DNA from: Myxococcales bacterium
GTDB lineage: Bacteria > Myxococcota > Polyangia > Polyangiales > Polyangiaceae
Direction of reading: 5' to 3'
Length of the DNA stretch: 64,000 bases
Assembly: GCA_003151595.1 (NCBI GenBank)
Contig: PLXW01000049.1
Location: forward strand, 39,431 to 103,430
Of the stretch, positions 1 through 64,000 are shown in pieces. The position numbers and the translations under genes were made by a program. Numbering within the stretch: the first letter of the stretch is position 1; every line of letters starts with the position of its first letter. Below the pieces are notes generated by a model, which had not been told where the DNA came from, made no database searches, and was given only the letters and a program-made list of their open reading frames with translations.

Positions 1-966
1 GTGAACCTCGAACGTCGACGGGATGTCCGACTCCGTGAACGTCGACTCGTTCTGCGCGATGTACGTCGCGTAACCGAACCCCGCGCCCGTGATGCCCGGG
101 TCGCCCGTGGCCTCGAGCTTCGCCAGCACGGCGAGAGGAACCGTCCCCGTGCCGCTCGCCGCGCTGAAGGTGCACGTGACGATGACCGCGTGCTGGTCGC
201 TCAGCGTCTCGTAGATCGCTTGCAACTTCCCCGCGCCGCCGCCGGTCCACGTGACGACGAGGTCCTTGGTTCGGTCGACGTCCGCGCAGGTCGCGTTGCC
301 GCAGACCGGAGCCGAGAGCGTGACGGCGCTCGGGGCGACGACCGACACGTTGAAGGCCGGAAGGTCCGGGCCGCCCGCGCTCGTCGCCTGCAGCGTGTCG
401 CCGCCCGCGAAGAAGAGACCCTGGCTGCTCGACGGGACGTATCCATTCGTGGGCGGTGACGCGCCGGGGATCACACCGAACGCGATCGTCGTCGGGCCGG
501 CGTCGAGCGAGGCCCCCGTGATGGTGATCGTGCCTGCGTTCAGCTCCGTGACGGCGGGAGCTCCTGCGTCGCTCCCGGTGTTGGTGCAAAGAACCTCGCC
601 TGTGCACGCGCCCGAAGAGAAGGGCCCGGAGCCCGCGCACGTGGCCGGCGCGGCGGTGCTCAACGTCTGGCGGACGAACGCGGCGCTCACGTCGTGGTTC
701 GAGATCCCCGAGCTCGTCCCCTGCGAGATCCCGACCGAGCCGCGGTTCGCAGTTCCACCCGATGCGCCGTCGCCCCCGCCGTTGCTCGCGTCGGTCCCGA
801 CGTTCCCCACGCTCCCGTCCGCGGTGGTGCCACCGTCGTCGTTGCTCGCGGGCGCGCCGCCGTCGTTGGTGGTGCTCGCGCTCGTGGAGACGCACGCGAT
901 GAGACCCGCGCCGATCGCGGTGGCTCCGATGAGACCGAGATACACAGCTCGCAAAGCTTCGTTCAA
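1..966 (-). CDS. Secreted lipoprotein, Ig/IPT-like, 3' end outside window
   Basis: Reading the minus strand from a TTG at 966-964 gives an open frame that runs off the left edge (322 codons visible). It begins LNEALRAVYLGLIGATAIG and has a lipobox ending LIAC, then a long Ser/Asp/Gly linker, so it should be an exported lipoprotein. The body is Ser/Thr/Ala-rich with short beta-type stretches such as GTITITGASLDAG, resembling IPT/TIG-type surface domains; no enzyme motif is seen. TTG is chosen because the next in-frame start, a GTG at 945, would cut into the signal peptide. Its promoter should lie in the 254-bp gap shared with the divergent gene at 1221. Function unknown. Confidence 0.7.
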   Translation of the reverse strand, partial: MNEALRAVYLGLIGATAIGAGLIACVSTSASTTNDGGAPASNDDGGTTADGSVGNVGTDASNGGGDGASGGTANRGSVGISQGTSSGISNHDVSAAFVRQTLSTAAPATCAGSGPFSSGACTGEVLCTNTGSDAGAPAVTELNAGTITITGASLDAGPTTIAFGVIPGASPPTNGYVPSSSQGLFFAGGDTLQATSAGGPDLPAFNVSVVAPSAVTLSAPVCGNATCADVDRTKDLVVTWTGGGAGKLQAIYETLSDQHAVIVTCTFSAASGTGTVPLAVLAKLEATGDPGITGAGFGYATYIAQNESTFTESDIPSTFEVH

Positions 967-1220
967 TGGGTTCTTTCCCTAAGCGCGCAGAGTGCGATTA
1001 GGGGGCAGCAGTGCGCTCTTCATCTTCAACAAGCAAGCGCGCAGGCGCGGAAGAACGTCGCGCTGAAATGATCGCCCCGTCGCCCCGGCGCGCCCGGACG
1101 CTTTCTTTCTCGGGCTCTCGTGCGCTCGTCGTCCATGCGGGTGACGCGCTCGTTAGAAAACCGGTTGCTAGGTTCCGCCTCGAACCGCACCTGCCCAACC
1201 GCGAAAGAGAGCTGTGCTCC

Positions 1221-2639
1221 ATGTCCCAGTCGCAACGCACCGTCGCCCGCGCCTCGTCGATCCTCGCGATCCTCACCCTCGCTGCCACCGGCTGCGCCGT
1301 GGATGCCACCGGCGAGAACGCTCAGTCGAGCGACCAGGCGATCATCACCCCGCAGACCTCGGTCCCTACCTACTGGGGGACGGCGCTTCTCTGGCAGAAC
1401 ATGTCGACTGGCCAGGTCAGCGCGTGGGAGCTGAACGGATCGACTGTGACCGGCACGGAGAATTTGAGCTGGACGTGTGGTGCATCGAACGGGTGCTCCA
1501 ACCAGTGGCAGCCGGTCGATACACTCTCCAACAGTATCCTCTGGGACAACCCCACGACGGGCCAGGTTCAGACGTGGTCCTTCGACCAGTATGGAAACGT
1601 CGACGCCGATCCGGCGCTGTCGTGGACGTGCACGGCGGCCTCGGGTTGTTCGTCAGCGTGGAAGCCCGTCGGCCGTACGACGTTGGGCGGAAAGCAAGGG
1701 TTGCTATGGCACGACGCGAGCACGGGCGCGCTGTCGGTCTGGAATCTCGACAATAGCTCTGTGACGGGAACGACGCCGCTGTCGTGGACCTGCGACGCGA
1801 CCTGCTCGGCGACCTGGCACACGATGAGGATTGGCGACTTCAACTCCGACGGCAACAGCGACGTCGTGTGGCTCAACGTCCAGACGGGGCAGGTCTCGAT
1901 CTGGCTCTTGAACGGCTCGGGCACCGTGACCGGCACGCAGACCGTGTCGCAATCGTGCACGCTGGCCTCGGGCTGCCTCGTGCGACCGTGCACCGCCTCG
2001 ATGTGCGCGCAGAGCGGGCCGACCTGGCAGGTCGTGGGAACGGGCGACGTCAACGGCGACGGTCGCGCGGATCTCACATGGTTCGATCCCATCTCGGGCA
2101 ACGTCACGTCGTGGCTCCTCAACGGCGCGGGCACGTACATCGGCACGCAGACCCTCAACTGGCAGTGCAGCGCCGCGTCGGGTTGCTCGGCGGCGTGGCG
2201 CCCGCTCGGGTTCGTGAAGTTTCCCAGCTCGTCGATCACCTGCGCGTGGGGTGAGAACGACAGCTATGGCTCCAGCCTCGGCAGCCACGGCTTCGGGCTC
2301 ACGCTGAACTACAACGGCAGCTACACGTTCTCCGGAAACTTCTGGGAGAACATCCCGTTCACGCGACTCAACGAGGGGGTCGTGCTCGCCATCCAGGGAG
2401 CGAACGGCGAGGTGTTCACGTTCGACCACGGCGGGAGCATGCAGGGGGTCGGATCGCAGAACGACAACTGGTCCACGCCGGGCACCGACACGCGGATCGC
2501 CGGCGCGTGGGCCGATCTGCAACGCGGTCACTGCGTGCAGAACTCAAGCTTCTCGCTGAGCGTCGGCGCGATCTGGAGCGACATCGCGGGTGGGCTGACG
2601 GGAGGGGCGATCGTGCCGATCGTGGGGAACTTGAACTGA
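1221..2639 (+). CDS. FG-GAP/VCBS-repeat lipoprotein
   Basis: 472 residues. The start is the ATG at 1221, which gives a clean lipoprotein leader (MSQSQRTVARASSILAIL..., lipobox ATGC) after a GAG-rich ribosome-binding region; the frame is open further upstream but that part looks non-coding. The body has about four repeats of 60-70 residues, each with a W-x-x-x-x-T-G-Q/N-V-x-x-W-x-L/F-N core and ending in a W-T/Q-C-x-A-x-x-C pattern. Two carry calcium-loop FG-GAP/VCBS motifs: GDFNSDGNSDVVW near residue 204 and GDVNGDGRADLTW near residue 275. The C-terminal ~130 residues differ (Gly/Asn-rich, beta-type). Such proteins usually form beta-propeller surface structures; the ligand is unknown. Confidence 0.8.
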   Translation: MSQSQRTVARASSILAILTLAATGCAVDATGENAQSSDQAIITPQTSVPTYWGTALLWQNMSTGQVSAWELNGSTVTGTENLSWTCGASNGCSNQWQPVDTLSNSILWDNPTTGQVQTWSFDQYGNVDADPALSWTCTAASGCSSAWKPVGRTTLGGKQGLLWHDASTGALSVWNLDNSSVTGTTPLSWTCDATCSATWHTMRIGDFNSDGNSDVVWLNVQTGQVSIWLLNGSGTVTGTQTVSQSCTLASGCLVRPCTASMCAQSGPTWQVVGTGDVNGDGRADLTWFDPISGNVTSWLLNGAGTYIGTQTLNWQCSAASGCSAAWRPLGFVKFPSSSITCAWGENDSYGSSLGSHGFGLTLNYNGSYTFSGNFWENIPFTRLNEGVVLAIQGANGEVFTFDHGGSMQGVGSQNDNWSTPGTDTRIAGAWADLQRGHCVQNSSFSLSVGAIWSDIAGGLTGGAIVPIVGNLN

Positions 2640-2670
2640 GGTCGTTCCGTCACGTGGTACGAACCCGTCG

Positions 2671-3753
2671 ATGACTTCCGTTCGAGCGCCGCTGGCATGG
2701 AGCGACGATCCGCGCGCCCTGTGCGCCCGAAGGGTCGTGTGCTTTTCACTGGCGGCTTCGATGTCTCTCGTGGCCGCGTGCGATCGAGCCGTCGGGCACG
2801 AACCTGCGTCTCCCTCGGGCGCGTCTTCGCACCCGACGCTTGCGCCGTCGCCGAACGAGGCTCCGTCGGCGAGCGCGGCGAGCGACTTGGATTCTCGTTC
2901 GACCGCCGAGGCAGGCGTGCCTCTAGGGCCACCAACGACCTTCACGTTCGCATGGAGCCTTCCGTGCAGCGTGCCTGTCGAGGAGCGCTCCGAGCGAGAC
3001 GGAGTGAGCGCCCACCTTCGTTTCTCCCTCGGGCTGCGCGCTCTGGCCGACGGTCGAATCGAGGTCCGCTGGGACGACATGGACTTCGTCGAGTTCATGG
3101 GCGAGCCACTCACCCCCGAGCGGCGAAAAGAGATGGCGCCCGTTCTCGCGGTGATGACGTTCGTGCCGAACATGTTCGTCACGAAGCACGGGGCATTCGT
3201 CGGCATCGGCGAGATCGACAAGATGCTGGAGCGCCTCGATGCGCTCGGCGTGGTCAAGCCGGAGGGGATCAAGACATTGCGCACTCCCGAAGCGAGGGCC
3301 GCGCTGTCGACCAGCGTGGGCAACTACTGGCAGACCTGGGTTGGCGCGTGGGCGGGTCTACAACTGGCGCGGGGAGAAGTCCGCGAGGGAGAGGGCTTCC
3401 TCGCATTCGGGAACCACAAGCTCCCCGCCCACACGCGCATCGGCTACGTCGGAGATGATCCCGGCGGGCTTGCGCGACTGTCTTCCACGACGACGATGGA
3501 GGGAAGCGAGGCGCTGGCCGCATTGAAGGGCGCCATCGGTGCCGTCTCTGGATCACCGCTGCCCGCCGACGGCAGCGTCACCGGGATGCGTTACATGTCG
3601 CGCATGGACGTGCAGACGGATCCCGCGACGCTACGCCCTCGCCGGACCCATTATGAGATCAGAGCGGAGATCACCGACAACGGGGAGTCGAAGCCGCAGA
3701 AAGAGTCGCGCGACGACGAGTTCAGTTGGGAGCGCGCGAAGGGGTGTCTCTGA
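2671..3753 (+). CDS. Hypothetical lipoprotein
   Basis: 360 residues from the ATG at 2671, 31 bp after the previous gene. The leader has a basic N-terminus, a hydrophobic stretch and lipobox LVAAC, followed by a Ser/Pro/Ala linker, so it should be a membrane-anchored lipoprotein. The rest is a soluble alpha/beta-looking domain with a conserved-looking core around FTFAWSLPCSVPVEERSER and a C-terminal KESRDDEFSWERAKGCL. No recognised catalytic motif. An internal ATG at 2761 lies inside the signal region and would shorten the n-region; 2671 is preferred. Same-strand spacing suggests it may share a transcript with the FG-GAP gene upstream. Confidence 0.7.
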   Translation: MTSVRAPLAWSDDPRALCARRVVCFSLAASMSLVAACDRAVGHEPASPSGASSHPTLAPSPNEAPSASAASDLDSRSTAEAGVPLGPPTTFTFAWSLPCSVPVEERSERDGVSAHLRFSLGLRALADGRIEVRWDDMDFVEFMGEPLTPERRKEMAPVLAVMTFVPNMFVTKHGAFVGIGEIDKMLERLDALGVVKPEGIKTLRTPEARAALSTSVGNYWQTWVGAWAGLQLARGEVREGEGFLAFGNHKLPAHTRIGYVGDDPGGLARLSSTTTMEGSEALAALKGAIGAVSGSPLPADGSVTGMRYMSRMDVQTDPATLRPRRTHYEIRAEITDNGESKPQKESRDDEFSWERAKGCL

Positions 3754-3823
3754 GGACATCTCACTGCGCATCTTCGCCCTGCTTCGTTCGCCGGGTCCGT
3801 CGGCAAGCGCGCCCGCGCTGGCG

Positions 3824-4347
3824 ATGACCCGTGCCGCGGGGGCGTCGCACGTCGTCGTGTTGTTGCCGGAGGGGAGGTCGCTCGGGGGCGGGGTGGAGAT
3901 CGGCCTCACGATCGCGGAGCTCCTTGGAGTGGATGCGATCGCCGCGAAGGTGTTCGCCAGCGTCGAGAAGAAGAACGGATTGAAGCGCGCGATCGTCCTG
4001 CCGTGGCGGCTCGTCGCGCCGGACGTGCGGTTCGTGGGCGAGGAGAAGACCGGGCGCCTCTGGCTCGATCGGCACGAGCTCGTACTGCCCGACAACGGCA
4101 TGAAGCTCCTCCTCGGCGCGGCTCGGGGGAGCGGAAGCCCCGTCCCGTCGGCGACCCTCGCGCGGCAGATCTCGCCGAACCGCAGCGACGACGCCGTCGT
4201 CCGGCAAACGGCGGCGCGCCTGGGCGCATGGATCGCGGACAGCTTCGTCGCGCAAGGGAAGAGGGCCCCCCGGCGGAGACGAGAGCGCTCGTCGAGTACG
4301 TGCCGAAGAAGGGCTGGATGATGACTGTGAAGTGCGAGGTGCGTTGA
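3824..4347 (+). pseudogene. Hypothetical protein, single-base frameshift near the 3' end
   Basis: The frame from ATG 3824 encodes a plausible protein (MTRAAGASHVVVLLPEGRSL..., later LWLDRHELVLPDNGMKLLL) as far as about 4262. There it drifts into an Arg-rich tail and stops at 4321. The adjacent frame then continues sensibly (AETRALVEYVPKKGWMM) to a TGA at 4345-4347. The switch falls at a run of six C in 4267-4272; a seventh C would join the two frames. It is therefore either a recent pseudogene or a base-calling or assembly error. I do not recognise the family. It begins 70 bp after the lipoprotein gene on the same strand. Confidence 0.5.
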
Positions 4348-4352
4348 AGGAG

Positions 4353-4558
4353 CGATCGACGGCGGGTCTGCACCGATCAACACGCCGTCCATACCGATCG
4401 ACGCGCCGTCCATGTCGATCAAGACGGCGTCCACATCGATCGACGCGCCGTCTATGTCGATCGATACGGCGTCCATGTCGATCGACGGCGGGTCTACACC
4501 GATCGACGCGCCCTCCATCTCGATCGACGCGCCGTCTACGTGCGATCGACGCGCGGAC
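4353..4558. repeat. 21-bp imperfect tandem repeat, about 9.7 copies
   Basis: Copies begin at 4353, 4374, 4395, 4416, 4437, 4458, 4479, 4500, 4521 (22 bp) and 4543 (partial). Each starts CGATC, usually CGATCGACGCGCCGTC, and differs at a few positions. The array begins just after the stop at 4347 and ends about 130 bp before the next gene. Because the unit is a multiple of three and lacks stops, most frames stay open through it; I do not take these as genes. The copies contain many GATCGA/CGATCG palindromes. It looks like a minisatellite (VNTR) in an intergenic region. Confidence 0.85.
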
Positions 4559-4758
4559 GTGCGGGAACGCCGAGTCGCGCTTCGACACGACGGCTGACGC
4601 GACGGCACGCCCGCGCGCGATGGGGCATTCATCGGTGGTCGAAACGAAACGGGCCGCGAGCGGCCCCCAGCACGAGAGAGACGATGACGACTCCGAAGAA
4701 GACCAAGAAGAGCCACGAAGCCACCGCGAGCCACATCACGAACGAAGGAGACCAGACC

Positions 4759-5541
4759 ATGAAGACCACGACCAAGAGCCACGCCACGAACGCGAACCAC
4801 GCCACGCACGACGGAGACACGACCATGAAGACGAAGACCAGCCACGCACACACGAGCCTTGCCCCGACCGAGACGACCGAGGCCGCAAGCGCGACCGCGG
4901 TCGCGGAGACGCCGAACGCGACGCCGAACGCGACCCCGGTCGCGACGAGGTCGCCGACGCTCGCGTACATCCAGACCTGCACGACGCTCCTGGATCAGCT
5001 CGAGGCGGCGTTCCCGAAAGACGGAGCGTTGACCGCGAAGGACAAGAAGCGCAGGGCCAAGGCGCGAAAGGGGAGCGAGCGTTTCACTCCTCAGCTCGTG
5101 GCGCTGGCGAAGCAGCACGGCGTGAACCTGGCGCTCGTGCCGCTGGACGTCATCTCGAACGCCTCCGCGGAGGCGACGGCGCTGGTGCCGCTGCAGAAGC
5201 GCATCGAGGGTCTGGCCACGAAGGGCGCTTCGCGGATGTTCGCGCTGCAGTCCACGTCGTGGAGCGGGTCGGCCAAGCTGTACTCGGTGCTGAAGCGTCT
5301 CTCGAAGGACGACGGCGACATCGAGTCCGGGCTCGCGCCGGTCGAGCAGTACTTCAACCACCGACATCCGTTGGTGGCAAAGGACCATCCGAAGACGAAG
5401 ACGGGGAAGGCCGCGCTGGCGGCGGAGAAGGCAGCGCAGGCGGCTGCGGCGGCGAAGGTGGCGGCGGCGCCGGTGGTCGTGACGGCGGAAGCGCCGGTGG
5501 TGACGTCGGCCACGACTCCGGTGGTGACGCCGGCCAGCTAG
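4759..5541 (+). CDS. Hypothetical Ala/Lys/Thr-rich protein
   Basis: About 260 residues from ATG 4759, which has the best Shine-Dalgarno sequence in the area (AAGGAG at 4745-4750). An in-frame ATG at 4684 would add 25 residues, and another at 4825 would remove 22; the three start regions look like repeated copies of one module. The N-terminus is polar (Lys, Thr, His, Asn). A folded middle (about residues 75-200) follows, with SPTLAYIQTCTTLLDQLEAAF and LEKRIEGLATKGASRMFAL-like helical stretches. The tail is low-complexity Ala/Lys then Val/Thr/Pro. No signal peptide and no recognised family. Nucleoid-like or structural roles would fit the composition, but that is speculation. Confidence 0.7.
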   Translation: MKTTTKSHATNANHATHDGDTTMKTKTSHAHTSLAPTETTEAASATAVAETPNATPNATPVATRSPTLAYIQTCTTLLDQLEAAFPKDGALTAKDKKRRAKARKGSERFTPQLVALAKQHGVNLALVPLDVISNASAEATALVPLQKRIEGLATKGASRMFALQSTSWSGSAKLYSVLKRLSKDDGDIESGLAPVEQYFNHRHPLVAKDHPKTKTGKAALAAEKAAQAAAAAKVAAAPVVVTAEAPVVTSATTPVVTPAS

Positions 5542-5572
5542 CCGACGTCACGCGCGCGGCGTGCGTGACGCG

Positions 5573-5620
5573 AAAGGGCTCTTCGACTCGTCGTCGGGGG
5601 GCCCTTTCTCTTTTCTCTTC
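5573..5620 (+). terminator. Rho-independent-type terminator
   Basis: AAAGGGC (5573-5579) can pair with GCCCTTT (5601-5607), followed by a pyrimidine/T-rich tract CTCTTTTCTCTT. Just upstream a second perfect 8-bp hairpin (5546-5553 with 5563-5570, CGTCACGC/GCGTGACG) sits directly after the stop at 5541. Together they probably end transcription of the preceding gene. Confidence 0.55.
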
Positions 5621-5647
5621 TGGCGCAGGAAAGGCTGGGTGACGACG

Positions 5648-6016
5648 ATGGATCCGAAGAGCATCAAGCGCTTGGTGGGCCAGCTCGCCGCGGAGCGCGG
5701 ACGGGCGAGGGAAAGGCACGTGCTCGCCGCGTGCGCGCTGAGGGCGCGACCCGCGTGGATGAGGAACGTGCGGACGGCGACCCGCGTCGAGGATCACCGA
5801 GGGATCGACGTGGTCATCGACTCGGACGTGGGGAAGCTCTTCGTGCAGGTGAAGAGCTCACTCATCGGGAAGGCGAAGTTCGAGCGGCGAAGGCGGCACG
5901 CGCGCGTGGTGGTGGTCGTGGTGGATGCTGGGGATTCGCTGGAGGCGGTGCTCGGGTTGGTCGTGGGGGCGGTCGGGGAAGTGAGGGCGGAGTATGTGAG
6001 GGAGAGGGAGGGGTGA
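5648..6016 (+). CDS. Small PD-(D/E)XK nuclease-like protein
   Basis: 122 residues from ATG 5648, with AGGAAAGG about 13 bp upstream. The pattern RHVLAACALRARPAWM, then GIDVVIDSD, then KLFVQVKSS is typical of the PD-(D/E)XK core: an N-terminal helix, a catalytic Asp near residue 56, and a beta strand ending Q-V-K near residues 67-69, where Q replaces the usual D/E. After the core comes a basic stretch (KFERRRRHARV), a hydrophobic strand (VVVVVVDAG) and a helix. Related small proteins include Mrr-like and UPF0102-like families; the exact family and substrate are unknown. It stands alone, with no methylase nearby, so a restriction role is not supported. Confidence 0.6.
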   Translation: MDPKSIKRLVGQLAAERGRARERHVLAACALRARPAWMRNVRTATRVEDHRGIDVVIDSDVGKLFVQVKSSLIGKAKFERRRRHARVVVVVVDAGDSLEAVLGLVVGAVGEVRAEYVREREG

Positions 6017-6251
6017 ACCAACTCGCTGGCCCCTACGGTGGGAACCGGCACACACAGTCGTATCGCTGGAGCGGCAGCTCCCCGCCGAGGTTGCCCTCGC
6101 GCGAGAGGACCGAGAGGACTTCAACGACGCTTCGTGCTCGCGTACGGCCTCGACATTGCCGACATCGCGCACGCGCGGAGCTGCGAGGTCAGTTGCCTCC
6201 GGGACCGAAAGTGGCCAGCGCACCTCGGCTGCGCCGTCCACGCTCCCTCTC

Positions 6252-6718
6252 ATGACGTTCCAGATCTTCGCCCTGCCTGCAGCCCCCTTCGCGCCGCTGT
6301 TCTCGCTCTCGGACGAGGAGCTCCGCGCTCGAGGCGCCGTGCGCCGCATCGTCGATCACCACCCCGGCTCCCCTTGTCGCGTGACGCTCCGCGACGCGGC
6401 CATGGGAGAGAGCGTGCTTCTGCTCAACCACGAGCACCACGCCGTGCGCTCGCCTTTCCGATCCGCCTACGCGATCTACGTGCGCGAAGGCGCAGTGGAG
6501 GCGCGCCCCGAGCCCGGCGAGGTACCGGAGATGCTGCGGTCACGGCTTCTCTCCGTCCGCGCGTTCGACGGTGCTGGGATGCTTCTCGATGCGGACGTCG
6601 TCGAGGGGCGGCGGTGGAGATGCTCATCGAGCGGCTGCTCGTCGCGACGACGTCCAAGTACCTGCATGTCCACTTCGCGCGGCCGGGGTGCTTCGCCGTG
6701 CGCGTGGACCGCGGATGA
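6252..6718 (+). pseudogene. DUF1203 protein with a single-base frameshift
   Basis: From ATG 6252 the protein starts MTFQIFALPAAPFAPLFSLS and continues with GSPCRVTLRDAAMGE, LLLNHEH, IYVREGAVEA and PEMLRSRLLSVRAFD, a good match to my memory of the DUF1203 family. After LLDADVVEG the frame goes wrong. The adjacent frame carries the expected C-terminus (AVEMLIERLLVATTSKYLHV ... RPGCFAVRVDRG) to TGA 6716-6718. The switch is at a GGGG run (about 6614-6617); one more G would restore a protein of about 155 residues. Family function is unknown. Confidence 0.7.
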
Positions 6719-6754
6719 GAATTCGTCACAACGCCGGCGTCGAGGTTCAGGAGC

Positions 6755-7963
6755 TCAGTACCCGCCCCTTCGCCCCGGAACGTCGAGCTCCGTACCCACC
6801 CGCAGGCGATCCAGATAGCCCCTGTACACGAAGGACCGATCCCGCTTTCTCCCGGTGGTCTCGGCGAGCACGCCTGCGGTCGTGAGCAGCTCGATCGCGC
6901 GGCCCGCCGTCGGTTTCGTCGTCTCCACCAGCTTCATGACGGACGCGACCGTCACGACGGGGTGCCGCGGCAGAAGCTCGAAGAGGCGCAACGTGGCGAT
7001 CGACATGCCCTCCTGCACGAGCACGCGTGCGCGATCCGCAGCGACGAGCGCAAACAGCTCGCGCGCGGACGCGACGGCCTCTTCGGCGATGGTCGCCACG
7101 CCGTCGAGGAAGAACTCGAGCCACCCCTCCCAGTCACCGTCGATACGGACGGCGTTCAGACGCGCGTAGTAGTCAGCGCGATGCCGCTTGAAGAAGAGAC
7201 TCAGATACAGCAGCGGCTTGGTCAGCAGCTTCCAGTGCTCCAGCAGCAGCGTCACGAGTAGACGTCCGATGCGCCCGTTGCCGTCGAGGTACGGGTGGAT
7301 GGTCTCGAACTGCACATGCAGCAGCCCGGCGCGCACGAGCGGCGGCAGCGCGTGGTCGCTGTGAATGTATTTCTCGAATGCACCTAGGACGTCACCGAGC
7401 GCATGCGGCGGCGGTGGGACATACACGGCGTTCCCAGGCCGGCTCCCGCCGATCCAGTTCTGACTGCGTCGTACCTCGCCGGGGTGCTTGTCGGCCCCGC
7501 GCACGCCGCGCATCAGCCGCGCGTGAGTTTTGTTCAGCAGGCGCATCGAGAGCGGCAGCCCTCTCGGCTTCGCGAGCTCCGCGCGCGTGAACGTGAGCGC
7601 GTCGAGGTAGTTGCAGATCTCCTCGACGTCGGCGCTCGGTGGAGCGCTCTCGTCGCCCTCGTCTTGCTCGTGCGCCTCGAAGGTGAGGAGGTCGACGAGT
7701 GTCGCCTGGGTTCCTTCGATCTGCGACGAGAGAACCGCCTCCTTGCGGACGAAGGCATAGATGAACCAGTCGAGCGACGGGACCATCTCTCCAGCGAGCT
7801 CGAGACGGGCGAGTGCCTGCTCTGCGACACGGATTCGCTCCGTGAGGCCGGCGTCCAGGAGGATCGGAGGCCTTGCGGGCGGCAGCGGATGCGGGATGAA
7901 CGCCGCGACCTGCTCGCCGGCGACGGTGGTTCGCTCGTATCGGCCTGTCGTTCGCTTGGTCAT
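6755..7963 (-). CDS. Fic family AMP-transferase-like protein
   Basis: 402 residues, ATG at 7963. The Fic active-site motif HPYLDGNGRIGR is complete at residues 223-234: the catalytic His and the nucleotide-binding loop are intact. An inhibitory-helix motif SSQIEG (residues 79-84, with Glu83) lies N-terminal, as in class II Fic proteins, where it blocks ATP binding. The C-terminal ~80 residues look like a winged helix-turn-helix (VTVASVMKLVETTKPTAGRA). Family members AMPylate or otherwise modify target proteins, often themselves or gyrase-type targets; the target here is unknown. It is a lone minus-strand gene, divergent from the ParE remnant. Confidence 0.9.
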   Translation of the reverse strand: MTKRTTGRYERTTVAGEQVAAFIPHPLPPARPPILLDAGLTERIRVAEQALARLELAGEMVPSLDWFIYAFVRKEAVLSSQIEGTQATLVDLLTFEAHEQDEGDESAPPSADVEEICNYLDALTFTRAELAKPRGLPLSMRLLNKTHARLMRGVRGADKHPGEVRRSQNWIGGSRPGNAVYVPPPPHALGDVLGAFEKYIHSDHALPPLVRAGLLHVQFETIHPYLDGNGRIGRLLVTLLLEHWKLLTKPLLYLSLFFKRHRADYYARLNAVRIDGDWEGWLEFFLDGVATIAEEAVASARELFALVAADRARVLVQEGMSIATLRLFELLPRHPVVTVASVMKLVETTKPTAGRAIELLTTAGVLAETTGRKRDRSFVYRGYLDRLRVGTELDVPGRRGGY

Positions 7964-8081
7964 CGGTGGCTCGGCTGCGGTGGTTCTTGGCCGCGCGCGC
8001 TAGGAAAGCGCGCGTTCCCGCGCGGTCAGCTAGGAACGCAGTCTTTACTAGCGAGCCTCCTTAGTCAAACGTGGTTGATTA

Positions 8082-8318
8082 GCCGGCCGACCGTCCGCTC
8101 CTGACTTGTTCGCCGAGGAGCTCGCGGGCGCCGTCGCGCTTCTCGAGATCGCGCCGGAGGCCGGACGGTTCTTCACTCGCCGCGAGCGAGGCGACGTCCG
8201 CCGATTGCTCCTGCCCGAGTGCCGGTACCACGTCTACTACCGCCGCGTGCGCGGCGAGGACGTCGTCACGATCGTCAGCGTCTGGGGCGCGGTGCGCGGG
8301 CAAACGCCGAGCGTGTGA
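8082..8318 (+). pseudogene. Remnant of a ParE/RelE-type toxin, N-terminus missing
   Basis: The frame after a stop at 8076-8078 reads AGRPSAPDLFAEELAGAVAL, then RRLLLPECRYHVYYRRVRGE and IVSVWGAVRG to TGA 8316-8318. This matches the second half of ParE-type toxins (…APDLFAEEL… RRLLL..YHVYY… ). The first ~30 residues of a normal ~95-residue toxin are absent and there is no good start (only TTG 8106). No antitoxin gene is visible upstream. I read it as a decayed toxin gene. Confidence 0.6.
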
Positions 8319-8328
8319 TCGCGAATCG

Positions 8329-8880
8329 TCACTCGATCGTCCACCGGACGAAGATCCGCTGCGTCCCGCGCACCACCTCGAAGGAGGCATGGTCAGCGCG
8401 CCTCAAGCGGGCATAGGCCTCGAGCGCTTGCTCCGTGCTCGCCAGGCTGATCCCCATGATTCGATCTACCCGATCCTCGTTCTTGAAACCCAAGACGCTC
8501 AGCACTGAGTCTGGCGACATGTTGAGCAGTCGGACGCCGACGACCGCCCCATTGACGTACTCCGGCAAGATCCGGAGCGACCTGAGCAGCGACCCCTGGT
8601 TGTCGAACAAGGCGTCGAATGCCCGGCGCTGGATGTGGAGGGTGCCGTCGCCGTTTGCGTGGACCCCCTTCAGGATCGTCCAGGGCGCTTCGTGCTCCGC
8701 TTGCTCCTCGGCGAACATGGTGATCCCCTGCGACACGAGCTCGAGCTGCACCGCGTCGACCTGATGCCTGGCGTCTCGGAGGCTTGCTTCGAGCCTCGCG
8801 ATTTCCCGATCCTCTCGGCGGCCGCATCCGCAGACAGCGAGAGCCAGGACGACGGCGACGATGAGGCGCGCAGCCATCAC
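8329..8880 (-). CDS. Lipoprotein with GspC/PDZ-like domain (copy 2)
   Basis: 183 residues from the GTG at 8880 (or ATG at 8877), overlapping the stop of the upstream paralogue by 4 bp (GTGA). The leader ends in lipobox VCGC. A short helical, charged region follows (EIARLEASLRDARHQV, probable coiled coil), then a C-terminal domain of about 75 residues starting GVRLLNMSPDSVLSVLGFKN and containing D/GxI-GISLASTEQALEAYARL. This pattern matches the PDZ-like HR domain of type II secretion GspC and of circularly permuted PDZ domains. The best guess is a periplasmic protein-interaction lipoprotein; the substrate is unknown. Confidence 0.7.
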   Translation of the reverse strand: MMAARLIVAVVLALAVCGCGRREDREIARLEASLRDARHQVDAVQLELVSQGITMFAEEQAEHEAPWTILKGVHANGDGTLHIQRRAFDALFDNQGSLLRSLRILPEYVNGAVVGVRLLNMSPDSVLSVLGFKNEDRVDRIMGISLASTEQALEAYARLRRADHASFEVVRGTQRIFVRWTIE

Positions 8881-9440
8881 TCGATCTCGTAGTCGCGGAC
8901 GATCTGCTCCGAGCCCCGTCGCAAGTGCACGGAGACGGTCGTCGTAGCGTCGCGCACGCTCACGTAGGCGCGAAGCGCGTCCTCATGATTCGTCAGATCA
9001 ATCCCGTTGATCTGCTCGACGACGTCCCCCCTCAAGAAACCCAGCGCGCTCAATACCGAGCCCTGCGGAACGTCGAGCAGACGAATCCCGACGACGAAGT
9101 TTCCTGTGGAATCGTCCCGCTGCGGGAGGAAGTGACTCAATCTGAACGCGGTCGTTCCAGGCTGAAGCATGCGGCGGAGAGCTCCCCGCTCGACGTCGAA
9201 CGAGTTTCCAGTCACCAGATGAATTCCTTTCCTGATCTCGTCCACTTCGCGCATGTCCTGAGTCTCGAACGAGGGAAGATTGGTGATGCTGCGCGAGACG
9301 ACCTCTTCGTGCAGCGCGGTGATCTGTTGCTCGACGTCGTGGAGGCCCGTCCTCAGGCTCGCCAGCTCCCGCTCTCTTCGACGCTCGCATCCGCAGAGGG
9401 CGAGGAGCAGGGAGCCAGCGATGACAAGGCGCGGGATCAT
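8877..9440 (-). CDS. Lipoprotein with GspC/PDZ-like domain (copy 1)
   Basis: 187 residues, ATG at 9440, first gene of a two-gene operon. Leader with lipobox ALCGC, then a helical region (ELASLRTGLHDVEQQITALH) and a C-terminal PDZ-like domain (GIRLLDVPQGSVLSALGF, DVVEQINGIDLTNHEDALRA). It is clearly paralogous to the next gene over its whole length, so the pair arose by tandem duplication. The G-D-V-V-x-x-I-N-G-x-D-L signature is closer to canonical GspC than that of the second copy. No other type II secretion gene is in the window. Confidence 0.7.
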   Translation of the reverse strand: MIPRLVIAGSLLLALCGCERRRERELASLRTGLHDVEQQITALHEEVVSRSITNLPSFETQDMREVDEIRKGIHLVTGNSFDVERGALRRMLQPGTTAFRLSHFLPQRDDSTGNFVVGIRLLDVPQGSVLSALGFLRGDVVEQINGIDLTNHEDALRAYVSVRDATTTVSVHLRRGSEQIVRDYEIE

Positions 9441-9623
9441 CTCGCGACGATACCCGAGCGCCCTCCCGCCCCCTCTCCGAACCCACTCCGCGCGAAGAAC
9501 GTAGCTCAGAGCTGCACGAGACCAAGCGCTGCCCAGGAGGGCCGAGGAGACGGACTTCCTGTCCGTTGACGAGTCCCGACGCCGGCAGCGCGCCGGTATC
9601 GTGCAGCTATGAGCTGCGTTCTG

Positions 9624-9697
9624 TACGCCCGGTCCGATTCGAACGGACGACTCCCGGCTTCGAAGGCCGATGCTCTATCCAGCTGAGCTACGGGCGC
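9624..9697 (-). tRNA. tRNA-Arg (anticodon TCG)
   Basis: The minus strand folds as a tRNA. The acceptor stem GCGCCCG pairs with CGGGCGT (one terminal G-U), with TA at 8-9, a D-loop AGCTCAGCTGGATAGAGC, an anticodon stem-loop with loop CTTCGAA, and a T-arm with GTTCGAATC. The anticodon TCG reads CGA (Arg). The discriminator is A at 9624 and CCA is not encoded. A small hairpin (9602-9616) follows the 3' end. Confidence 0.9.
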
Positions 9698-9742
9698 AAG
9701 TAGTGAAAATGAAGTGACTTACGGACGCCTCTTACTCCGAGT

Positions 9743-10885
9743 CTACGCGGGGTTCAACGGCTGTTGCCCCACTGTTACCCCAAGTCGGTCCATAGCGGCC
9801 CTGAGATCCGCGCGCGTCGTGTGCGCGTACCGCTGGGTCGTGGACAGATCGGCGTGACCGGCGAGCGCCTGCACCGCGGGCGCCGGGGCGCCGCAGCGAA
9901 AGAGGCTCGTCACGAAGTAGTGGCGGAGGTCGTGAAAGCGCCAGCCCGTGAGCCCCGCTCGGTGGCTCGCACGCTTGAACGCCTGGTGAAGTCCGCGCTC
10001 GCCCCACGGTTCCCCGTGGCCCGTGATCGCGACGAGCGCGTTCGGGTCACGCTTTCCTTTCGGCGAAAGGTCACGGACGAGGACGTCAGGGAGCGGAATC
10101 ATCCGCTCGTGCCCCGACTTCGGGGTCGAGAGAATGCCGCGGCATCGGCTCACGCGGACGGTGAGCGTCAGCGCCCTGAAGTCGATGTCCTTCCATCGGA
10201 GGGCGCGGATCTCGCCAGCGCGAAGGCCGGCGTAGGCGGCGAGCAGGAACGCTCGCCGATGTTCGGTCGAGAGCGTCGCGCCGAGAAGACGTTCGATCTC
10301 CTCGGGCGCAAGCGCCGTGTGGATCTGCCTCCCGCAGCGCGGCAGCTTCGGGAAGGGGGGCGGCTCGGACAGGTAGCCTCGTTCGACCGCGAACCGGACC
10401 AGGATCGAGCGAAGCACGATCTGGTGGCCGCGTCGGGTCGACGGCGTCAGGCCATCCTCCACGAGCTTCGCATCGAGCTCGCGTACCTTGGATGGCGTGA
10501 TCTGGGTGATCGGAAGGTGGCCGATCTCGTTCAGGAGGTACTTGAGCATCGATTCGTAGCAAATACGGGTCGAGGGCTTCAGGTTGCTGGTCGCGTACGC
10601 GGCCATGTACTCCTCAGCGACTTTGCTGAAGAGAGGTCCAGCGGGCGCTTCGGGCTCCGCCTCCGGCTCTTCGATGACGGGCTGACCGTGCTCGGACAAG
10701 ACGCCGTACGGAGAGCCTGTAGTCGCTAAGCGCGCGAGGCGGCGCCGCTCTTCGGCGCGCGCTGCTTGGAGAGTCTGCACCTCGGCATCGTGGCGATACC
10801 GGGCGCGGGTTCCATCGGAATTGCGGAAACGGATGTCAACGATCAGACGCCGCTCTCCGCGGCGAGTCACGGTACGCACAGCCAT
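9743..10885 (-). CDS. Tyrosine recombinase / integrase
   Basis: 380 residues, ATG at 10885 behind AAAGGAA. It has an N-terminal Arm/SAM-like part, a core-binding domain (about 83-170) and a catalytic domain (about 188-365). The catalytic set is complete: Arg222 in GLRAGEIRALRW, Lys256, His318 and Arg321 in HDLRHYF, His344 in LAGHADLSTT, and nucleophile Tyr353 in TTQRYAH. Such enzymes integrate and excise phages and genomic islands. The stop is 45 bp from the 5' end of tRNA-Arg, and it is last in an operon with a small helix-turn-helix gene, so it marks an integrated element. Confidence 0.95.
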   Translation of the reverse strand: MAVRTVTRRGERRLIVDIRFRNSDGTRARYRHDAEVQTLQAARAEERRRLARLATTGSPYGVLSEHGQPVIEEPEAEPEAPAGPLFSKVAEEYMAAYATSNLKPSTRICYESMLKYLLNEIGHLPITQITPSKVRELDAKLVEDGLTPSTRRGHQIVLRSILVRFAVERGYLSEPPPFPKLPRCGRQIHTALAPEEIERLLGATLSTEHRRAFLLAAYAGLRAGEIRALRWKDIDFRALTLTVRVSRCRGILSTPKSGHERMIPLPDVLVRDLSPKGKRDPNALVAITGHGEPWGERGLHQAFKRASHRAGLTGWRFHDLRHYFVTSLFRCGAPAPAVQALAGHADLSTTQRYAHTTRADLRAAMDRLGVTVGQQPLNPA

Positions 10886-10948
10886 GGCGATTCCTTTCGG
10901 CCAGGGACGTGCGCTTCTGCGACGTCGAACCTAGCACGTCCGGTGCGC

Positions 10949-11248
10949 TCAGGCCGACGCACGGGCGCTCCAGCAGGGGTCGAGAAGGACGCGCCAGAGG
11001 CGCCCGAGCTTGCGTGCGCGGATCCCGTCGAACTCGGCGTGGACGCGGCCCTCGGTGTCGCGACGTGCGTTGCGTTCGATCGAGCGGCGCAGGGTCACGA
11101 CATTCACGCCGAGGATCCGTGCGGCATCGTCAACGCGCATCCAGTAGGCGCCCGCGACTGCGCGCGGCGCGGACGTGCGCCGCGTCGGCTGCGGGCTCTC
11201 GCCGTCCGTCTCGAGCCCTCCTGGGCGACGCCGATCCTCGCCGCTCAC
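10949..11248 (-). CDS. Excisionase-like helix-turn-helix protein
   Basis: 99 residues from GTG 11248, whose GTGA overlaps the stop of the upstream gene; a TTG at 11254 is also possible. After a basic, Arg/Pro/Gly-rich N-terminus it has MRVDDAARILGVNVVTLRRS (about residues 37-56), a MerR/excisionase-type helix-turn-helix, then a basic wing. Small DNA-binding proteins of this kind next to an integrase usually act as recombination directionality factors or repressors. It lies 63 bp upstream of the integrase gene. Confidence 0.7.
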   Translation of the reverse strand: MSGEDRRRPGGLETDGESPQPTRRTSAPRAVAGAYWMRVDDAARILGVNVVTLRRSIERNARRDTEGRVHAEFDGIRARKLGRLWRVLLDPCWSARASA

Positions 11249-11709
11249 GGCCAACTCGCGATCGAGACGCGCGCGACGGAGACGCGGGCTACGGTGACCT
11301 CGACTCGTCGCGCGCCTCCGCGCGCCGTCGGCGCCTCGGCTTCTCGGTCGTGGCGCGCGGGCCTCGCGTTGCTGCGCGTCTCCCGCGTCGCGCCGAAGCC
11401 GGCGCGGTACGCGCTCGCCGCAAGGGCCCCGTTGCCGAGTGCCTGCGCGTGCTGCGCGAGACGATCCTCGCCGTCACCGGCGAGCGCGAAGGCATGGAGC
11501 AGCGTACCCACGAGCAACGAAGTGACGCCGTCGTCCGAACCGCCACGAGCGCCATCGACGATCCCGAGCGCGCAAGCCATGCCTGCCGTTTCCAGAGCTG
11601 CAACGCCCGGCGCGACCGGCCGCTCGGGTTCTTTTGCTCTCGCGCGGATCTGCGCGCGGGCGCGATCAGCTGCGACTCGTGACGCGGCGAGTGATTCTCG
11701 TGTGAACAT
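11245..11709 (-). CDS. Unknown element-encoded protein
   Basis: 154 residues, ATG at 11709, supported by a strong Shine-Dalgarno sequence (AAGGAG, then CTGAAGG before ATG) and by a 4-bp GTGA overlap with the next gene. It is Ala/Arg-rich. A middle segment GVAALETAGMACALGIVDGA with ALAGDGEDRLAQHAQALG looks helical. The last 40 residues are Arg-rich and partly repetitive (VTVARVSVARVSIASWP). No family recognised. First gene of the integrase operon, facing the repeat-rich control region. Confidence 0.6.
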   Translation of the reverse strand: MFTRESLAASRVAADRARAQIRARAKEPERPVAPGVAALETAGMACALGIVDGARGGSDDGVTSLLVGTLLHAFALAGDGEDRLAQHAQALGNGALAASAYRAGFGATRETRSNARPARHDREAEAPTARGGARRVEVTVARVSVARVSIASWP

Positions 11710-11787
11710 CCTTCAGCTCCTTCTTTCGGGTATCCCTTTGACCGAGTTAAGCGGGCCCGGACGAGGTGCAAGGTCGCCGGCTCGCAA

Positions 11788-11871
11788 CGTGTCAACTCGC
11801 GCGTCAACTCACATGTCATTTGACATTTGGTATCTCGAAGCCTGTTTCTCGATGTGCGGCGAGTTGACACG
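11788..11871. repeat. Inverted repeats, putative operator region
   Basis: CGTGTCAACTCGC (11788-11800) is repeated exactly inverted as GCGAGTTGACACG (11859-11871). Between them lie a direct partial copy (GCGTCAACTCAC, 11801-11812) and a tighter palindrome, ATGTCA-TT-TGACAT (11813-11826). The recurring TCAACTC half-sites suggest binding of a dimeric regulator, possibly the helix-turn-helix protein of the adjacent operon. Confidence 0.7.
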
Positions 11872-12102
11872 AAACCGTGTTTGCGACCGCGATTGCTGAC
11901 AAAAGTATTTTTCTCCACCCCCCTAAGCCCAGGGGCTCTCAAGCGTGTATTTCGCTCCGAGACTCGACGGCGACGGGAATAGATCGGCTGGAGGCGGCAC
12001 GCCGATCCGCCTTCCGCTCCGTCCATGTTCACCGCGCTCATGTGATCGGAGATAACCCCTCACTCTGGCGGTACAAGGACTGCGCGGGCGTGCGGGGTGA
12101 CT

Positions 12103-12138
12103 TCACGTGACGCCTCACATGACGCTTCACATGACGGG
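12103..12138. repeat. Three tandem 12-bp repeats (iteron-like)
   Basis: TCACGTGACGCC, TCACATGACGCT and TCACATGACGGG lie head to tail with no spacer. The core TCAC(A/G)TGACG is itself palindromic (TCACGTGA in copy 1). It could be a regulator array or a replication/partition iteron set of the integrated element; nothing in the window decides. Confidence 0.8.
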
Positions 12139-12331
12139 TGAATTTGCGGAGCTAGGCGGGTTTTTCGGGCGTTCGTGGGAGCCGTCACTCGCCATCATCG
12201 GTGCCACGTAGTGACGCCTCGTTTCTGCGACGGCGATGTCGATTTCGGCGCCCTTCGAGAAGCGAGAGTGTGAAACCGGCCAGGACGTGGTCTAACTCGG
12301 GGCGCAGACAGATCGAAGGGAGCTCGTCAAA

Positions 12332-12730
12332 ATGAGTCTGAAGACTGAAATCGAGGTGCTCGCGCAGCGGTTCGCGGACGGCGTTCTGAACGCTCTTCGT
12401 CACGCGTCGCTAGAAGACTTGGTCGAGGGGCGAATGGCTGGGACAGCAAACAGCGCGCCGAAGACAGCGAGGGTCGGCGGAGGCACCTCGGGTGCGGGCG
12501 CACGAGCGAAGAGTGGTCGCGCTCGCCGATCACCGTCCGATATCGAACATGTCACTGGCGTGATCGTGGCGAAGCTTCGTGAGCATCGCGCGGGACTTCG
12601 CAGCGAGCAGCTTCAGAAGGTGCTTCGACTCTCAAAACAAGAGATCGTCGGCCCGCTGACGGCGGCACTCGCGGCGAAGAAGATCGTCAAGACGGGCGAG
12701 AAGCGGGCGACCACCTACTTCGCGAGGTAG
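12332..12730 (+). CDS. DNA-binding protein, winged-helix-like C-terminus
   Basis: 132 residues, ATG at 12332 after AAGGGAG. The N-terminus (MSLKTEIEVLAQRFADGVLN) is helical. A basic, disordered Gly/Ala/Arg/Lys linker follows (about 45-75). The C-terminal domain, VIVAKLREHRAGLRSEQLQK then LSKQEIVGPLTAALAAKKI and GEKRATTYFAR, has the helix-helix-wing pattern of a small winged helix. This suggests a nucleoid or transcription regulator. Whether it belongs to the integrated element or to the host side is unclear. Confidence 0.65.
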   Translation: MSLKTEIEVLAQRFADGVLNALRHASLEDLVEGRMAGTANSAPKTARVGGGTSGAGARAKSGRARRSPSDIEHVTGVIVAKLREHRAGLRSEQLQKVLRLSKQEIVGPLTAALAAKKIVKTGEKRATTYFAR

Positions 12731-12764
12731 CGCGCGTCACGGCATCGGGCGGCAGGCGGGAAAC

Positions 12765-13397
12765 TCACCGCAGCTGGAGAGTCTCCATGACGCGCAGCAG
12801 CTCTCCGCCGACCGGCGCGATCGACTCCCCCTGGTGGACGATCTCGACAAGGTCGATCCGGTGGTCCGCTCGGATGAGCGCCTCGGAGCTCAGATGCGAA
12901 TACGGCGCACGCTGCCCCTTCACCGTGCGCCGCACGATGTACTCGCGCCCCTGCGCGTTCCACGTCGCGATCGGGATCCGCTCGCCCACAAGCTCGGCCC
13001 CCTTCGCCTTGGCGTCTTTCTCGTACCGCTCGAGGACGTCCTTCCAAGGATCGATCGGTGAATCGACGCGCTCGTAGATCGCGAACAGGTACTCGTTCGG
13101 CGAGACGTACTCGATGTAGCGCTTCTCGGGAGCCAGACTCGCGCGCCGAATCTTCCAATCCGCAGGGCGCGAGATGCGCACTGTGCCGCCGAGGATGCTG
13201 ACACCGACGTACTCGGGGAGCCGCCCTTGCGCCTTGCGGTCCAGCGGCGGGTAGGGGCGCTCGAACGCGCCGTTCTTCGAGGAGCCCGGCTGGTCGTCGA
13301 ACTGGTAGAAGGTGCCGTTTTCGAGCGCGATCGGCGGCGGTCCGCCGCAACCAACGACGGTGGCTGCGAAGAGAAATCCAAACGCGATGCGCCGCAT
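12765..13397 (-). CDS. Hypothetical lipoprotein
   Basis: 210 residues if started at ATG 13397, which gives the clean leader MRRIAFGFLFAATVVGCGG with a VVGC lipobox; an upstream ATG at 13448 is in frame but would bury the signal peptide. Mature part: alpha/beta domain with VRISRPADWKIRRASLAPEK and a C-terminal GESIAPVGGELLRVMETLQL, reminiscent of small periplasmic domains that assess protein stability or quality, but no family can be named. Divergent from the lipoprotein at 13480. Confidence 0.7.
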   Translation of the reverse strand: MRRIAFGFLFAATVVGCGGPPPIALENGTFYQFDDQPGSSKNGAFERPYPPLDRKAQGRLPEYVGVSILGGTVRISRPADWKIRRASLAPEKRYIEYVSPNEYLFAIYERVDSPIDPWKDVLERYEKDAKAKGAELVGERIPIATWNAQGREYIVRRTVKGQRAPYSHLSSEALIRADHRIDLVEIVHQGESIAPVGGELLRVMETLQLR

Positions 13398-13479
13398 GCC
13401 CGACGAAACTAGCAGGGCGGTCGCCGGGCGAGAAGACTCCTCCCCCATCGCGCGAGGCTACGGTATGACGCATCCAGCG

Positions 13480-14028
13480 ATGCGCATCCACTGGCTTGCC
13501 GGCGCCTTGGTTCTCGCTTGCGGATGCGGTGGCTATCGGCTGCCGAAGACCGAGGGGGTGGACCCGAGCGCGCAGATTTCAGGCTCGATGTCGCTTGGCA
13601 ACGTGCGCCTGAATCCGAGCGTCTGCGAAGGGGTCGACCTCACCCCCGACTACGCGACGCTCGACGAGAAGGCCGTCGTCGAATTCTTGAAGAAGCGCGG
13701 GTTCCCTGTTCGAACCGTCCCCGCCCGCAGTGATCTCGTCTACGTCGAGTTCCAGCTGAACCCCGATCGCGATGAATGGGTCCGGCTGCGCGTCGCCATT
13801 CTGCCGAACGCTCCCCAAGCAGGGCTCGAGCTTCACCGCGGCATGCTGCACACCGGGCCCGGCTCTTGGGGCGTGCACCGCAGCAACCTCGCCGTGCTCG
13901 TTCCCGTCGGCGATCTGAGCGACATCATCGCCTTCGCGGCGAAGACGAAGCTCGCCTGCTGGGGAGTCCTCACGGTCGCCGGCGCCGACGACGCGATGGT
14001 GATTCCCGGCGGCTATCGCGAGCTCTGA
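13480..14028 (+). CDS. Hypothetical lipoprotein
   Basis: 182 residues from ATG 13480 (MRIHWLAGALVLACGCGGY; lipobox VLAC); ATG 13465 would add five residues. The mature domain has alternating strands and helices (DEKAVVEFLKKRGFPVRTVP, SDLVYVEFQLNPDRDEWVRL) and a late cysteine (KLACWGVLTVAG). Function unknown. Head-to-head with the previous lipoprotein (82 bp between starts) and convergent with tssC, from which it is separated by a strong hairpin. Confidence 0.65.
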   Translation: MRIHWLAGALVLACGCGGYRLPKTEGVDPSAQISGSMSLGNVRLNPSVCEGVDLTPDYATLDEKAVVEFLKKRGFPVRTVPARSDLVYVEFQLNPDRDEWVRLRVAILPNAPQAGLELHRGMLHTGPGSWGVHRSNLAVLVPVGDLSDIIAFAAKTKLACWGVLTVAGADDAMVIPGGYREL

Positions 14029-14044
14029 GCGCACAAACGCGCAT

Positions 14045-14078
14045 TCGGCGCGTTTCACCGGAGGGCGAAACGCGCCGA
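14045..14078. terminator. Bidirectional terminator hairpin
   Basis: A perfect 12-bp inverted repeat (TCGGCGCGTTTC, 14045-14056; GAAACGCGCCGA, 14067-14078) with a 10-nt loop lies between the convergent ends of the lipoprotein gene (14028) and tssC (14100). It probably stops transcripts from both sides. There is no long U tract. Confidence 0.65.
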
Positions 14079-14099
14079 GCCTCGCTGCGAGGGTACTCG

Positions 14100-15584
14100 C
14101 TACTCCTTGTCGAGCTTACCGACGAGGCTGAGGGTGAAGAACGCCCCCATGTACTTGAAGTGCGGACGCACCTTCATCTCGACCTTGTACCAACCCGCGT
14201 CTCCCGGAACGTCGACCACCTTGATCGAGGCCTGACGGAGAGGGCGCTTGCCACGAACGGTCGGCGACGGGGCCTCCATGTCGGCCACGTACTGCTTGAT
14301 CCACTCGTTCAACTCCCCCTCGAGATCCGCGCGCTCCTTGGACGTCCCAATCTGCTCGCGCTGAATCACTTTGAGATAGTGCGCGAGCCGGCACGCCACG
14401 AAGAGGTAAGGGAGTTGGGTGCCGAGTCTGTAGTTGAGCTCCGCGTCCTTCCCTTCGGGTGACTGCCCAAACGTCTTGGGCTTCTGCGTGCTGTTCGCGC
14501 TGAAGAAGGCCGCGTTGTCCGAATCCTTGCGGTACGTGAGCGAAATGAACCCTTGCTCCGAGAGCTCGTACTCGCGACGCTCGCTGATGAGAACCTCGGT
14601 CGGGATCTTGATCTGCTCGGCGCCCATCGCCGAATAGAGGTGCAAGGGGAGGTTGTCGACGGTGCCGCCGGCTTGGGGGCCGATGATGTTCGGGCACCAT
14701 CGGAACTTGGCGAAACTGTCCGCGATGCGCGTCGCAAACGCGTAGACCGAGTTCCCCCACAGATAGTCGTCGTGGCTCTCCTTGACGGACTCCTCGTAGT
14801 TGAACGTCTTCACCGGCGTCGTCGTCGGCCCATAGGGGAGCCGCAAGAGGAAGCGCGGCGCGACGAGGCCGACGTAGCGCGCGTCCTCGCTCTCACGGAA
14901 CGCCCGCCATTTGGCGTATTGCGGCCCTTCGAAGAGCGACTCCAGATCCTTCAGGTTCGGCAACCCGAGCACGTCCTTCAAACCGAAGAACTGCGGCCCG
15001 GCAGAAGCGAAGAACGGCGCGTGCGCCATCGCCGAGACCGCGGCGACCTTCTGCAGCAACGCGATGTCCTGCGCGCCCGGTCCAAGCTCGTAGTTCGAGA
15101 AGACCGCGCCGTAAGGCTTGCCGCCGAACTGCCCGTACTCCGCCGAGTAGATGATCTTGTAGAGGCCACTCTTGGTGATCTCGGGGGCGTCCTCGAAGTC
15201 CGTGAGGAGATCCTCCTTGGACGCGTTGAGAACCTCGCACCGAATGTTCTCGCGGAAGTCGGTCCGGTCGACGGCGAACTTCAGCCCGCGCCACGCTGAC
15301 TCCAGCTTCTGGAAGTCTTTGTGATGAAGCACTTGATCGAGCTGGCTCGAGATCTTCGCGTCGAGCTCGGCGATCATCGCGTCGACGATCGCTTTGTCGA
15401 TCCGCTCCTGCGCGTGCTCGGGCTTCAACAGTTCGGAGATGAGCGAACGCACGCCACGTCGAGCGACGTCGTACCCGTCGTCGGCCTTCTGCATCTTCGT
15501 CTCGGCGAGGATCTCGTCGAGCAACGATGCGGACGCGTCGGTCGTGACCTGGCCGGCCTCTTTCTCAGTCTTACCCTCGGCCAT
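14100..15584 (-). CDS. tssC: T6SS sheath large subunit TssC (VipB)
   Basis: 494 residues, the usual length. TssC pairs with TssB to form the contractile sheath around the Hcp tube. Family-typical stretches: SSQLDQVLHHKDFQKLESAW (the 'W-R-G-L' region follows), YSAEYGQFGGKPYGAVFSNY, and APRFLLRLPYG. The C-terminal domain, with LSERREYELSEQGF-like and VRPHFKYMGAFFTLSLVGKL, is the part ClpV-type ATPases disassemble. ATG at 15584 behind GGGGAGGG. Last gene of the operon, 2 bp after tssB. Confidence 0.97.
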   Translation of the reverse strand: MAEGKTEKEAGQVTTDASASLLDEILAETKMQKADDGYDVARRGVRSLISELLKPEHAQERIDKAIVDAMIAELDAKISSQLDQVLHHKDFQKLESAWRGLKFAVDRTDFRENIRCEVLNASKEDLLTDFEDAPEITKSGLYKIIYSAEYGQFGGKPYGAVFSNYELGPGAQDIALLQKVAAVSAMAHAPFFASAGPQFFGLKDVLGLPNLKDLESLFEGPQYAKWRAFRESEDARYVGLVAPRFLLRLPYGPTTTPVKTFNYEESVKESHDDYLWGNSVYAFATRIADSFAKFRWCPNIIGPQAGGTVDNLPLHLYSAMGAEQIKIPTEVLISERREYELSEQGFISLTYRKDSDNAAFFSANSTQKPKTFGQSPEGKDAELNYRLGTQLPYLFVACRLAHYLKVIQREQIGTSKERADLEGELNEWIKQYVADMEAPSPTVRGKRPLRQASIKVVDVPGDAGWYKVEMKVRPHFKYMGAFFTLSLVGKLDKE

Positions 15585-15586
15585 GA

Positions 15587-16081
15587 TCAGCCCTCCCCTT
15601 TGTCGACGCCCAGCTCTGCGAGCAGGCGCTCACGCGCCGCGCTGTCGCCGAGCACGGCCTGAATCTTCTTTCGAAACGCCGGAACGTTTCCGAGCGGCCC
15701 CTTGAGAGCCGTCAGCGCGGCGCGCAGCTCAACAAGGGTCCGGATCTCGGGAACCTGTTCGGCGACCGCGTCAGGACCGAAGTCCGACAGTTTCTTGAAC
15801 TTCAATTTCACGGCCATCTCCGCCCCCTTCTCACCGGTGAGGGTGTTGGGGACCGTGAGATCGACGCCGAGGTTGTGCTCGGCCAAGACCTGCTGGAAGT
15901 TGTCTTTGTCGATGTTGATCGGCTTGCGATCCTCGACGGGGCGCTCGTCGGCGTGACCGGTGTAGTCGCCGACGAACAGCATCTTCAGCGGGAGTTCGAC
16001 TTCGGCCTGACGGTCGCCCGTGGCCGGCTTGTAGGTGATGTTGACGCGCTCTTTCGGCGCTACAGACTGGTCGTCCGCCAT
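15587..16081 (-). CDS. tssB: T6SS sheath small subunit TssB (VipA)
   Basis: 164 residues, normal for TssB. It contains RVNITYKPATGDRQAEVELP, LKMLFVGDYTG and KDNFQQVLAEHNLGVDLTVP, all family hallmarks; the C-terminal helical part (LVELRAALTALKGPLGNVPA) interlocks with TssC. ATG at 16081 preceded by GGGAGTAGACC. It sits directly before tssC and 31 bp after tssA. Confidence 0.97.
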   Translation of the reverse strand: MADDQSVAPKERVNITYKPATGDRQAEVELPLKMLFVGDYTGHADERPVEDRKPINIDKDNFQQVLAEHNLGVDLTVPNTLTGEKGAEMAVKLKFKKLSDFGPDAVAEQVPEIRTLVELRAALTALKGPLGNVPAFRKKIQAVLGDSAARERLLAELGVDKGEG

Positions 16082-16112
16082 GGTCTACTCCCTCGGGAAA
16101 ACTTGAGAAACG

Positions 16113-17690
16113 CTAGCCGATTCGAAGTGCGGCCGCCGGATCTACTTGTAAGAGTCGCCGGAAAAGTAGGGTTTGTCGATCCCCCCAATCGGGTGACACG
16201 GCCCGAACGACCTTGAGTGCAGTCTCGTAGAAATCCGCGCAAACGGAAGGCTGCCAAGCCTCCAAGGTCGCGTCGACCTGGGGGAGGAGCCGCTCGAGAA
16301 GGGCGAGGGCCAGGTCCCCCTTTCCGACGCGATGGGCAATCTTCGCAGCGAGGAGTTGTGCTCGGAAGCGAGCCGACGCGCTCGCGGCGTTGTTCGCGAG
16401 GTCGATCGCCATCGCCAGCCCGTCGTCGACCTGCCCAGCCGTGACCCGCGCCTCCGCGTCGGAGAGCAGAGTGGTCGTGGCTTCGTCGGCACTCGAAGCT
16501 GCGCGCCCGCCGCCCGAGCCTCCGAAGCGAGCCCCCTCCCCCGCAAGCCAGTCTGCCGTCTCGGGCGAGGCGAAGGGGGTGCCGTTCGAGAAGAAGAGAG
16601 AGGGGAGCGCCGGGATTCGCGCCACGAGAGCCGCCGTCTCTCGCCCGACCGCTTCCCGAGCGACGGCGAACGGGGGGCCGAGCCGCTCGAGCGCGACCGC
16701 CGACCAACGATGCAGGTCGAGCCAGAGCACATGCTCCGAGAGCGCGTCTTCGCACGCGTCACGAAGCCCCTCCCAGGCGCCCGCCTCGAACATCGCGGCG
16801 AAGTCGGCTCGCTCCGCCGGCTTCGGCGCGCGCGCGAACGTCTTTCCCCCCTCGACCTCGGGTGCCGCGTTCAGCGTGAGCCACGCCGCGATTCGCGCGA
16901 GGCGATACGGCCATGGGGACGTCGGGGCCGTGGCCCGGGCGTGTTGCGCGAGTGTCGCGAGCGAGCCTCGCCAACCCTCGGCCGTAGCCTCAGCCGCTTC
17001 GAGTGAGCCCACCGCCGTGACGGTCGGTGCGGACATCCCCGACGGCATGCTCACGCCGGAGCGCACGGAGGAGGTCGCGTCCGTCGCTACGGGCGAAGCC
17101 GGCGCAGCAAACGGATCGATGGCTACCGAAGGCTCCGGGATGCTCCGAATCCTCTCCCGCATGACGGAGCGCAACCCTCCGAGGCCCGGGTTCGCGTCGC
17201 CGAGGCGCTCGTTCAGAATCGCATCGACTGCGGTGATCGCGGCCTCGAAGGCGCGCACGGCGTCCCCGTCCGCGATCGTGACGGGACGAGAGGGGAGCGA
17301 CTTCGCGAGTTGCTCCCACAACCATGAGGCAAGGCCCGCGCGTGCGCGGGCGCGCTTCAGGGGCGGGTACACCTCGTTCCAGAAGCGCTCGAGGATGGCG
17401 CGATACGTCGTCGCCCCCTCCGCGATCGCGGTCCACCCTTCGGCGACTCCCGCGGCGGCAACCCACCATGAGGCGATCCGGAGATCCTTCGACTCCTCCC
17501 GGAGCATGCGCGCGGATTCTCGACGTACGAGCCCCCAGTCCGGGACGTCGCCCGCGATCGACGTCGTCTTCTCGATCTCCGCGGCGAGCTTCTCGAGGTT
17601 CGCGTCGTAGGTCAGATCCCTCCCTGCGGGCGCCGCCTCGGAGATGGGCGCCGCGATGCTCTCGTCGAGGTAGGGAGTGGCCTCGCTCAC
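16113..17690 (-). CDS. tssA: T6SS assembly protein TssA
   Basis: 525 residues from the GTG at 17690, which overlaps the tssK stop as GTGA; the frame is open far upstream but that is inside tssK. The N-terminal ImpA_N domain is clear (YLDESIAAPISEAAPAGRDL, then DWGLVRRESARML and LRIASWWVAAAGVAEGW). The middle is Pro/Ser/Ala-rich (about 190-240). The C-terminal half has WPYRLARIAAWLTLN and LFFSNGTPFASPETADWLAG, then an Ala-rich helical tail, as in long, VasJ-type TssA. TssA caps and orders sheath polymerisation. Confidence 0.9.
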   Translation of the reverse strand: MSEATPYLDESIAAPISEAAPAGRDLTYDANLEKLAAEIEKTTSIAGDVPDWGLVRRESARMLREESKDLRIASWWVAAAGVAEGWTAIAEGATTYRAILERFWNEVYPPLKRARARAGLASWLWEQLAKSLPSRPVTIADGDAVRAFEAAITAVDAILNERLGDANPGLGGLRSVMRERIRSIPEPSVAIDPFAAPASPVATDATSSVRSGVSMPSGMSAPTVTAVGSLEAAEATAEGWRGSLATLAQHARATAPTSPWPYRLARIAAWLTLNAAPEVEGGKTFARAPKPAERADFAAMFEAGAWEGLRDACEDALSEHVLWLDLHRWSAVALERLGPPFAVAREAVGRETAALVARIPALPSLFFSNGTPFASPETADWLAGEGARFGGSGGGRAASSADEATTTLLSDAEARVTAGQVDDGLAMAIDLANNAASASARFRAQLLAAKIAHRVGKGDLALALLERLLPQVDATLEAWQPSVCADFYETALKVVRAVSPDWGDRQTLLFRRLLQVDPAAALRIG

Positions 17691-19045
17691 TGCAGCGTGT
17701 CCGGATCGACCGCATAGAGCGCGACGCGCACCGCGTTCGCATCGAGCGGTTCGTAGATCGCAACGGTGCCGGTGGAGACCATGTCCGTCCAGAAGTCGCC
17801 GGCGGTCTCGAGACGGAAGAACACGACGTCGGGTTTCACCGGGAGCGCGCCCGGCGGATACGCTTCGTACGCGAGACGAGCGCCGTTCACGGCCGAATTG
17901 ACGAGCGATCCGATCTGCCGCGTCGACGCGATCTTGGTGAGGCGCGGGACGTGCTCGCGAAGCTGCGCCGGCGTGTACGAGCCGGAAAAGGCCAGGAAGA
18001 ATACGTAGCGGAAGAGGGCTGGATCGCGCAGCTCGCCGAGGTGGTAGCCCCCCTCTCGCCGCTCCAGCGGGATCTCCACGAACCTCTCGGCGATCAGTCG
18101 GTCGAGCAGGTTGAGCGCCATCGCGAACATCGGCTCGAACGTGCTGCCCGCGTCGAGGTGATCGTAGTGCGGTATCGCGAGCGGGTTCGCCTCCGCATCG
18201 AACGTGCAGAGCATCCCGAGGAGCTCCGCGAGCTCGCGGTAGGCCTCGTCGGGGTGGGTCGTCGGCTTTTGCGCGACCTCCGAAAGCGTCGGCAGCTTCT
18301 GGTTCAACGTGTGAAGGAGCCAGAACCGCGCAGCGTCGGCGGCCTGAAACTCGATCACGGTGGCGGAGCGCTGACGGCGGCTGGCCGAGAGAGCCTGCTG
18401 CTTGGCAGCCATGGCCGTAACGACGCGATGAAACCCGGAAACGAGAAACGACGACGCGCCGATGCAAAGTGACGGCGGGACAAACGTGTCGCGCAGGACG
18501 AGAGCGCCCGATGATGAGCGAACGATCTGGGCGATCCGGATGGCGTCGAACCGATCGCGCCTCTCGTCGCCGATCAGAATCTTCAGATTCAGCCGCCCCC
18601 ACGGGACGACGCGCGAGTCACGCCCCGTGTTGAAGTCGGGGATCTCCGTCTCGACCTTGATCAAGCGAGCGTGCGTCGTGGGGTCGCCGACGAGATCGAC
18701 ATTCGCCGCCTCCGACGCGTCCTGGGCGAGGGCGACGCAGACGTCGACGCTCGCTCCAGGCGCCCTCAGGCCTTCGATGGCGCGAGGAGGGAGCGAATCG
18801 TCGAACCCTTCACCCACGTCGAGCAGTGTTCCGTCGGGGAGCACGGCGCGAAGTCGAACGACGCGGACCTCCCCGGACTGGAGCGCCCGTGGATCAATGG
18901 CGCACTCGACGACGCCCCACGCGTTCGCCCGAAGCGTGGCCGCGCGCGCCGCGAGAAGGCGCTCGTGGTAGCGATCCTGCTGCTGAAGATGGTTCGGCTC
19001 GAGGAAGAGCCCATCGAGCCAGAGAGGCTTGCGCGGCGAAGTCAT
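17687..19045 (-). CDS. tssK: T6SS baseplate protein TssK
   Basis: 452 residues, ATG at 19045. N-terminal PLWLDGLFLEPNHLQQQDRY is the TssK signature; typical later parts are DFNTGRDSRVVPWGRLNLKI-like and a C-terminal GDFWTDMVSTGTVAIYEPLD. TssK trimers link the TssE-F-G wedges to the TssJLM membrane complex through TssL/TssM. Overlaps tssA by 4 bp and follows tagF by 85 bp. Confidence 0.96.
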   Translation of the reverse strand: MTSPRKPLWLDGLFLEPNHLQQQDRYHERLLAARAATLRANAWGVVECAIDPRALQSGEVRVVRLRAVLPDGTLLDVGEGFDDSLPPRAIEGLRAPGASVDVCVALAQDASEAANVDLVGDPTTHARLIKVETEIPDFNTGRDSRVVPWGRLNLKILIGDERRDRFDAIRIAQIVRSSSGALVLRDTFVPPSLCIGASSFLVSGFHRVVTAMAAKQQALSASRRQRSATVIEFQAADAARFWLLHTLNQKLPTLSEVAQKPTTHPDEAYRELAELLGMLCTFDAEANPLAIPHYDHLDAGSTFEPMFAMALNLLDRLIAERFVEIPLERREGGYHLGELRDPALFRYVFFLAFSGSYTPAQLREHVPRLTKIASTRQIGSLVNSAVNGARLAYEAYPPGALPVKPDVVFFRLETAGDFWTDMVSTGTVAIYEPLDANAVRVALYAVDPDTLQ

Positions 19046-19130
19046 CGAGGCGAAAGACCGTAGCCGTCTAGGGGCGGGCGTCGCAAGCGTGCGTATTCCG
19101 TGCTCGACATGGTCCGCGGATGCTCCCGTT

Positions 19131-20108
19131 CTATCTTGCGAGCGACTCGAGGAATGAGGACATGCGCGTGTCTCGAGAGGACGGGACGAGCGCGTCGGCG
19201 GACGCAGGGACGCGCGAGCTCGGGATCGACAGATCGTCCAAGTTGGCGATGTCGCATGTGCTCTCGCTCGAGGGATCCGGACGCCACAGTTCGGCGAACG
19301 CTCGCGATGGCGCGGGCCCTACCGGCATCACGAGCACGCCGTCGTCCAACCCCCAAAAGGCCGACGGCACCGTCCGAGACCAGCGTCCCAATCTTCGCAC
19401 GATGTCGAACCAGAGCGCGGCTGCGGCGACCCCGCCGTTTCCCAGAGGAAGCCGAAGAACGAGCGGCGTGTCGGGTGCCTCGCGCCCCCGGAATGGAGCG
19501 AGCGCCGCGGTGATCGCCTGAAGAGCGCGCGCTGCTTTTTCCACGGGATTGAAGCTCGGAAAGACCGCGCGCCACGCTTGGTCCAGCGGGGTCTCGTGGC
19601 ACCACGTGGAGTACTCCGACTCGGCGCGCTGCATGTCTTCGCCGTTCGCCGCGATGAGCGCATGAAGTCGCGCCGTGAGCTCGGCGACGCTCATCGGAAT
19701 CGTACGCGCGTCGTCCACGAGTCGATATGCGCCGTCGAGAAAGTCCCCGTACGCGAGCGGCACGAGATGGGGCGCCCGCGCCACGAGCGCTTCGGGAAAG
19801 CGAGCGGCAACGGCGAGAGGGTAGTCGCGCCCGACTGCATCTCGACTCGGAGCGATGACTCCGCAGAGACACGATTGGTCGCGCGCCGAGGTCCAGAGAA
19901 AGCCGAACGCTGCGCCCATCGGAAACGTCGTCGACCACTGCGCTCCCCAACGCTCATGAGCCGCCATCGTTCCGCGCTCGACCCAAGAGTCGAAGGCATC
20001 GAGCGCATCGCCTCCCGCATCTGCACGCAGGAATTCGGGGTAGCCGACGAACTTGCCGATGGCGAAGACGCCAGGTGCGGCCGGGATGGGGCTCGATCGA
20101 AACATCAC
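19131..20108 (-). CDS. tagF: T6SS-associated protein TagF
   Basis: 325 residues from GTG 20108 (next codon ATG), overlapping the tssM stop by 4 bp. The N-terminus has the TagF core pattern (GVFAIGKFVGYPEFLRAD, DAFDSWVERG), then FLWTSARDQSCLCGVIAPSR with DYPLAVAARFPEAL. The C-terminal half (LWFDIVRRLGRW, SAFWGLDDGVLVMPVG) resembles the phosphatase-adjacent part of TagF family proteins. In Pseudomonas TagF represses T6SS assembly post-translationally through Fha; here the same gene is kept inside the structural operon. Confidence 0.85.
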   Translation of the reverse strand: MMFRSSPIPAAPGVFAIGKFVGYPEFLRADAGGDALDAFDSWVERGTMAAHERWGAQWSTTFPMGAAFGFLWTSARDQSCLCGVIAPSRDAVGRDYPLAVAARFPEALVARAPHLVPLAYGDFLDGAYRLVDDARTIPMSVAELTARLHALIAANGEDMQRAESEYSTWCHETPLDQAWRAVFPSFNPVEKAARALQAITAALAPFRGREAPDTPLVLRLPLGNGGVAAAALWFDIVRRLGRWSRTVPSAFWGLDDGVLVMPVGPAPSRAFAELWRPDPSSESTCDIANLDDLSIPSSRVPASADALVPSSRDTRMSSFLESLAR

Positions 20109-23100
20109 TTGGTCGTGATCAGCCGGGGGCAGTTGTAGGCCTTGAAGAACCCTGGTGTGAGTGGGTTCTCGTTCCGCGAAGGGCGTAGGTCGAGGCTCAC
20201 AGATGCGCTGTCGCGTGTCGCCCGAAGGTCCCAGGTGGCAACGAGAGTCGGCACCCCGTCGGCGCGTCCGCCCGCTCGCCCCGGCTTCACCTGCGCCGCA
20301 TCAATGAGTCGAAATAGTCCGAAGTCACCCGGGCGAGCGATCTCCTCGTCGAGTCCCCCCGCTCCCTTGACCCGCAAGCGCGCGCCGTGCGGCGTCTTGC
20401 CCGGCCACGTGACCGTGAGCCATTCCTCCGGCTCGTTCCGATAGGTGTGCGAGACCCCGTCGACCTCGAACGTCACCTCGCCGATGCTCGGACTGACCGA
20501 GTGAAGGTTCACGTCGAAGACGACGGAGGCGTGATCGGTCTTCGGTGGGTAGAGAGTCGTCGTGAAATCCTGTCCGCGCTTCAGACAGACGTCGAGGAAC
20601 TCCGACGAGTAGGGAATGGCCGATTTGAAGCGTCGGGACGGCGAGAATCCAGCGCCGCTGCGATCGAGTGTGGCCTTGAGTGACTCGTCGTAGAAACTCC
20701 AGAGTGTGCCGTCGCCGGGAGCGAAGAAGTCGAAGAAGTCCTCGAGAGCCGCGTCGCTCGGCGACTGCGCGAAGGGATATTTTCCCTCGAGCTTGTCGTG
20801 CCACTTTTGCCAGACGCTCGCTTCCCAACTCGCGCCCGCGGCCGCCCCGGCATCCTGCACGACGTTCGACCACGCCAGCGTGATGGGGTTCATCAGCAGC
20901 GGTGAGAGAAGTGGGCGCGTAAAGCCGTCCTGCTCCGACAGAAGCGCGCTCGTCGAGCGAAAGGCGTCTTGGAACACGTCGCTGACTTTGCGCGGGTCGC
21001 TCGTATTTTCAGCGTCGCGCAAGTCGGTGAGTGCGCCGACGAGCTTGGCGAGGAGCGCCTCGTATTGGGAGAGCCCCGTCGGCGCGGGATTCTCGGCGTC
21101 CGGAGGGACACCAAATTTCAGGATCGGTTTGAAGGCCTTCTCGACCGGCGAAACGATGCGCTTCTTGGAGACGAGCGGCCCGCCGTCGAGGAGGTCTTTG
21201 GCTTTGTCGACCGCCTTGTCCAAGAGGCTCTTGTCGGCCTCGGGGTCGTCCATATCGAGCACGACGTTCTCGCTCAGCGCGTGAATGAGTCGCAGGTACG
21301 GCCACTCCGGTTCGCTCAGCGCATTCAGCTCGTCGAGCGCCAGCTCGGCGTTGCCCGGATCTTGAACCTGGAGATCGGCGATGAAATCCCTCCAAGCGTT
21401 TCGATACCGCTCGAAGTAGAGGCCGCGCAGCTTGTCTATGGCGCCTTGCGCGCCGACGTCGCCCGCGTCGCCGAGCACCCACTGCTCGGCCGCGAGCTTC
21501 GCGCGCTGCTCGCCGAGGAGCGAGCGAACGCGCGCCCATCCCAGCTTCGTGTACGCGCCATCGACCCGGACCCCTTTCCTTGATTGAACGAAAGGGGCGA
21601 TCGATCCGTAGAAGATGGTCTCGCGACGGATGGCCGCGATCTCCGTATTCGCGTCGCGCACGAGCGATTCGTAGAGGCGCTCCACCTGCGGAACCTGCGC
21701 GAGGATCGACCGCGATCGCGTGACCAGCGCGTCATCCAACTTCCACGGAGGAATCTCCTTCTTTGCGAGGAGATCGAAGACGAACGCGACGTGAGGCAGG
21801 ATGAGATCCTCTTCGCCTTTCACTCGCGCGTGCGAAGTGAGGGACCAGCCTCGTACGAGCCGCGGCGCCGCCCAGGCCGTGTCGATTCGCGTGGCGTCTC
21901 CGAGCATCAAGTAGAGCTTGAGGGTGTCGAAGTCGCGATTGAAGTTCTCGCTCGTACGCATGGGACCGGAGTCCATCGCGCGGAGGTGATCTTCGAGGTC
22001 GGCTTTCGCTCGATCGATCACGGCGCGCGAGACCGCGGTCGCGTAGACGCCGCGTAGCGCGTCGTAGAGATCATTCCCGCAATACATGCCCCAGCGGAGC
22101 TGGACCGGCGGACCGTTGTCTCTCCAATCCGCGAGTTGCTTGAGCCGCTCTTGCGCTGCATCGAGTTGCGGCGCGTTCGTGTCGAGAGCCGCGGTGTCCG
22201 TCCACTTCGTCGATTCGACGCGCCCGGCAATGTCGGCGCTTGAACGAAGGAGCTGCCGATTGTGCGCGAAGGTCAGTACCGCGGGGAAGGTCAGTGACGC
22301 GGCCATGAACATCGCGACGCCCGCGACAGCCAATCGCACGAGCAGCTGCCGCCGCTTCTCGCCTTCGGTCTGACCTGCGAGCAGTTGGTCGGGGAAGATG
22401 ACGCGGCGGAAGACATCCGTCAGGAAGAAGCTCTTCGGCTCGACCGCGCCTCCAGGAGGCCCCGGCATCCGCATTCCAAAGGCCGAAGCCATGGACTGGA
22501 GCACGCGCGACATCGGCCGGACGTTCTGTGTCCCGCTCGTGAAGTAGACCCCCCGGAACGCAGGGGTCTCTTGAAACGCATTGCGCTGAAAGAGCTGCGT
22601 TGCGAAGGTCGATACGTTCGCGCGAAGCGTCGCGAACTCGAGCGGGAACGTCCATAGGAGGCGGCGCGTCTCGACCTGACGCTCGCCGGTCATGCGGCGC
22701 ACGGTGCGCGCCTGGAGAGTGCGGACCAGGAGATCGAACTCGCGCTCGAACAGAACCGCGGGCTCCTCGGGCTGCACCAAGGGGAAACCCATTCCCCAGA
22801 TCTGACCTCGCTCGCTTTTCCGAAGGTCGTTCCAGAACTCGCTAAAGCCGGCAATCATGTCCGTCTTCGTGAAGAGGACGTAGACCGGAACGCGCATCTT
22901 CAAGTGCGTGGTGACTTCGTCGATGCGGGCGCGCATTCGCTTTGCGATGAGCGCGATCTGCTCCTCCGAGGCGCTGGCGACGTCAGTGACGCTGAGCGCG
23001 ACGAGCAGACCGTTGATCGGCTTTCCGGGTCGGTTGCGCTTAAGGAGATCGAGGAACGCGAACCACTCCTGCTGATCGTCGGTGTCGGTCGCGTACCGGC

Positions 23101-23611
23101 CGGCCGTATCGAGGAGAATGGCTTCGTTGGTGAACCACCAGTCGCAGTTGCGCGTGCCGCCCGTGCCTCGGAATGCGGAGCCGGCTTGTTCGATCGGGAA
23201 GTCGAGTCCGGAGTGCCGAATCGCGGTCGTCTTGCCCGCGCCGGGCGGCCCGATGATGACGTACCAGGGGAGCGCGTAGAGCGCCGCGCGCCCCCCCTTC
23301 CCGAGACGACTGCTCTTCAGCGCGGCGATGGCTTGGGTCGCCTGCTGTTGAAGCGCGACGATGTCTTTGCGGCGATCGGGCCGCGCCGCCTCCGCCTGCT
23401 TGGCGCCTTGCGCGAGCAGGTCCCGTTCGAGCCGTCCTGCCCTACGCAGGCGAACGATGAACGAGATGAGCATCCCGATGATCGCCATCGAAAGGACGAT
23501 CACGCTCAGGATGATCTTCGTGCTGAGCGCCAACGCGAAGAACCAGCCGCCTACCCAGATCGCGGTCAGCGCGAAGCAGACGAGAAGGAAGACGAGAGCC
23601 CAGACCAACAT
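20105..23611 (-). CDS. tssM: T6SS inner-membrane protein TssM (IcmF/VasK)
   Basis: 1168 residues, ATG at 23611. Two N-terminal membrane segments (about 3-28 and 33-54), a cytoplasmic NTPase-like domain with Walker A GPPGAGKTT (121-129) and a Walker B-like AILLDTAGRY, a third membrane segment near 430-450 (AVAGVAMFMAASLTFPAVL) and a long periplasmic part ending in the beta-rich domain that binds TssJ. The Walker A motif is intact, unlike in some TssM. It forms the membrane channel with TssL and TssJ. Between tssL (2-bp gap) and tagF (4-bp overlap). Confidence 0.97.
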   Translation of the reverse strand: MLVWALVFLLVCFALTAIWVGGWFFALALSTKIILSVIVLSMAIIGMLISFIVRLRRAGRLERDLLAQGAKQAEAARPDRRKDIVALQQQATQAIAALKSSRLGKGGRAALYALPWYVIIGPPGAGKTTAIRHSGLDFPIEQAGSAFRGTGGTRNCDWWFTNEAILLDTAGRYATDTDDQQEWFAFLDLLKRNRPGKPINGLLVALSVTDVASASEEQIALIAKRMRARIDEVTTHLKMRVPVYVLFTKTDMIAGFSEFWNDLRKSERGQIWGMGFPLVQPEEPAVLFEREFDLLVRTLQARTVRRMTGERQVETRRLLWTFPLEFATLRANVSTFATQLFQRNAFQETPAFRGVYFTSGTQNVRPMSRVLQSMASAFGMRMPGPPGGAVEPKSFFLTDVFRRVIFPDQLLAGQTEGEKRRQLLVRLAVAGVAMFMAASLTFPAVLTFAHNRQLLRSSADIAGRVESTKWTDTAALDTNAPQLDAAQERLKQLADWRDNGPPVQLRWGMYCGNDLYDALRGVYATAVSRAVIDRAKADLEDHLRAMDSGPMRTSENFNRDFDTLKLYLMLGDATRIDTAWAAPRLVRGWSLTSHARVKGEEDLILPHVAFVFDLLAKKEIPPWKLDDALVTRSRSILAQVPQVERLYESLVRDANTEIAAIRRETIFYGSIAPFVQSRKGVRVDGAYTKLGWARVRSLLGEQRAKLAAEQWVLGDAGDVGAQGAIDKLRGLYFERYRNAWRDFIADLQVQDPGNAELALDELNALSEPEWPYLRLIHALSENVVLDMDDPEADKSLLDKAVDKAKDLLDGGPLVSKKRIVSPVEKAFKPILKFGVPPDAENPAPTGLSQYEALLAKLVGALTDLRDAENTSDPRKVSDVFQDAFRSTSALLSEQDGFTRPLLSPLLMNPITLAWSNVVQDAGAAAGASWEASVWQKWHDKLEGKYPFAQSPSDAALEDFFDFFAPGDGTLWSFYDESLKATLDRSGAGFSPSRRFKSAIPYSSEFLDVCLKRGQDFTTTLYPPKTDHASVVFDVNLHSVSPSIGEVTFEVDGVSHTYRNEPEEWLTVTWPGKTPHGARLRVKGAGGLDEEIARPGDFGLFRLIDAAQVKPGRAGGRADGVPTLVATWDLRATRDSASVSLDLRPSRNENPLTPGFFKAYNCPRLITTK

Positions 23612-23613
23612 GG

Positions 23614-24426
23614 CTAAGGCTTCGAGCTCGCGAAGTCGTGCATCGGTTGCACGGCGCTCGCCGTTTGGGCCGAGAGGACGAGGCGAAGTCCCACGAAGGC
23701 CACCAGAGCCAGGAGAAAGAACACGAGCGCGAGCCGGACGATCGGCGCTTCACGCCGAAGGATGCTTCGGACGGCGTCGATAGGTTCGCCGTGAGGGCTG
23801 AGCACTTCCGCTGGCGGCAAGGACTGACTCACTGCCGCGCCAATATGCTCATAGACCGGCGCAAGCCCCGCTGCGCCACCGACCGCGTAGCGACCTTGGA
23901 ACCCGAGTCCGAGGCACAGGAAGTAGATGAGCAACACATGCGCGCGATGAGGTTGACCGAGGAGAACATCCGCACGGCGGAAGAAGTTCTCGCCGGCGAC
24001 ATTTTCGTGGAAGTGCACGTACTGGAGCGGCGAGGTCTGCCACTCGAGTCGACCCGACCAACGCGCTTGGACCAAGATTTCATCGAAAAGCGCCATGAGC
24101 GCGTAGATCGCGTCGTTCGCGTCTTCGTGGGCGATCCCACTTCCGATCGCACGCGCGTGCATCGTGGCGAACTGTTGAGCCAAGTGCTGACGTAGCTCCT
24201 GAGCCGACGGCGGCGTGGCGCCGAGCGCGAACTGCGACGCGAGGGTCAGCAGGTCGGCGCACGCCCAGTACATAGGCTCCGCGAGCGGGTGGGGACCGAT
24301 GGGGCGCCCGCCGCCCGACACCCTCGCCCGAGTGAACATCGGCTGCGGCGGCGGTTGAGCCATCGGCGGCTGCGAGCCCCCGGGACCGCGGGGCGGCTGC
24401 GACTCGATCCGCACGGTCTTGTTCAC
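23614..24426 (-). CDS. tssL: T6SS inner-membrane protein TssL (DotU/IcmH)
   Basis: 270 residues from GTG 24426 (GTGA overlap with the tssJ stop). A Pro/Gln-rich N-terminus precedes the DotU cytoplasmic domain: ALMALFDEILVQARWSGRLE, QYVHFHENVAGENFFRR, VLLIYFLCLGLGFQGRYAV. One C-terminal membrane segment (about 230-250, RLALVFFLLALVAFVGLRLV), then a short tail. There is no OmpA/peptidoglycan-binding extension, so anchoring to the wall must come from another protein. Confidence 0.95.
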   Translation of the reverse strand: MNKTVRIESQPPRGPGGSQPPMAQPPPQPMFTRARVSGGGRPIGPHPLAEPMYWACADLLTLASQFALGATPPSAQELRQHLAQQFATMHARAIGSGIAHEDANDAIYALMALFDEILVQARWSGRLEWQTSPLQYVHFHENVAGENFFRRADVLLGQPHRAHVLLIYFLCLGLGFQGRYAVGGAAGLAPVYEHIGAAVSQSLPPAEVLSPHGEPIDAVRSILRREAPIVRLALVFFLLALVAFVGLRLVLSAQTASAVQPMHDFASSKP

Positions 24427-25031
24427 GGGCCTCTCTTCTTGGGCGCAGGGCTCGTCATCGCGCCGACCTTTTGAAACTCTTCGAGGTGCTCGACGCCGTC
24501 GTCGACCTTGCTGCCGTCGAGCCAGAAGGAGTAGTGGCCGGTTCCGGCCGCGCGCGTGGCGCAGTCCTCCTCTTCGTCATCCGCGGCGCAGGCTTGCGCG
24601 TCGCACTTGCCCGCCTCTGGCGGTGGAGGGAGATCGAAGCTCGAAAACCAGCTTCTCCCCTTCGGCTCCTGGAACAAGGCGACGGCAGCCAAGTGCTGCA
24701 CCGGCTCGGTGCGTTCGAACTTCAGATCGAGACGTGAGCCGGGATAGAGCTCGACCTCATCGACCTTCGCGATGTCCTCGCCGAGCGCAGTCTTGTCGTC
24801 GTGCCAGACCTTGTCGAAGGACGCGTTGTAGAGGCGAGAGTCGTTCTTCAATTGATAGATCCGCACGACGACGGGGCGCGGCGCTCCATTCGGCGTCGGA
24901 TTCACCGCCGGCGACGCGAGCAACGAGACCGTCACCGTCTGCGGCGGGCACTTCTTCGGCACCTCGGGCGGCGGCGTGACGCCGCCACACGCGAGCACGA
25001 GCGCCGCGAGGGCTCCGACCCGCTTGGTCAC
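24423..25031 (-). CDS. tssJ: T6SS outer-membrane lipoprotein TssJ
   Basis: 202 residues from GTG 25031, whose GTGA overlaps the clpV stop; ATG 25046 is an alternative. Leader VTKRVGALAALVLACGG with lipobox VLAC. The mature domain has the TssJ/VasD pattern: VTVSLLASPAVNPTPNGAPR, RPVVVRIYQLKNDSRLYNAS, then ELYPGSRLDLKFERTEP. A Cys-containing acidic insert (AGKCDAQACAADDEEEDCAT) near residue 155 is unusual. It anchors the TssLM complex at the outer membrane. Confidence 0.93.
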   Translation of the reverse strand: MTKRVGALAALVLACGGVTPPPEVPKKCPPQTVTVSLLASPAVNPTPNGAPRPVVVRIYQLKNDSRLYNASFDKVWHDDKTALGEDIAKVDEVELYPGSRLDLKFERTEPVQHLAAVALFQEPKGRSWFSSFDLPPPPEAGKCDAQACAADDEEEDCATRAAGTGHYSFWLDGSKVDDGVEHLEEFQKVGAMTSPAPKKRGP

Positions 25032-27622
25032 GGCGCCCCCACGCATTCGAAATCGCCTCGAGCGTCGACGCCGAGACGTAGCGATCGCGCAGGGCCGCCT
25101 TCCGCGAGCGCGCCGAGAATGTGCTGCGACACGAGCGGGAGGATCGAACCGCGAAGGATGTGATCGACGTTGCGCGCGCCACTCTCGACTTCGCGGCACC
25201 GCGCGGCGATGGCGGCGACCACGGCATCGTCGAACGAGAGCGTCACCTTGTGCGACTCCATCACGCGCGTGGCGACGGCGCCTAGCTTGGTTCGAACGAT
25301 TCCGTCGAGCGCCTCGGGGCGGATGGGAACGTAGGGAACGACCGTCATTCGAGCGAGAAGCGCGGGCTTGAAGTACTCGCTCAGCGTCGGCTTGACGAGC
25401 GCGACGAGCTCGTCGTGTGGAGGAACCGGTGAGCCGGGGTCTGCGGCGCGCGTCAGAAGATCGGTTCCGAGGTTGGAGGTCATCACGATCACGGTGTTCG
25501 AGAAGCTGATGTTGCGCCCCTCGCCGTCGTTGAGCACCCCTTTGTCGAACACTTGGTAAAAGAGGTTCATCACTTCGCGATCGGCCTTCTCCACTTCGTC
25601 GAGGAGAACGACCGAGTACGGCCGCTGACGCACGGCTTCCGTGAGCTTTCCCCCCTCGCCGTATCCGACGTACCCCGGGGGTGAGCCGATGAGACGGGAC
25701 ACCGTGTGGCGCTCCTGGAACTCGCTCATGTTGATCGTGACGAGGAATCGCTCGCCACCGAAGAGGAGGTCAGCCAATCCGAGCGCGGTCTCGGTTTTCC
25801 CTACGCCGCTCGGTCCCACCAGGAAGAAGACGCCCAACGGCGGCCCCGGCGGCTTCAGACCCGATCGCGCTGCGCGAAGCTCGCGCCCGATGACCGCCAG
25901 CGCGCCGTCCTGACCACGAACGCGCTCGCGAAGCTTCGGTTCGAGACCGACGATGGCGTGAACGTCGTCCTGGACCATCCGACCAACGGGGATCCCAGTC
26001 CAATCGCCGACGACCGCGGCGACGATGTCTTCGTCGACGTCCGCTCGGACGAGACGCTTCTCGTGGGGGACGGCGCGCAGCTCATCGAGTGCCCGGACGA
26101 GATCTTCGCGCGGTCCCTTCGAGGCGCGGAGCTCGTCGACACGCGCGACGAGAGCGCGCTGCGCGATGACGTCCGCCTCGATGCGCTCGCCATCTCGACG
26201 ACGGGTGTCGCGCAGATCGGTCGCGCCACCGCGCGCTCCCTCTTCTACGGGGTGCCCGGCGGCATGATCGCGATCGAGCGCATCGATTTGGCGATCGAGC
26301 GACGCGAGCTCCGCGCGAACGTCCTCGAGCGCGCTCGGCGTCGCGGCGCGAAGGATCTTCGCGCGCGCGGCTGCCGTATCGAGCAGGTCGACCGCCTTGT
26401 CGGGGAGCAATCGCCCCGTGATGTAGCGGCTCGAGAGAACGACGGCCGCGCGCACCGCTTCGTCCCGAACGAGGACGCCGTGCGCCTCTTCGAAGCGCCG
26501 CGCGAGACCGCGGATCATGCCGATGGCCTGATCGATCGACGGCTCCTCGACCTTGACGGGCTGAAAGCGCCGTTCGAGCGCCGCATCCTTTTCGAAGTAG
26601 CGTTTGTACTCGGCCCAAGTAGTCGCGGCGATGGTTCGCAGCTCACCGCGAGCGAGAGCGGGTTTGAGGAGGTTGGCTGCGTCGCTTCCCCCCTGCGCGC
26701 CGCCGGCGCCGATGATCGTGTGCGCCTCGTCGATGAAGAGGACGATCGGCTTCGGCGACGCCTTCACCTCGGTGATCACGCCGCGGAGTCGGTTTTCGAA
26801 CTCGCCCTTCACGCCGGCGCCGGCTTGAAGCGCGCCGAGGTCGAGGACGAGAAGCTGCACGTCACTCAGCTGCGCGGGCACGTCACCCGCGGCGATGCGG
26901 AGTGCGAGCCCTTCGACGAGCGCGGTCTTCCCGACGCCCGGCTCGCCCACGATGATCGGGTTGTTCTTTCGGCGCCGGCAAAGGATGTCGACCACTTGCC
27001 GGACTTCCGCCTCTCGGCCGAAGACGGGATCGAGCTCGCCCTTTTTCGCGCGCTCCGTGAGGTTCGTCGTGAACCGAGCGAGCGCACCGTCACCCGCAGG
27101 CGCGGTGCCAGGAGTCTGTCCGGCGCCCTGCTCACGCGAGGTGACCGCGGCCTCCCCGCTGTCCACGGCGAGAGTCGCCAGATTCTTTCGCAGCTCGTCG
27201 CGCGGGATCTCGTCGAGACCCGGGAGATTCGACGCGAGATAGCGCGTCGGCGCCTGGACGAGGCGAACGAGGAGCGCCCCCGATCGAACGCGCGCGTCAC
27301 CGAGCTCCGTCGAAGCGTAGAGCCAGGCGTCCTGAATCCATTCGAGGAGGATCGGGCTGAACACAGGCTTCCCGGCGTTCCCGGATCGCTGTTCTTCGAG
27401 CGCCCGCTGGAGCGCACCCCGAATGCGCGACGGCTCAACATGGAACCGTTCGAGGATCGCGATGATGTCGCTCTCGCGGTCGTCGATGAGCGCGAGCAGC
27501 ACGTGCTCGGCCGACACTTCGTAGTGACGCCCCGTGATGCACGCGCCCGCGCCGCGCTCGAATGCGCGCGTGCAAACCGGATTGAGCTTGTCGAGGAGTG
27601 ACTTCGGTTCGACTAGAAGCAT
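25028..27622 (-). CDS. clpV: T6SS sheath-recycling AAA+ ATPase ClpV
   Basis: 864 residues, ATG at 27622. N domain (about 1-150), then two AAA+ modules: Walker A1 GEPGVGKT (226-233) with Walker B1 VLFIDEA (294-300), and Walker A2 GPSGVGKT (603-610) with Walker B2 VVLLDEVEKA (671-680). A middle coiled-coil region (about 440-540) is present, somewhat short. ClpV unfolds TssC to recycle contracted sheaths. The synteny with tssJLM and tssABC makes TssH/ClpV, not housekeeping ClpB, the right call. Confidence 0.96.
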   Translation of the reverse strand: MLLVEPKSLLDKLNPVCTRAFERGAGACITGRHYEVSAEHVLLALIDDRESDIIAILERFHVEPSRIRGALQRALEEQRSGNAGKPVFSPILLEWIQDAWLYASTELGDARVRSGALLVRLVQAPTRYLASNLPGLDEIPRDELRKNLATLAVDSGEAAVTSREQGAGQTPGTAPAGDGALARFTTNLTERAKKGELDPVFGREAEVRQVVDILCRRRKNNPIIVGEPGVGKTALVEGLALRIAAGDVPAQLSDVQLLVLDLGALQAGAGVKGEFENRLRGVITEVKASPKPIVLFIDEAHTIIGAGGAQGGSDAANLLKPALARGELRTIAATTWAEYKRYFEKDAALERRFQPVKVEEPSIDQAIGMIRGLARRFEEAHGVLVRDEAVRAAVVLSSRYITGRLLPDKAVDLLDTAAARAKILRAATPSALEDVRAELASLDRQIDALDRDHAAGHPVEEGARGGATDLRDTRRRDGERIEADVIAQRALVARVDELRASKGPREDLVRALDELRAVPHEKRLVRADVDEDIVAAVVGDWTGIPVGRMVQDDVHAIVGLEPKLRERVRGQDGALAVIGRELRAARSGLKPPGPPLGVFFLVGPSGVGKTETALGLADLLFGGERFLVTINMSEFQERHTVSRLIGSPPGYVGYGEGGKLTEAVRQRPYSVVLLDEVEKADREVMNLFYQVFDKGVLNDGEGRNISFSNTVIVMTSNLGTDLLTRAADPGSPVPPHDELVALVKPTLSEYFKPALLARMTVVPYVPIRPEALDGIVRTKLGAVATRVMESHKVTLSFDDAVVAAIAARCREVESGARNVDHILRGSILPLVSQHILGALAEGGPARSLRLGVDARGDFECVGAP

Positions 27623-27645
27623 GGCGCTCTCGGGGGTCGGTTGGT

Positions 27646-29073
27646 CTACGGGGCGTTCGTCGAAGGCGCGCCACTCGCTGCGACCTGTCGCAGAAGCAAG
27701 AGCCCCCCTGGTTTCAATCCGGCAGTCGGGTCGAGAGCGTTATCGCTCGCAATCGTCTCACGGGGCACGCCGAAACGGCGGCTCACTGACTCGAGCGTAT
27801 CGCCCTCTTGCACGCGGTAATACGTCTTGCGCGCTCCGCCGCGCGCGACGACGACGGGGGCGATCGTCTGATCGGTCGCCGCGTCCGCGCCGAGCCCGCC
27901 GTCCCGCGTTTTGCCGCCGGCGCGCCCCCAGTCGAAGCTCGCGCCACCGCCGCTTCCCGTCGTCGAGTACATCAGCGGCATGAGGAGCTCTTTGGCTCGA
28001 GCGAGGCTTGCGCTCGGCAAGTGCATCGTCATCGTGAAGCCCGTACTCGGGACCGACTCGCCGAGATACTCGGGGTTCAGCTCGTGCAATCGGTCGACGC
28101 TCGTCCCCGCCGCGCGCGCGAGAATCGAGAACGAAGCGTCGGCGGGAACCTCGAGATCGCTCGTCACCTGAGGCTCGTCGGGTTTCACGACGTCGAGACC
28201 AAAGCGATCGGGATTCCCGAGCATCGTCGCGACGGCGAGTACCTCGGCGACGTACGTCGTGCTCTCCGGCGGAAGGTCGTTCACCACGTCCCAGTAGTCG
28301 AGAGAGGTCTGCTTCTGGAGATCGGTGATCGTCTTCGCGTAGCCCTGTCCGAACGCGAAGAGGGCGAGCTCCCACGACCCGAGTCGCTCGTGCAGATCGG
28401 CGAGGTAGTGCGCGGAGGCCTCGGTCGAAAGAGCGAGGCCCCGGCGTTCGTCGTACTTCGGAAGCATCGCGAGACCGTAGGCGTGGGCCACTTCATGAGT
28501 GAGGGACCAGATCCCGACGCTGCCATCGAGCGACGATGACGTCGGAGTGAACCCGCTCTCGACGAACGCGATCGCAGAGAGCTCCGGGGGGATCTTCCAG
28601 GCGCGGAGGATGCGATCGACCTCGTCGCGATGACGACCGCTCCGCTGAAACGCCGAGAGCAGTGCGCCGTGCCCGTGCGCGTCGGTCGCGAGGTATTGGA
28701 TCGCGCGATCGATCGCGGCATCGTCACGCGATGCGAGCTCCGGGCGCTTGAGACCGCGCGGACGCTCGTACGCGTCGTGCGCTGGCGGAAGCTCTCGAGG
28801 GAAGAGCGCCGTACGTGGGCCGCGATCAGTCGGCGCTCCGGCGTCGGCCGTGAGGAGCCCATGAAGCTCCGGTGTCTCGGCTCCGGTGATCGCGAGCTGC
28901 GGCGGGAGCGCCTCGACGCTCGACGTCGCGGAATGAAGCGGCGCCGTTGGCAGCGGTGCGAAGAACTCGCCGAGGCTCTCGCGAACGGCCGGTCGCGTAA
29001 GCGCAATCCCCAGCCCGATGAGCGGAACGACGATGCCGAGCGAAAGAGCGACCGCAAACGTTGCTTGTCGCAT
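27646..29073 (-). CDS. MltD-like lytic transglycosylase with LysM domain
   Basis: 475 residues from ATG 29073 (MRQATFAVALSLGIVVPLIG, signal anchor); the frame is open upstream but non-coding in style. The SLT domain has ELSAIAFVESGFTPTSSSLD with catalytic-type Glu in VES, then GSVGIW, and LALFAFGQGYAKTITDLQKQ. The C-terminal LysM is YYRVQEGDTLESVSRRFGVP. It cuts peptidoglycan glycan strands and binds the wall. First gene of the operon for ClpV and TssJLM, 23 bp before clpV, so it probably opens the wall for the secretion machine. Confidence 0.85.
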   Translation of the reverse strand: MRQATFAVALSLGIVVPLIGLGIALTRPAVRESLGEFFAPLPTAPLHSATSSVEALPPQLAITGAETPELHGLLTADAGAPTDRGPRTALFPRELPPAHDAYERPRGLKRPELASRDDAAIDRAIQYLATDAHGHGALLSAFQRSGRHRDEVDRILRAWKIPPELSAIAFVESGFTPTSSSLDGSVGIWSLTHEVAHAYGLAMLPKYDERRGLALSTEASAHYLADLHERLGSWELALFAFGQGYAKTITDLQKQTSLDYWDVVNDLPPESTTYVAEVLAVATMLGNPDRFGLDVVKPDEPQVTSDLEVPADASFSILARAAGTSVDRLHELNPEYLGESVPSTGFTMTMHLPSASLARAKELLMPLMYSTTGSGGGASFDWGRAGGKTRDGGLGADAATDQTIAPVVVARGGARKTYYRVQEGDTLESVSRRFGVPRETIASDNALDPTAGLKPGGLLLLRQVAASGAPSTNAP

Positions 29074-29217
29074 TGTCCCGCCGGCACGTTGCCACGGCCC
29101 GGGGCGCCTTTCCACTGAGTGAGACGTCTGCGCGATTGCCTTCGCGCATCCCATGGGCGAGCGTTGCGCGCGCCGATGCCTCTGGGATTGCATCTCACCG
29201 TCGAAGGCAGCTAGACG

Positions 29218-29916
29218 ATGGAGTCCAGCCACGATCCCCCGAGCAGAATGATGAAGCGACTGATTTTCCTTCAAGCCGTACTCGCCGTGAGCGTCTGGTC
29301 GTGGACGGCATCGGCGCAGGTTGCGACGAACGCCGACGCGCAGCGCAGTATTCCGTGGCAGACGGTGACGAGCGTGACCGCGGTCACCGCGATGGCTACG
29401 CAGGTCTTCATGCCGCGCGTCTTCTACGCGGACCCCGAGACCACCGTCGGTTGGAAGGCTCGATTTCACGTATCGGTGCTCGCGCCGACGTTGACGCTCA
29501 CGTCGCTGACTCTGTTGAACGAGTACGCCCTCAAGAGCGCGATCGGCGCCAAACGCCCCGGATGCGGCGACTCGGAGACGACGCCGTGCACCGACAGTGA
29601 TCCTTACGGCACCCTGTCTTCGCACTCGTTCGCGGCATTCGCTGCGTTCGGACATGGCACGGCCGTGTTTCTCGTGGACACCTTGAAATGGAGCGACGGG
29701 AAGCTCAATGGCGGATCCCTCGTCGGGAACGTCATCGTCCCGGTGCTCTTGGCCGCGGTAACCGCGGTGGGGCGAAGCGCTGGAAACTGGGAGGACACGG
29801 GATCGGTCGTCCTCTCGAGCGGCGTCGGCCTCGCGTTCGGCGTGCTCACGGGCATGACCTACGCGCTCATGGCCCGACCCGAGTGCGGTTACACCGGGGA
29901 TCTCATCTGCTGGTGA
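29218..29916 (+). CDS. PAP2-superfamily-like membrane protein
   Basis: 232 residues from ATG 29218 (ATG 29248 also possible), with an N-terminal signal/anchor (RLIFLQAVLAVSVWSW) and several hydrophobic helices. The K-x6-R-P motif (KSAIGAKRP) and the SSHSFAAFA segment match PAP2 motifs 1 and 2. The third motif, normally with R-x5-H-x3-D, is degenerate (AVGRSAGNWEDTGSVVLSSG; no clear His). It may be an altered or inactive lipid phosphatase. It lies alone on the plus strand between two T6SS transcription units. Confidence 0.6.
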   Translation: MESSHDPPSRMMKRLIFLQAVLAVSVWSWTASAQVATNADAQRSIPWQTVTSVTAVTAMATQVFMPRVFYADPETTVGWKARFHVSVLAPTLTLTSLTLLNEYALKSAIGAKRPGCGDSETTPCTDSDPYGTLSSHSFAAFAAFGHGTAVFLVDTLKWSDGKLNGGSLVGNVIVPVLLAAVTAVGRSAGNWEDTGSVVLSSGVGLAFGVLTGMTYALMARPECGYTGDLICW

Positions 29917-29923
29917 GTTCGCG

Positions 29924-30319
29924 TTAGAGAACGTCTATCGACCGCGACGCGCTCATATGGGTTTCGAAGCGGACGGGCGCATCCTTCGAATCCACCAGCA
30001 TCGCCCTGATTTCGAATCGCACCATCAGCTCGAGCGATGTGCTCGGAACATGAGTGATGCGCACGTTCTTCAGTCGAGGCTCGTACGTCTCGATCGTATG
30101 AGCGAGAGCGTCGCGGAGCTTCGAGAGCGCGTCCGGAAACGAGTGGACGAGCTCCCCAAGGTCGGGAAGACCATAATCGGGCCGCGAGCGAATTGAGCCG
30201 CGGCGCGTGCGGCACATGTTCTTGAGATGTTCGAGAACGCTGGCGCGGATCGCAGCGTCGGCGCCCGAGGCGGCGAGCGCCGCCTCAGGAGCACGAAGGC
30301 GCGCCAGCAGCGCGGCCAT
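29924..30319 (-). CDS. tssE: T6SS baseplate protein TssE (gp25-like)
   Basis: 131 residues from ATG 30319, overlapping the hcp stop by one base (TGATG). It has RGSIRSRPDYGLPDLGELVH, then HTIETYEPRLKNVRITHVPS and LMVRFEIRAML, the gp25-like fold of phage baseplate wedges. The usual conserved ExR-type motif is seen as the Glu/Arg of ETYEPRL. TssE joins TssF/TssG/TssK in the wedge. Confidence 0.93.
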   Translation of the reverse strand: MAALLARLRAPEAALAASGADAAIRASVLEHLKNMCRTRRGSIRSRPDYGLPDLGELVHSFPDALSKLRDALAHTIETYEPRLKNVRITHVPSTSLELMVRFEIRAMLVDSKDAPVRFETHMSASRSIDVL

Positions 30320-30816
30320 CAGGAACCGGGCGTGTTCCAGTCGTCGGAGGCCGAGGTGCTCGCGAGAGGAGCTTCGACGGTGATCTGACGGAAGCGGAAG
30401 CTGATGTCCTCGAGCTGGTCGACGTCGTTCTCGACCTTCTCCTTGGCGTGATCGTTCGTGTACCGGCGAATGTTCACGATCACGGCGTCCTTCAAGGTGA
30501 CGCGCTCCGTGACCTGCTCCTTGGCTCCGGTCGCGGTCCGGTTCACCATTTCGAGAATGACTTCGTCGAAGACTTCGTTGGTCCACTGCGCCTGAAGCAA
30601 CTGCGGTGAAGCGTTGCCGCGCTCCATGGTGACGCGAACCGGCTCGTGTTGACGGAAGCCCTTCACCTCCCCGCTGTTCGTGTCGACGGGAACCGACGAT
30701 CCCATCTCGAACGAGATCACCTCGGTCCACTTGTCCGAGCGACCCGTTTTCGGGCTGGAGGCCTTGAGCTGCCCCTGCTTTTTCGCTTTGAACGAGATGT
30801 AGCTCTGAAATGACAT
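30319..30816 (-). CDS. hcp: T6SS tube protein Hcp (TssD)
   Basis: 165 residues, ATG at 30816. Starts MSFQSYISFKAKKQGQLKAS; later FRQHEPVRVTMERGNASPQL, RVTLKDAVIVNIRRYTND and LEDISFRFRQITVE match the Hcp fold, which forms stacked hexameric rings. A 135-bp gap to the divergent lipoprotein gene at 30952 should hold its promoter, including a CCAAACGG-type repeat. Confidence 0.95.
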   Translation of the reverse strand: MSFQSYISFKAKKQGQLKASSPKTGRSDKWTEVISFEMGSSVPVDTNSGEVKGFRQHEPVRVTMERGNASPQLLQAQWTNEVFDEVILEMVNRTATGAKEQVTERVTLKDAVIVNIRRYTNDHAKEKVENDVDQLEDISFRFRQITVEAPLASTSASDDWNTPGS

Positions 30817-30951
30817 TGGTCTGGTCTCCTCGGCACGGCCTTGATGCGCGAAGCGCGCGCATCCATCAACGTCGCGAGAGCCTAACCGTGGCCCCTACGC
30901 TCATCAAGGCAGGCGCCTGTCACCCAAACGGATGATACAGTCGCGCGCGAC

Positions 30952-31890
30952 ATGCGCGTGGGGCTCGTTTTCATCGTCTTGGCGGCGGCATGCGCGGCCC
31001 CTCCCCAACGCAAGCCGCTCGAGGATCAGACGCGCCGCGTAGCGCCGCTCCCCGCGTGCGTCGAGTACCTCCCTGCGCGGCGGGCGGAGACGGCGGGGAC
31101 GCTGCGACGGCTACGAGAAGAGCAAATCGCGAAGCTCGTCTTCCCGACGTTCGACGAGGAGAAGCGCGCGCTTCCGAAGGGGGCGCTCGCGTGCACGGGG
31201 CGCAACGTTCTCGACGATGCCGTGCTGTCGGGGGGTGGGCCCGTACGCGGGGCGTGGCCGATCGTGGAAGAGGACGGCGACGCGCTGTACGGGAGCGGCG
31301 GAGATCACATCAAGGTCATCTGGCTGCGAATCCTGACGTGGCCTGATGGAACCGTGGGCGGGCCGATCGCCATCGTTCGCCCGACGGAGAAGTTCGCCGA
31401 GCTCTTCGCGGTGGGCGCCTACCGAGGGCACGCGGAAAGAGTGAACCTCGGGACGCAGCGCATGGGAAACGACCTTCTCATCACCGCCGAGGAGAACAAT
31501 TGTGCGGGCCGCAAGGAGGGCGAGCCGTGCGAGAACCGGATGACGGTTTTTCTTCCGCGACGCGGCACTCTTCTTCGCATCGTCGATCTGCCGATCGAGC
31601 GCGTCGCCTACGCCGGCCAGTCGGAGCGCGGGGCCACAGGACCGCTCGAGTACCATCTGACGACCACTGCCGATTACAAAGACGACGGGATTCACCTCAC
31701 GGAGCAGATCCGCGTCCTCGACGACAATGGGCGGGACCTTCGGAAGGCCGAGCTCGAACGTCAGTTCGCGATCGACGACATCAAAGGGACGATGGTCGCG
31801 AGCGAGCCGCCGCTCTGGGACCGCGTCGTCAAGCCGGAGCCGCCGCCGCCACCGCAAACACCGGACGCCCACCCGCCGCATCACCGGTGA
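30952..31890 (+). CDS. Hypothetical lipoprotein within the T6SS island
   Basis: 312 residues, ATG at 30952, lipobox LAAAC right after MRVGLVFIVL. An alpha/beta domain follows, with ACVEYLPARRAETAGTLRRL and KVIWLRILTWPDGTVGGP and paired Cys (ENNCAGRKEGEPCENRMTVF). The tail is Pro/His-rich (PPPPPQTPDAHPPHHR). No family known. Its last 62 bp overlap the 3' end of tssG on the other strand. Transcribed against the surrounding T6SS genes, divergent from hcp. Confidence 0.7.
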   Translation: MRVGLVFIVLAAACAAPPQRKPLEDQTRRVAPLPACVEYLPARRAETAGTLRRLREEQIAKLVFPTFDEEKRALPKGALACTGRNVLDDAVLSGGGPVRGAWPIVEEDGDALYGSGGDHIKVIWLRILTWPDGTVGGPIAIVRPTEKFAELFAVGAYRGHAERVNLGTQRMGNDLLITAEENNCAGRKEGEPCENRMTVFLPRRGTLLRIVDLPIERVAYAGQSERGATGPLEYHLTTTADYKDDGIHLTEQIRVLDDNGRDLRKAELERQFAIDDIKGTMVASEPPLWDRVVKPEPPPPPQTPDAHPPHHR

Positions 31891-32884
31891 GCGGGACTCG
31901 AACGAGCAGCGAGCGATCGGTGCGGGGGCGAACGACGAGGGTGTTCGAGCCTAGTCGCGTGCCGTAACGAGCCCCGAGTCGCGCGCGTGGCTCTTCGCCG
32001 CGTCGGATCTCGATCTCCGCATCGACGTCGAGCATCCCACCGGTAACGGAGTCGACGATCGCGCGGAGTCGCGAATGGTTCACGGTGCCTGGCAGCAAAG
32101 CGTCGAAGGCAGCGCGGTCGACGGGACCGACGACGAGCCGGAGGAGACCAGACTGCCGAAGGAGCCGCGCTCCGAGGCGCGCCCCGCGTCCGAGGTCGAC
32201 GTTTCTGACCCCAAGTTGGGAGCGCTCGCTCGCAGGGAGCGCGACATCACGAGTCAGAAAATCGATCACTCGAATCGGCGTGCCGGGAAAGCCGACCGCG
32301 AGCGCTCTCTCCAGGGCGTCCCGCGTACGAGGGCGTCGCCCCATGACGCGCGCTAGACCGAGCCACTGCCTCGGCGCGAGCCCCGCTTCACCCGCAGGAC
32401 GAGCCGTGAGCCCCGCAAAGTTCAGCGACCGACGCGTGACGCGATCGGAACCGTCCGCGCGAATCTCGGCCCAGGCCGAGGCGCGAAGCTCGGCCGAATA
32501 CACGAACGCGATGAGGCGATGGTGAAAGAGATCGTAGAAGGCGCGGACCGATTCCTCGTCGAGCGACTCCGCGCGGAGCACGTCGTCGGTGAAATAGTTC
32601 GCGAGCGGCGACACGCTCCCGACGACGCCGAGAAAACCGGTCGTCAGCTCTACGCGCAGCGCGTCGCCGTGGTGAACGACGCGGAGACGAGTGATGTCGC
32701 TCGCGTGAAAGATGGGGTGGATGTCGTGACGAAAGCGCACCACCTCCGCCGCGGCTGGTCCGAGACCACCGACACGCGCGTCAGCTTGGAACAGGCGCTC
32801 GAGGTGGCGGACGAGCGCAAAGAACGGGACGCGCCGCGCGCGCAGCGCCAGTTCGTTCAGCTCGCGTTCGAGACTTCGGTCCAT
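31829..32884 (-). CDS. tssG: T6SS baseplate protein TssG
   Basis: 351 residues, ATG at 32884. Family-typical parts: VPFFALVRHLERLFQ, EVVRFRHDIHPIFHASDITR, GFLGVVGSVSPLANYFTDDV, and DLFHHRLIAFVY. The rest, with HSRLRAIVDSVTGGMLDVDA, fits. TssG holds two TssF subunits and one TssE in the wedge. It starts 3 bp after the stop of the first tssF gene. Confidence 0.93.
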   Translation of the reverse strand: MDRSLERELNELALRARRVPFFALVRHLERLFQADARVGGLGPAAAEVVRFRHDIHPIFHASDITRLRVVHHGDALRVELTTGFLGVVGSVSPLANYFTDDVLRAESLDEESVRAFYDLFHHRLIAFVYSAELRASAWAEIRADGSDRVTRRSLNFAGLTARPAGEAGLAPRQWLGLARVMGRRPRTRDALERALAVGFPGTPIRVIDFLTRDVALPASERSQLGVRNVDLGRGARLGARLLRQSGLLRLVVGPVDRAAFDALLPGTVNHSRLRAIVDSVTGGMLDVDAEIEIRRGEEPRARLGARYGTRLGSNTLVVRPRTDRSLLVRVPLTGDAAGGRPVFAVAAAAPA

Positions 32885-32887
32885 GGC

Positions 32888-34600
32888 TCAGAGAACGACG
32901 CGCGTTCCAAAACGTGAAGCGTAGTCGAAGAGCGCCGCCCCCTGTGCGTCGCGAAGGGCGAGCTCCACCCATTCGTGGGTCCGAAGCGTGGAAGCCAACA
33001 GGGAGACGAGGCACTCGCCGAGCAGATCGATGTCTCCGCGGCTCGCGAAGTGATCCTCGTTCAGGTCGACGTCGATGTGCGTTCCTGGAAAAACCTGATC
33101 CTGCCCCGCCCGCGTGAGGCGCTGCGTCCGCACCGAGACGATCGCTTCGAACGAGTCGGCGTTCGCCTTGGATGCAGGCCACCGCGCCCACGCCGCAACG
33201 TTCGCGAGTGCGAGCGCCGCAGCGAGGGAGTCCCGGTCCGTGAGCTGCACGAAGTTCGTCTTGAGAAGCTGAAACCAACGCCAGAGGCGATCGTCGTCGA
33301 CGACCGCCGGCGCTGAGCGCGTGACGGGGGTGATGTTGCGGAAGGAGACCAGCGGCGGCGAGGCAGCCGTCGGAACGCAGACCTCTCCTACGGACACACG
33401 TGCTGCGCGGTCGCCATCCGTCACGAACAACTCGACGTCGACTGACGCCGCATCGGCAGGCAGTCGGCCACTCTCGGCGTGCACGAAGACGAGTCCCAGA
33501 TCGAGCTCGGGCCCGACGACGGATCCCCGACGAGAGACGCGGTACAAGAGGGGCAAGTGTCCGTTGTCGCCGATGGGCGGCGGGAAGAAACGGGCGTAGG
33601 GCTGCGCGACGATCGTCGAGAGGTTCTCCCGCACCACCGAGACCCTTTCGATAGCGTAGACCTGGGCATCCGGCGGTTGGATCGCGCAGCGTTCACCGAC
33701 GAGCGGAGCGGAAAGACTCGTCATTCGACGCACGTTGACGGCAGGAACACAGTGCAGCCGCACGCTGGTCGCATCGAGGTGAAGCGATTTCGGCAGAGCG
33801 CTGCGAAGGCGAAAGACGATCTCGAATGCGCGCACCTTCTCGCCGAGTGCGGCGAGTCGATCGAGGTTCGGGATCGCGACGAACGCGAATTGCTCGGGCC
33901 ATGTGAAGTAGGCGCGAAGCGCGAAGAACGGGTCCTTCGTAGCCTCTTCGAAGGCGTCTTCGGACCCCGCGCTTCCTCCGACCAGCTCGGCGGCGGAGGC
34001 GAGAGCGATCTCGCCCTTTCCGCTCGGGGTTCGGGCGATCACCGTCTCGGTCGCCCGCAAAAGCGCGCTCCGGAGCTCGAGCGCGGCGCCGGCGGGCATC
34101 GCGAAAAACAGACGAAGCGATCCGCTCGGCGCGCCGAACGCCGCGCCTGAGAGAAGCGAGAAGCGCAGACGGATCTCCGTCCGCTCGCTCACGACGTCGA
34201 CGCCATCGAGCGACCAAGGACGAACGTCGGCGTCGAGCGTCGAGCGAAAGAGGCAGGGCGCGCCGCCGCTTGGACGGCTCGCGAAGACACTCGCCGCGCG
34301 AGCCACCTGTGGCTCTTGCATCGCGGGATCCGGAACGAGCTCCATGATCGTGGCGCTCGGCATCGGACGAAGGAGCCATGGGTGCAGGCTCTCGATCACG
34401 GGGTGCACGACATCGGGAAGATCGTCGTCGAGACGCTGACGGAGACGCGCCGACAAGAAGGCCATCCCTTGGACGAGCCGAGACACGCCTGGGTCCGCGT
34501 CGCGACCGAGCATCGGGGCGATGCGCGCTTGCTCTCGCCCGAGCTCCTCGGCGAGGCCGTGGAGGTATTCGATCTCGGCGGCGTAAAGGTCGCGAAACAT
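32888..34600 (-). CDS. tssF: T6SS baseplate protein TssF, canonical N-terminus
   Basis: 570 residues, ATG at 34600. The N-terminus MFRDLYAAEIEYLHGLAEEL, then VSRLVQGMAFLSARLRQRLD is standard TssF. Later, FFALRAYFTWPEQFAFVAIP, LHCVPAVNVRR and a C-terminal GTHIDVDLNEDHFASRGDI domain match as well. TssF forms the wedge with TssG. It lies 4 bp after a second, divergent TssF gene. Confidence 0.92.
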   Translation of the reverse strand: MFRDLYAAEIEYLHGLAEELGREQARIAPMLGRDADPGVSRLVQGMAFLSARLRQRLDDDLPDVVHPVIESLHPWLLRPMPSATIMELVPDPAMQEPQVARAASVFASRPSGGAPCLFRSTLDADVRPWSLDGVDVVSERTEIRLRFSLLSGAAFGAPSGSLRLFFAMPAGAALELRSALLRATETVIARTPSGKGEIALASAAELVGGSAGSEDAFEEATKDPFFALRAYFTWPEQFAFVAIPNLDRLAALGEKVRAFEIVFRLRSALPKSLHLDATSVRLHCVPAVNVRRMTSLSAPLVGERCAIQPPDAQVYAIERVSVVRENLSTIVAQPYARFFPPPIGDNGHLPLLYRVSRRGSVVGPELDLGLVFVHAESGRLPADAASVDVELFVTDGDRAARVSVGEVCVPTAASPPLVSFRNITPVTRSAPAVVDDDRLWRWFQLLKTNFVQLTDRDSLAAALALANVAAWARWPASKANADSFEAIVSVRTQRLTRAGQDQVFPGTHIDVDLNEDHFASRGDIDLLGECLVSLLASTLRTHEWVELALRDAQGAALFDYASRFGTRVVL

Positions 34601-34604
34601 CCGT

Positions 34605-36320
34605 CTACCCGATCGTCCTCTCGCCGTTGAGCGCCGGAAAGCGGAATTGCTTGCCCGTAGTGACGAGATGGATCGTCGTCCTCACGAATGCGTTGAGGGA
34701 GGCCTCGTGCGCGAACAACCGCGCGAGCACTTGCCCGAAGAGGAACACCTCGCCTTCCCCGTCGAACGAGCCTTCCGAGAGCCGCACGCGGACGTCGTGG
34801 CCGCGAACCATGGAGCCGTCCAATCGCTCGACGGCGGCGGTCGCCTCGACCTCGAGGATCGCCTCGAGCCGCTGTGCGTGGGCGCGTGCCGCTTGGGGAT
34901 CGGAGAGCGCATGGAGGTCGAGGGCGTGGAGAAGCGTGCGAATCGAATCGCGCTGCGCGAGCGTTCGCGCGGAGAGCGCAGCGAGGGCGAGCGTCCTCCA
35001 CACGAGGGCCTCGCCGTGCGCGGCGGGGCGGTAGGGAGTGATCGCGCGAACGTTGCGGAAGGTCAGACCGCGGGGCGACGACGGAGCGGCGACGCGGACG
35101 TCACCGACGCCGAGCGAAGTGGGCAAGCCGCGATTGGTCGCCCACAGGTCGATCGAGAGCACATCGATCTCGGATTCCACGGTCGTAGCCGAGGAGGAGG
35201 TCGTCGCGATCGAGACGTCGACACCGAGACCGGAGCGGCTCGCGACACGTTCGAGGGCGTAGAACATCCCGCGCGCTTCGTCCGGAGCTGCGCCGAAATC
35301 CGTGACGGGCGAGACGGGGACGCGATCGCCATTGCTGCAGAGCGCGACGGCTCCCGTGATCGAGTAGACCTCGCCATGCTGCGGACGTATTCCCGCGGGT
35401 CGCACGGGATGCGCCGGTCGCTCCAGCGAAGGCCGCACGGGGTCGGCGCTCGTCGCGAAGACGTTGACGACAGGGATGCAGTTCGTCCGGATCGAATCGG
35501 CGTCGACGCGCACGCTCGCCGGCATCGCCGTGTCGAAACGGAACCGAAGGGTGATGCGGGACGCGGGCGTCGTGTCCGCGAGGACCGGACCGTCCACTTC
35601 CACGAAGGCGAACTTTGCGGGGAGGATCATGAGCTCGCGCAGAAGGCGAAACCCCGGATGCTCGAGCGGCTCGACCGGCAGCAGCGCCTCTTCGCGACGA
35701 AGCCCCCACGCACGCGCCGCGCCTCGCCCGAGCGGTGTGGTGACTCCATTCACCTCGAGCTCGGCGTCGGCGAGATGCTGTTGGAACCAGGCGAGCAACA
35801 GGAGCGCCGAGCGCGGCTCGCCTGTCAGGTGAAGGCGCAACGGCAGCGGCGCGCTCGACTCGCCAGCGCGAAGCGTTCCGAGCGGCGCGAGGCCGACCTC
35901 GAGTGACTGTCCGTGAGCTTGAGTCCACGCAAGCTTGGCATCCGCGACACGCCACGGGACGAAGGCGAAGGGGGCATGCGCGCGAAAGCGGCAGCGCGTG
36001 CCGTCCACGGCGACGCTGTCGAATTCGGCCCCCGCGGCGAACGACTCGCGCAGGTTTCGGCGCGACGCGAGCTCGAGGATCGTGGCGCACGGGAACGGGC
36101 GGAGCACTTCCGGCGAGAGGAGCTCGGCGAAGTGGAGAACGGAGCGAAGAGAGGTCGCATCGATGACCCGCTCGACGCGACGGGCGAGGGCGGTGAATCC
36201 CTCGAAAAGGCGCTCGACGTCAGGGTCGTCCCCCGAGCGCGCGAGGCGGTCGGCGAGCGCGGGGAAGGCGCGCGCGAACTCGTCGGCGTGCTCCGGCGCC
36301 GGATCCTGCGGAGTACCCAT
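34605..36320 (-). CDS. Second TssF-like protein
   Basis: 571 residues, ATG at 36320. It shares the TssF pattern with its neighbour: VERLFEGFTALARRVERVID, ELLSPEVLRPFPCATILELA, GFRLLRELMILPAKFAFVEV, TNCIPVVNVFATSADPVRPS and a C-terminal VFLFGQVLARLFAHEASLNA with QFRFPALNGERTIG. The start lacks the Y-E-x-E-L-x-Y-L segment seen in the first copy, while the C-terminus looks closer to classical TssF. Length is normal and no frame damage is seen, so both copies should be functional. Confidence 0.85.
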   Translation of the reverse strand: MGTPQDPAPEHADEFARAFPALADRLARSGDDPDVERLFEGFTALARRVERVIDATSLRSVLHFAELLSPEVLRPFPCATILELASRRNLRESFAAGAEFDSVAVDGTRCRFRAHAPFAFVPWRVADAKLAWTQAHGQSLEVGLAPLGTLRAGESSAPLPLRLHLTGEPRSALLLLAWFQQHLADAELEVNGVTTPLGRGAARAWGLRREEALLPVEPLEHPGFRLLRELMILPAKFAFVEVDGPVLADTTPASRITLRFRFDTAMPASVRVDADSIRTNCIPVVNVFATSADPVRPSLERPAHPVRPAGIRPQHGEVYSITGAVALCSNGDRVPVSPVTDFGAAPDEARGMFYALERVASRSGLGVDVSIATTSSSATTVESEIDVLSIDLWATNRGLPTSLGVGDVRVAAPSSPRGLTFRNVRAITPYRPAAHGEALVWRTLALAALSARTLAQRDSIRTLLHALDLHALSDPQAARAHAQRLEAILEVEATAAVERLDGSMVRGHDVRVRLSEGSFDGEGEVFLFGQVLARLFAHEASLNAFVRTTIHLVTTGKQFRFPALNGERTIG

Positions 36321-36367
36321 GCGGCGGGAGCGACGCTACCAGTGAGCGGCGGGGGCCGCCACTTGGG

Positions 36368-37678
36368 TCAGTGGTCGAGCGTGGGGCCATCCATCCATGC
36401 TTCCCAACCGGGGAGGAGGTGGCCACGTGACGCGAACGCATGCGTCTCGATGGTCGTCCGGTCGGGGCGTGCCTGCGCGAGTGCGCCGGCGGCGATCGTC
36501 CGATGACGGGGTCGGCCGCATTGAGCGAGAGTCCGCAAGTGGTCGATGTGCTCCGCGTCGAATGGACGCTGGTGCGCGCCGACTGGGTGTCCATCGAGAT
36601 AACGAATCCCCGAAGCGTATTGCGCGCTCGAACGCTCCCACCACGCGGCGACCGCCGCAGCCGAGGGGAAAGGAGCGTCGTAGTCCACGGGTAGCTCGAC
36701 GCAAGGATCCTCCGGCTCGTCGTTTGGATCCCCGGGGACGTGGGCGGGTCGAGGTCGCGAAAGGTGATGGTCCACGAGATCAGCGCCCGTGATCGCGCGA
36801 AAGGCCTCGCCGGCGCTCCGTGCGATTCCGTCGTCCGCCATCCATGGGATGAGGCTTTCAATGAGATCCCGGCTTCCAAGTATTTCGGCTGCCACCAGGG
36901 CGAGGCGGCGAGAAGGCTCGGCGACGGCCCAGCGTCTGAAAAGTGAGAGGCCTTCTTCGGCGACCAGGTGAATAAGCGCAGCGACGGCTCGCTCGGCGAG
37001 GGTTCCACCGGATTCGCTTACTTCGAGAAGAACATCTCGCACGGCGGGACACGGATCGCCAAAGCGTGCGAGCGCGCGCGCTGCCTGAAACCGAGCGCCC
37101 GCATCCGTGTCGCCCAGGAGCTCCGTGAGGCTTCCCGTGAGTTGACGCGCTCCGAGCTCGCCGGCCGCTTTGGCCGCGGCGCGGCGAACTGCCGCACGCG
37201 CGCTCCGAAGCCCTCGTGCCACCGCGTCGCCTGCGGAGCGACGATGACTCGAAGAGCCAGCGATGGAGAGCAACAAACATCGCTCGTCCGCTGCCCGTGA
37301 CCACCCCGCGAGAATGGGATCGACGTCCGCGAACGTACTCCAACCGATCGCGGAGACGAGCGCTGCGAGCGCTCCTTCGTCCCATCCCACGGCTTCCAAG
37401 GTGCGCTGCCGCGCGCTCTCGTTCCCACCGACAATCGTGAGGACCGCCGCCGCGAAGGCGATCCCGGGATCCCTCCTGAACTCCAGCGCTGCGATCGCGC
37501 TCCGCTGCGCCGTCTCACCGGCAAGCGACGCCGCCTCGATGTGCGCGTCCAGACGCGATTCGAGGGCGAGGCGCTCGGCGTGCGTCAGTCGGTTTGCTCT
37601 CAATACCGCGCGACGCCGCGTCCAGAGAAAGGCGATGTCCTCGACATGGCGCGCGACGAGCCCTTCGTTGACGAGCAT
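36368..37678 (-). CDS. TIGR02270-type HEAT-repeat protein
   Basis: 436 residues, ATG at 37678. It starts MLVNEGLVARHVEDIAFLWT, then THAERLALESRLDAHIEAAS and an Ala-rich series of helical repeats (VRRAAAKAAGELGARQLTGS, ARFQAARALARFGDPCPAVR). The C-terminal ~110 residues are different, with PSAAAVAAWWERSSAQYASG and IRYLDGHPVGA. TIGR02270 proteins are found in T6SS islands; a scaffold role is assumed from the HEAT repeats. A second one is at 42910. Confidence 0.85.
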   Translation of the reverse strand: MLVNEGLVARHVEDIAFLWTRRRAVLRANRLTHAERLALESRLDAHIEAASLAGETAQRSAIAALEFRRDPGIAFAAAVLTIVGGNESARQRTLEAVGWDEGALAALVSAIGWSTFADVDPILAGWSRAADERCLLLSIAGSSSHRRSAGDAVARGLRSARAAVRRAAAKAAGELGARQLTGSLTELLGDTDAGARFQAARALARFGDPCPAVRDVLLEVSESGGTLAERAVAALIHLVAEEGLSLFRRWAVAEPSRRLALVAAEILGSRDLIESLIPWMADDGIARSAGEAFRAITGADLVDHHLSRPRPAHVPGDPNDEPEDPCVELPVDYDAPFPSAAAVAAWWERSSAQYASGIRYLDGHPVGAHQRPFDAEHIDHLRTLAQCGRPRHRTIAAGALAQARPDRTTIETHAFASRGHLLPGWEAWMDGPTLDH

Positions 37679-37700
37679 GGGAATCTATCTGTTTCGCCGC

Positions 37701-38207
37701 CTAGTTGATCTCCATCGACCCGCCACGGATCCGGTGCGCGCCCGATGAAACTGACGAAATATAGGTGCCACTGAGAAGGATTTTCCCCTCCTTCGTCATG
37801 ACGATGCTCGCCTTGCCGCAGCGCAACTCGACTCGCTCATCTCCGCGGAGCTCGACAGCCTCGCCGTCGACGACCGCGAGCAGCGGTTCGTTTCCCTTCA
37901 GGGCAGCCGGGAGCGGCGCGGGCTGCGTAAGACCGAATAGGATCGGGTGATCGGCGCGTTCGAGATCGAAGGTGAGCAGCACGGGCTCCCGGGTTGCGAT
38001 CAGGACTTCGATCTGGGGCGCCGTGAGGCGCATCGTCGTCATCGCCTGCTGTGGACCGTGTGGACTGCCTGGATAATCAACGAGCAACCCGCCCTTCTCC
38101 GACCACCCCGTGACCGTCCCGATTCTGACGGGGACTAGCGCGGAAGGACCCGCTTGCGGGCGAAGCGAGACAACCTTGGGGGACTGCTTCTTCGGTCTTG
38201 CGCTCAT
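37701..38207 (-). CDS. DUF6484 protein, T6SS-associated
   Basis: 168 residues, ATG at 38207. The N-terminal half holds the DUF6484 pattern VPVRIGTVTGWSEKGGLLVD and YPGSPHGPQQAM with a hydrophobic core. The C-terminal ~50 residues (VELRCGKASIVMTKEGKILL, then GTYISSVSSGAHRIRGG) look like the beta-helix end of VgrG proteins. It could cap or adapt a spike. 22 bp before the HEAT gene. Confidence 0.75.
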   Translation of the reverse strand: MSARPKKQSPKVVSLRPQAGPSALVPVRIGTVTGWSEKGGLLVDYPGSPHGPQQAMTTMRLTAPQIEVLIATREPVLLTFDLERADHPILFGLTQPAPLPAALKGNEPLLAVVDGEAVELRGDERVELRCGKASIVMTKEGKILLSGTYISSVSSGAHRIRGGSMEIN

Positions 38208-38262
38208 TGGTCGACTGCCTTTGCTGTTCCGCGGTTCGTGCTGCCATCATCGATTTGCGCCG

Positions 38263-39033
38263 TCATTCGACCGCGACTTCGTTGATGTTCGCGACCCGAT
38301 GATGAATCGTGGCGCAAACGGCGACGAGCGAGTCCAGCGCGGAGGGGTGGAATCGGCACTTGTTGATGGGCCACAGCAACTCACCTTCATAGTGCTCCAC
38401 CGGATCGTTGGCCAGGCAGGCCGAGCTCCTCGTGGGCACCGGCGGCAAAGCGAACCCGCCCCACTCCGCCGCCTCCGCCCAAGCGCGCAGATATCCTTGC
38501 ACCGCCGCGACCTGCGCGGGAGACAGCGGATCGACAAATTGCACTCGCAGAACTCTCGTCTCGGACTCGGAGTCGTCGATGTCCGTCTGGAACGGAAGTG
38601 CCGGCCAGAGGACGGGATAGGGATCCTCGAAGGTGGCATCGAAGACGATCCGGTGAGTGAGGCTGCCGGGGCTTGAGAGACGGGCACCCTGGAGAGGGAC
38701 CTCCTCGTGAGCCGAAAGGAGCAAGGCGAGGAGAGAGCTGGTCGCGCGCTCGTCGAGCAACGTCGGGGAGAACGCGAAGCGCGCGAGCTGCCCGCTTATA
38801 GAGATCGCCGGCGCGGTGCACGCCGACTGCCAGGGCGGAATTACGTTTCCAGCGAGGCCCCCTGCGGCCCCGAGCAACCAGAAGCCTCGCAGCGCCGCGT
38901 GAAGTCTCGCCATCCGAGACGGGTCGAGCGGGTCCACGACCTGGACCACGAGATCCACAGACACGTGGCCGTCCCATGGGTTGTGCGCGGGGATTTCGAA
39001 GACGAATGGGAGTGGGTATGCGGCCGCTATCAT
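38263..39033 (-). CDS. Unknown protein of the effector module
   Basis: 256 residues, ATG at 39033, 9 bp after the DUF3396 gene stop. No signal peptide or membrane segment. Typical stretches: PLPFVFEIPAHNPWDGHVSV, DLVVQVVDPLDPSRMARLHA, RVLRVQFVDPLSPAQVAAVQ, and VEHYEGELLWPINKCRFHPS. It appears to contain an internal duplication: the phrase V-x-V-V/F-V-D-P-L-x-P-x-x-x-A occurs twice. Position suggests a second immunity protein or an effector partner; no family recognised. Confidence 0.65.
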   Translation of the reverse strand: MIAAAYPLPFVFEIPAHNPWDGHVSVDLVVQVVDPLDPSRMARLHAALRGFWLLGAAGGLAGNVIPPWQSACTAPAISISGQLARFAFSPTLLDERATSSLLALLLSAHEEVPLQGARLSSPGSLTHRIVFDATFEDPYPVLWPALPFQTDIDDSESETRVLRVQFVDPLSPAQVAAVQGYLRAWAEAAEWGGFALPPVPTRSSACLANDPVEHYEGELLWPINKCRFHPSALDSLVAVCATIHHRVANINEVAVE

Positions 39034-39042
39034 CTTGGGGGT

Positions 39043-39942
39043 TCAATCCAGGTGGCGGCGTTCCCAGCGGGCGCGCTCGTCGCTATCGATAAAGTTATGG
39101 TTCAAGAAATTGTCATTGAAGCGTGAGACGGGCTCCAGCACTTTGGCAGTAGCGCGTACGATCGGTAGATTCTCCATTCGATTGACGTCCCCGACCTCGG
39201 GCATCTTGCCGAGACGCAACATCACGCCAATGCCGGCTGGCTGGACTTCGACTTCCACGGGAAGGGCGCTCTGGAGCGCCGTCTCCCCACCAAGTCTTGC
39301 GAGCGCGTCGGGACCCACAAAGGTCAACCAATAGGCGCCGCGCAGCTTACTACCCAGCGCGAAGCCAGTTGCATCGTTCTTCGGTAGGTCAAACCCTGGA
39401 TGTCTGAACGCCCAAGCTCGCGCAGCACGCGCAAATTTCAGTTGCTGGGCGTCAACGCCGAAAACGAGAGCGGGCGAAGCATAGCCGCTGTCGTAGGGAA
39501 TTAGTTCAGCTACCCGTCGAACGAATTCGACATATTCATCCGGATTGTTCTCGACCTCGCTGGTCGGCGTCCGAATCTCGAGATCGCAGGTTTCTTCTGC
39601 GGCGAGATCACGACTGCCGGAGAAATGGAACATTCTGTCGGCGTTTATCTCTTGTGGGCCACAGATATCTAGCGAACACATGTCCCGCGTTTTCGCTCTC
39701 GCAGGATCGAATTCGACGCGAGCCCGCGCAAGAGATCTAGAAGTGAGCGGTTTGAATTCCTCGGCATGCGCTCCGATCGCAGCGAATCGCCTAGCGTCCT
39801 CCGGCGTTCGTGCCAGCCAACTCGCAAAGACGCGCCCGAACTCGGCCGCCACAGACGGATACGATTTCTTACAAAAAAACGCTGCGACAATGCTGTCGCG
39901 CACTAACAGATCGCCATCCGGCTCTCGAACTTCAATGTGCAT
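39043..39942 (-). CDS. DUF3396 family T6SS immunity-like protein
   Basis: 299 residues, ATG at 39942, 9 bp after the effector gene stop. RGAYWLTFVGPDALARLGGE, then PVEVEVQPAGIGVMLRLG and MPEVGDVNRMENLPIVRATA match DUF3396 as I know it. DUF3396 proteins serve as immunity proteins (TsiV type) to VRR-Nuc effectors, which fits the neighbour. Codon use is less GC-biased than around it, as is common in transferred effector-immunity pairs. Confidence 0.8.
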   Translation of the reverse strand: MHIEVREPDGDLLVRDSIVAAFFCKKSYPSVAAEFGRVFASWLARTPEDARRFAAIGAHAEEFKPLTSRSLARARVEFDPARAKTRDMCSLDICGPQEINADRMFHFSGSRDLAAEETCDLEIRTPTSEVENNPDEYVEFVRRVAELIPYDSGYASPALVFGVDAQQLKFARAARAWAFRHPGFDLPKNDATGFALGSKLRGAYWLTFVGPDALARLGGETALQSALPVEVEVQPAGIGVMLRLGKMPEVGDVNRMENLPIVRATAKVLEPVSRFNDNFLNHNFIDSDERARWERRHLD

Positions 39943-39951
39943 ATTTCGCCC

Positions 39952-40815
39952 CTACCAGGCGTGTATCATTGCGGGATCGGTGCCGAACGTGAGCTTGTAA
40001 CTCTTTCGCTGAGAACTGCTCATTTTTGGTTTCTTCTTGCAGTTGAACTTGAAATCGAACACGTCCACAACCGTCCCCCCCTTCATGAGCACCACATCCG
40101 GGCGGATCTCCCCTGGATACGACGCGGGCTGCCCACCCACGGGCGGCGCGCCCTTTGTGAAGCACTTCTCCGCCTCCACGTCGTTGCTCATCGACCCATT
40201 CTTCTTCGCATCGTCGATGGCCTTCTTGCAGCACGTGTGCTTCTTCGTCCCGAGTGTCGTGCACTCCTTTCCCTTTGGTTTCGCGGGGGGGACATAGGAG
40301 GGCGTGTTCGCCTTGTTGACGTCCGCGTTGCACTTGTCGGCGATCGCCTGAAGCTGATCACTCAGCGGGATCACCGGCACACCGGGCGCCTGCATTTCGC
40401 CCGGCATCGTCGCCGCGTTGGCCGGGCTCCCGCTCGGGCCGCCGTTGTTCGTCATCTGATCGCCGAGAAGCTGGACGTTCTTCCCCTCGATCTTCACATC
40501 CATCGATCCCGGTCCGACGAAGCTCGTCGGCCCTTGCACGTTGTTCGAGACCAGGCCTCCGCCCGTCCCCTGGCTGGCCACGTCGCCCATGGAATTGAAC
40601 GTCGCTCCCTGGATCGCGACGGCCTTCCCTTCGATGGTGACGGAAGTGGAGTTCCCCTGCGGAGAGTTGTCGCTCTTGCCGATGTTGGGAAGAGGCGTCG
40701 GCACGAACGGCGCGGGGGGGCCCGGCATCTTGCAGACGTTCGGCACCGTCGCTGCGGCGATGCCGCTGCTCCCCTCCGTCACGGGCGTCTTCGGTGGATT
40801 GATGGATACGGTCAT
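39952..40815 (-). CDS. PAAR-like (DUF4150) effector with VRR-Nuc-type nuclease domain
   Basis: 287 residues, ATG at 40815. The N-terminal ~120 residues form a DUF4150 PAAR-like domain (PNVCKMPGPPAPFVPTPLPN, then MGDVASQGTGGGLVSNNVQG), which sharpens the VgrG tip. The C-terminal domain has the nuclease pattern IRPDVVLMKGGTVVDVFDFK: Asp240, Asp254-x-Lys256, then Gln269 and Tyr273 in SSSQRKSYK, as expected for PD-(D/E)XK enzymes of the VRR-Nuc type. A Cys-rich stretch (about 190-220) lies before it. It should be an antibacterial DNase delivered by the T6SS, neutralised by the DUF3396 protein. Confidence 0.85.
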   Translation of the reverse strand: MTVSINPPKTPVTEGSSGIAAATVPNVCKMPGPPAPFVPTPLPNIGKSDNSPQGNSTSVTIEGKAVAIQGATFNSMGDVASQGTGGGLVSNNVQGPTSFVGPGSMDVKIEGKNVQLLGDQMTNNGGPSGSPANAATMPGEMQAPGVPVIPLSDQLQAIADKCNADVNKANTPSYVPPAKPKGKECTTLGTKKHTCCKKAIDDAKKNGSMSNDVEAEKCFTKGAPPVGGQPASYPGEIRPDVVLMKGGTVVDVFDFKFNCKKKPKMSSSQRKSYKLTFGTDPAMIHAW

Positions 40816-40833
40816 CGTGCGTCGCTGCCGCCC

Positions 40834-41868
40834 TCAGGCGCCCCCAACTTGCTCGAGCACCACAGCGGAGCGCAAGCCCCCCTCCGAGCTACCCCAGACG
40901 AGCGCGCGCGGACCGTTCGCGTAGTTGCGTAGCCAGGCACGGATTGCCAGCATGCACCCCAGCGCGCCCGATGCCGCCCCTGCATCTCCCCAGCACGACG
41001 CTGGGATTTGATACTGCACGCTCCGGAGCACGTGGCTCGTTCGAAGAAGCGCCATGCACCATTCGTCGGTTCGGTACCGCTCGCCGTTGATGTCGCTAAA
41101 TACTTCGTCGATGGCCTCGGCCGGCAACCGCAGCGAGCCGGCTGCGCCGAGGATCGCTTCGGAAAGACCATGGCCGAGGATTTCGTCATTGCTTGAGAGA
41201 AGGACGGATTCACGCGCCGAGTGGGCCCCGCGCACGAGAGCCAGCGCGGGCAACTGCAGCGCACTCCTCGCGTAGGAACTCGCGACCACGACGCACCCCG
41301 CGGCTTCGCCGGGAATGAAGCCGTCGCGGTTCCCTTCGCCGGTGAGACGCCGGTGCCCGGCGAGCCAGTCGATCGTGTCCGGCGAGAAGTAGCTGTCGAC
41401 CCCAACGATCGCGCACAGGTCGGCGCGCCCTTCGTCGATTCGCAGCACGGCGTCGCGGAGAGCGTCGAGTGAGCCGGCGTGTCCAGACGCAGCGAGCTCC
41501 GCCGGCTCCGACGAAACACCCTGGGTAAGCTCGCGGGCAACCCACGCGGCGTTCGTGGCGGAGAAACCCGGACGCACTTCGGGCACGGAGAGCAGCACGT
41601 CGAGACGGGGGCTCGCCCCCGGTTCGAGAGCGATGCCGGATAGCGCTTCTCGCAGAGCGCTGCGTGCGATCGTCAATTGACGGATGGCACCGAGCCTCGT
41701 GGGATCGAGCCCGTCGTCGAGCGCCGATCGGAGCGCGTTTCCGACCCCATCGACCATGAACGGATGATCTCGAAACTGAGCGAGCCCGCAGCGGACCGCG
41801 GCAGCCGAAGAGGCTGCCTGGTATCCGAGGGGTGTGCGCGCGCCGACGGCGACGATGGGAACGCTCAT
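40834..41868 (-). CDS. Beta-ketoacyl-synthase/thiolase-fold protein, catalytic residues lost
   Basis: 344 residues from ATG 41868, overlapping the DUF2169 stop (ATGA). The fold is visible: VPIVAVGARTPLGY at the start, SGHAGSLDALRDAVLRIDEG then ADLCAIVGVDSYFS, GFIPGEAAGCVVVASSYARS and CWGDAGAASGALGCMLAI. But the nucleophile Cys (expected near 130), the H of the HGTGT motif (here INGERYRTDE, 260-269) and the second His (here GDAG, 294-297) are absent. It is thus a non-catalytic thiolase-like protein. Similar proteins accompany DUF2169 and PAAR effectors in other T6SS islands, probably as loading factors. Confidence 0.8.
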   Translation of the reverse strand: MSVPIVAVGARTPLGYQAASSAAAVRCGLAQFRDHPFMVDGVGNALRSALDDGLDPTRLGAIRQLTIARSALREALSGIALEPGASPRLDVLLSVPEVRPGFSATNAAWVARELTQGVSSEPAELAASGHAGSLDALRDAVLRIDEGRADLCAIVGVDSYFSPDTIDWLAGHRRLTGEGNRDGFIPGEAAGCVVVASSYARSALQLPALALVRGAHSARESVLLSSNDEILGHGLSEAILGAAGSLRLPAEAIDEVFSDINGERYRTDEWCMALLRTSHVLRSVQYQIPASCWGDAGAASGALGCMLAIRAWLRNYANGPRALVWGSSEGGLRSAVVLEQVGGA

Positions 41869-42896
41869 CGCACGTACGCTTTCTCGCCGATGGTCGTCTC
41901 GTCGAGGTACGGCACGTCCCTTCGCCCGACCCTCAGCGACGTCTGGTACACGGCCATTACGCGGCGCTGATCCGGTTCGATGATCACGGTCGCGAGATGC
42001 CCACGATGCTCCTCGCGGCGGTTCCCGAAGCGTGTCGTGTAGGTGAAGTAGAGTCGCGGCAGGTCGAAGCGCAGGAGCGCGTCGGGCGTCATGTTGAGCA
42101 GCTCCACGAGCTCGCCGCCGCGCAGCCACTGGTCAGAGCGCTGATCGAGCGGAGACGACAGAGCGTGGTGCGGATCGTAGTCGTCGGGGAGGAGCGGCTT
42201 CTTGCGCTTCGCCCACGCGGCATCATAGGTACCAGCCAGCTCCATCCGTGGAGACCAGTAGCTCGCAAGGGGACCGAAGCCCGCGGGTCCAGCGCTCGAT
42301 GGACTTCCACTCGCGTACTCGATTCGGTGCGCGGGCGTGTGGACGAGGCTCGCGCTCTTCGCCGCGAACCCCTTCCCCACCGGGTTGCGCTTGTCCATTC
42401 GCTGCTTGCCAGGATCGGGGTCGGCGAGGTCCGAACCACCGAAGGCGTTCTCGTAGACGAGCGGACAGATCGTGAACGGGCGCGGCGGCGTGGTCGTGAT
42501 ACCCACGACGCCATTGAAATACGAACGCTCGCCATGGACGACGAGATGCTTGGAGACGTTGTCCATGCGCAGAAGCACGTCGACCTGCGGCACGGCGCGT
42601 CCGCCGGGCGCGTGCGCGCTCGCATTGAGCAGCACATCGGTGCCCGGCTTCACGGCGAGCAGGTCCGACTCGTACTTGAGGCTTGTCTTCGCGGGATCGC
42701 CGTGATGAACCGGGGCGAGGACGGGGGGAATCTGCTCATCGGCGAGCGCGAGCGCGCCTCCCGCGCGGATGTCGAACGTCGCCTTGACGACGACGATCCA
42801 CACGTGCCCGCCGTCTTTGTCGCGCGTCCAGTTGCGCTCGGCGGCGTAGGGAGTTCCATTCTTCAGCGCCCACATGACCTGACTCTTCTTCTCCAA
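41865..42896 (-). CDS. DUF2169 T6SS adaptor-like protein
   Basis: 343 residues, ATG at 42896. Motifs: WALKNGTPYAAERNWTRDKD, VWIVVVKATFDI, YFNGVVGITTTPPRPFTICP, ENAFGGSDLADPDP, then GPLASYWSPRMELAGTYDA and LRFDLPRLYFTY. These match DUF2169, found beside PAAR and VgrG genes and thought to help effectors load on the spike. Overlap by 4 bp with the thiolase-fold gene implies translational coupling and joint action. Confidence 0.85.
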   Translation of the reverse strand: MEKKSQVMWALKNGTPYAAERNWTRDKDGGHVWIVVVKATFDIRAGGALALADEQIPPVLAPVHHGDPAKTSLKYESDLLAVKPGTDVLLNASAHAPGGRAVPQVDVLLRMDNVSKHLVVHGERSYFNGVVGITTTPPRPFTICPLVYENAFGGSDLADPDPGKQRMDKRNPVGKGFAAKSASLVHTPAHRIEYASGSPSSAGPAGFGPLASYWSPRMELAGTYDAAWAKRKKPLLPDDYDPHHALSSPLDQRSDQWLRGGELVELLNMTPDALLRFDLPRLYFTYTTRFGNRREEHRGHLATVIIEPDQRRVMAVYQTSLRVGRRDVPYLDETTIGEKAYVR

Positions 42897-42909
42897 CGAT
42901 CAAGCATGG

Positions 42910-44136
42910 TCAGAAGGCGCTGAATTCTCGCGCCCAGGGTTCCACGAGCTCGCCCGAACCGAGGGCAGAAATTTGCGCCCGTTGCACCGCCGACAAGGCC
43001 CGCGTCGAAACGCGCGAGCCGCCTCCGGTCCTAATGGAGAGCAGGAGACCGAGGAGGTAACGACGTCGGGTTGGAAAGTGCGAGAGCGCATTCGCGAACG
43101 CCGCCCGGCTGATTGGGGCACCCGCAAGGTAGCGTCGCCCCGCATTGAGCCTGGTGCGCTCACCCTTCACGAACTCCACGATCGACGCAGCGGGGACCTT
43201 TGTCGCATGCAAGCGATCGACTTCCGTCCCCAGGATCGTCGCGAGCGCCTCGGTCGCCAGCGTCCCGAGCACGGCGTCCCCGGCTTCCACGTAGTGAAGC
43301 AGCTGCGACACCACTCCCGCATTGCCGGAGAAGCCGAGCGCCCGAACAGCCGCGGCGGAGTGCGTCTGCGTTTCAGCCATCGCCGCCAAGCGCTTGTGTT
43401 GCCCCGGCTCGCCGAGTCCCGCGACGAGCGCCATCGCCAATGGGTGCGGAGCGGCCGAATCGAAGGCAAGCGCCTGACAGAGGGCCCAGCCGCGCAACGA
43501 GCCGTGATGAAGCGACGCGATCATCGCGGCGTCTCGCACCGACGGATCGGCATGAAGAAGAAGCACGTCGACCTGTGCCCCGTGCGACTCGGGCCGCGCC
43601 GACCACACGACTCGAAGCGCCGCCGTCAGCTCCTCGGAATCGTCTGACCGCAACGACTGCGCGAGCGAGTCGACGAGCAGTCCTCGGTCGGCCGCGAGAT
43701 CCAACAGGACCGCGCGGCACACGGTCGATCTCGGGTTGGCGAGACTCTGCGTGATCCATGAATCGAGGCTCGAACCCGCGCCGAGCGCGCACCCTCGGAC
43801 CGCCGCGCGGCGGATCTCGGGCGCCTCGTGAGCGAGTGCGCGCATCGCCAACGGCGCCCGTCGCGCCTGCAAGAGCCCCACGACCATGGCCGCGACCCGA
43901 TTCGGCGACGACGGCTTCTTCGGCGCAAGCGCCGGAACGAACAACCTCTCCACCAGCGCCTCACAGACAACGAGTCCGTCGACGCTGGCGAGGAATGCCC
44001 GCTCCGGCCCTCGGGCAATTTGCTCGAGCGAGAGGCTCGCGGAAGACAGAGCCGCTTCGAAGCGCCCGAGCCAAAACTCCGCGCCGTCGAGGTGCTTCGC
44101 GACAATCGGCCAGACGACGTGCGGCTCTTGGTCCAT
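42910..44136 (-). CDS. HEAT-repeat protein, TIGR02270-like (second copy)
   Basis: 408 residues, ATG at 44136. N-terminus MDQEPHVVWPIVAKHLDGAE, then WLGRFEAALSSASLSLEQIA and helical repeats (APEIRRAAVRGCALGAG, DPSVRDAAMIASLHHGSLRG). The C-terminus, with FVKGERTRLNAGRRYLAGAP and FPTRRRYLLGLLLSIRTGGG, resembles the TIGR02270 end but not that of the copy at 36368. Placed between vgrG and DUF2169. Confidence 0.75.
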   Translation of the reverse strand: MDQEPHVVWPIVAKHLDGAEFWLGRFEAALSSASLSLEQIARGPERAFLASVDGLVVCEALVERLFVPALAPKKPSSPNRVAAMVVGLLQARRAPLAMRALAHEAPEIRRAAVRGCALGAGSSLDSWITQSLANPRSTVCRAVLLDLAADRGLLVDSLAQSLRSDDSEELTAALRVVWSARPESHGAQVDVLLLHADPSVRDAAMIASLHHGSLRGWALCQALAFDSAAPHPLAMALVAGLGEPGQHKRLAAMAETQTHSAAAVRALGFSGNAGVVSQLLHYVEAGDAVLGTLATEALATILGTEVDRLHATKVPAASIVEFVKGERTRLNAGRRYLAGAPISRAAFANALSHFPTRRRYLLGLLLSIRTGGGSRVSTRALSAVQRAQISALGSGELVEPWAREFSAF

Positions 44137-44152
44137 CGGGCGCCATGCGAGG

Positions 44153-46441
44153 TCAGTTGACCGCGACCGTGCTCCCCTTCAGTGCGACCTTGTCTCCCTT
44201 GATATTCGCTTCGGAGGACGCTTCGACGCTCACGTTCTTCCCCTTCACGGTGATGGTCCCGTCTTTTGCCAACGAGAGCGTCGAGTCTCCCGTCTTCAAG
44301 ACGATGTCACCGTCCTTGGTAAGCGTGAGGCTCGCGTCGTCCCCGACTTTCAGCACGTACTCTTCGCCAGCCTTGATTGCGTACGTCGAGCCGACGCCGA
44401 GCGTCTCGTTGGACCCAATGCTCGTCCCTCGCTGACCCCCGATCGTGATGTTCTCGTCTCCCCCGACACTCTCCGTACGCCCACCGCCGACCGTCGTCGT
44501 CTCGTCTCCCGCGACGGTCTTCACCCGCGTACCGACCGTCACGGCTTCGCTCGCGGCGGTGAGGCTCCTCGCAGCGCCCACGAGCACCGTGTCCGCCACG
44601 GCAATCATCTTCGTCTGACTCCCCATGACCGTCAGCGAGTCGTCACCGCCGATTTGCGTCGTCCGGTTCGCCCCGATCTGGGCGCTCTCGTTCGCGCCGA
44701 TCGAGATCGTCTCGTTTGCGCCGATCGAGATCGTCTCATTGTTACCAACGCTGAGCGATCGATCCGTGCCTACCGAGATCGTCTGGTTCGATCCGATCGT
44801 CACACTCTGATTCGACCCGACGTTGGCCGTGTGATTCGCGCCGATGCTTTCGTTGTGGTCGTTGAGGATGGTCTCGTTTTGATCCTTCTGCGCGTGAAGG
44901 ATGATCTGCTCGCTCCCCGTCTTGTTCTCGAACGTGATCTCGTTGTAGCCGGTCCCGCCCGGGATCCCGCGCACCTTCCACGTGCTGCGCGACTGGTTAC
45001 CGGGCTGCTTGTACGGCTGCCCCTCTTGGCCGTTGTAGACGGCGCCGATGACGATGGGGCGATCGATGTCGCCGTCGAGAAAGTCGACGAGCACCTCGGC
45101 GCCGACGCGGTGCGCGGTCCAGAAGCCTTCGCTCGCGTGGGCGTTCGGTGTCGCCATGCGGATCGCGCACGAGCTGTGCTGATCGAACTTGCCGTCGCGA
45201 TCCCACATGAACTGAACGTTGATGCGGCCGAAGCCGTCCACGTTCGGATCCCCTTCGGCGGGGCCCACGACGCGCGCCGTCTGCAACCGCGAGAGCGGCT
45301 TTCGCTTTCGCGCCGGGCGGATGGGTGTGTCGGCGAGGACGGCCACGAACTGCACGAGCTCGAGATCCGTGCGCGCGCCGCGCGAGGTACCGCTCTGATC
45401 GAACGCGCCCTGCACGCTTCCGCTCAGCGTCACGTCGGTCACCACGAGCTTGCCGTTGAAGGCCTTGTCACTGTGCCCCGTGAGCGAGAACTGCCCTCCG
45501 GAGAACAAGCGCGGCGTCGACGACGTGCCCATCATGACGTTTGCGTCGGTGCGTAGCTCCTCGAGCCGCATCTTCGCGCGAGGCGTCCCCTCGGCGTCCG
45601 GGTCGGTGAACCCGCCCGGGTAGTCGCGCCATTCGCGGCGCGTCGTGTTGGCTTCGCTCTGCGCGCCCGTCGTTTCGGAGCGTCCGACGAGCGCGAGCCT
45701 CGGCTTGGTGAAGTCGTAGTCGCGGTGCTCGACCGCGCCTGTACGCACGCGGCTCCCGCGTCGGATGCTCCGCACGTGGTCGCCCGTGACGGAACCTCCG
45801 GTGTCACGAAAATCGAGGGTCGAGGTGCCATCGACCGGATGAAACCCCTTAGGGTTGTTCGTGAAGACGAGCGTCGTCTTGTCGGACGTGTGCTCGAAGA
45901 AAAACGTCAGCCCCTCGTCGGCCGCCAAGCGCTCTAGGAATTCGAGATCGCTCTCGTCGAGCTGCGTTCGGTAGTCACGCACCGCCGGGTCCGGGCGCAG
46001 GCGCCATTCGACGTCGACGCGCTCGGGGGCGACGAGCGCCGTGATGATGTCCTTCACGCTCTGCTGCTGGAAGATGCGAAAGCCGCCCGAGTAGCGAAGG
46101 TTCGCAAGGCGCGGCTCGATCACGATCGACGAGCGGGCTTGATTCGTACCGACGTACGAACCGTCGGGCCAGATCTCGGTGAGGATGCCGTGGACGCCGC
46201 GCTCGAAGGCACCGTCGCGCTGGATGAGGAACGTCGCCTCTTTGCCGAGCGAGGCCTCGAGGTTCGCGACGTCGTCAGGCGAGGTCGCGACGTCGAGCGC
46301 GTAGCGGAAGAGGGAGGAGAGGTGCTCGTCGCCGCGGAACGACGCGACGCGCACGGCGTCCGCCGCGAACCCGGGGATCTCCACGAGGCATTCGAGATTC
46401 TCGTGGATGGGTCCCACGGACGCGTCGGGCGCGTTCGCCAT
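44153..46441 (-). CDS. vgrG: T6SS spike protein VgrG (TssI)
   Basis: 762 residues, ATG at 46441. N-terminal gp27-like part (RYALDVATSPDDVANLEASL; EFLERLAADEGLTFFFEHTS), a gp5-like OB fold (AEGDPNVDGFGRINVQFMWD, SCAIRMATPNAHASEGFWTA, VLVDFLDGDIDRPIVIGAVY) and a C-terminal beta-helix. The helix has about 15 short repeats of type x-I-G-x-N-x-T/S; the matching DNA (44690-44830) is visibly repetitive. No effector extension is present; cargo is presumably the separate PAAR-like nuclease. 141 bp separate its start from the upstream gene. Confidence 0.96.
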   Translation of the reverse strand: MANAPDASVGPIHENLECLVEIPGFAADAVRVASFRGDEHLSSLFRYALDVATSPDDVANLEASLGKEATFLIQRDGAFERGVHGILTEIWPDGSYVGTNQARSSIVIEPRLANLRYSGGFRIFQQQSVKDIITALVAPERVDVEWRLRPDPAVRDYRTQLDESDLEFLERLAADEGLTFFFEHTSDKTTLVFTNNPKGFHPVDGTSTLDFRDTGGSVTGDHVRSIRRGSRVRTGAVEHRDYDFTKPRLALVGRSETTGAQSEANTTRREWRDYPGGFTDPDAEGTPRAKMRLEELRTDANVMMGTSSTPRLFSGGQFSLTGHSDKAFNGKLVVTDVTLSGSVQGAFDQSGTSRGARTDLELVQFVAVLADTPIRPARKRKPLSRLQTARVVGPAEGDPNVDGFGRINVQFMWDRDGKFDQHSSCAIRMATPNAHASEGFWTAHRVGAEVLVDFLDGDIDRPIVIGAVYNGQEGQPYKQPGNQSRSTWKVRGIPGGTGYNEITFENKTGSEQIILHAQKDQNETILNDHNESIGANHTANVGSNQSVTIGSNQTISVGTDRSLSVGNNETISIGANETISIGANESAQIGANRTTQIGGDDSLTVMGSQTKMIAVADTVLVGAARSLTAASEAVTVGTRVKTVAGDETTTVGGGRTESVGGDENITIGGQRGTSIGSNETLGVGSTYAIKAGEEYVLKVGDDASLTLTKDGDIVLKTGDSTLSLAKDGTITVKGKNVSVEASSEANIKGDKVALKGSTVAVN

Positions 46442-46582
46442 GCCCGAACGATCGCGCGCCGCGCGGGATTCGGCAAGGCCGGCCGCGGCTAACGAGCGCG
46501 CGACTTCGTCCCCCGAATGGATGACACGCGACGCACGCGCATCGCCGGCACGTCCCGTTCCGCGACGCTCAAGGACACGCGA

Positions 46583-47380
46583 TCAGTTCTCGTCCTCGCT
46601 CTCCTCGTCCTCTCCCTCCGGCGTCCCGGCGGCCGCGAAGAAGGTACCCGGGCTCTCGCCTCTTGCGCGGGCGGCGTCGTCGCTGTGCCTCGCGACGTCG
46701 AGGAGAATCCCGCGCTCGCGGCTCGTGTGACCGGGGCCGCTTCGATCGATCCAGAAGTAGCTGCGCTCACGCGTGTCGACGTGCACGAACGACCCGATCG
46801 GATAGAGCCCCACGCCCGCGAAGCCCTGCTCTCGGGCGAACCTCGCGACGTCCGCGTCTTCCGCGCCCGGCACGACGAAGTCGACCGCGCGCCCTTTGCC
46901 GTGCAGCCCCTGACCATTGCCCGGCACCGGCGTTCGATACGCCGACATCACGCGGATCTCCTGCGCGTTGAAGTGCCGTTGAATCCGATAGAGGAGATCG
47001 AGCGTGCGGGCTTCGACGGGGTACTGGTTGCTCGTTCCGGGCTCGCGGAGCACGTACCCGGCGCGAGAAAGATCGTCGAAGTAGAAGCCGCCATCATCCG
47101 TGAGCGCGGAGAGCGTGGCCGTCTCGCCGATGTACATCCCGTGAAGGACGAGCATGGGGCGCCCTGATGAATCGAGCGGCGCGTGCTTTCCGGGCGTCGG
47201 CGTGTGCCACGCGCGAACTTGATGGTAGTAGCCCGCCGGTGTCGTCGGCTTCGACACGCGCGACGAGAGAGTGCGGGCTGGGCGAGCTGCCCTTTGGGGG
47301 AAGTCGGCGGCAGCGACACCGCACCAGACGACCACGATGGCACCCACGCACTGGACGAGTCGGCGGGGGGAGCGCTTCAT
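46583..47380 (-). CDS. Secreted M15-like (DUF882) peptidase
   Basis: 265 residues, ATG at 47380, with signal peptide (VQCVGAIVVVWCGVAAADF). The zinc-site pattern of D-Ala-D-Ala peptidases is present: His160 and Asp167 in LHGKGRAVDF, then His200 in SFVHVDTRE; SAYRTP is also typical. DUF882/YcbK-like enzymes cut peptidoglycan peptides. The C-terminal tail is acidic (EGEDEESEDEN). It lies between vgrG and tagH and may remodel the wall for, or be an effector of, the T6SS. Confidence 0.8.
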   Translation of the reverse strand: MKRSPRRLVQCVGAIVVVWCGVAAADFPQRAARPARTLSSRVSKPTTPAGYYHQVRAWHTPTPGKHAPLDSSGRPMLVLHGMYIGETATLSALTDDGGFYFDDLSRAGYVLREPGTSNQYPVEARTLDLLYRIQRHFNAQEIRVMSAYRTPVPGNGQGLHGKGRAVDFVVPGAEDADVARFAREQGFAGVGLYPIGSFVHVDTRERSYFWIDRSGPGHTSRERGILLDVARHSDDAARARGESPGTFFAAAGTPEGEDEESEDEN

Positions 47381-47426
47381 GTGTGATCGCTCCCAAGTCT
47401 AGCAAGGCGGGGGAGCCGCCACCCGT

Positions 47427-48755
47427 TCATCTCGTTGCCAACCTCGGCGAGATCTCTCGCGACGCCCGCGCCTCGGGCCTCAACATCTCCGTTTCGACCG
47501 TGCGCGTCTCGCGCGTGAACTGCTGGTACTCCGACGCGAACTCCGGCCCGAAGAGAAGCTTGAAGCGCTCGTTCTCCTCGTCACTCAAGTCGCTGTGGCG
47601 CTCTTTGTAGAGAGGCCACGGATCGGGCCGGCTGAAGAGCCGGAAAAGCGCGAACGTGGCTCCGCGCTTCCGTTGCAGCGCCTTCTCGATCTGCGCCGGA
47701 GCCAACTCCGTGAGCAGCGTCTTCACGCCGCACATGACGCCATTGAGGAGAGCCACCTGGTGCATCATCAAGTCCGCGAAGCTCGCGCGCATGCGCTGGA
47801 GCGCGCCGTCCGAAGGCTTGCGCCAGTCGAGAAGCTCGCGCGCAAGGTCGACGGCAGACGCAGGAGCGGACCTTGCGCCCGGGCGCAGATCCATTTCGCG
47901 TTCGAAGCGCGTGAGCCCGTCGACGAGCGGCACGTACCCGAGGAGCAGCTCGTCGAGAGCGCCGCGAAGCCGGTCCTTGAAGGCGACGATCTCTTCCTGG
48001 GTCACGAAGCTTCGCTCCGCGCCGAGGTACCACTTGGCCAACTCCTGAAGACTCACGAGAGCCGCCGAGCCGAGCGGACCCGCGGGCGCATCGTGCTTGG
48101 GTCGCCAGCCGTAGTGCCGAAACAGCGCAAAGAACGTCTCGTCCTTGGCGAGGTACGGATACGTCCGCGCCAAGTGATCGCAAAGCGCCGGGCGGCTCGC
48201 GACCGGAGCGGCCTCCAAGATGGGAACCACGGCTCCGTAGAGCGTGTTCATCGCGGAGTCGGCAGCGCGGCAAAGCTCGGCGAGGTGCGCGATGCCACGG
48301 GCGTCGCCCCCGATCTGATTCTTCTGCAGCTCGGGAACGGCGAGGGTGCCCGTGGGTGGCGTTGGCGGGCACGCGGCCGCCGCCACTTCGTCGAGCATGC
48401 CCGCGAGCGATGATCCCGCAAAGCTCGGCGCCGGGGTGACGTACGAGTCGGCGGAGGCGCGAATCGTCCAGCGCCCGATCTGAACCTCGACCCGCTGATC
48501 CGCGCGAGCGAGCGGGACCCATCGATTCGGCGGGAGCTTCTCCTTGCCGACGTACGTGCCGTTCAAGCTTCCGACGTCCCGACAGCAAATCATGCCGTCG
48601 CGGAGATCGAAGGACGCGTGCATTTTCGAAACGTCGCTGTCCTCGAGGAGGCACTGCGAGGGGGGCGCGCGGCCCACGATCACCGGTGGCCGGGCAAACG
48701 TGCGGTTGAAGGTGGCCTTCGGACCGGAGATTTGGAGGTGTAAGCCTACGGCCAT
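47427..48755 (-). CDS. tagH: T6SS FHA-domain protein TagH/Fha
   Basis: 442 residues from ATG 48755. The N-terminal FHA domain (about 20-95) has GRAPPSQ, SKMHASFDLRDG and GSLNGTYVGKE, i.e. the phosphothreonine-binding Gly-Arg, Ser-x-x-His and Asn-Gly. After a Pro-rich linker the C-terminal half carries a TagH-type domain with KWYLGAERSFV and RFLMMHQVALLNGVMCG-like helices. It normally senses PpkA-dependent phosphorylation; no such kinase is in the window. First gene of the island. Confidence 0.85.
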   Translation of the reverse strand: MAVGLHLQISGPKATFNRTFARPPVIVGRAPPSQCLLEDSDVSKMHASFDLRDGMICCRDVGSLNGTYVGKEKLPPNRWVPLARADQRVEVQIGRWTIRASADSYVTPAPSFAGSSLAGMLDEVAAAACPPTPPTGTLAVPELQKNQIGGDARGIAHLAELCRAADSAMNTLYGAVVPILEAAPVASRPALCDHLARTYPYLAKDETFFALFRHYGWRPKHDAPAGPLGSAALVSLQELAKWYLGAERSFVTQEEIVAFKDRLRGALDELLLGYVPLVDGLTRFEREMDLRPGARSAPASAVDLARELLDWRKPSDGALQRMRASFADLMMHQVALLNGVMCGVKTLLTELAPAQIEKALQRKRGATFALFRLFSRPDPWPLYKERHSDLSDEENERFKLLFGPEFASEYQQFTRETRTVETEMLRPEARASREISPRLATR

Positions 48756-48826
48756 TGAGGGATGCAGGCTGGCTGAGGGATGGGCGGGGCGCAATGCGCC
48801 CAAACGGACGACAAGGGGAGCCGAGC

Positions 48827-50829
48827 TCAGTCGAGGGTGTTGAAGGCGCCGGAGTAGCCCGGCTTTCCCGGAACGGGGCCGCCGCCCGCGCTCCCGAGCT
48901 GTCCCTGCACTAGCGTGACGGTGCCGCCGACATTGAGCGTCGCGCCCCCGCCCCGATAGTACGAGTACGTGTCGCCACCCGAGCCGCCTGCGCCGCTGCC
49001 TCCAGGACCGCCGCGTCCCCCGGCGCCGCCCGCGGTGCCCCCTGGCGCCGTCGTGCCGGGCGTGCCGGTGACCTGCGCGCAATTGATATCGCAATAGGTT
49101 GGGGTGTAGGGGGCAGAAACGGCGCCAACGGCCCCCTGTGAGTTCGTCCAGCTGGAGGGCGCGGGCGGAGCGGTCGCGCCGGCGCCTCCTGCTCCTCCGT
49201 TCTGTGAGCGGAGCTCACCTCCTGTCACGCTGATGTTCGACGCGCCCCACGCGAACAAGGCGATGCTCACGCCACCTCCCGTGCCGCCCAGCCCCGCCGC
49301 GCCGCCAGGACCTCCGCAACCAGGAGTTCCAGCGCTCCCGCAGAACTTCGCGCCGTCGCCGAAGCTGCACGCAGACCCGACGCCCTTCGGCTGGCAGTTT
49401 AGCTTCTGGATCCAACAGGGCCCTGCGCCTCCAGCGGTACCGTCGTCGCCGTTGGGGCCGGACGTTCCGTTGGTGCCTGCGGAGGGGGTGTAACCGCTCG
49501 CCGAATAGCTTGCCGCCGGGCCCGCCGCGCCATTGTTTCCCGCCGCGCTCGAGGCCAGTCCGTCCGAGGCAGGGCAAGAGACGGCGACTACTGGCGGCGT
49601 GCCAGTTCCGCCCGCGACGCCCGATCCCGCTGAGCCAGCGACGAGGTTCACGCTGACGAGCGAGAGCGTCGAGTTCGTGACGAACATCCCGTAAGAACTC
49701 CCCGACGAATTCGCCGCTGCGCTGGGCGCATCCCACTCGACGCTCTCGATTCGAACGTTGCTCACGCTTGCCGCGGTGACCGCGGGGCTGGTTGGCGCTG
49801 TCACGGTCGCGTGGCCCGACCCGACCGCCCAGGTGCCGCCCGCGCAAGTGAAGTACCCGAAGATGGACACGTTGCTGACGAGCGTGTCGGCTTCGGCGTA
49901 CGCCTCGGCGCAAACGTAGAGACGTTTGCTCGCCGCAGCTGCTGCGGTCAGACCGGCGTGGATCGTCTTGAACGGGGTCGCTGGCGAGCCGTTGCCCGTG
50001 CTGTCGTTCCCGAGTGAAGACGAGACGAACACGCCGTAAGTCGCGCTGATCTCGCAGGGGTCGCCGGCCGCATTGGGATAGTCGGCATTCGGATAGCAGC
50101 CGTTCTGGCAGAGATGGTCACCGCCCGGGCAAGCCGGAACGCATTGCCCGGAGACGCACGACGTCGTGCCATTGGTGGGGCTCGTGCAACTAATGTTGCA
50201 GGTTCCGCAGTGAAGGCTGCTCGTGCTCAGGTTGGCGCAGGAGCCTGAACAATTCGTCGTACCCGCAGGACACGAGGCCGCGCACGCGCGGGTCCCCGCA
50301 TCATTCTCGCTGCAGATGCCCGAATCGCAGCTCGTGGTGCAATCGCCGCAATGGGTCGGTGTCGTGATGTCCGTCTCGCATCCGACGTCCGTCGATCCCG
50401 TGCAGTGAAGGTAGCCCGTCGCGCAGGCGCCGACGGCGCACTCGCCCGCGCTGCAGGTGGCGGTCGCGTTCTGGAACGCGCAGGGGGTGCAGCTCGTCGC
50501 GGTGCAGCCGTAGGTCGACGCGTCGACGTCGACGCACGTCTCGTTGCAGACTTTCTGACCGGGGCACTGGGCAGGAGGAGTGCCGTCGGGGGGGGGCTCG
50601 AGTCTCCCGGCTGCCCGGCGTCGTCGTCTCCGGGCGAGACGGTGACGTCGTCGCTTGCGTCGTGCTCCGACGAACCGTCGTTTCCTTGCGGGGGGGGCGC
50701 AGTGGCGTCGGAGAGCTCGACGCAGTCATTCGCCTCTTCGCACGTCCCTTGAGTGGCTTTGCCGCACGCGGCGAAAAGCGCGGCCGCCGTGAGAACTGCG
50801 CCCAGCGAGAGAAAGGGAACGCTCTTCAT
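48827..50829 (-). pseudogene. Glycine-rich surface lipoprotein, split at a poly-G tract
   Basis: One gene in two frames. ATG 50829 gives MKSVPFLSLGAVLTAAALFA with lipobox FAAC, then CGKATQGTCEEANDC and an acidic linker. At the nine-G run (50588-50596; C on the coding strand) the frame shifts. With a tenth base it continues through a Cys-rich region (Cys pairs, C-x(5-12)-C, about 50030-50575), then a right-handed-repeat-like domain and a Gly/Ala-rich C-terminus ending GKPGYSGAFNTLD at 48827. Restored length is about 667 residues. It could be a phase-variable surface protein or a base-call error. Confidence 0.75.
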
Positions 50830-50971
50830 GGTGCCGCAAGTCTCTAGCCGACAACGGGCTGGCATGCCACGCGAGGGTTTCGGGGCGAGGGCACCGCGCG
50901 CGGCAGGATCGCGCGGGATCCAGGAACCGAGACTTCGCTGAAAAGCCAGGCTTGGTTACAATCGCCCGACC

Positions 50972-52033
50972 ATGAGAGTTCGGGCCGCTGCGACGCTTCT
51001 CGTAGCGGGAGCCCTGGGCATCGCGAGTGCGATGCTTTGCGTCTCCGTGGGATGCACGAGCAGCGGGGAGGCGGGGCACGAAGGCGGATCGCGATCGCCG
51101 GAAGGCGGAGGCGATGCATCGTTCGACACAGACTCACCCCCCGTGCCGTTCGATGCGGGAGGTTTCTCTTTCGACGCGATCTCCCCGGACCCGTGCAACG
51201 GCACGCCTTCCTACTGCGACGTCACGTACGACAAGCTCACGTACGTGGTGACGCACGCCGCCATGGCCTACGTCACGCCGCCGTTTCTCTGCACGTCGCA
51301 GGACGTTTCGCCGCGCGCACAACTCGACCAGGGCGTTCGCGCGCTCGAGATCGAGGCGCACGCGCACGGCAGCCCTGGAGACGCCGGTGATGCCGGTGAT
51401 GCGGAAGACGGCGGCGCACAGCTCGTGCTGTGTTCCGGGGACTGCTCGCTCGGCTCCGCGCCCATCGGCGAAACGCTGAGCGCGGTGAGTGCGTTCCTCT
51501 CAGTGAACCCGCGCGAGGTCATTACGCTGCTGGTCGAAGGGAGCGCGGACGCGGGCGATCTCGCGGCGGCGTTCTCCGCCGAGGGGCTAAACTCGTTGGC
51601 CTTGGTCCGCGGTGCGACGAGCGACCCGTGGCCGACCCTTGAAGCGATGATCTCGGGGGGTACGCGCCTGGTGGTCTTTGCCGACGTGACGGGGCCTCCG
51701 CCGGTTTGGATGCTTCCCTTGCGGACCTATGTTGGGGAGACCGGCGTGGCGTTCGAGTCGGCGTCCGCCATGACGTGCGACGTCGCGGTTGGCTCCGCGA
51801 GCGCGCCGCTCTATCTTCTGAACGAGTACCTCGTCACGTCGGACGCGGGGCCGGCAGGGAAGCCCTGCGGAAGTCCGGCGCTCGCGCAGATCGCGAGTGC
51901 CGACCCTTTCTTCGCGAACCGCGTGAGCGCGTGCGCGCAGCAGCGGGGCATGAAGCCCGCTTTTCTCGCGGTCGACTTCTTCGAGATGGAAGACGCTCTT
52001 GATACGGCGCGCGCGCTGAATCCGGCGCAGTGA
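50972..52033 (+). CDS. PI-PLC-X-like lipoprotein, one catalytic His replaced
   Basis: 353 residues, ATG at 50972, lipobox SVGC (Cys28), then a Gly/Asp linker. From residue 82 it follows the PLC-X pattern: VTYDKLTYVVTHAAMAY with His95, SPRAQLDQGVRALEIEAHAH, LVLCSGDCSLGSAPIGETL, and VNPREVITLLVEG. In the family the phrase after L-x-L-C is His-Gly; here it is Ser155-Gly, so the second catalytic His is lost. It may bind rather than cleave, or use another residue. Divergent from the glycine-rich lipoprotein. Confidence 0.75.
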   Translation: MRVRAAATLLVAGALGIASAMLCVSVGCTSSGEAGHEGGSRSPEGGGDASFDTDSPPVPFDAGGFSFDAISPDPCNGTPSYCDVTYDKLTYVVTHAAMAYVTPPFLCTSQDVSPRAQLDQGVRALEIEAHAHGSPGDAGDAGDAEDGGAQLVLCSGDCSLGSAPIGETLSAVSAFLSVNPREVITLLVEGSADAGDLAAAFSAEGLNSLALVRGATSDPWPTLEAMISGGTRLVVFADVTGPPPVWMLPLRTYVGETGVAFESASAMTCDVAVGSASAPLYLLNEYLVTSDAGPAGKPCGSPALAQIASADPFFANRVSACAQQRGMKPAFLAVDFFEMEDALDTARALNPAQ

Positions 52034-52037
52034 AACG

Positions 52038-53471
52038 TCACTGCATTGGGATGGGGATCGGAACGAAGGCGTTCGTGTACGTCCCGTTCCCCAGCTGGCC
52101 CTCAGCGTTAGACCCCCAACAATCGATCGTCATGTCCGACATCTGCGCGCAGAAGCCGTCAGCGGCGTCGCCGCCGGCGATTGCCGTCGTGGGACCAAGG
52201 GCGGAGAGAAGAATTGGGGATGGGCTATTCACTCCGGTTCCATCACCGAGTTCGCCATTGACGTCCTCTCCCCAGCAGTAGACCCCGACCGAGCTCTTTG
52301 CGCAGGTCGAAAAAACGCCGGCGACGATCTGATTGACCGAAGTGAGAGGGACCAGCACTGGGGTGCTGCTATTCGTATACGTCCCATTGCCAAGTCCACC
52401 GTTGCTGTTGTCGCCCCAGCAGCGGACGGTCCCATCCGCTCGCAGCGCGCAAAAGTGATATAGGCCCGCAGCGAGGGCGACCACGGCTTCAAGCGAGGTA
52501 GAGACCGGGGCGGAGCTGTTTGTCGTCGTACCGTTGCCCAATTCGCCGTAAGCGTTGAGCCCCCAACACTGGACGCCACCGGCCTCAGTGATCCCGCACG
52601 CCGTTTGCCCGGCTGCCGCGATCTTTGCGAACTGTCCAGGGACCGAAACGGGGACGCTGGAATTTGTTGTGGTGCCGTTGCCGAGCTCCCCGTCGGCGTT
52701 GTAACCCCAACACTCAACCGTACCCCCTACGAGGAGCGCGCAGGTAAAGGTGTTCCCAACGACGAGGTGGACGGCCGAAGAGATGCCGACGACATTGACC
52801 GGCGCGGTTGTGTTGGTAGTCGAGCCGTTTCCAAGCTGGCCGAACGAGTTGTGACCCCAGCATTGAGCCGTTCCATTTGCGAGAAGTGCACAGCCTTGGA
52901 AGTCGCTGGCAGCGATCTGTGCGACGTTGGTGAGCCCAGGTACGGGTATGACGGTCGGAGAGTTTGTAATTGGCGTCAAGCCCGCCGCGCGCACCGTGCC
53001 ATCGCTCATGAGAAAATACGTACCAAATCCCGTCGGCACGATCTCAGCGACATCCCCCAGGAAATTCGCTGTCGCATTGACGGGATTATCCGGGCGAAAA
53101 GTCATGGTCAGGTTCGTCACGAGCCCCGCTTTGAGCACGACAGTCTGCGGGTCCGCGACATACGTAGGCGACGTTCCAGCGATGCTCGCGCAAGCGGCAT
53201 TGAATGCCTGCCCCGCGATCGCGACGTTCCCCAGCGGAAGCTCGCCCAGCGCCAACCCCACGCTCGAAGCCCCAGCCGTCACCGCGAACGACTTGGACAC
53301 CGTGGACGAGCCGGTCGCCGTGATCTGGACGCACTGCACGCCGGTCGGGATCGACGTCAGCGCCAGACTCGTCTCGCCGGTTGGCTCGGCGCCGGTGTCC
53401 GTTGGACGAGGCGCGCCGCACGCCGCGGTGAGCAGGAGGGCCAGCGCGGCGAGACGGGCTGTAGAATTCAT
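52038..53471 (-). CDS. RCC1-repeat lipoprotein
   Basis: 477 residues from ATG 53471 (MNSTARLAALALLLTAACGA, lipobox TAAC). After a beta-type domain of about 140 residues come six or seven RCC1 repeats of ~45 residues, each with C-A-L-x-x-G-T/G-V-x-C-W-G-x-N-x-x-G-E/Q-L-G-N-G-T. They predict a seven-bladed beta-propeller on the cell surface or in the periplasm. The conserved Cys before and after each strand could form disulfides. The partner is unknown. Ends 4 bp after the PLC-like gene on the other strand. Confidence 0.88.
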   Translation of the reverse strand: MNSTARLAALALLLTAACGAPRPTDTGAEPTGETSLALTSIPTGVQCVQITATGSSTVSKSFAVTAGASSVGLALGELPLGNVAIAGQAFNAACASIAGTSPTYVADPQTVVLKAGLVTNLTMTFRPDNPVNATANFLGDVAEIVPTGFGTYFLMSDGTVRAAGLTPITNSPTVIPVPGLTNVAQIAASDFQGCALLANGTAQCWGHNSFGQLGNGSTTNTTAPVNVVGISSAVHLVVGNTFTCALLVGGTVECWGYNADGELGNGTTTNSSVPVSVPGQFAKIAAAGQTACGITEAGGVQCWGLNAYGELGNGTTTNSSAPVSTSLEAVVALAAGLYHFCALRADGTVRCWGDNSNGGLGNGTYTNSSTPVLVPLTSVNQIVAGVFSTCAKSSVGVYCWGEDVNGELGDGTGVNSPSPILLSALGPTTAIAGGDAADGFCAQMSDMTIDCWGSNAEGQLGNGTYTNAFVPIPIPMQ

Positions 53472-53559
53472 CGGCAGGATGTAGCTGGTGGATCGCTGTG
53501 CGGCAAGGTGGGCGCGGGCGCTCACCAGCTCCGGGCAAGGGCGCGACCTCGCACGAGCC

Positions 53560-53580
53560 GCGTCATCCAAACGGGCGACG
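53560..53580. promoter_or_regulatory. Repeated intergenic motif, copy A
   Basis: The string CGTCATCCAAACGGGCGACG (with one further G before it) occurs here and again, 21 of 21, at 55932-55952. Related shorter forms (CCAAACGG) lie at 30919-30935 and 48799-48812. All are in non-coding DNA 16-90 bp from gene starts. It may be a regulator site or part of a promoter. Confidence 0.5.
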
Positions 53581-53629
53581 TCTCCATCGCGACCTAGCCC
53601 GAGCGAGAGGCATCGTCCACTCTGGATGC

Positions 53630-55102
53630 ATGCATCGTGGTCGTCGGCTCAGAGCTTTGCTGGCGATGGCACCTTTTGCGGTCTGGCTCTTTGCCGCGTG
53701 CGGCAAGGCGCCGAGCGGAACGTGCGAAGAGGCGAATGATTGCGCCGGAGGAGACGACGGGGGACTCGACGCGTACGCCTTCGACGGCTCGCTACCCGAC
53801 GGGCAAACGCGAGACGGGTCATCCGCCGGCGATGGAGGCGAGGCGAGCCCCGGATGCACCACAGAGCTATGCCCCTCGACGGCGTGCGCGGACGGAGGAA
53901 CCACCACCCTCACCGGCGTCGCCTACGATCCCGCTGGAAACGCCCCCGTCGTCGGCGCCGTCGTCTACGTCCCGACGACGCGCACCATGCTCGCCCCGTT
54001 TTCGCCCGGCATCCCTAGCGATTGCACGTGGTGCTCCGACCCCTCGAAGCTCCCCGGCGGCGTCGTGGCGAGCGCCGTCACGGGCGCCGACGGAAGCTTC
54101 TCGCTCTCCAACGTCCCCGCGGGTGCGAGCATCCCGCTCGTCATCGAGCTGGGCAAATGGCGCCGGCAGCTCGTGGTCTCGCAGGTGAATGCGTGCGGCT
54201 CCAACGCGGTCGACGCCTCGCTCACACGACTCCCGGGCAAGCAAAGCGACGGCGACATGCCGCGAATCGCCCTCGGCACGGCGTGCGACATGTTCGAGTG
54301 TTTGCTGCGCGACTTCGGCTGGGACGACACGGAGTTCTCGGCCCCCGGCGGCACGGGCTCGGTCCAACTCTACCCGGAAGCGGTTTACGGCGCGTGGCCC
54401 GGACCGGGTGTGCCGCTCGACGCAGGGGCCGACGGAGGTGACGCGGGGATCGGACCGCCGCCCGGACTTCAGACCCCCGACGCGCTCATGGCGGACGCGG
54501 GCCTACTCGCGACGTATGACGCCGTGATCCTCGGCTGCGACTGCGCCGGCACCGCGCGCTCGGCCACGGAGCTCAGCGATCTCGCGGGCTACGTTGGAGC
54601 GGGCGGGCGCTTCCTCACCAGTCACTTTGGGTATGAGTGGCTCTATCAGAATGCTCCTCTCAGTCCGATGGCGACCTGGAATGTCTTGGCCGGCACCAAC
54701 CCAGAAGTCACCGCGACGCTCGTCGACGGTGGCCTGCCCGTTCAAGAGTTCGATCGATGGCTCACGAACCTCGACGCTTCGGTCGACGGATCGATGGTCA
54801 TTCAGTCGCCGCGCGTCGATCTCGGTGCCGAGACCCCCGCGACGTCCACCGTGTGGATGACGCAGCCCTTCGTGTCCGATGGTGGGCTCTCCGTACCGCT
54901 CCAGGTGTCGACGGACGTACCCATCGGTAGCGCGGGCGCCTGTGGTCGCGTGCACTTTCTCGACTACCACGCGAGCTTGGCGCCGGCGGCAAAGCTCCAG
55001 TTCCCGGCGGAGTGTGCCCTGCCGGGGGACTCGTTCAGTCCACCGTCGCCGAACGCGCGCGCGATCGAGTTCACGCTGTTCGATTTGCTTTCGTGTCGGT
55101 GA
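53630..55102 (+). CDS. Hypothetical lipoprotein, carboxypeptidase-regulatory-like domain
   Basis: 490 residues from ATG 53630 (leader RRLRALLAMAPFAVWLFAAC). Its mature N-terminus CGKAPSGTCEEANDC is nearly the same as that of the gene at 48827-50829. After an Asp/Gly linker it has a carboxypeptidase-regulatory-like beta domain (LTGVAYDPAGNAPVVGAVVY, ADGSFSLSNVPAGASIPLVI). The long C-terminal domain resembles a glutamine-amidotransferase-like fold: TYDAVILGCDCAG, then GGRFLTSHFGYEWLYQ and GRVHFLDYHAS. Function unknown. Confidence 0.75.
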   Translation: MHRGRRLRALLAMAPFAVWLFAACGKAPSGTCEEANDCAGGDDGGLDAYAFDGSLPDGQTRDGSSAGDGGEASPGCTTELCPSTACADGGTTTLTGVAYDPAGNAPVVGAVVYVPTTRTMLAPFSPGIPSDCTWCSDPSKLPGGVVASAVTGADGSFSLSNVPAGASIPLVIELGKWRRQLVVSQVNACGSNAVDASLTRLPGKQSDGDMPRIALGTACDMFECLLRDFGWDDTEFSAPGGTGSVQLYPEAVYGAWPGPGVPLDAGADGGDAGIGPPPGLQTPDALMADAGLLATYDAVILGCDCAGTARSATELSDLAGYVGAGGRFLTSHFGYEWLYQNAPLSPMATWNVLAGTNPEVTATLVDGGLPVQEFDRWLTNLDASVDGSMVIQSPRVDLGAETPATSTVWMTQPFVSDGGLSVPLQVSTDVPIGSAGACGRVHFLDYHASLAPAAKLQFPAECALPGDSFSPPSPNARAIEFTLFDLLSCR

Positions 55103-55175
55103 GCACTCGCTCCCGGCATGAGCTCGGGGCCCGCCACCCGCGCGGAGCCCGAGCCCTCCGCGTCATGAGGCGCCC

Positions 55176-55363
55176 TTAGCTCGCCGACTTCAGCGACGCT
55201 GCGGCAACGGCGGCACCAAGGCCGTTGCTCGCAGCGGCCCCGCCGCCGTTGCTCGCGTTGACCGCCGGCACATCAACCGCCGGCTCCGCTGCGACCGCTC
55301 CCGCGACCGCCGATCCTCCGTCCGCTCCTGCCGCCGCCGACTCCTTCGCGGCCTTCTTCGCCG
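55176..55363 (-). pseudogene. 3' fragment of an Ala-rich protein gene
   Basis: The minus strand reads TPAKKAAKESAAAGADGGSA ... GLGAAVAAASLKSAS and stops at TAA (55178-55176). It has no start; its 5' side ends exactly at the IS-like repeat at 55364. The Ala/Lys-rich composition resembles the C-terminus of the protein at 4759-5541. Probably a gene cut by an insertion event. Confidence 0.5.
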
Positions 55364-55407
55364 GTGTTCACGATGTCCTGGCGTAAATGTGTTCACGATG
55401 TCCTGGC
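55364..55407. mobile_element. Two direct repeats, probable IS end remnant
   Basis: GTGTTCACGATGTCCTGGC occurs at 55364-55382 and 55389-55407 (25-bp period, with CGTAAAT between). Multiple short terminal repeats of this kind are typical of ends of IS21/IS481-like elements. No transposase is nearby. A truncated gene lies on the left and a decayed toxin-antitoxin on the right. Confidence 0.45.
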
Positions 55408-55445
55408 ACGGGACCACTCGCAGTGGCGTAGCGGCGTGCTGCCCA

Positions 55446-55748
55446 GTGCCACCGTCGGGACGATGGCGGTCGCAAAAGGTCAACGTCGCGATGGGACGCA
55501 ACGAGCCCCGTCTGGCGAAGGCCGCCGCCGAAGACGAAGGCGCTAATCTGTCGGCGTATGTGACGGGCGCGGTTCGCGATCGGCTCGAGCGCGAACGTCA
55601 GGAGGCGCAGTGCGAGGTCCTGGCGACCTTTTTGCCCCACGAGATCGCGACGGCCGACGAGCAGCGCGAGCTCGTCGCGTTTTGGAATCGCGAAGGCCCG
55701 GCGCCATCGCTCGTGGCGCGCCGCAAGAGCCCTCGGCGGCAGGGATGA
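55446..55748 (+). CDS. VapB-like ribbon-helix-helix antitoxin
   Basis: About 100 residues; start uncertain (GTG 55446, or ATG 55491). SQKVNVAM followed by LAKAAAEDEGANLSAYVTGA and VRDRLERERQEA fits an RHH DNA-binding domain with a C-terminal antitoxin tail (LVAFWNREGPAPSLVA). Its stop overlaps the ATG of the following toxin remnant by 4 bp (ATGA), a classic toxin-antitoxin layout. Confidence 0.55.
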   Translation: MPPSGRWRSQKVNVAMGRNEPRLAKAAAEDEGANLSAYVTGAVRDRLERERQEAQCEVLATFLPHEIATADEQRELVAFWNREGPAPSLVARRKSPRRQG

Positions 55749-55929
55749 GGGTAGGGATCACCCCTCGACACGGGAGCGCTGATCGCGCTCGAGGGCGATG
55801 ATGGCCTCCGGAGCCCTGCGTGGGGACACGGTCTACTCGTCCGAAGTGGGCGACCTACCGCGGCTGCGCGCAGACGTCGCTGGTTTGCGCGGGTTCAGAT
55901 TGCGCGGGCCTGACACTGCCCCGCGGTAG
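55745..55929 (+). pseudogene. Decayed VapC/PIN toxin
   Basis: Three frames together give a PIN-domain toxin with a large gap: ATG 55745 MRVGIT, then (frame shift) DTGALIALEGDD (55767-), then (second shift and internal deletion) GDTVYSSEVGDLPRLRADVA ending at TAG 55927-55929. The first Asp of the DTGAL strand and the late S-D/E-x-x-D-L segment are PIN hallmarks; about 80 residues between them are missing. The toxin is certainly dead. Confidence 0.6.
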
Positions 55930-55931
55930 CT

Positions 55932-55952
55932 GCGTCATCCAAACGGGCGACG
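55932..55952. promoter_or_regulatory. Repeated intergenic motif, copy B
   Basis: Second exact copy of the 21-bp motif found at 53560-53580, 59 bp before the GTG at 56011 and in the same orientation relative to the downstream plus-strand gene as copy A is to 53630. Confidence 0.5.
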
Positions 55953-56010
55953 CTTTGCCGCACGCCCGTCCCTTGCTGGCCGCGGGTCGCGCCGATACCG
56001 TCACGGCGTC

Positions 56011-57255
56011 GTGAGGTTCTTCCCCGGTGGACCCTGGCGCTTCGAAGACCGCTTCGGCGTTCAGTGGCTCATCACGCGGACATCACCCTCCGACCAAAAG
56101 CCCGGCGCGTCCTCGTCGCGCAACTTCTCCTTCGTCCAAGGGCTCGTCTACAACGCCTTCAACAGCACCGGCGCCACCGACGACGTGATGGCCACCGTGC
56201 TTCTCGCGGTCTACGACGCGCTCACCCATCGGCAACTCGCGCGTGAGCTGACGCGGCCGACGGACGACCCTCGGCGGATCCTCCGTAACTTCGACACCGA
56301 GCTCCGACAGACGCTCGTTCATGCGCTCGCCGACGACCGGATCCGGATCGAGAGGGCGCCGCAGAGGCCGTGGCCTTTCCCCGATCGCCCCAGCGACCCG
56401 GTCCCGGACTTCGTGCCGCCGCCGCCTTCGTCCGCTCCGGACACCACGACGTTCATCGCCATCCGCCTCGTCAATCAGAACGGCGATCCCGTATCGAACC
56501 GCCCGTACCGCATCGTCCTCCCCGACGGGAGCGTCAACGACGGGCTCCTCGACTCGCTCGGATCCGCGCGCATCTCGGACGTGAGCCCCGGTGGTCTTTG
56601 CCGCATCTCGTGTCCCTTCGCGCAACCGCACTCCAACCTCTCGCACCAGGTCCTCCCCGGCGAGCACATCTCGGGGATCGCGTACGCCTACGGGTTCGAG
56701 GACTACACGGTCGTGTGGAACGATCCGAACAACGCCGACCTCGCGAGCTTGCGAACGAACCCGCACGAGCTCGTCCCGAACGACGCGATCTACATCCCGC
56801 CGCTGGCCGACGGGACGGTCACTCGTCCCACGGGCGCGGTCCACACCTTCGTCATCCAGCAGTCGCCTCTCGAGCTTCGCGTGAAGCTGCTCGGGCTCGA
56901 CATGACGGCGCTCGCGAACGCGGCCTGCATTCTCGACGACGCCGATCTCAGCGCCGATGGCGACGGCATCCTCTCGTCGCCTTTTTCGAAGATCGCGCAG
57001 GCGAGCTTTCTCCAAGTCACGGGGCTCGGCCTCGCGCTTCAAGTGGGCCGCCTCGCGCCGATCGACGACGACTCCGACGCGGGGTGGAAGGCGCGCCTCT
57101 ATAACCTCGGCTTCTTATGGGATTGCACAGCCAGCGACGATGACGACGAGATGGTCATCGCGCTTCAGGACTTCCAGGCGCAATACCAGCTTCAGACGAC
57201 GGGACAGTTCGACGACGCCACGAAAGCACAGCTGGCGCAGGCGTACGGGTGCTGA
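56011..57255 (+). CDS. Peptidoglycan-binding protein with LysM-like part
   Basis: 414 residues from GTG 56011; no signal peptide. N-terminal domain (about 1-120) begins RFFPGGPWRFEDRFGVQWLI. A Pro-rich linker leads to a beta domain (AIRLVNQNGDPVSNRPYRIV), then a LysM-like segment EHISGIAYAYGFEDYTVVWN ending DAIYIPP, and a C-terminal PG_binding_1-type domain (MVIALQDFQAQYQLQTTGQF). This domain order is seen in cargo or adaptor proteins that act at the cell wall. First of four tightly linked genes; gap to the next is 1 bp. Confidence 0.7.
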   Translation: MRFFPGGPWRFEDRFGVQWLITRTSPSDQKPGASSSRNFSFVQGLVYNAFNSTGATDDVMATVLLAVYDALTHRQLARELTRPTDDPRRILRNFDTELRQTLVHALADDRIRIERAPQRPWPFPDRPSDPVPDFVPPPPSSAPDTTTFIAIRLVNQNGDPVSNRPYRIVLPDGSVNDGLLDSLGSARISDVSPGGLCRISCPFAQPHSNLSHQVLPGEHISGIAYAYGFEDYTVVWNDPNNADLASLRTNPHELVPNDAIYIPPLADGTVTRPTGAVHTFVIQQSPLELRVKLLGLDMTALANAACILDDADLSADGDGILSSPFSKIAQASFLQVTGLGLALQVGRLAPIDDDSDAGWKARLYNLGFLWDCTASDDDDEMVIALQDFQAQYQLQTTGQFDDATKAQLAQAYGC

Positions 57256-57256
57256 G

Positions 57257-58696
57257 ATGAGCGACGACGACCCGAACAGCAGCACGAGCACGGGGGCTCA
57301 GCACGCGACCTACTCGCGCGCCTTGTTCTACGTCGCCCCGACCGACGGAGGCACGTACCTCAACGCAATCCGCATCCCGCTCGTCCCTGTCGCTTGCTGG
57401 CGTCTGAACGACCCCGCGTTCGACTTCGATTCGTCATTCGTTGCGCCAACTTTCCGCGACGAACTCGGGACACTTTCCAACGTCGTCGCGATGAACAGAG
57501 GATGCCCCGCTGCACTCTTTGGGCACTGCGATCCCGCAGGCGACGATGCGCTCAACAAAACCTTGGGCGACCGACGCGCCATTGCGATCTATGCGCTGCT
57601 GACGCGTCAGCCGAGTCTATGGGAGGACCTCTACAGCAACACCGCGGTCGGCGACGCTTGGGGCACGAAGACCATCCAGAGAATGCTCTCAACGATCAGC
57701 GGCCGAGCGACTGACGATCAAGGCAATCCCGCAAGCGATCCCGCGAGCAATCCGTACTACGCGGGCGCGATCGACGGCGACTACGGGCCCGGAACGACGG
57801 GCGCGGTGAAGGCCTTCCAGACCGACAGCGGAAACACCGCGGACGGGCGAGCCGGTCCAGTCACTCGCAAGGCTCTCTTCGGCGCGTACATGGACTGGCT
57901 GTGCACGCCCCCTCCGCCCCCGACGGGCAGCGGCTCCTCCGGGAGCGACGACTCGCCAGAAGGCACGCCATTCCGCATGCAGCTTGCCGACTTTCTCGGT
58001 GGCGCCGGCGCGCAGCCTGGCGATTTGCCTAAGATGTCGCTTCAGAGCTGCGGAAAATTCAACCCACTCGTGCTGCTCGGCGCCGCCGAGATGAATGGAC
58101 CGGATCAGACAGCGCGCAACGTCGACGACGCACCGAACCGCCGAGTGATCATGTTCTTCCTTGCGGCGGGGACGACGGTCGACACCGGGATGTGGCCATG
58201 TCCCAAGGTGAAGGAGCCAAACGACGCCTGCATGGCCGCCTTCTGGCCGGATGGAGAACAGCGAAGGAGCACTGGGGACGCACTGCGCGAGTACAAGACA
58301 ACGCGGGACACGATGGCGTGCCGCTTCTACGACCGCTTTGCAAGGCGGTCGCCGTGCGAGGGAGGTCGAAGACGCCTACCGTTCAAGATGAGCGTCGCCG
58401 TAGCCGACGATACTCCTTGGACGGACGAGGATACCCTTGTGCTGCTTGACTCGAGTGGCAACGTCGCCTTTCAGCAACAACTTGGGAGTGGAACGCACGT
58501 CGGACCGCGAAGGGAGTTTCGGTTCGCCGGGTCCCGACCAGGTGAGACCTATCGGGGTGAAATCCGGTTCGGCGATCGAACGTTCGTGCTCTTCGCGCCA
58601 TCTGACATCAAGGCTGTTCAGGACGCGGGATCGGGCGATACCGCGCTAGCGTCTGCATCCAGCCTGAATGGTGACGACAACAGGGAGATCGCGTGA
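57257..58696 (+). CDS. OmpA-like / peptidoglycan-binding protein
   Basis: 479 residues, ATG at 57257. The first ~130 residues carry an OmpA-like core: DSSFVAPTFRDELGTLS, then LFGHCDPAGDDALNKTLGDR with RRAIAIYALLT. Next is a PG_binding_1 domain (AIDGDYGPGTTGAVKAFQTD, about residues 175-215). The C-terminal half has several Cys and a beta domain (DEDTLVLLDSSGNVAFQQ). No signal peptide. Overlaps the following gene by 4 bp (GTGA). Confidence 0.7.
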   Translation: MSDDDPNSSTSTGAQHATYSRALFYVAPTDGGTYLNAIRIPLVPVACWRLNDPAFDFDSSFVAPTFRDELGTLSNVVAMNRGCPAALFGHCDPAGDDALNKTLGDRRAIAIYALLTRQPSLWEDLYSNTAVGDAWGTKTIQRMLSTISGRATDDQGNPASDPASNPYYAGAIDGDYGPGTTGAVKAFQTDSGNTADGRAGPVTRKALFGAYMDWLCTPPPPPTGSGSSGSDDSPEGTPFRMQLADFLGGAGAQPGDLPKMSLQSCGKFNPLVLLGAAEMNGPDQTARNVDDAPNRRVIMFFLAAGTTVDTGMWPCPKVKEPNDACMAAFWPDGEQRRSTGDALREYKTTRDTMACRFYDRFARRSPCEGGRRRLPFKMSVAVADDTPWTDEDTLVLLDSSGNVAFQQQLGSGTHVGPRREFRFAGSRPGETYRGEIRFGDRTFVLFAPSDIKAVQDAGSGDTALASASSLNGDDNREIA

Positions 58697-60141
58697 CTGC
58701 ACATCTCATTTCATACGAGGCCTACGATGTCCTCCAAGAGGCAATCCCGAACGCTGTTGACGAGATCTCGACGGACGCCGGACAGAGTTTCCGCCCACTC
58801 ACCGATGCTGAACAGAAGGCGGGTCTGCAAGTTGCGGACGGGCAGCACTTCGTCGCGCGAATATCGAGACCAGGACTTTGGCCCGTTACTCAGGCGTTAG
58901 TCGTGACCGACGACCAATATGTCGCATTTGACGGCAATCGTGACTTCGGCGCTGCACCCCTCTTTAGTCACAGCACAGGCCAAGTTGATCAGTGGCGACA
59001 CATCCTCCACGGCGCGCTGACGCTGTTCCGGGACGGAGGTCCAGACCGGAAGGCGCACGGATGCCCGGATGTCCCCCCCTACATGTACAATATACTTAAG
59101 TTTGGTGGTCTTCCGGTTCTGAACCAAAGCGGAACCGGCTTTGGGAGGTTCGCGGCGACTCTTCAGCCGAACGTGCCGTCGTTTGGCACCAACGGTGGGC
59201 GGCTCCTCTTTCTGAAGACCACTCCGAACGCGATTCTGAACATGCCCGGAGAGGCAACTTCAGTTCCGGAGCTAACCGCGGTCTACGTTCCACCCGGACT
59301 AGATGTTGCTCAGCCTGTCTCGATGCACGTTTTCTTTTCCCCATTTACGGGGCCGAAGAAGGGAGACTACCCGTACGGAACTGGGCATGACAGTTTTTCG
59401 GAGATGACCGACAACTACCTAACCTCTGGCGGGAAGCGCTTCATCAACCAATGCAATGCTTCCGGAAAGCGAGTTGTGTTCGTTTTCCCCTTGGCGCCCA
59501 GGGAAGGTCAGTTTAGGGGAATCCTTTCCGCGAAACGCACGCGTCGATTCCTTCTGGAGATCGCATACTTTCTGCAGCGCGACGTCGGCGGTTCGCGCTT
59601 TCCTTTCACTCCGCCGCGTCTTGGCGTCTGCTCGGCATCCTGTTTTAGCGCAGGTGTGCAATCGTTATTGTCGTTGATAAGTAGCTCAATGGATGAGGAC
59701 GCCTTCCCGGAACTCAAAGAGATATACTCGCTAGACGGCTATCCGGGAGCTGCGGATTCTTTGTGGATTGACATGGCACATCAAATATCCATGTGGTGGA
59801 AAGGCGGCAGTACTGGGCGCAGCGTTAGACTCTATTCGCATTACGCAAAATACGCCGATCCCGCATTTCGCCCGGCGTTCGCGCGGGAGCCGACAGTGGA
59901 AGTGATTCTTCCGAACTCGAGCAGAGCGTTCGCTACCGATTTGCCGTCGGCCACGTTCGTCAACACTCCGCAACCGTTCTGGGAAGGGCTCGTCGACGAG
60001 GTCGCAGACGGTGCCGGCTATTTCGGAACAATTCCCGCGCAGCTATACCATCCTGGCGAGCACGACAAAGATGGGGCCATTCACCAACTGATGCCTTCGT
60101 TTTTTCTGGAACATGCGCTTGCGAACTCGACGCACCCTTAA
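58693..60141 (+). CDS. Alpha/beta-hydrolase-like protein, candidate secreted esterase
   Basis: 482 residues from GTG 58693 (GTGA overlap). No signal peptide. The C-terminal ~290 residues look like an alpha/beta hydrolase: strand TAVYVPPGLDVAQPVSMHV, nucleophile-elbow-like SASCFSAGVQSLL with Ser319 (degenerate G-x-S-x-G), Asp348 in YSLDGYPG, and His464 in DGAIHQLMPSFFLEHAL. Codon use has a lower GC bias than its neighbours (many A/T third bases around 59640-59850), suggesting transfer. Lipase or esterase activity is inference. Confidence 0.55.
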   Translation: MTAHLISYEAYDVLQEAIPNAVDEISTDAGQSFRPLTDAEQKAGLQVADGQHFVARISRPGLWPVTQALVVTDDQYVAFDGNRDFGAAPLFSHSTGQVDQWRHILHGALTLFRDGGPDRKAHGCPDVPPYMYNILKFGGLPVLNQSGTGFGRFAATLQPNVPSFGTNGGRLLFLKTTPNAILNMPGEATSVPELTAVYVPPGLDVAQPVSMHVFFSPFTGPKKGDYPYGTGHDSFSEMTDNYLTSGGKRFINQCNASGKRVVFVFPLAPREGQFRGILSAKRTRRFLLEIAYFLQRDVGGSRFPFTPPRLGVCSASCFSAGVQSLLSLISSSMDEDAFPELKEIYSLDGYPGAADSLWIDMAHQISMWWKGGSTGRSVRLYSHYAKYADPAFRPAFAREPTVEVILPNSSRAFATDLPSATFVNTPQPFWEGLVDEVADGAGYFGTIPAQLYHPGEHDKDGAIHQLMPSFFLEHALANSTHP

Positions 60142-61799
60142 TGCGGGTTCGTGAGCACAATCTCAGGTGCGCGGCGACCGGCGTGTTTCTTCTCTTGTTC
60201 GCTGGGTGCCATCGTTCTCGCTTCAGGCCGGCGAGCCACGACGCATCGAGTGGCGCGCCGCGAACACTGGAGACACAAGCGGAGCCTCCTCGAATCGTGT
60301 CCCCGCTCTCTGGAAGTACGATTTCATCTAGTCACGTAGTCTTCCGCTGGAGTCCAGAGAGCGAAGGGCACATTCAACTCTCTCGCTCAGCCAGCTTCGC
60401 AAGCATAGTCGAAGCAAGGTTAGGCACGGGCACCGCGGCGTTGACGAAGATTGAGGATGGGCATTGGTTCTGGCGCGTGATCGACGATCACTCTGCAAAA
60501 GTCAGCGCCGTATCCCGCCTTCGAATCGTCTCGCGGACGACGTCGAGCGCTCGACAAGGGATTCTCTACGGTACCGACGTGAATGGCGACGGCCTTGCCG
60601 ATCTCGTCTTTCATCAGGATGTCTTTTTGGGGCGCTCACACATTGAGGAGAATGATGGACGGACCGTACCGTTGCTCCCCAACGCGGCCACGCCATGCAA
60701 TTCTGCGCCGGTGAATCCGACGAATCCAATGGATCGAGTGCGCTGCGCGAACGTTGGCCAACTGGTTCCGATTGGGGACGTCGACGCCGACGGATTCGAC
60801 GACTTGTTGGCACCGGCTGAACCGCACTGCGTATTTTTTTTCCGAGGAGCGAGCCAGATATCCTCGCCTTGGCGAGCCGCGGGACGCGTCTGCCGGGCTT
60901 CGGCTGGAGTCGAAAACGAAATCGTTCGCTTTGGAGACATCAACGGTGACGGCTTCGCCGACGTTGGGCTTTCGGTCGGAAACGGGCTTGGCGTGTACCT
61001 TTCAGGGCCGAATGGCATCGCAACTAGCCCGTCCACAGTCCTCCAACGGTCCCGCGCTTGGGCATCAGGTGGCGACTTCGATGGAGACGGGTACGACGAC
61101 GCCGCGTCTCTCCTAGATGACGGGCGCCTGGTTTTCTACCGCGGCGGCCCCGGCGGCTTTTCCATGACGCCAGCAAGTCAGGTGCCGGGAGCGTATCCTT
61201 TTGGGCAGAACGACAATCCGCGCGGAATCGACCCGCAACTGAGGGTCGCCGATCTCGACGCCGATGGGTTGGCAGACATTGTGGGGATCCGCCCAGGTGC
61301 GACCTCCATGGCGCAACCAGAGTTCTTCTTTGTTCCAGGGGCGACTGCATTCGAAGTGCCTGCGTTGAGGGCCATCGCAGTATGGCCATTCCAGGGGTGG
61401 GCAACGCCCCAATTCGCATGGGATGTATTCGTGGCCCCTGGCCGCTCGAAGGATAGTGTCGTGTTCGTCGCCGATAGAGGGATGCTTGGAGGCGAAGTGA
61501 ACCCGGTTCCATTCAAGGTAGCAGCCGGCTTCGTTATGCCTGCTCGGTTGATGAGGCTAGATGATCCTGGTGCGGAGGGGCGTTCGCCATTTGCGGTCGG
61601 TGACGTTAACGGGGATGGGTTCGAGGATATGTTTGCCATCATGTCGGAGGACATGGACGGTTCGCGGAATGGGGAACTGTACCTAGGGAACTTGGAGGGA
61701 ATTTCCACAGCCGATGGGCGCTACACCTGGCCGTATGAGTATTCTTCTTCTACGGGGAACACGGTTGCGTTCGAAAAACCGCAAACCATTCGTCACTAG
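60141..61799 (+). CDS. FG-GAP-repeat lipoprotein
   Basis: 552 residues, ATG at 60141 sharing one base with the previous stop (TAATG). Leader with lipobox FAGC. A fibronectin-like domain (PPRIVSPLSGSTISSSHVVF) precedes an integrin-type beta-propeller with at least six calcium loops: GTDVNGDGLADLVF, GDVDADGFDDLL, GDINGDGFADVGL, GDFDGDGYDDAAS, ADLDADGLADIVG, GDVNGDGFEDMF. As the last gene of the hydrolase operon it might protect against or escort the hydrolase. Confidence 0.85.
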   Translation: MRVREHNLRCAATGVFLLLFAGCHRSRFRPASHDASSGAPRTLETQAEPPRIVSPLSGSTISSSHVVFRWSPESEGHIQLSRSASFASIVEARLGTGTAALTKIEDGHWFWRVIDDHSAKVSAVSRLRIVSRTTSSARQGILYGTDVNGDGLADLVFHQDVFLGRSHIEENDGRTVPLLPNAATPCNSAPVNPTNPMDRVRCANVGQLVPIGDVDADGFDDLLAPAEPHCVFFFRGASQISSPWRAAGRVCRASAGVENEIVRFGDINGDGFADVGLSVGNGLGVYLSGPNGIATSPSTVLQRSRAWASGGDFDGDGYDDAASLLDDGRLVFYRGGPGGFSMTPASQVPGAYPFGQNDNPRGIDPQLRVADLDADGLADIVGIRPGATSMAQPEFFFVPGATAFEVPALRAIAVWPFQGWATPQFAWDVFVAPGRSKDSVVFVADRGMLGGEVNPVPFKVAAGFVMPARLMRLDDPGAEGRSPFAVGDVNGDGFEDMFAIMSEDMDGSRNGELYLGNLEGISTADGRYTWPYEYSSSTGNTVAFEKPQTIRH

Positions 61800-61803
61800 C
61801 CCG

Positions 61804-62832
61804 GTGAGTGTCAAGCCGCCGTGGAATGCGTTTTCGGGGACTATTGCAGGGCTGAGAGGGTTGCTGAAGCACCGACGCTCATGCCACTTGAGCCTAATCG
61901 CCGGCCGGAACGACACGCTCGCTAGGTCGAGCGGATCTTTGACCGCGAGCCCGCCGCTTTGGGAGTTGCTTGGACTTTGCGCTCTCCTGGCATCACTCGC
62001 TGTCCTTGGATGTTTTGGCTGCGGGCGCGCGACACCGCCAACTCTGGACGCGAACGACCGCGAGAGTGGTGCGGGCGCGCTCTCCGCTACTGCACCCGGT
62101 CCGGCGGCGGCTGAGGGGTCGGGCGACGCAGCCGCGACACTTGAGCCCCTCGGCGGGGAGTGGATCGAGCGATGGGTCCTTCCGAGCGGCGCTGTCGTCT
62201 TCGTCACGAGACCGCAGGGGGCAACAGGGCCGCGCCCGATCGTGATCGCCGCGCACGGCGCTGAGGATCGGGCCGACTGGGCTTGCAGCGAGTGGCGTGC
62301 GACGACCGCGGGTTTCGCGTGGGTCCTGTGCCCGCAGGGGGTGCCGCTCCGTTCCGGCTACGCCTGGCCCTCGTCGGAGGCCATAGCAAAGCAGGCGTTC
62401 GAAGCGCGGGACGAACTGCGCGCACGCTACGGACCGTACGTTTCCGAGGGCCCCCTCCTTTACGGCGGATTCTCACAAGGCGCGTCGCTTGCGTCCTCCG
62501 TGGTGGCCGCGCATCCCGGAGCCTTCGACCGCGTCGTCATGGTCGAAGCGGGTCATACGCCGCTTTCCCCTCCCGGCGTCATCTTCGGTCTGAAGAGGGG
62601 GGAGATCACACAGGCAATCCTCTCGTGCTCGACACGCGGCTGTGATTCGTTCGCGGCCGATCTGGTCAGCGCTGCGCGACAGGGTTCATTCGACCTGCTC
62701 GTCAATGATGTCGGGCTACGCGGGCACGTATTCGACGGCGCCGTGATCCGATCGCTCGGCGCGACAATGGTACGCCTTGTCGAGGGAGACCCGCGCTATG
62801 CGGGGTTCGCGAAGGCGGTCGGCGCACGATGA
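61804..62832 (+). CDS. Alpha/beta hydrolase lipoprotein
   Basis: 342 residues if started at GTG 61804, but the leader (LLGLCALLASLAVLGCFGCG) fits better with TTG 61939 (about 297 residues); the start is unsure. Hydrolase core: RPIVIAAHGAEDRADWACSE, nucleophile LLYGGFSQGASLASSVV (Gly-Phe-Ser-Gln-Gly), and a late His in LRGHVFDGAV. Similar to secreted esterase/feruloyl-esterase-like proteins. Follows the FG-GAP gene by 4 bp. Confidence 0.75.
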   Translation: MSVKPPWNAFSGTIAGLRGLLKHRRSCHLSLIAGRNDTLARSSGSLTASPPLWELLGLCALLASLAVLGCFGCGRATPPTLDANDRESGAGALSATAPGPAAAEGSGDAAATLEPLGGEWIERWVLPSGAVVFVTRPQGATGPRPIVIAAHGAEDRADWACSEWRATTAGFAWVLCPQGVPLRSGYAWPSSEAIAKQAFEARDELRARYGPYVSEGPLLYGGFSQGASLASSVVAAHPGAFDRVVMVEAGHTPLSPPGVIFGLKRGEITQAILSCSTRGCDSFAADLVSAARQGSFDLLVNDVGLRGHVFDGAVIRSLGATMVRLVEGDPRYAGFAKAVGAR

Positions 62833-62896
62833 TCCTCGGCAACGACGTTAAACTCGACACCTCCGCAAATAGGGATCTGAACGAACAGGTATAGCC

Positions 62897-63523
62897 GTGA
62901 ATGACCCCTCTAACAATCTCCACAAAGATGAAACTGGCGGCGCGTTACATCCCATTCCAGATACACGGTTTTCGGAATCGTGGCGGGACGGTCGATTCAC
63001 TCTCGTCGCATCGCGCCCTTTCGACGCCTATGCGATTATTTTCGGTGGGATCTTCCTCGCGGGCGCGTTGACGTTCCTTGGAGATTTCCTCGCACACCTC
63101 CCGACGAAACGGTTCGACCTCTTCTTGGACGGGGGCATCGTTCTCTTGCTGTTTCTTGGGGCCGTTATGCTAATAATTAGCGCGAGGCCGTCGATAGTCG
63201 TCGTGGAAATTGGCACCCGATATCTCCGGGTCGTCTACAAGCCAGCGAAGCCGCTCGAGCGTGCTTTTGACCTTGCGCGAGGGGACATCGTGCGGTTCGA
63301 CACGCACCTAGGTGGTTCGGTCCTTTTGCTCGTCGTGATTACGGCGAAGCGCCCCGAAGGGATCGCGGCCCTGGGTATGGCCGGCGCGATTGAGCCTTGG
63401 CGAGCAATCAACATGCCCCGGGGGGCGCCATTGTCACGAGTCGCGCACAGGTTGAATCAAGTCTTGCCGCTCGTTCAAGGCGACGACCGAGAAGCCAGCC
63501 CGTATCGAAACTCCGCGAGCTGA
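62897..63523 (+). CDS. Hypothetical membrane protein
   Basis: 208 residues from GTG 62897. Two membrane segments in the first half (AYAIIFGGIFLAGALTFLG and GGIVLLLFLGAVMLIISA), then a soluble beta-type domain (IVVVEIGTRYLRVVYKPAKP, FDLARGDIVRF) resembling bacterial PH-like domains. Function unknown. Convergent with the glycine-rich gene, 1 bp apart. Confidence 0.65.
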   Translation: MNDPSNNLHKDETGGALHPIPDTRFSESWRDGRFTLVASRPFDAYAIIFGGIFLAGALTFLGDFLAHLPTKRFDLFLDGGIVLLLFLGAVMLIISARPSIVVVEIGTRYLRVVYKPAKPLERAFDLARGDIVRFDTHLGGSVLLLVVITAKRPEGIAALGMAGAIEPWRAINMPRGAPLSRVAHRLNQVLPLVQGDDREASPYRNSAS

Positions 63524-63524
63524 T

Positions 63525-64000
63525 TCAGAGCGGCCCGACCACTCCCTGCGCCACCCCCGCGACGCCAGGACCTCCCGCATTCCCCGCGGCACTCCCCACC
63601 GCGGCCACGGCACCCGCCACGCCGCCGGCTCCCTTCGTCCCCGCAGTGCCGAGCGTCGCATGCGCAAGCGAGGTTCTCGACGTCACCAACGCGCCATCGA
63701 CAACCGGCGCCGTCCCCGAATACGCGATTGCCGCGGAGTCACCCCCCGCACCACCGCCGCCGCCGTTGCCGCCGGAGCCGTTTCCGCCGGTTCCCGCCTG
63801 GCAACCTCCTGTCACCCCATTTCCCGCGTTGAGACTTCCGGCTTGTCCGCCCTCGGCATCTCCGCCCTTCGATCCATTCCCCGCGTTCCCAGCAACGAAC
63901 GAGCACGTCGTCATCGTGACCGACGCCTGGAAAGACAAGAGCGCAATGCTCGATCCGCCACCGCCACCGGCCGCCCCGCCCGCGCCACCGCAGCCTCCGC
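63525..64000 (-). CDS. Glycine-rich surface protein, 5' part outside window
   Basis: The minus-strand frame enters from the right edge and ends at 63525. It is very Gly/Ala-rich (GGCQAGTGGNGSGGNGGGGG) with a segment GGSSIALLSFQASVTMTTCS that parallels GGVSIALFAWGASNISVTGG in the protein at 48827-50829. It is thus a paralogue of that surface lipoprotein. No start is in view. Confidence 0.7.
   Translation of the reverse strand, partial: GGCGGAGGAAGGGGGSSIALLSFQASVTMTTCSFVAGNAGNGSKGGDAEGGQAGSLNAGNGVTGGCQAGTGGNGSGGNGGGGGAGGDSAAIAYSGTAPVVDGALVTSRTSLAHATLGTAGTKGAGGVAGAVAAVGSAAGNAGGPGVAGVAQGVVGPL

Follow-up and report, generated by a model that had tools for sequence, protein, structure and literature searches.

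In phage T4, a single gp6 gene fills both slots of the wedge. The baseplate of the EAEC T6SS is described in passages of PMC6300606 as having a wedge of two copies of one TssF and one TssG, in which the proximal TssF touches VgrG and the peripheral TssF touches TssB/TssC, while the proximal and peripheral TssFs of adjacent wedges seal the baseplate ring. Heteromeric wedges are described for eCIS, one example being AlgoCIS, whose unfused Alg11 forms a cage around the spike (passages of PMC8894135).

The window considered here, i.e., the whole stretch of 64,000 nucleotides that was analyzed, departs from the canonical arrangement of one tssF per tssG, as two TssF genes stand beside one TssG, and iterated profiles find two TssFs, one TssG, and one TssK in its full length. 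The pair and its neighbor are as follows.

34605..36320, minus strand: TssF-B, 571 aa, first in the transcription order of the pair (PF05947 and TIGR03359)
34601..34604, minus strand: spacer of 4 bp from the stop of B (TAG) to the start of A (ATG), from the sequence
32888..34600, minus strand: TssF-A, 570 aa, second in the pair (PF05947 and TIGR03359)
31829..32884, minus strand: TssG, the sole one found in the window (PF06996, 211.9 bits; TIGR03347, 204.3 bits; iterated profile)

TssG starts 3 bp past A, so that the order on the minus strand is B, A, TssG, and the 4-bp spacing of A and B makes their co-expression likely. The rest of the locus comprises the following features.

14100..15584, minus strand: TssC sheath (TIGR03355, 701.8 bits)
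15587..16081, minus strand: TssB sheath (TIGR03358, 180.8 bits)
16113..18602, minus strand: open reading frame with TssA, matched at residues 314-793 (TIGR03362, 277.7 bits)
17687..19045, minus strand: TssK, the sole one found in the window (PF05936, 364.7 bits; TIGR03353, 350.4 bits; iterated profile)
20105..23611, minus strand: TssM (TIGR03348, 771.9 bits)
23614..24426, minus strand: TssL (TIGR03349, 158.3 bits)
24423..25199, minus strand: TssJ (TIGR03352, 95.1 bits)
25028..27622, minus strand: ClpV/TssH-type ATPase (PF07724, PF17871, PF02861)
29924..30862, minus strand: open reading frame with a TssE, gp25-like domain at residues 205-291, its true start probably internal (PF04965, 54 bits)
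30319..30816, minus strand: Hcp (PF05638, 67 bits; TIGR03344, 80.8 bits)
44153..46441, minus strand: VgrG (PF05954, PF22178, PF04717)

The presence of TssA, B, C, E, J, K, L, and M together with a ClpV-type ATPase, Hcp, and VgrG identifies the system as a TssJLM-type T6SS. Both A and B belong to TssF, given full-length matches above the curated cut-offs, a TssF fold, and a tssG adjoining them in a T6SS locus. PF05947 gives 249.8 bits for A and 328.7 for B (cut-off 25), and TIGR03359 gives 276.8 and 358.7 (cut-off 260.3), with nearly the entire length matched in each case. These matches bear out the tandem of two full-length TssF genes beside a single TssG that the initial annotation had read from the sequence, and the profile search that it proposed places the protein starting at 34605 inside the family, as the better scorer of the two. 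The wedge from which it started, two copies of one TssF per TssG, is that of EAEC in the passages of PMC6300606. Its further statement that the two copies differ mainly at their N- and C-termini does not hold, as the divergence runs throughout (26% identity over 581 columns, E 5e-33 by BLASTP), even if the N-terminal segment that it singled out is indeed particular to A: E9 is found in 21/21 and Y12 in 19/21 of the A rows, against E9 in 4/21 and an aromatic residue at Y12 in 0/21 of the B rows.

Regarding the known systems, A and B resemble the canonical TssF of the EAEC TssK-TssF-TssG complex (PDB 6N38, 6GIY) in family and fold, and the canonical gene likewise lies adjacent to TssG, in a locus with TssK, TssE, and TssJLM genes. 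The difference is that one TssF fills both copies in EAEC, as far as the source passages go, whereas the window encodes two TssFs that share only 26% identity. Two gp6-like subunits and one gp7-like subunit per wedge also make up the (gp6)2-gp7 wedge of phage T4 (passages of PMC6300606 and PMC5813253). With eCIS, the window shares, at the gene level only, two different gp6-like subunits per gp7-like subunit. Unlike eCIS, it has TssK, TssJLM, and a separate TssG, so that no second gp6-like part stands in one chain with the gp7-like part, and both of its TssFs fall in PF05947 and come from a duplication within the TssF family.

Relatives of the pair are numerous. A protein search, in which only the candidates with the most shared words were scored for A and for B, returned at least 37 relatives of A and at least 146 of B (120 of the 146 among the matches listed). 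For at least 15 of the 37 relatives of A, a relative of B is apparently on the same contig, among the matches listed, which suggests a pair; P0034, one protein present in both lists, and one match to a distant B row (38% identity) are left out of these 15. In the genome collection, A finds 21 loci. Three of them, in Polyangiaceae and a Myxococcales genome (L001, L002, and L003), have B, A, and TssG in that order, and at the other 18 one TssF each was found, which scores 137-328 bits with the profile of A and 175-427 bits with that of B. Within the order of G003, the A profile matches in 87 of 183 genomes (seven candidates scored per genome, so that some pairs may have been missed); six of these 87 have A orthologues above 640 bits, and the next best match has 415 bits. 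The order B-A-TssG is kept at all seven of the type-1 loci examined, the window included.

The ratio of the two gene families sets these six Polyangiales genomes apart. By PF05947 and PF06996, their TssF:TssG counts are 4:2, 6:3, 2:1, 8:4, 6:3, and 6:3, or 32:16 in total. All the TssFs found are paired by position, and every one of the 16 clusters has two TssFs per TssG; no unpaired TssF was found by PF05947 in the six genomes, and no pair is reduced to a single gene in the 16 clusters. One pair of G002 is at a contig end, and a third TssG, presumably that pair's own, is on another contig. In 40 control genomes of Myxococcota, there are 43 full-length TssFs and 41 TssGs, with equal numbers in 38; the exceptions are G173, with two TssFs and one TssG, and G177, whose TssF, located at a contig end, has no TssG. 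These controls were chosen by the author as those listed up to G330 among 68 TssF-bearing genomes (without G001 and G002), leaving out eight genomes with only weak or broken matches, and the survey behind them scored at most three candidates per genome, so that pairs may have been missed. The count omits the weak matches, nine for TssF (at most 92 bits) and five for TssG (below 35 bits), takes two TssGs split into two matches once each, and includes the full-length TssG of G222 (73.7 bits). When the weak, divergent matches are included, the numbers become 52 TssFs and 46 TssGs, equal in 34 of 40 genomes, and by contig and position no weak TssF match lies beside a full-length TssF in the controls. 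Among 398 genomes of Pseudomonadota, 87 of them with TssF, no two intact TssF matches were found within 20 kb, at most three candidates being scored per genome, so that here too pairs may have been missed.

Five of the six Polyangiales genomes (G001, G002, and G473-475) also contain a second type of cluster, at 10 loci (L064-L066, L106-L108, L110, L111, L113, and L114), with the layout TssF-A2, Hcp-like, TssE-like, TssF-B2, TssG, TssK1, TssC, TssK2, VgrG. L066, which lies at a contig end, has the order B2-A2. The NCBI names of the type-2 proteins are simply TssF. Single-sequence searches flag an Hcp-like frame at seven of the 10 loci, a TssE-like one at five, and VgrG at four; the same searches found TssB at none of the 10, several of the stretches stopping inside the cluster. 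The number of TssKs per genome (3, 5, 1, 7, 5, and 5) equals the sum of one TssK for each type-1 cluster and two for each type-2 cluster, and in a TssK tree of 22 rows, which has three long terminal branches and one row less than half filled, K1 forms one group (91/92) and K2 another (100/100). At L107, both TssKs are confirmed by Pfam (229.5 and 141.3 bits), and the TssF scores are 110 bits for A2 and 197.6 bits for B2. B2 and TssG form one open frame of 974-1142 aa at five of the 10 loci, which come from three genomes, an example being L107, where Pfam places TssF at residues 93-637 and TssG at 680-971; the two lie in separate frames at four loci, and L066 ends before TssG. The layout of these five loci, A2 plus a B2/TssG frame, matches that of the eCIS wedge (Alg11-Alg12 of AlgoCIS, with its equivalents in PVC and AFP), as given in the source passages. 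An internal TssG start inside the shared frame may exist.

Taken as a whole, the pair is probably a subfunctionalised duplication of TssF, with A and B both needed and filling the two non-equivalent slots of each wedge. The baseplate would then consist of six repeats of a TssF-A/TssF-B/TssG heterotrimer, in which the same wedge would take both A and B, each of the two would no longer be able to fill the slot of the other, and assembly would require both. A shared B2/TssG frame would fix B2 and TssG at 1:1, each TssG bringing one B2, and would leave the second TssF slot for A2; by orthology, the same division of slots would apply to B and A in the window. The heterodimeric wedge suggested by the initial annotation thus gains indirect support from the gene ratio, the tree, the shared frames, the residue losses, and the precedent of eCIS, even if it is better termed an A-B-TssG heterotrimer.

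The AF2 monomers of A (pLDDT 85.1) and B (pLDDT 86.9) both match the TssF chains of the EAEC wedge, the best chains being 6n38_I and 6giy_B for A, and 6n38_H and 6giy_A for B. The preference for one conformer is small (TM by target length 0.78 vs 0.76 for A, and 0.82 vs 0.77 for B), and when the chains are ranked by Foldseek E-value alone, both models place 6giy_B ahead of 6giy_A, so we take from the models just a hint that A and B lean toward different wedge conformers. Assigning the slots from the PDB chain letters was tried and set aside: the passages of the Park paper do not specify the proximal chain, which makes the conformer leaning weak evidence only for the slots.

Specialization is also seen at the level of residues. 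The 33 single TssFs conserve 154 columns, of which A alone retains 11 (seven N-terminal, four central, none C-terminal) and B alone 23 (5, 13, and 5, respectively); by Fisher's test, the split is weak for the N-terminus against the rest (p 0.026), and p is 0.15 for the C-terminus against the rest. Judged from the aligned sequences, the two lineages have lost different sets of the residues that ordinary TssFs conserve. Nine of the asymmetries are common to A2 and B2, two of them kept in A and A2 and seven in B and B2; a column altered on one branch passes to both cluster types. For instance, D/E60 is found in 33/33 singles, 21/21 A, and 6/8 A2 proteins, against 0/21 B and 1/8 B2, and K/R at B236 in 33/33 singles, 21/21 B, and 8/8 B2, against 6/21 A and 0/8 A2. 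Six of the nine lie at residues 20-71 of A, and five of these (A 40-71) fall about where residues 47-85 of EAEC TssF align, A49 aligning near EAEC 57. That segment of EAEC TssF is helical and makes up a three-helix bundle together with TssG and the second TssF copy (passages of PMC6300606). If the analogy with eCIS holds, A would be the spike-facing copy; the placement of the conserved residues, with 7 of the 11 A-only columns N-terminal and 18 of the 23 B-only columns central or C-terminal, might point in the opposite direction, and the residue pattern does not settle the slots.

These losses bear on a first alternative, in which the wedges would be homodimeric, A-A or B-B on one shared TssG, so that two kinds of baseplate would exist, e.g., for different VgrGs or growth conditions. 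Each of the two proteins retains the TssF fold in the models, and a condition-dependent swap is compatible with the locus, though the close spacing makes co-expression likely. We regard it as unlikely, because one TssG would have to accept both dimers despite the different conserved residues lost in the two lineages, the pair is never down to one gene in the 16 clusters, and the frame shared by B2 and TssG in half of the type-2 loci would couple each TssG to a single B2.

The age of the pair was assessed with a tree of 55 TssFs, selected from the 92 rows of a quick tree. A and A2 group together (100/100), as do B and B2 (100/98), apart from 17 single TssFs, and AU tests reject the clades A2+B2 (p 0.0032), A+B (p 9.2e-5), and A+B2 (p 1.5e-4); these groupings were named after the quick tree was known, and A2 and B2 are on long branches. 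The careful tree leaves out L073 (G374) and both proteins of G173 (L072), and the pairs of L001, L002, L065, L112, and L113 were not entered as loci. L073 is a single, very divergent TssF, which the quick tree placed on the side of B. Given the groupings and the AU rejections, the pair is most likely older than the divergence of the two cluster types and was kept through it, as far as sequences can tell. A recent duplication is rejected by the 26% identity and the tree, and independent duplications in the two cluster types are rejected by the AU tests. Moreover, the between-species distances of A and B run in parallel over 18 pairs, 14 of them matched by an inferred shared contig (Mantel r 0.946, with 0 of 2000 permutations as high), the A distances being on average 1.16 times those of B, which is as expected for co-inherited genes.

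The covariation of A and B speaks to some extent, even if co-inheritance alone would give it, against a second alternative, namely that only one of the two is a wedge TssF, the other having kept the fold and taken a new job as assembly factor, effector adaptor, or part of the membrane anchor. For such a role, A would be the candidate by its greater distance from the TssF profile, and A2 is farther still at L107. Yet A retains N-terminal residues of ordinary TssFs that are absent from B, and a B2-TssG wedge alone would hold one TssF, as against two in the wedges of T6SS and T4 (passages of PMC6300606 and PMC5813253), and we consider this alternative quite improbable. Finally, a duplication that is recent or neutral and has no functional meaning, or an error of annotation, has the tandem layout alone in its favor. 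The chance of it is very slight, and we consider it refuted by the tree and by conservation, namely the low identity, the full-length relatives found for each of A and B, the occurrence of the pair in distant species, and the AU tests.

The subfunctionalised pair may not be the only case of its kind. The cluster of G173, which holds the only TssG found in that genome, encodes TssA, B, C, E, F, VgrG, a second F, G, ClpV, a weak Hcp match, K, L, and M, and its two TssFs, 30% identical, group with the single TssFs rather than with A or B (quick tree only). On balance, we lean toward the view that these T6SSs of Polyangiales moved from a wedge with repeated subunits to one in which every slot has its own gene and that, since G173 would have reached two TssFs per TssG by its own route, this breaking of baseplate symmetry evolved at least twice, converging on the eCIS design. 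The window would, on this somewhat favored reading, have its own gene for each TssF slot, and type-2 clusters one for each TssF slot and each TssK-trimer slot. In the latter, the two TssFs, one TssG, and two TssKs would, with the same measure of confidence, fit the 2:1:2 slots that the known wedge has, and one TssF would often be joined to TssG in a single chain, as in eCIS.

Heteromeric gp6-type wedges are already known from eCIS, and what appears to be new is a candidate one, proposed from gene content, in a TssF/TssG-type T6SS. No report of two different TssFs in one wedge of this type was found in the literature searched, judged mainly by titles and abstract openings, where the words tssF1 and tssF2 do occur, and in passages of PMC10781749, PMC13373197, PMC8406304, PMC5813253, and PMC8894135. 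In a wedge made from one gene, the two copies of TssF have different partners, VgrG inside and the sheath outside, and they can be neither mutated nor tagged separately. A natural system in which each position has its own gene would make the job of each slot testable by single-gene removal and by position-specific tags. The pair would show how asymmetry arises in a contractile machine from a part that was repeated, and it would link the baseplates of T6SSs to the heteromeric wedges of eCIS.

A T6SS cluster in the genome G173 (L072:7412-18756, on contig G173:C21) encodes two TssFs, which are 30% identical and non-adjacent, together with one TssG and one TssK. This cluster is unrelated to that of the window, and is an independent instance of two TssFs per TssG.

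Regarding TssK, the type-2 clusters, i.e., the second T6SS cluster type found in relatives of the window, contain two TssK genes, one on either side of TssC, in agreement with the TssK counts of the six Polyangiales genomes that have TssF pairs. The known wedge has two TssK-trimer sites, a number equal to that of the TssK genes in these clusters. The stretches concerned are:

L106:3118-7501
L107:14346-18405
L108:3371-7433
L110:14239-18373
L111:1260-5448
L113:12005-16139
L114:1829-6208
L064:5634-9000

Other genes of the window are listed below:

9743-10885, phage-type integrase (PF00589)
36368-37678, TIGR02270-type protein (187.7 bits)
39043-40815, Tox-PAAR-like protein (PF13665), then TsiV-like immunity protein (PF11876)
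41865-42896, DUF2169 protein
42910-44136, TIGR02270-type protein (108.4 bits)
47427-49094, T6SS FHA protein (PF20232, PF00498)

Both TIGR02270-type proteins lie inside the T6SS locus, score below the TIGR02270 cut-off of 206.8 bits, and have HEAT-repeat matches. The DUF2169 and FHA proteins are likely accessory components of this locus, and the Tox-PAAR-like and TsiV-like proteins likely form a T6SS cargo/immunity pair. About 3 kb separates the integrase from TssC.

Finally, six loci from other genomes (L067, L068, L069, L070, L071, and L074) contain highly divergent TssF-like ORFs of 542-603 aa, whose match to the TssF family PF05947 is confined to approximately the first 360 positions; four of these loci also have a TssK-like ORF nearby, whose match is weak. 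These divergent proteins perhaps represent a further T6SS class in Myxococcota.
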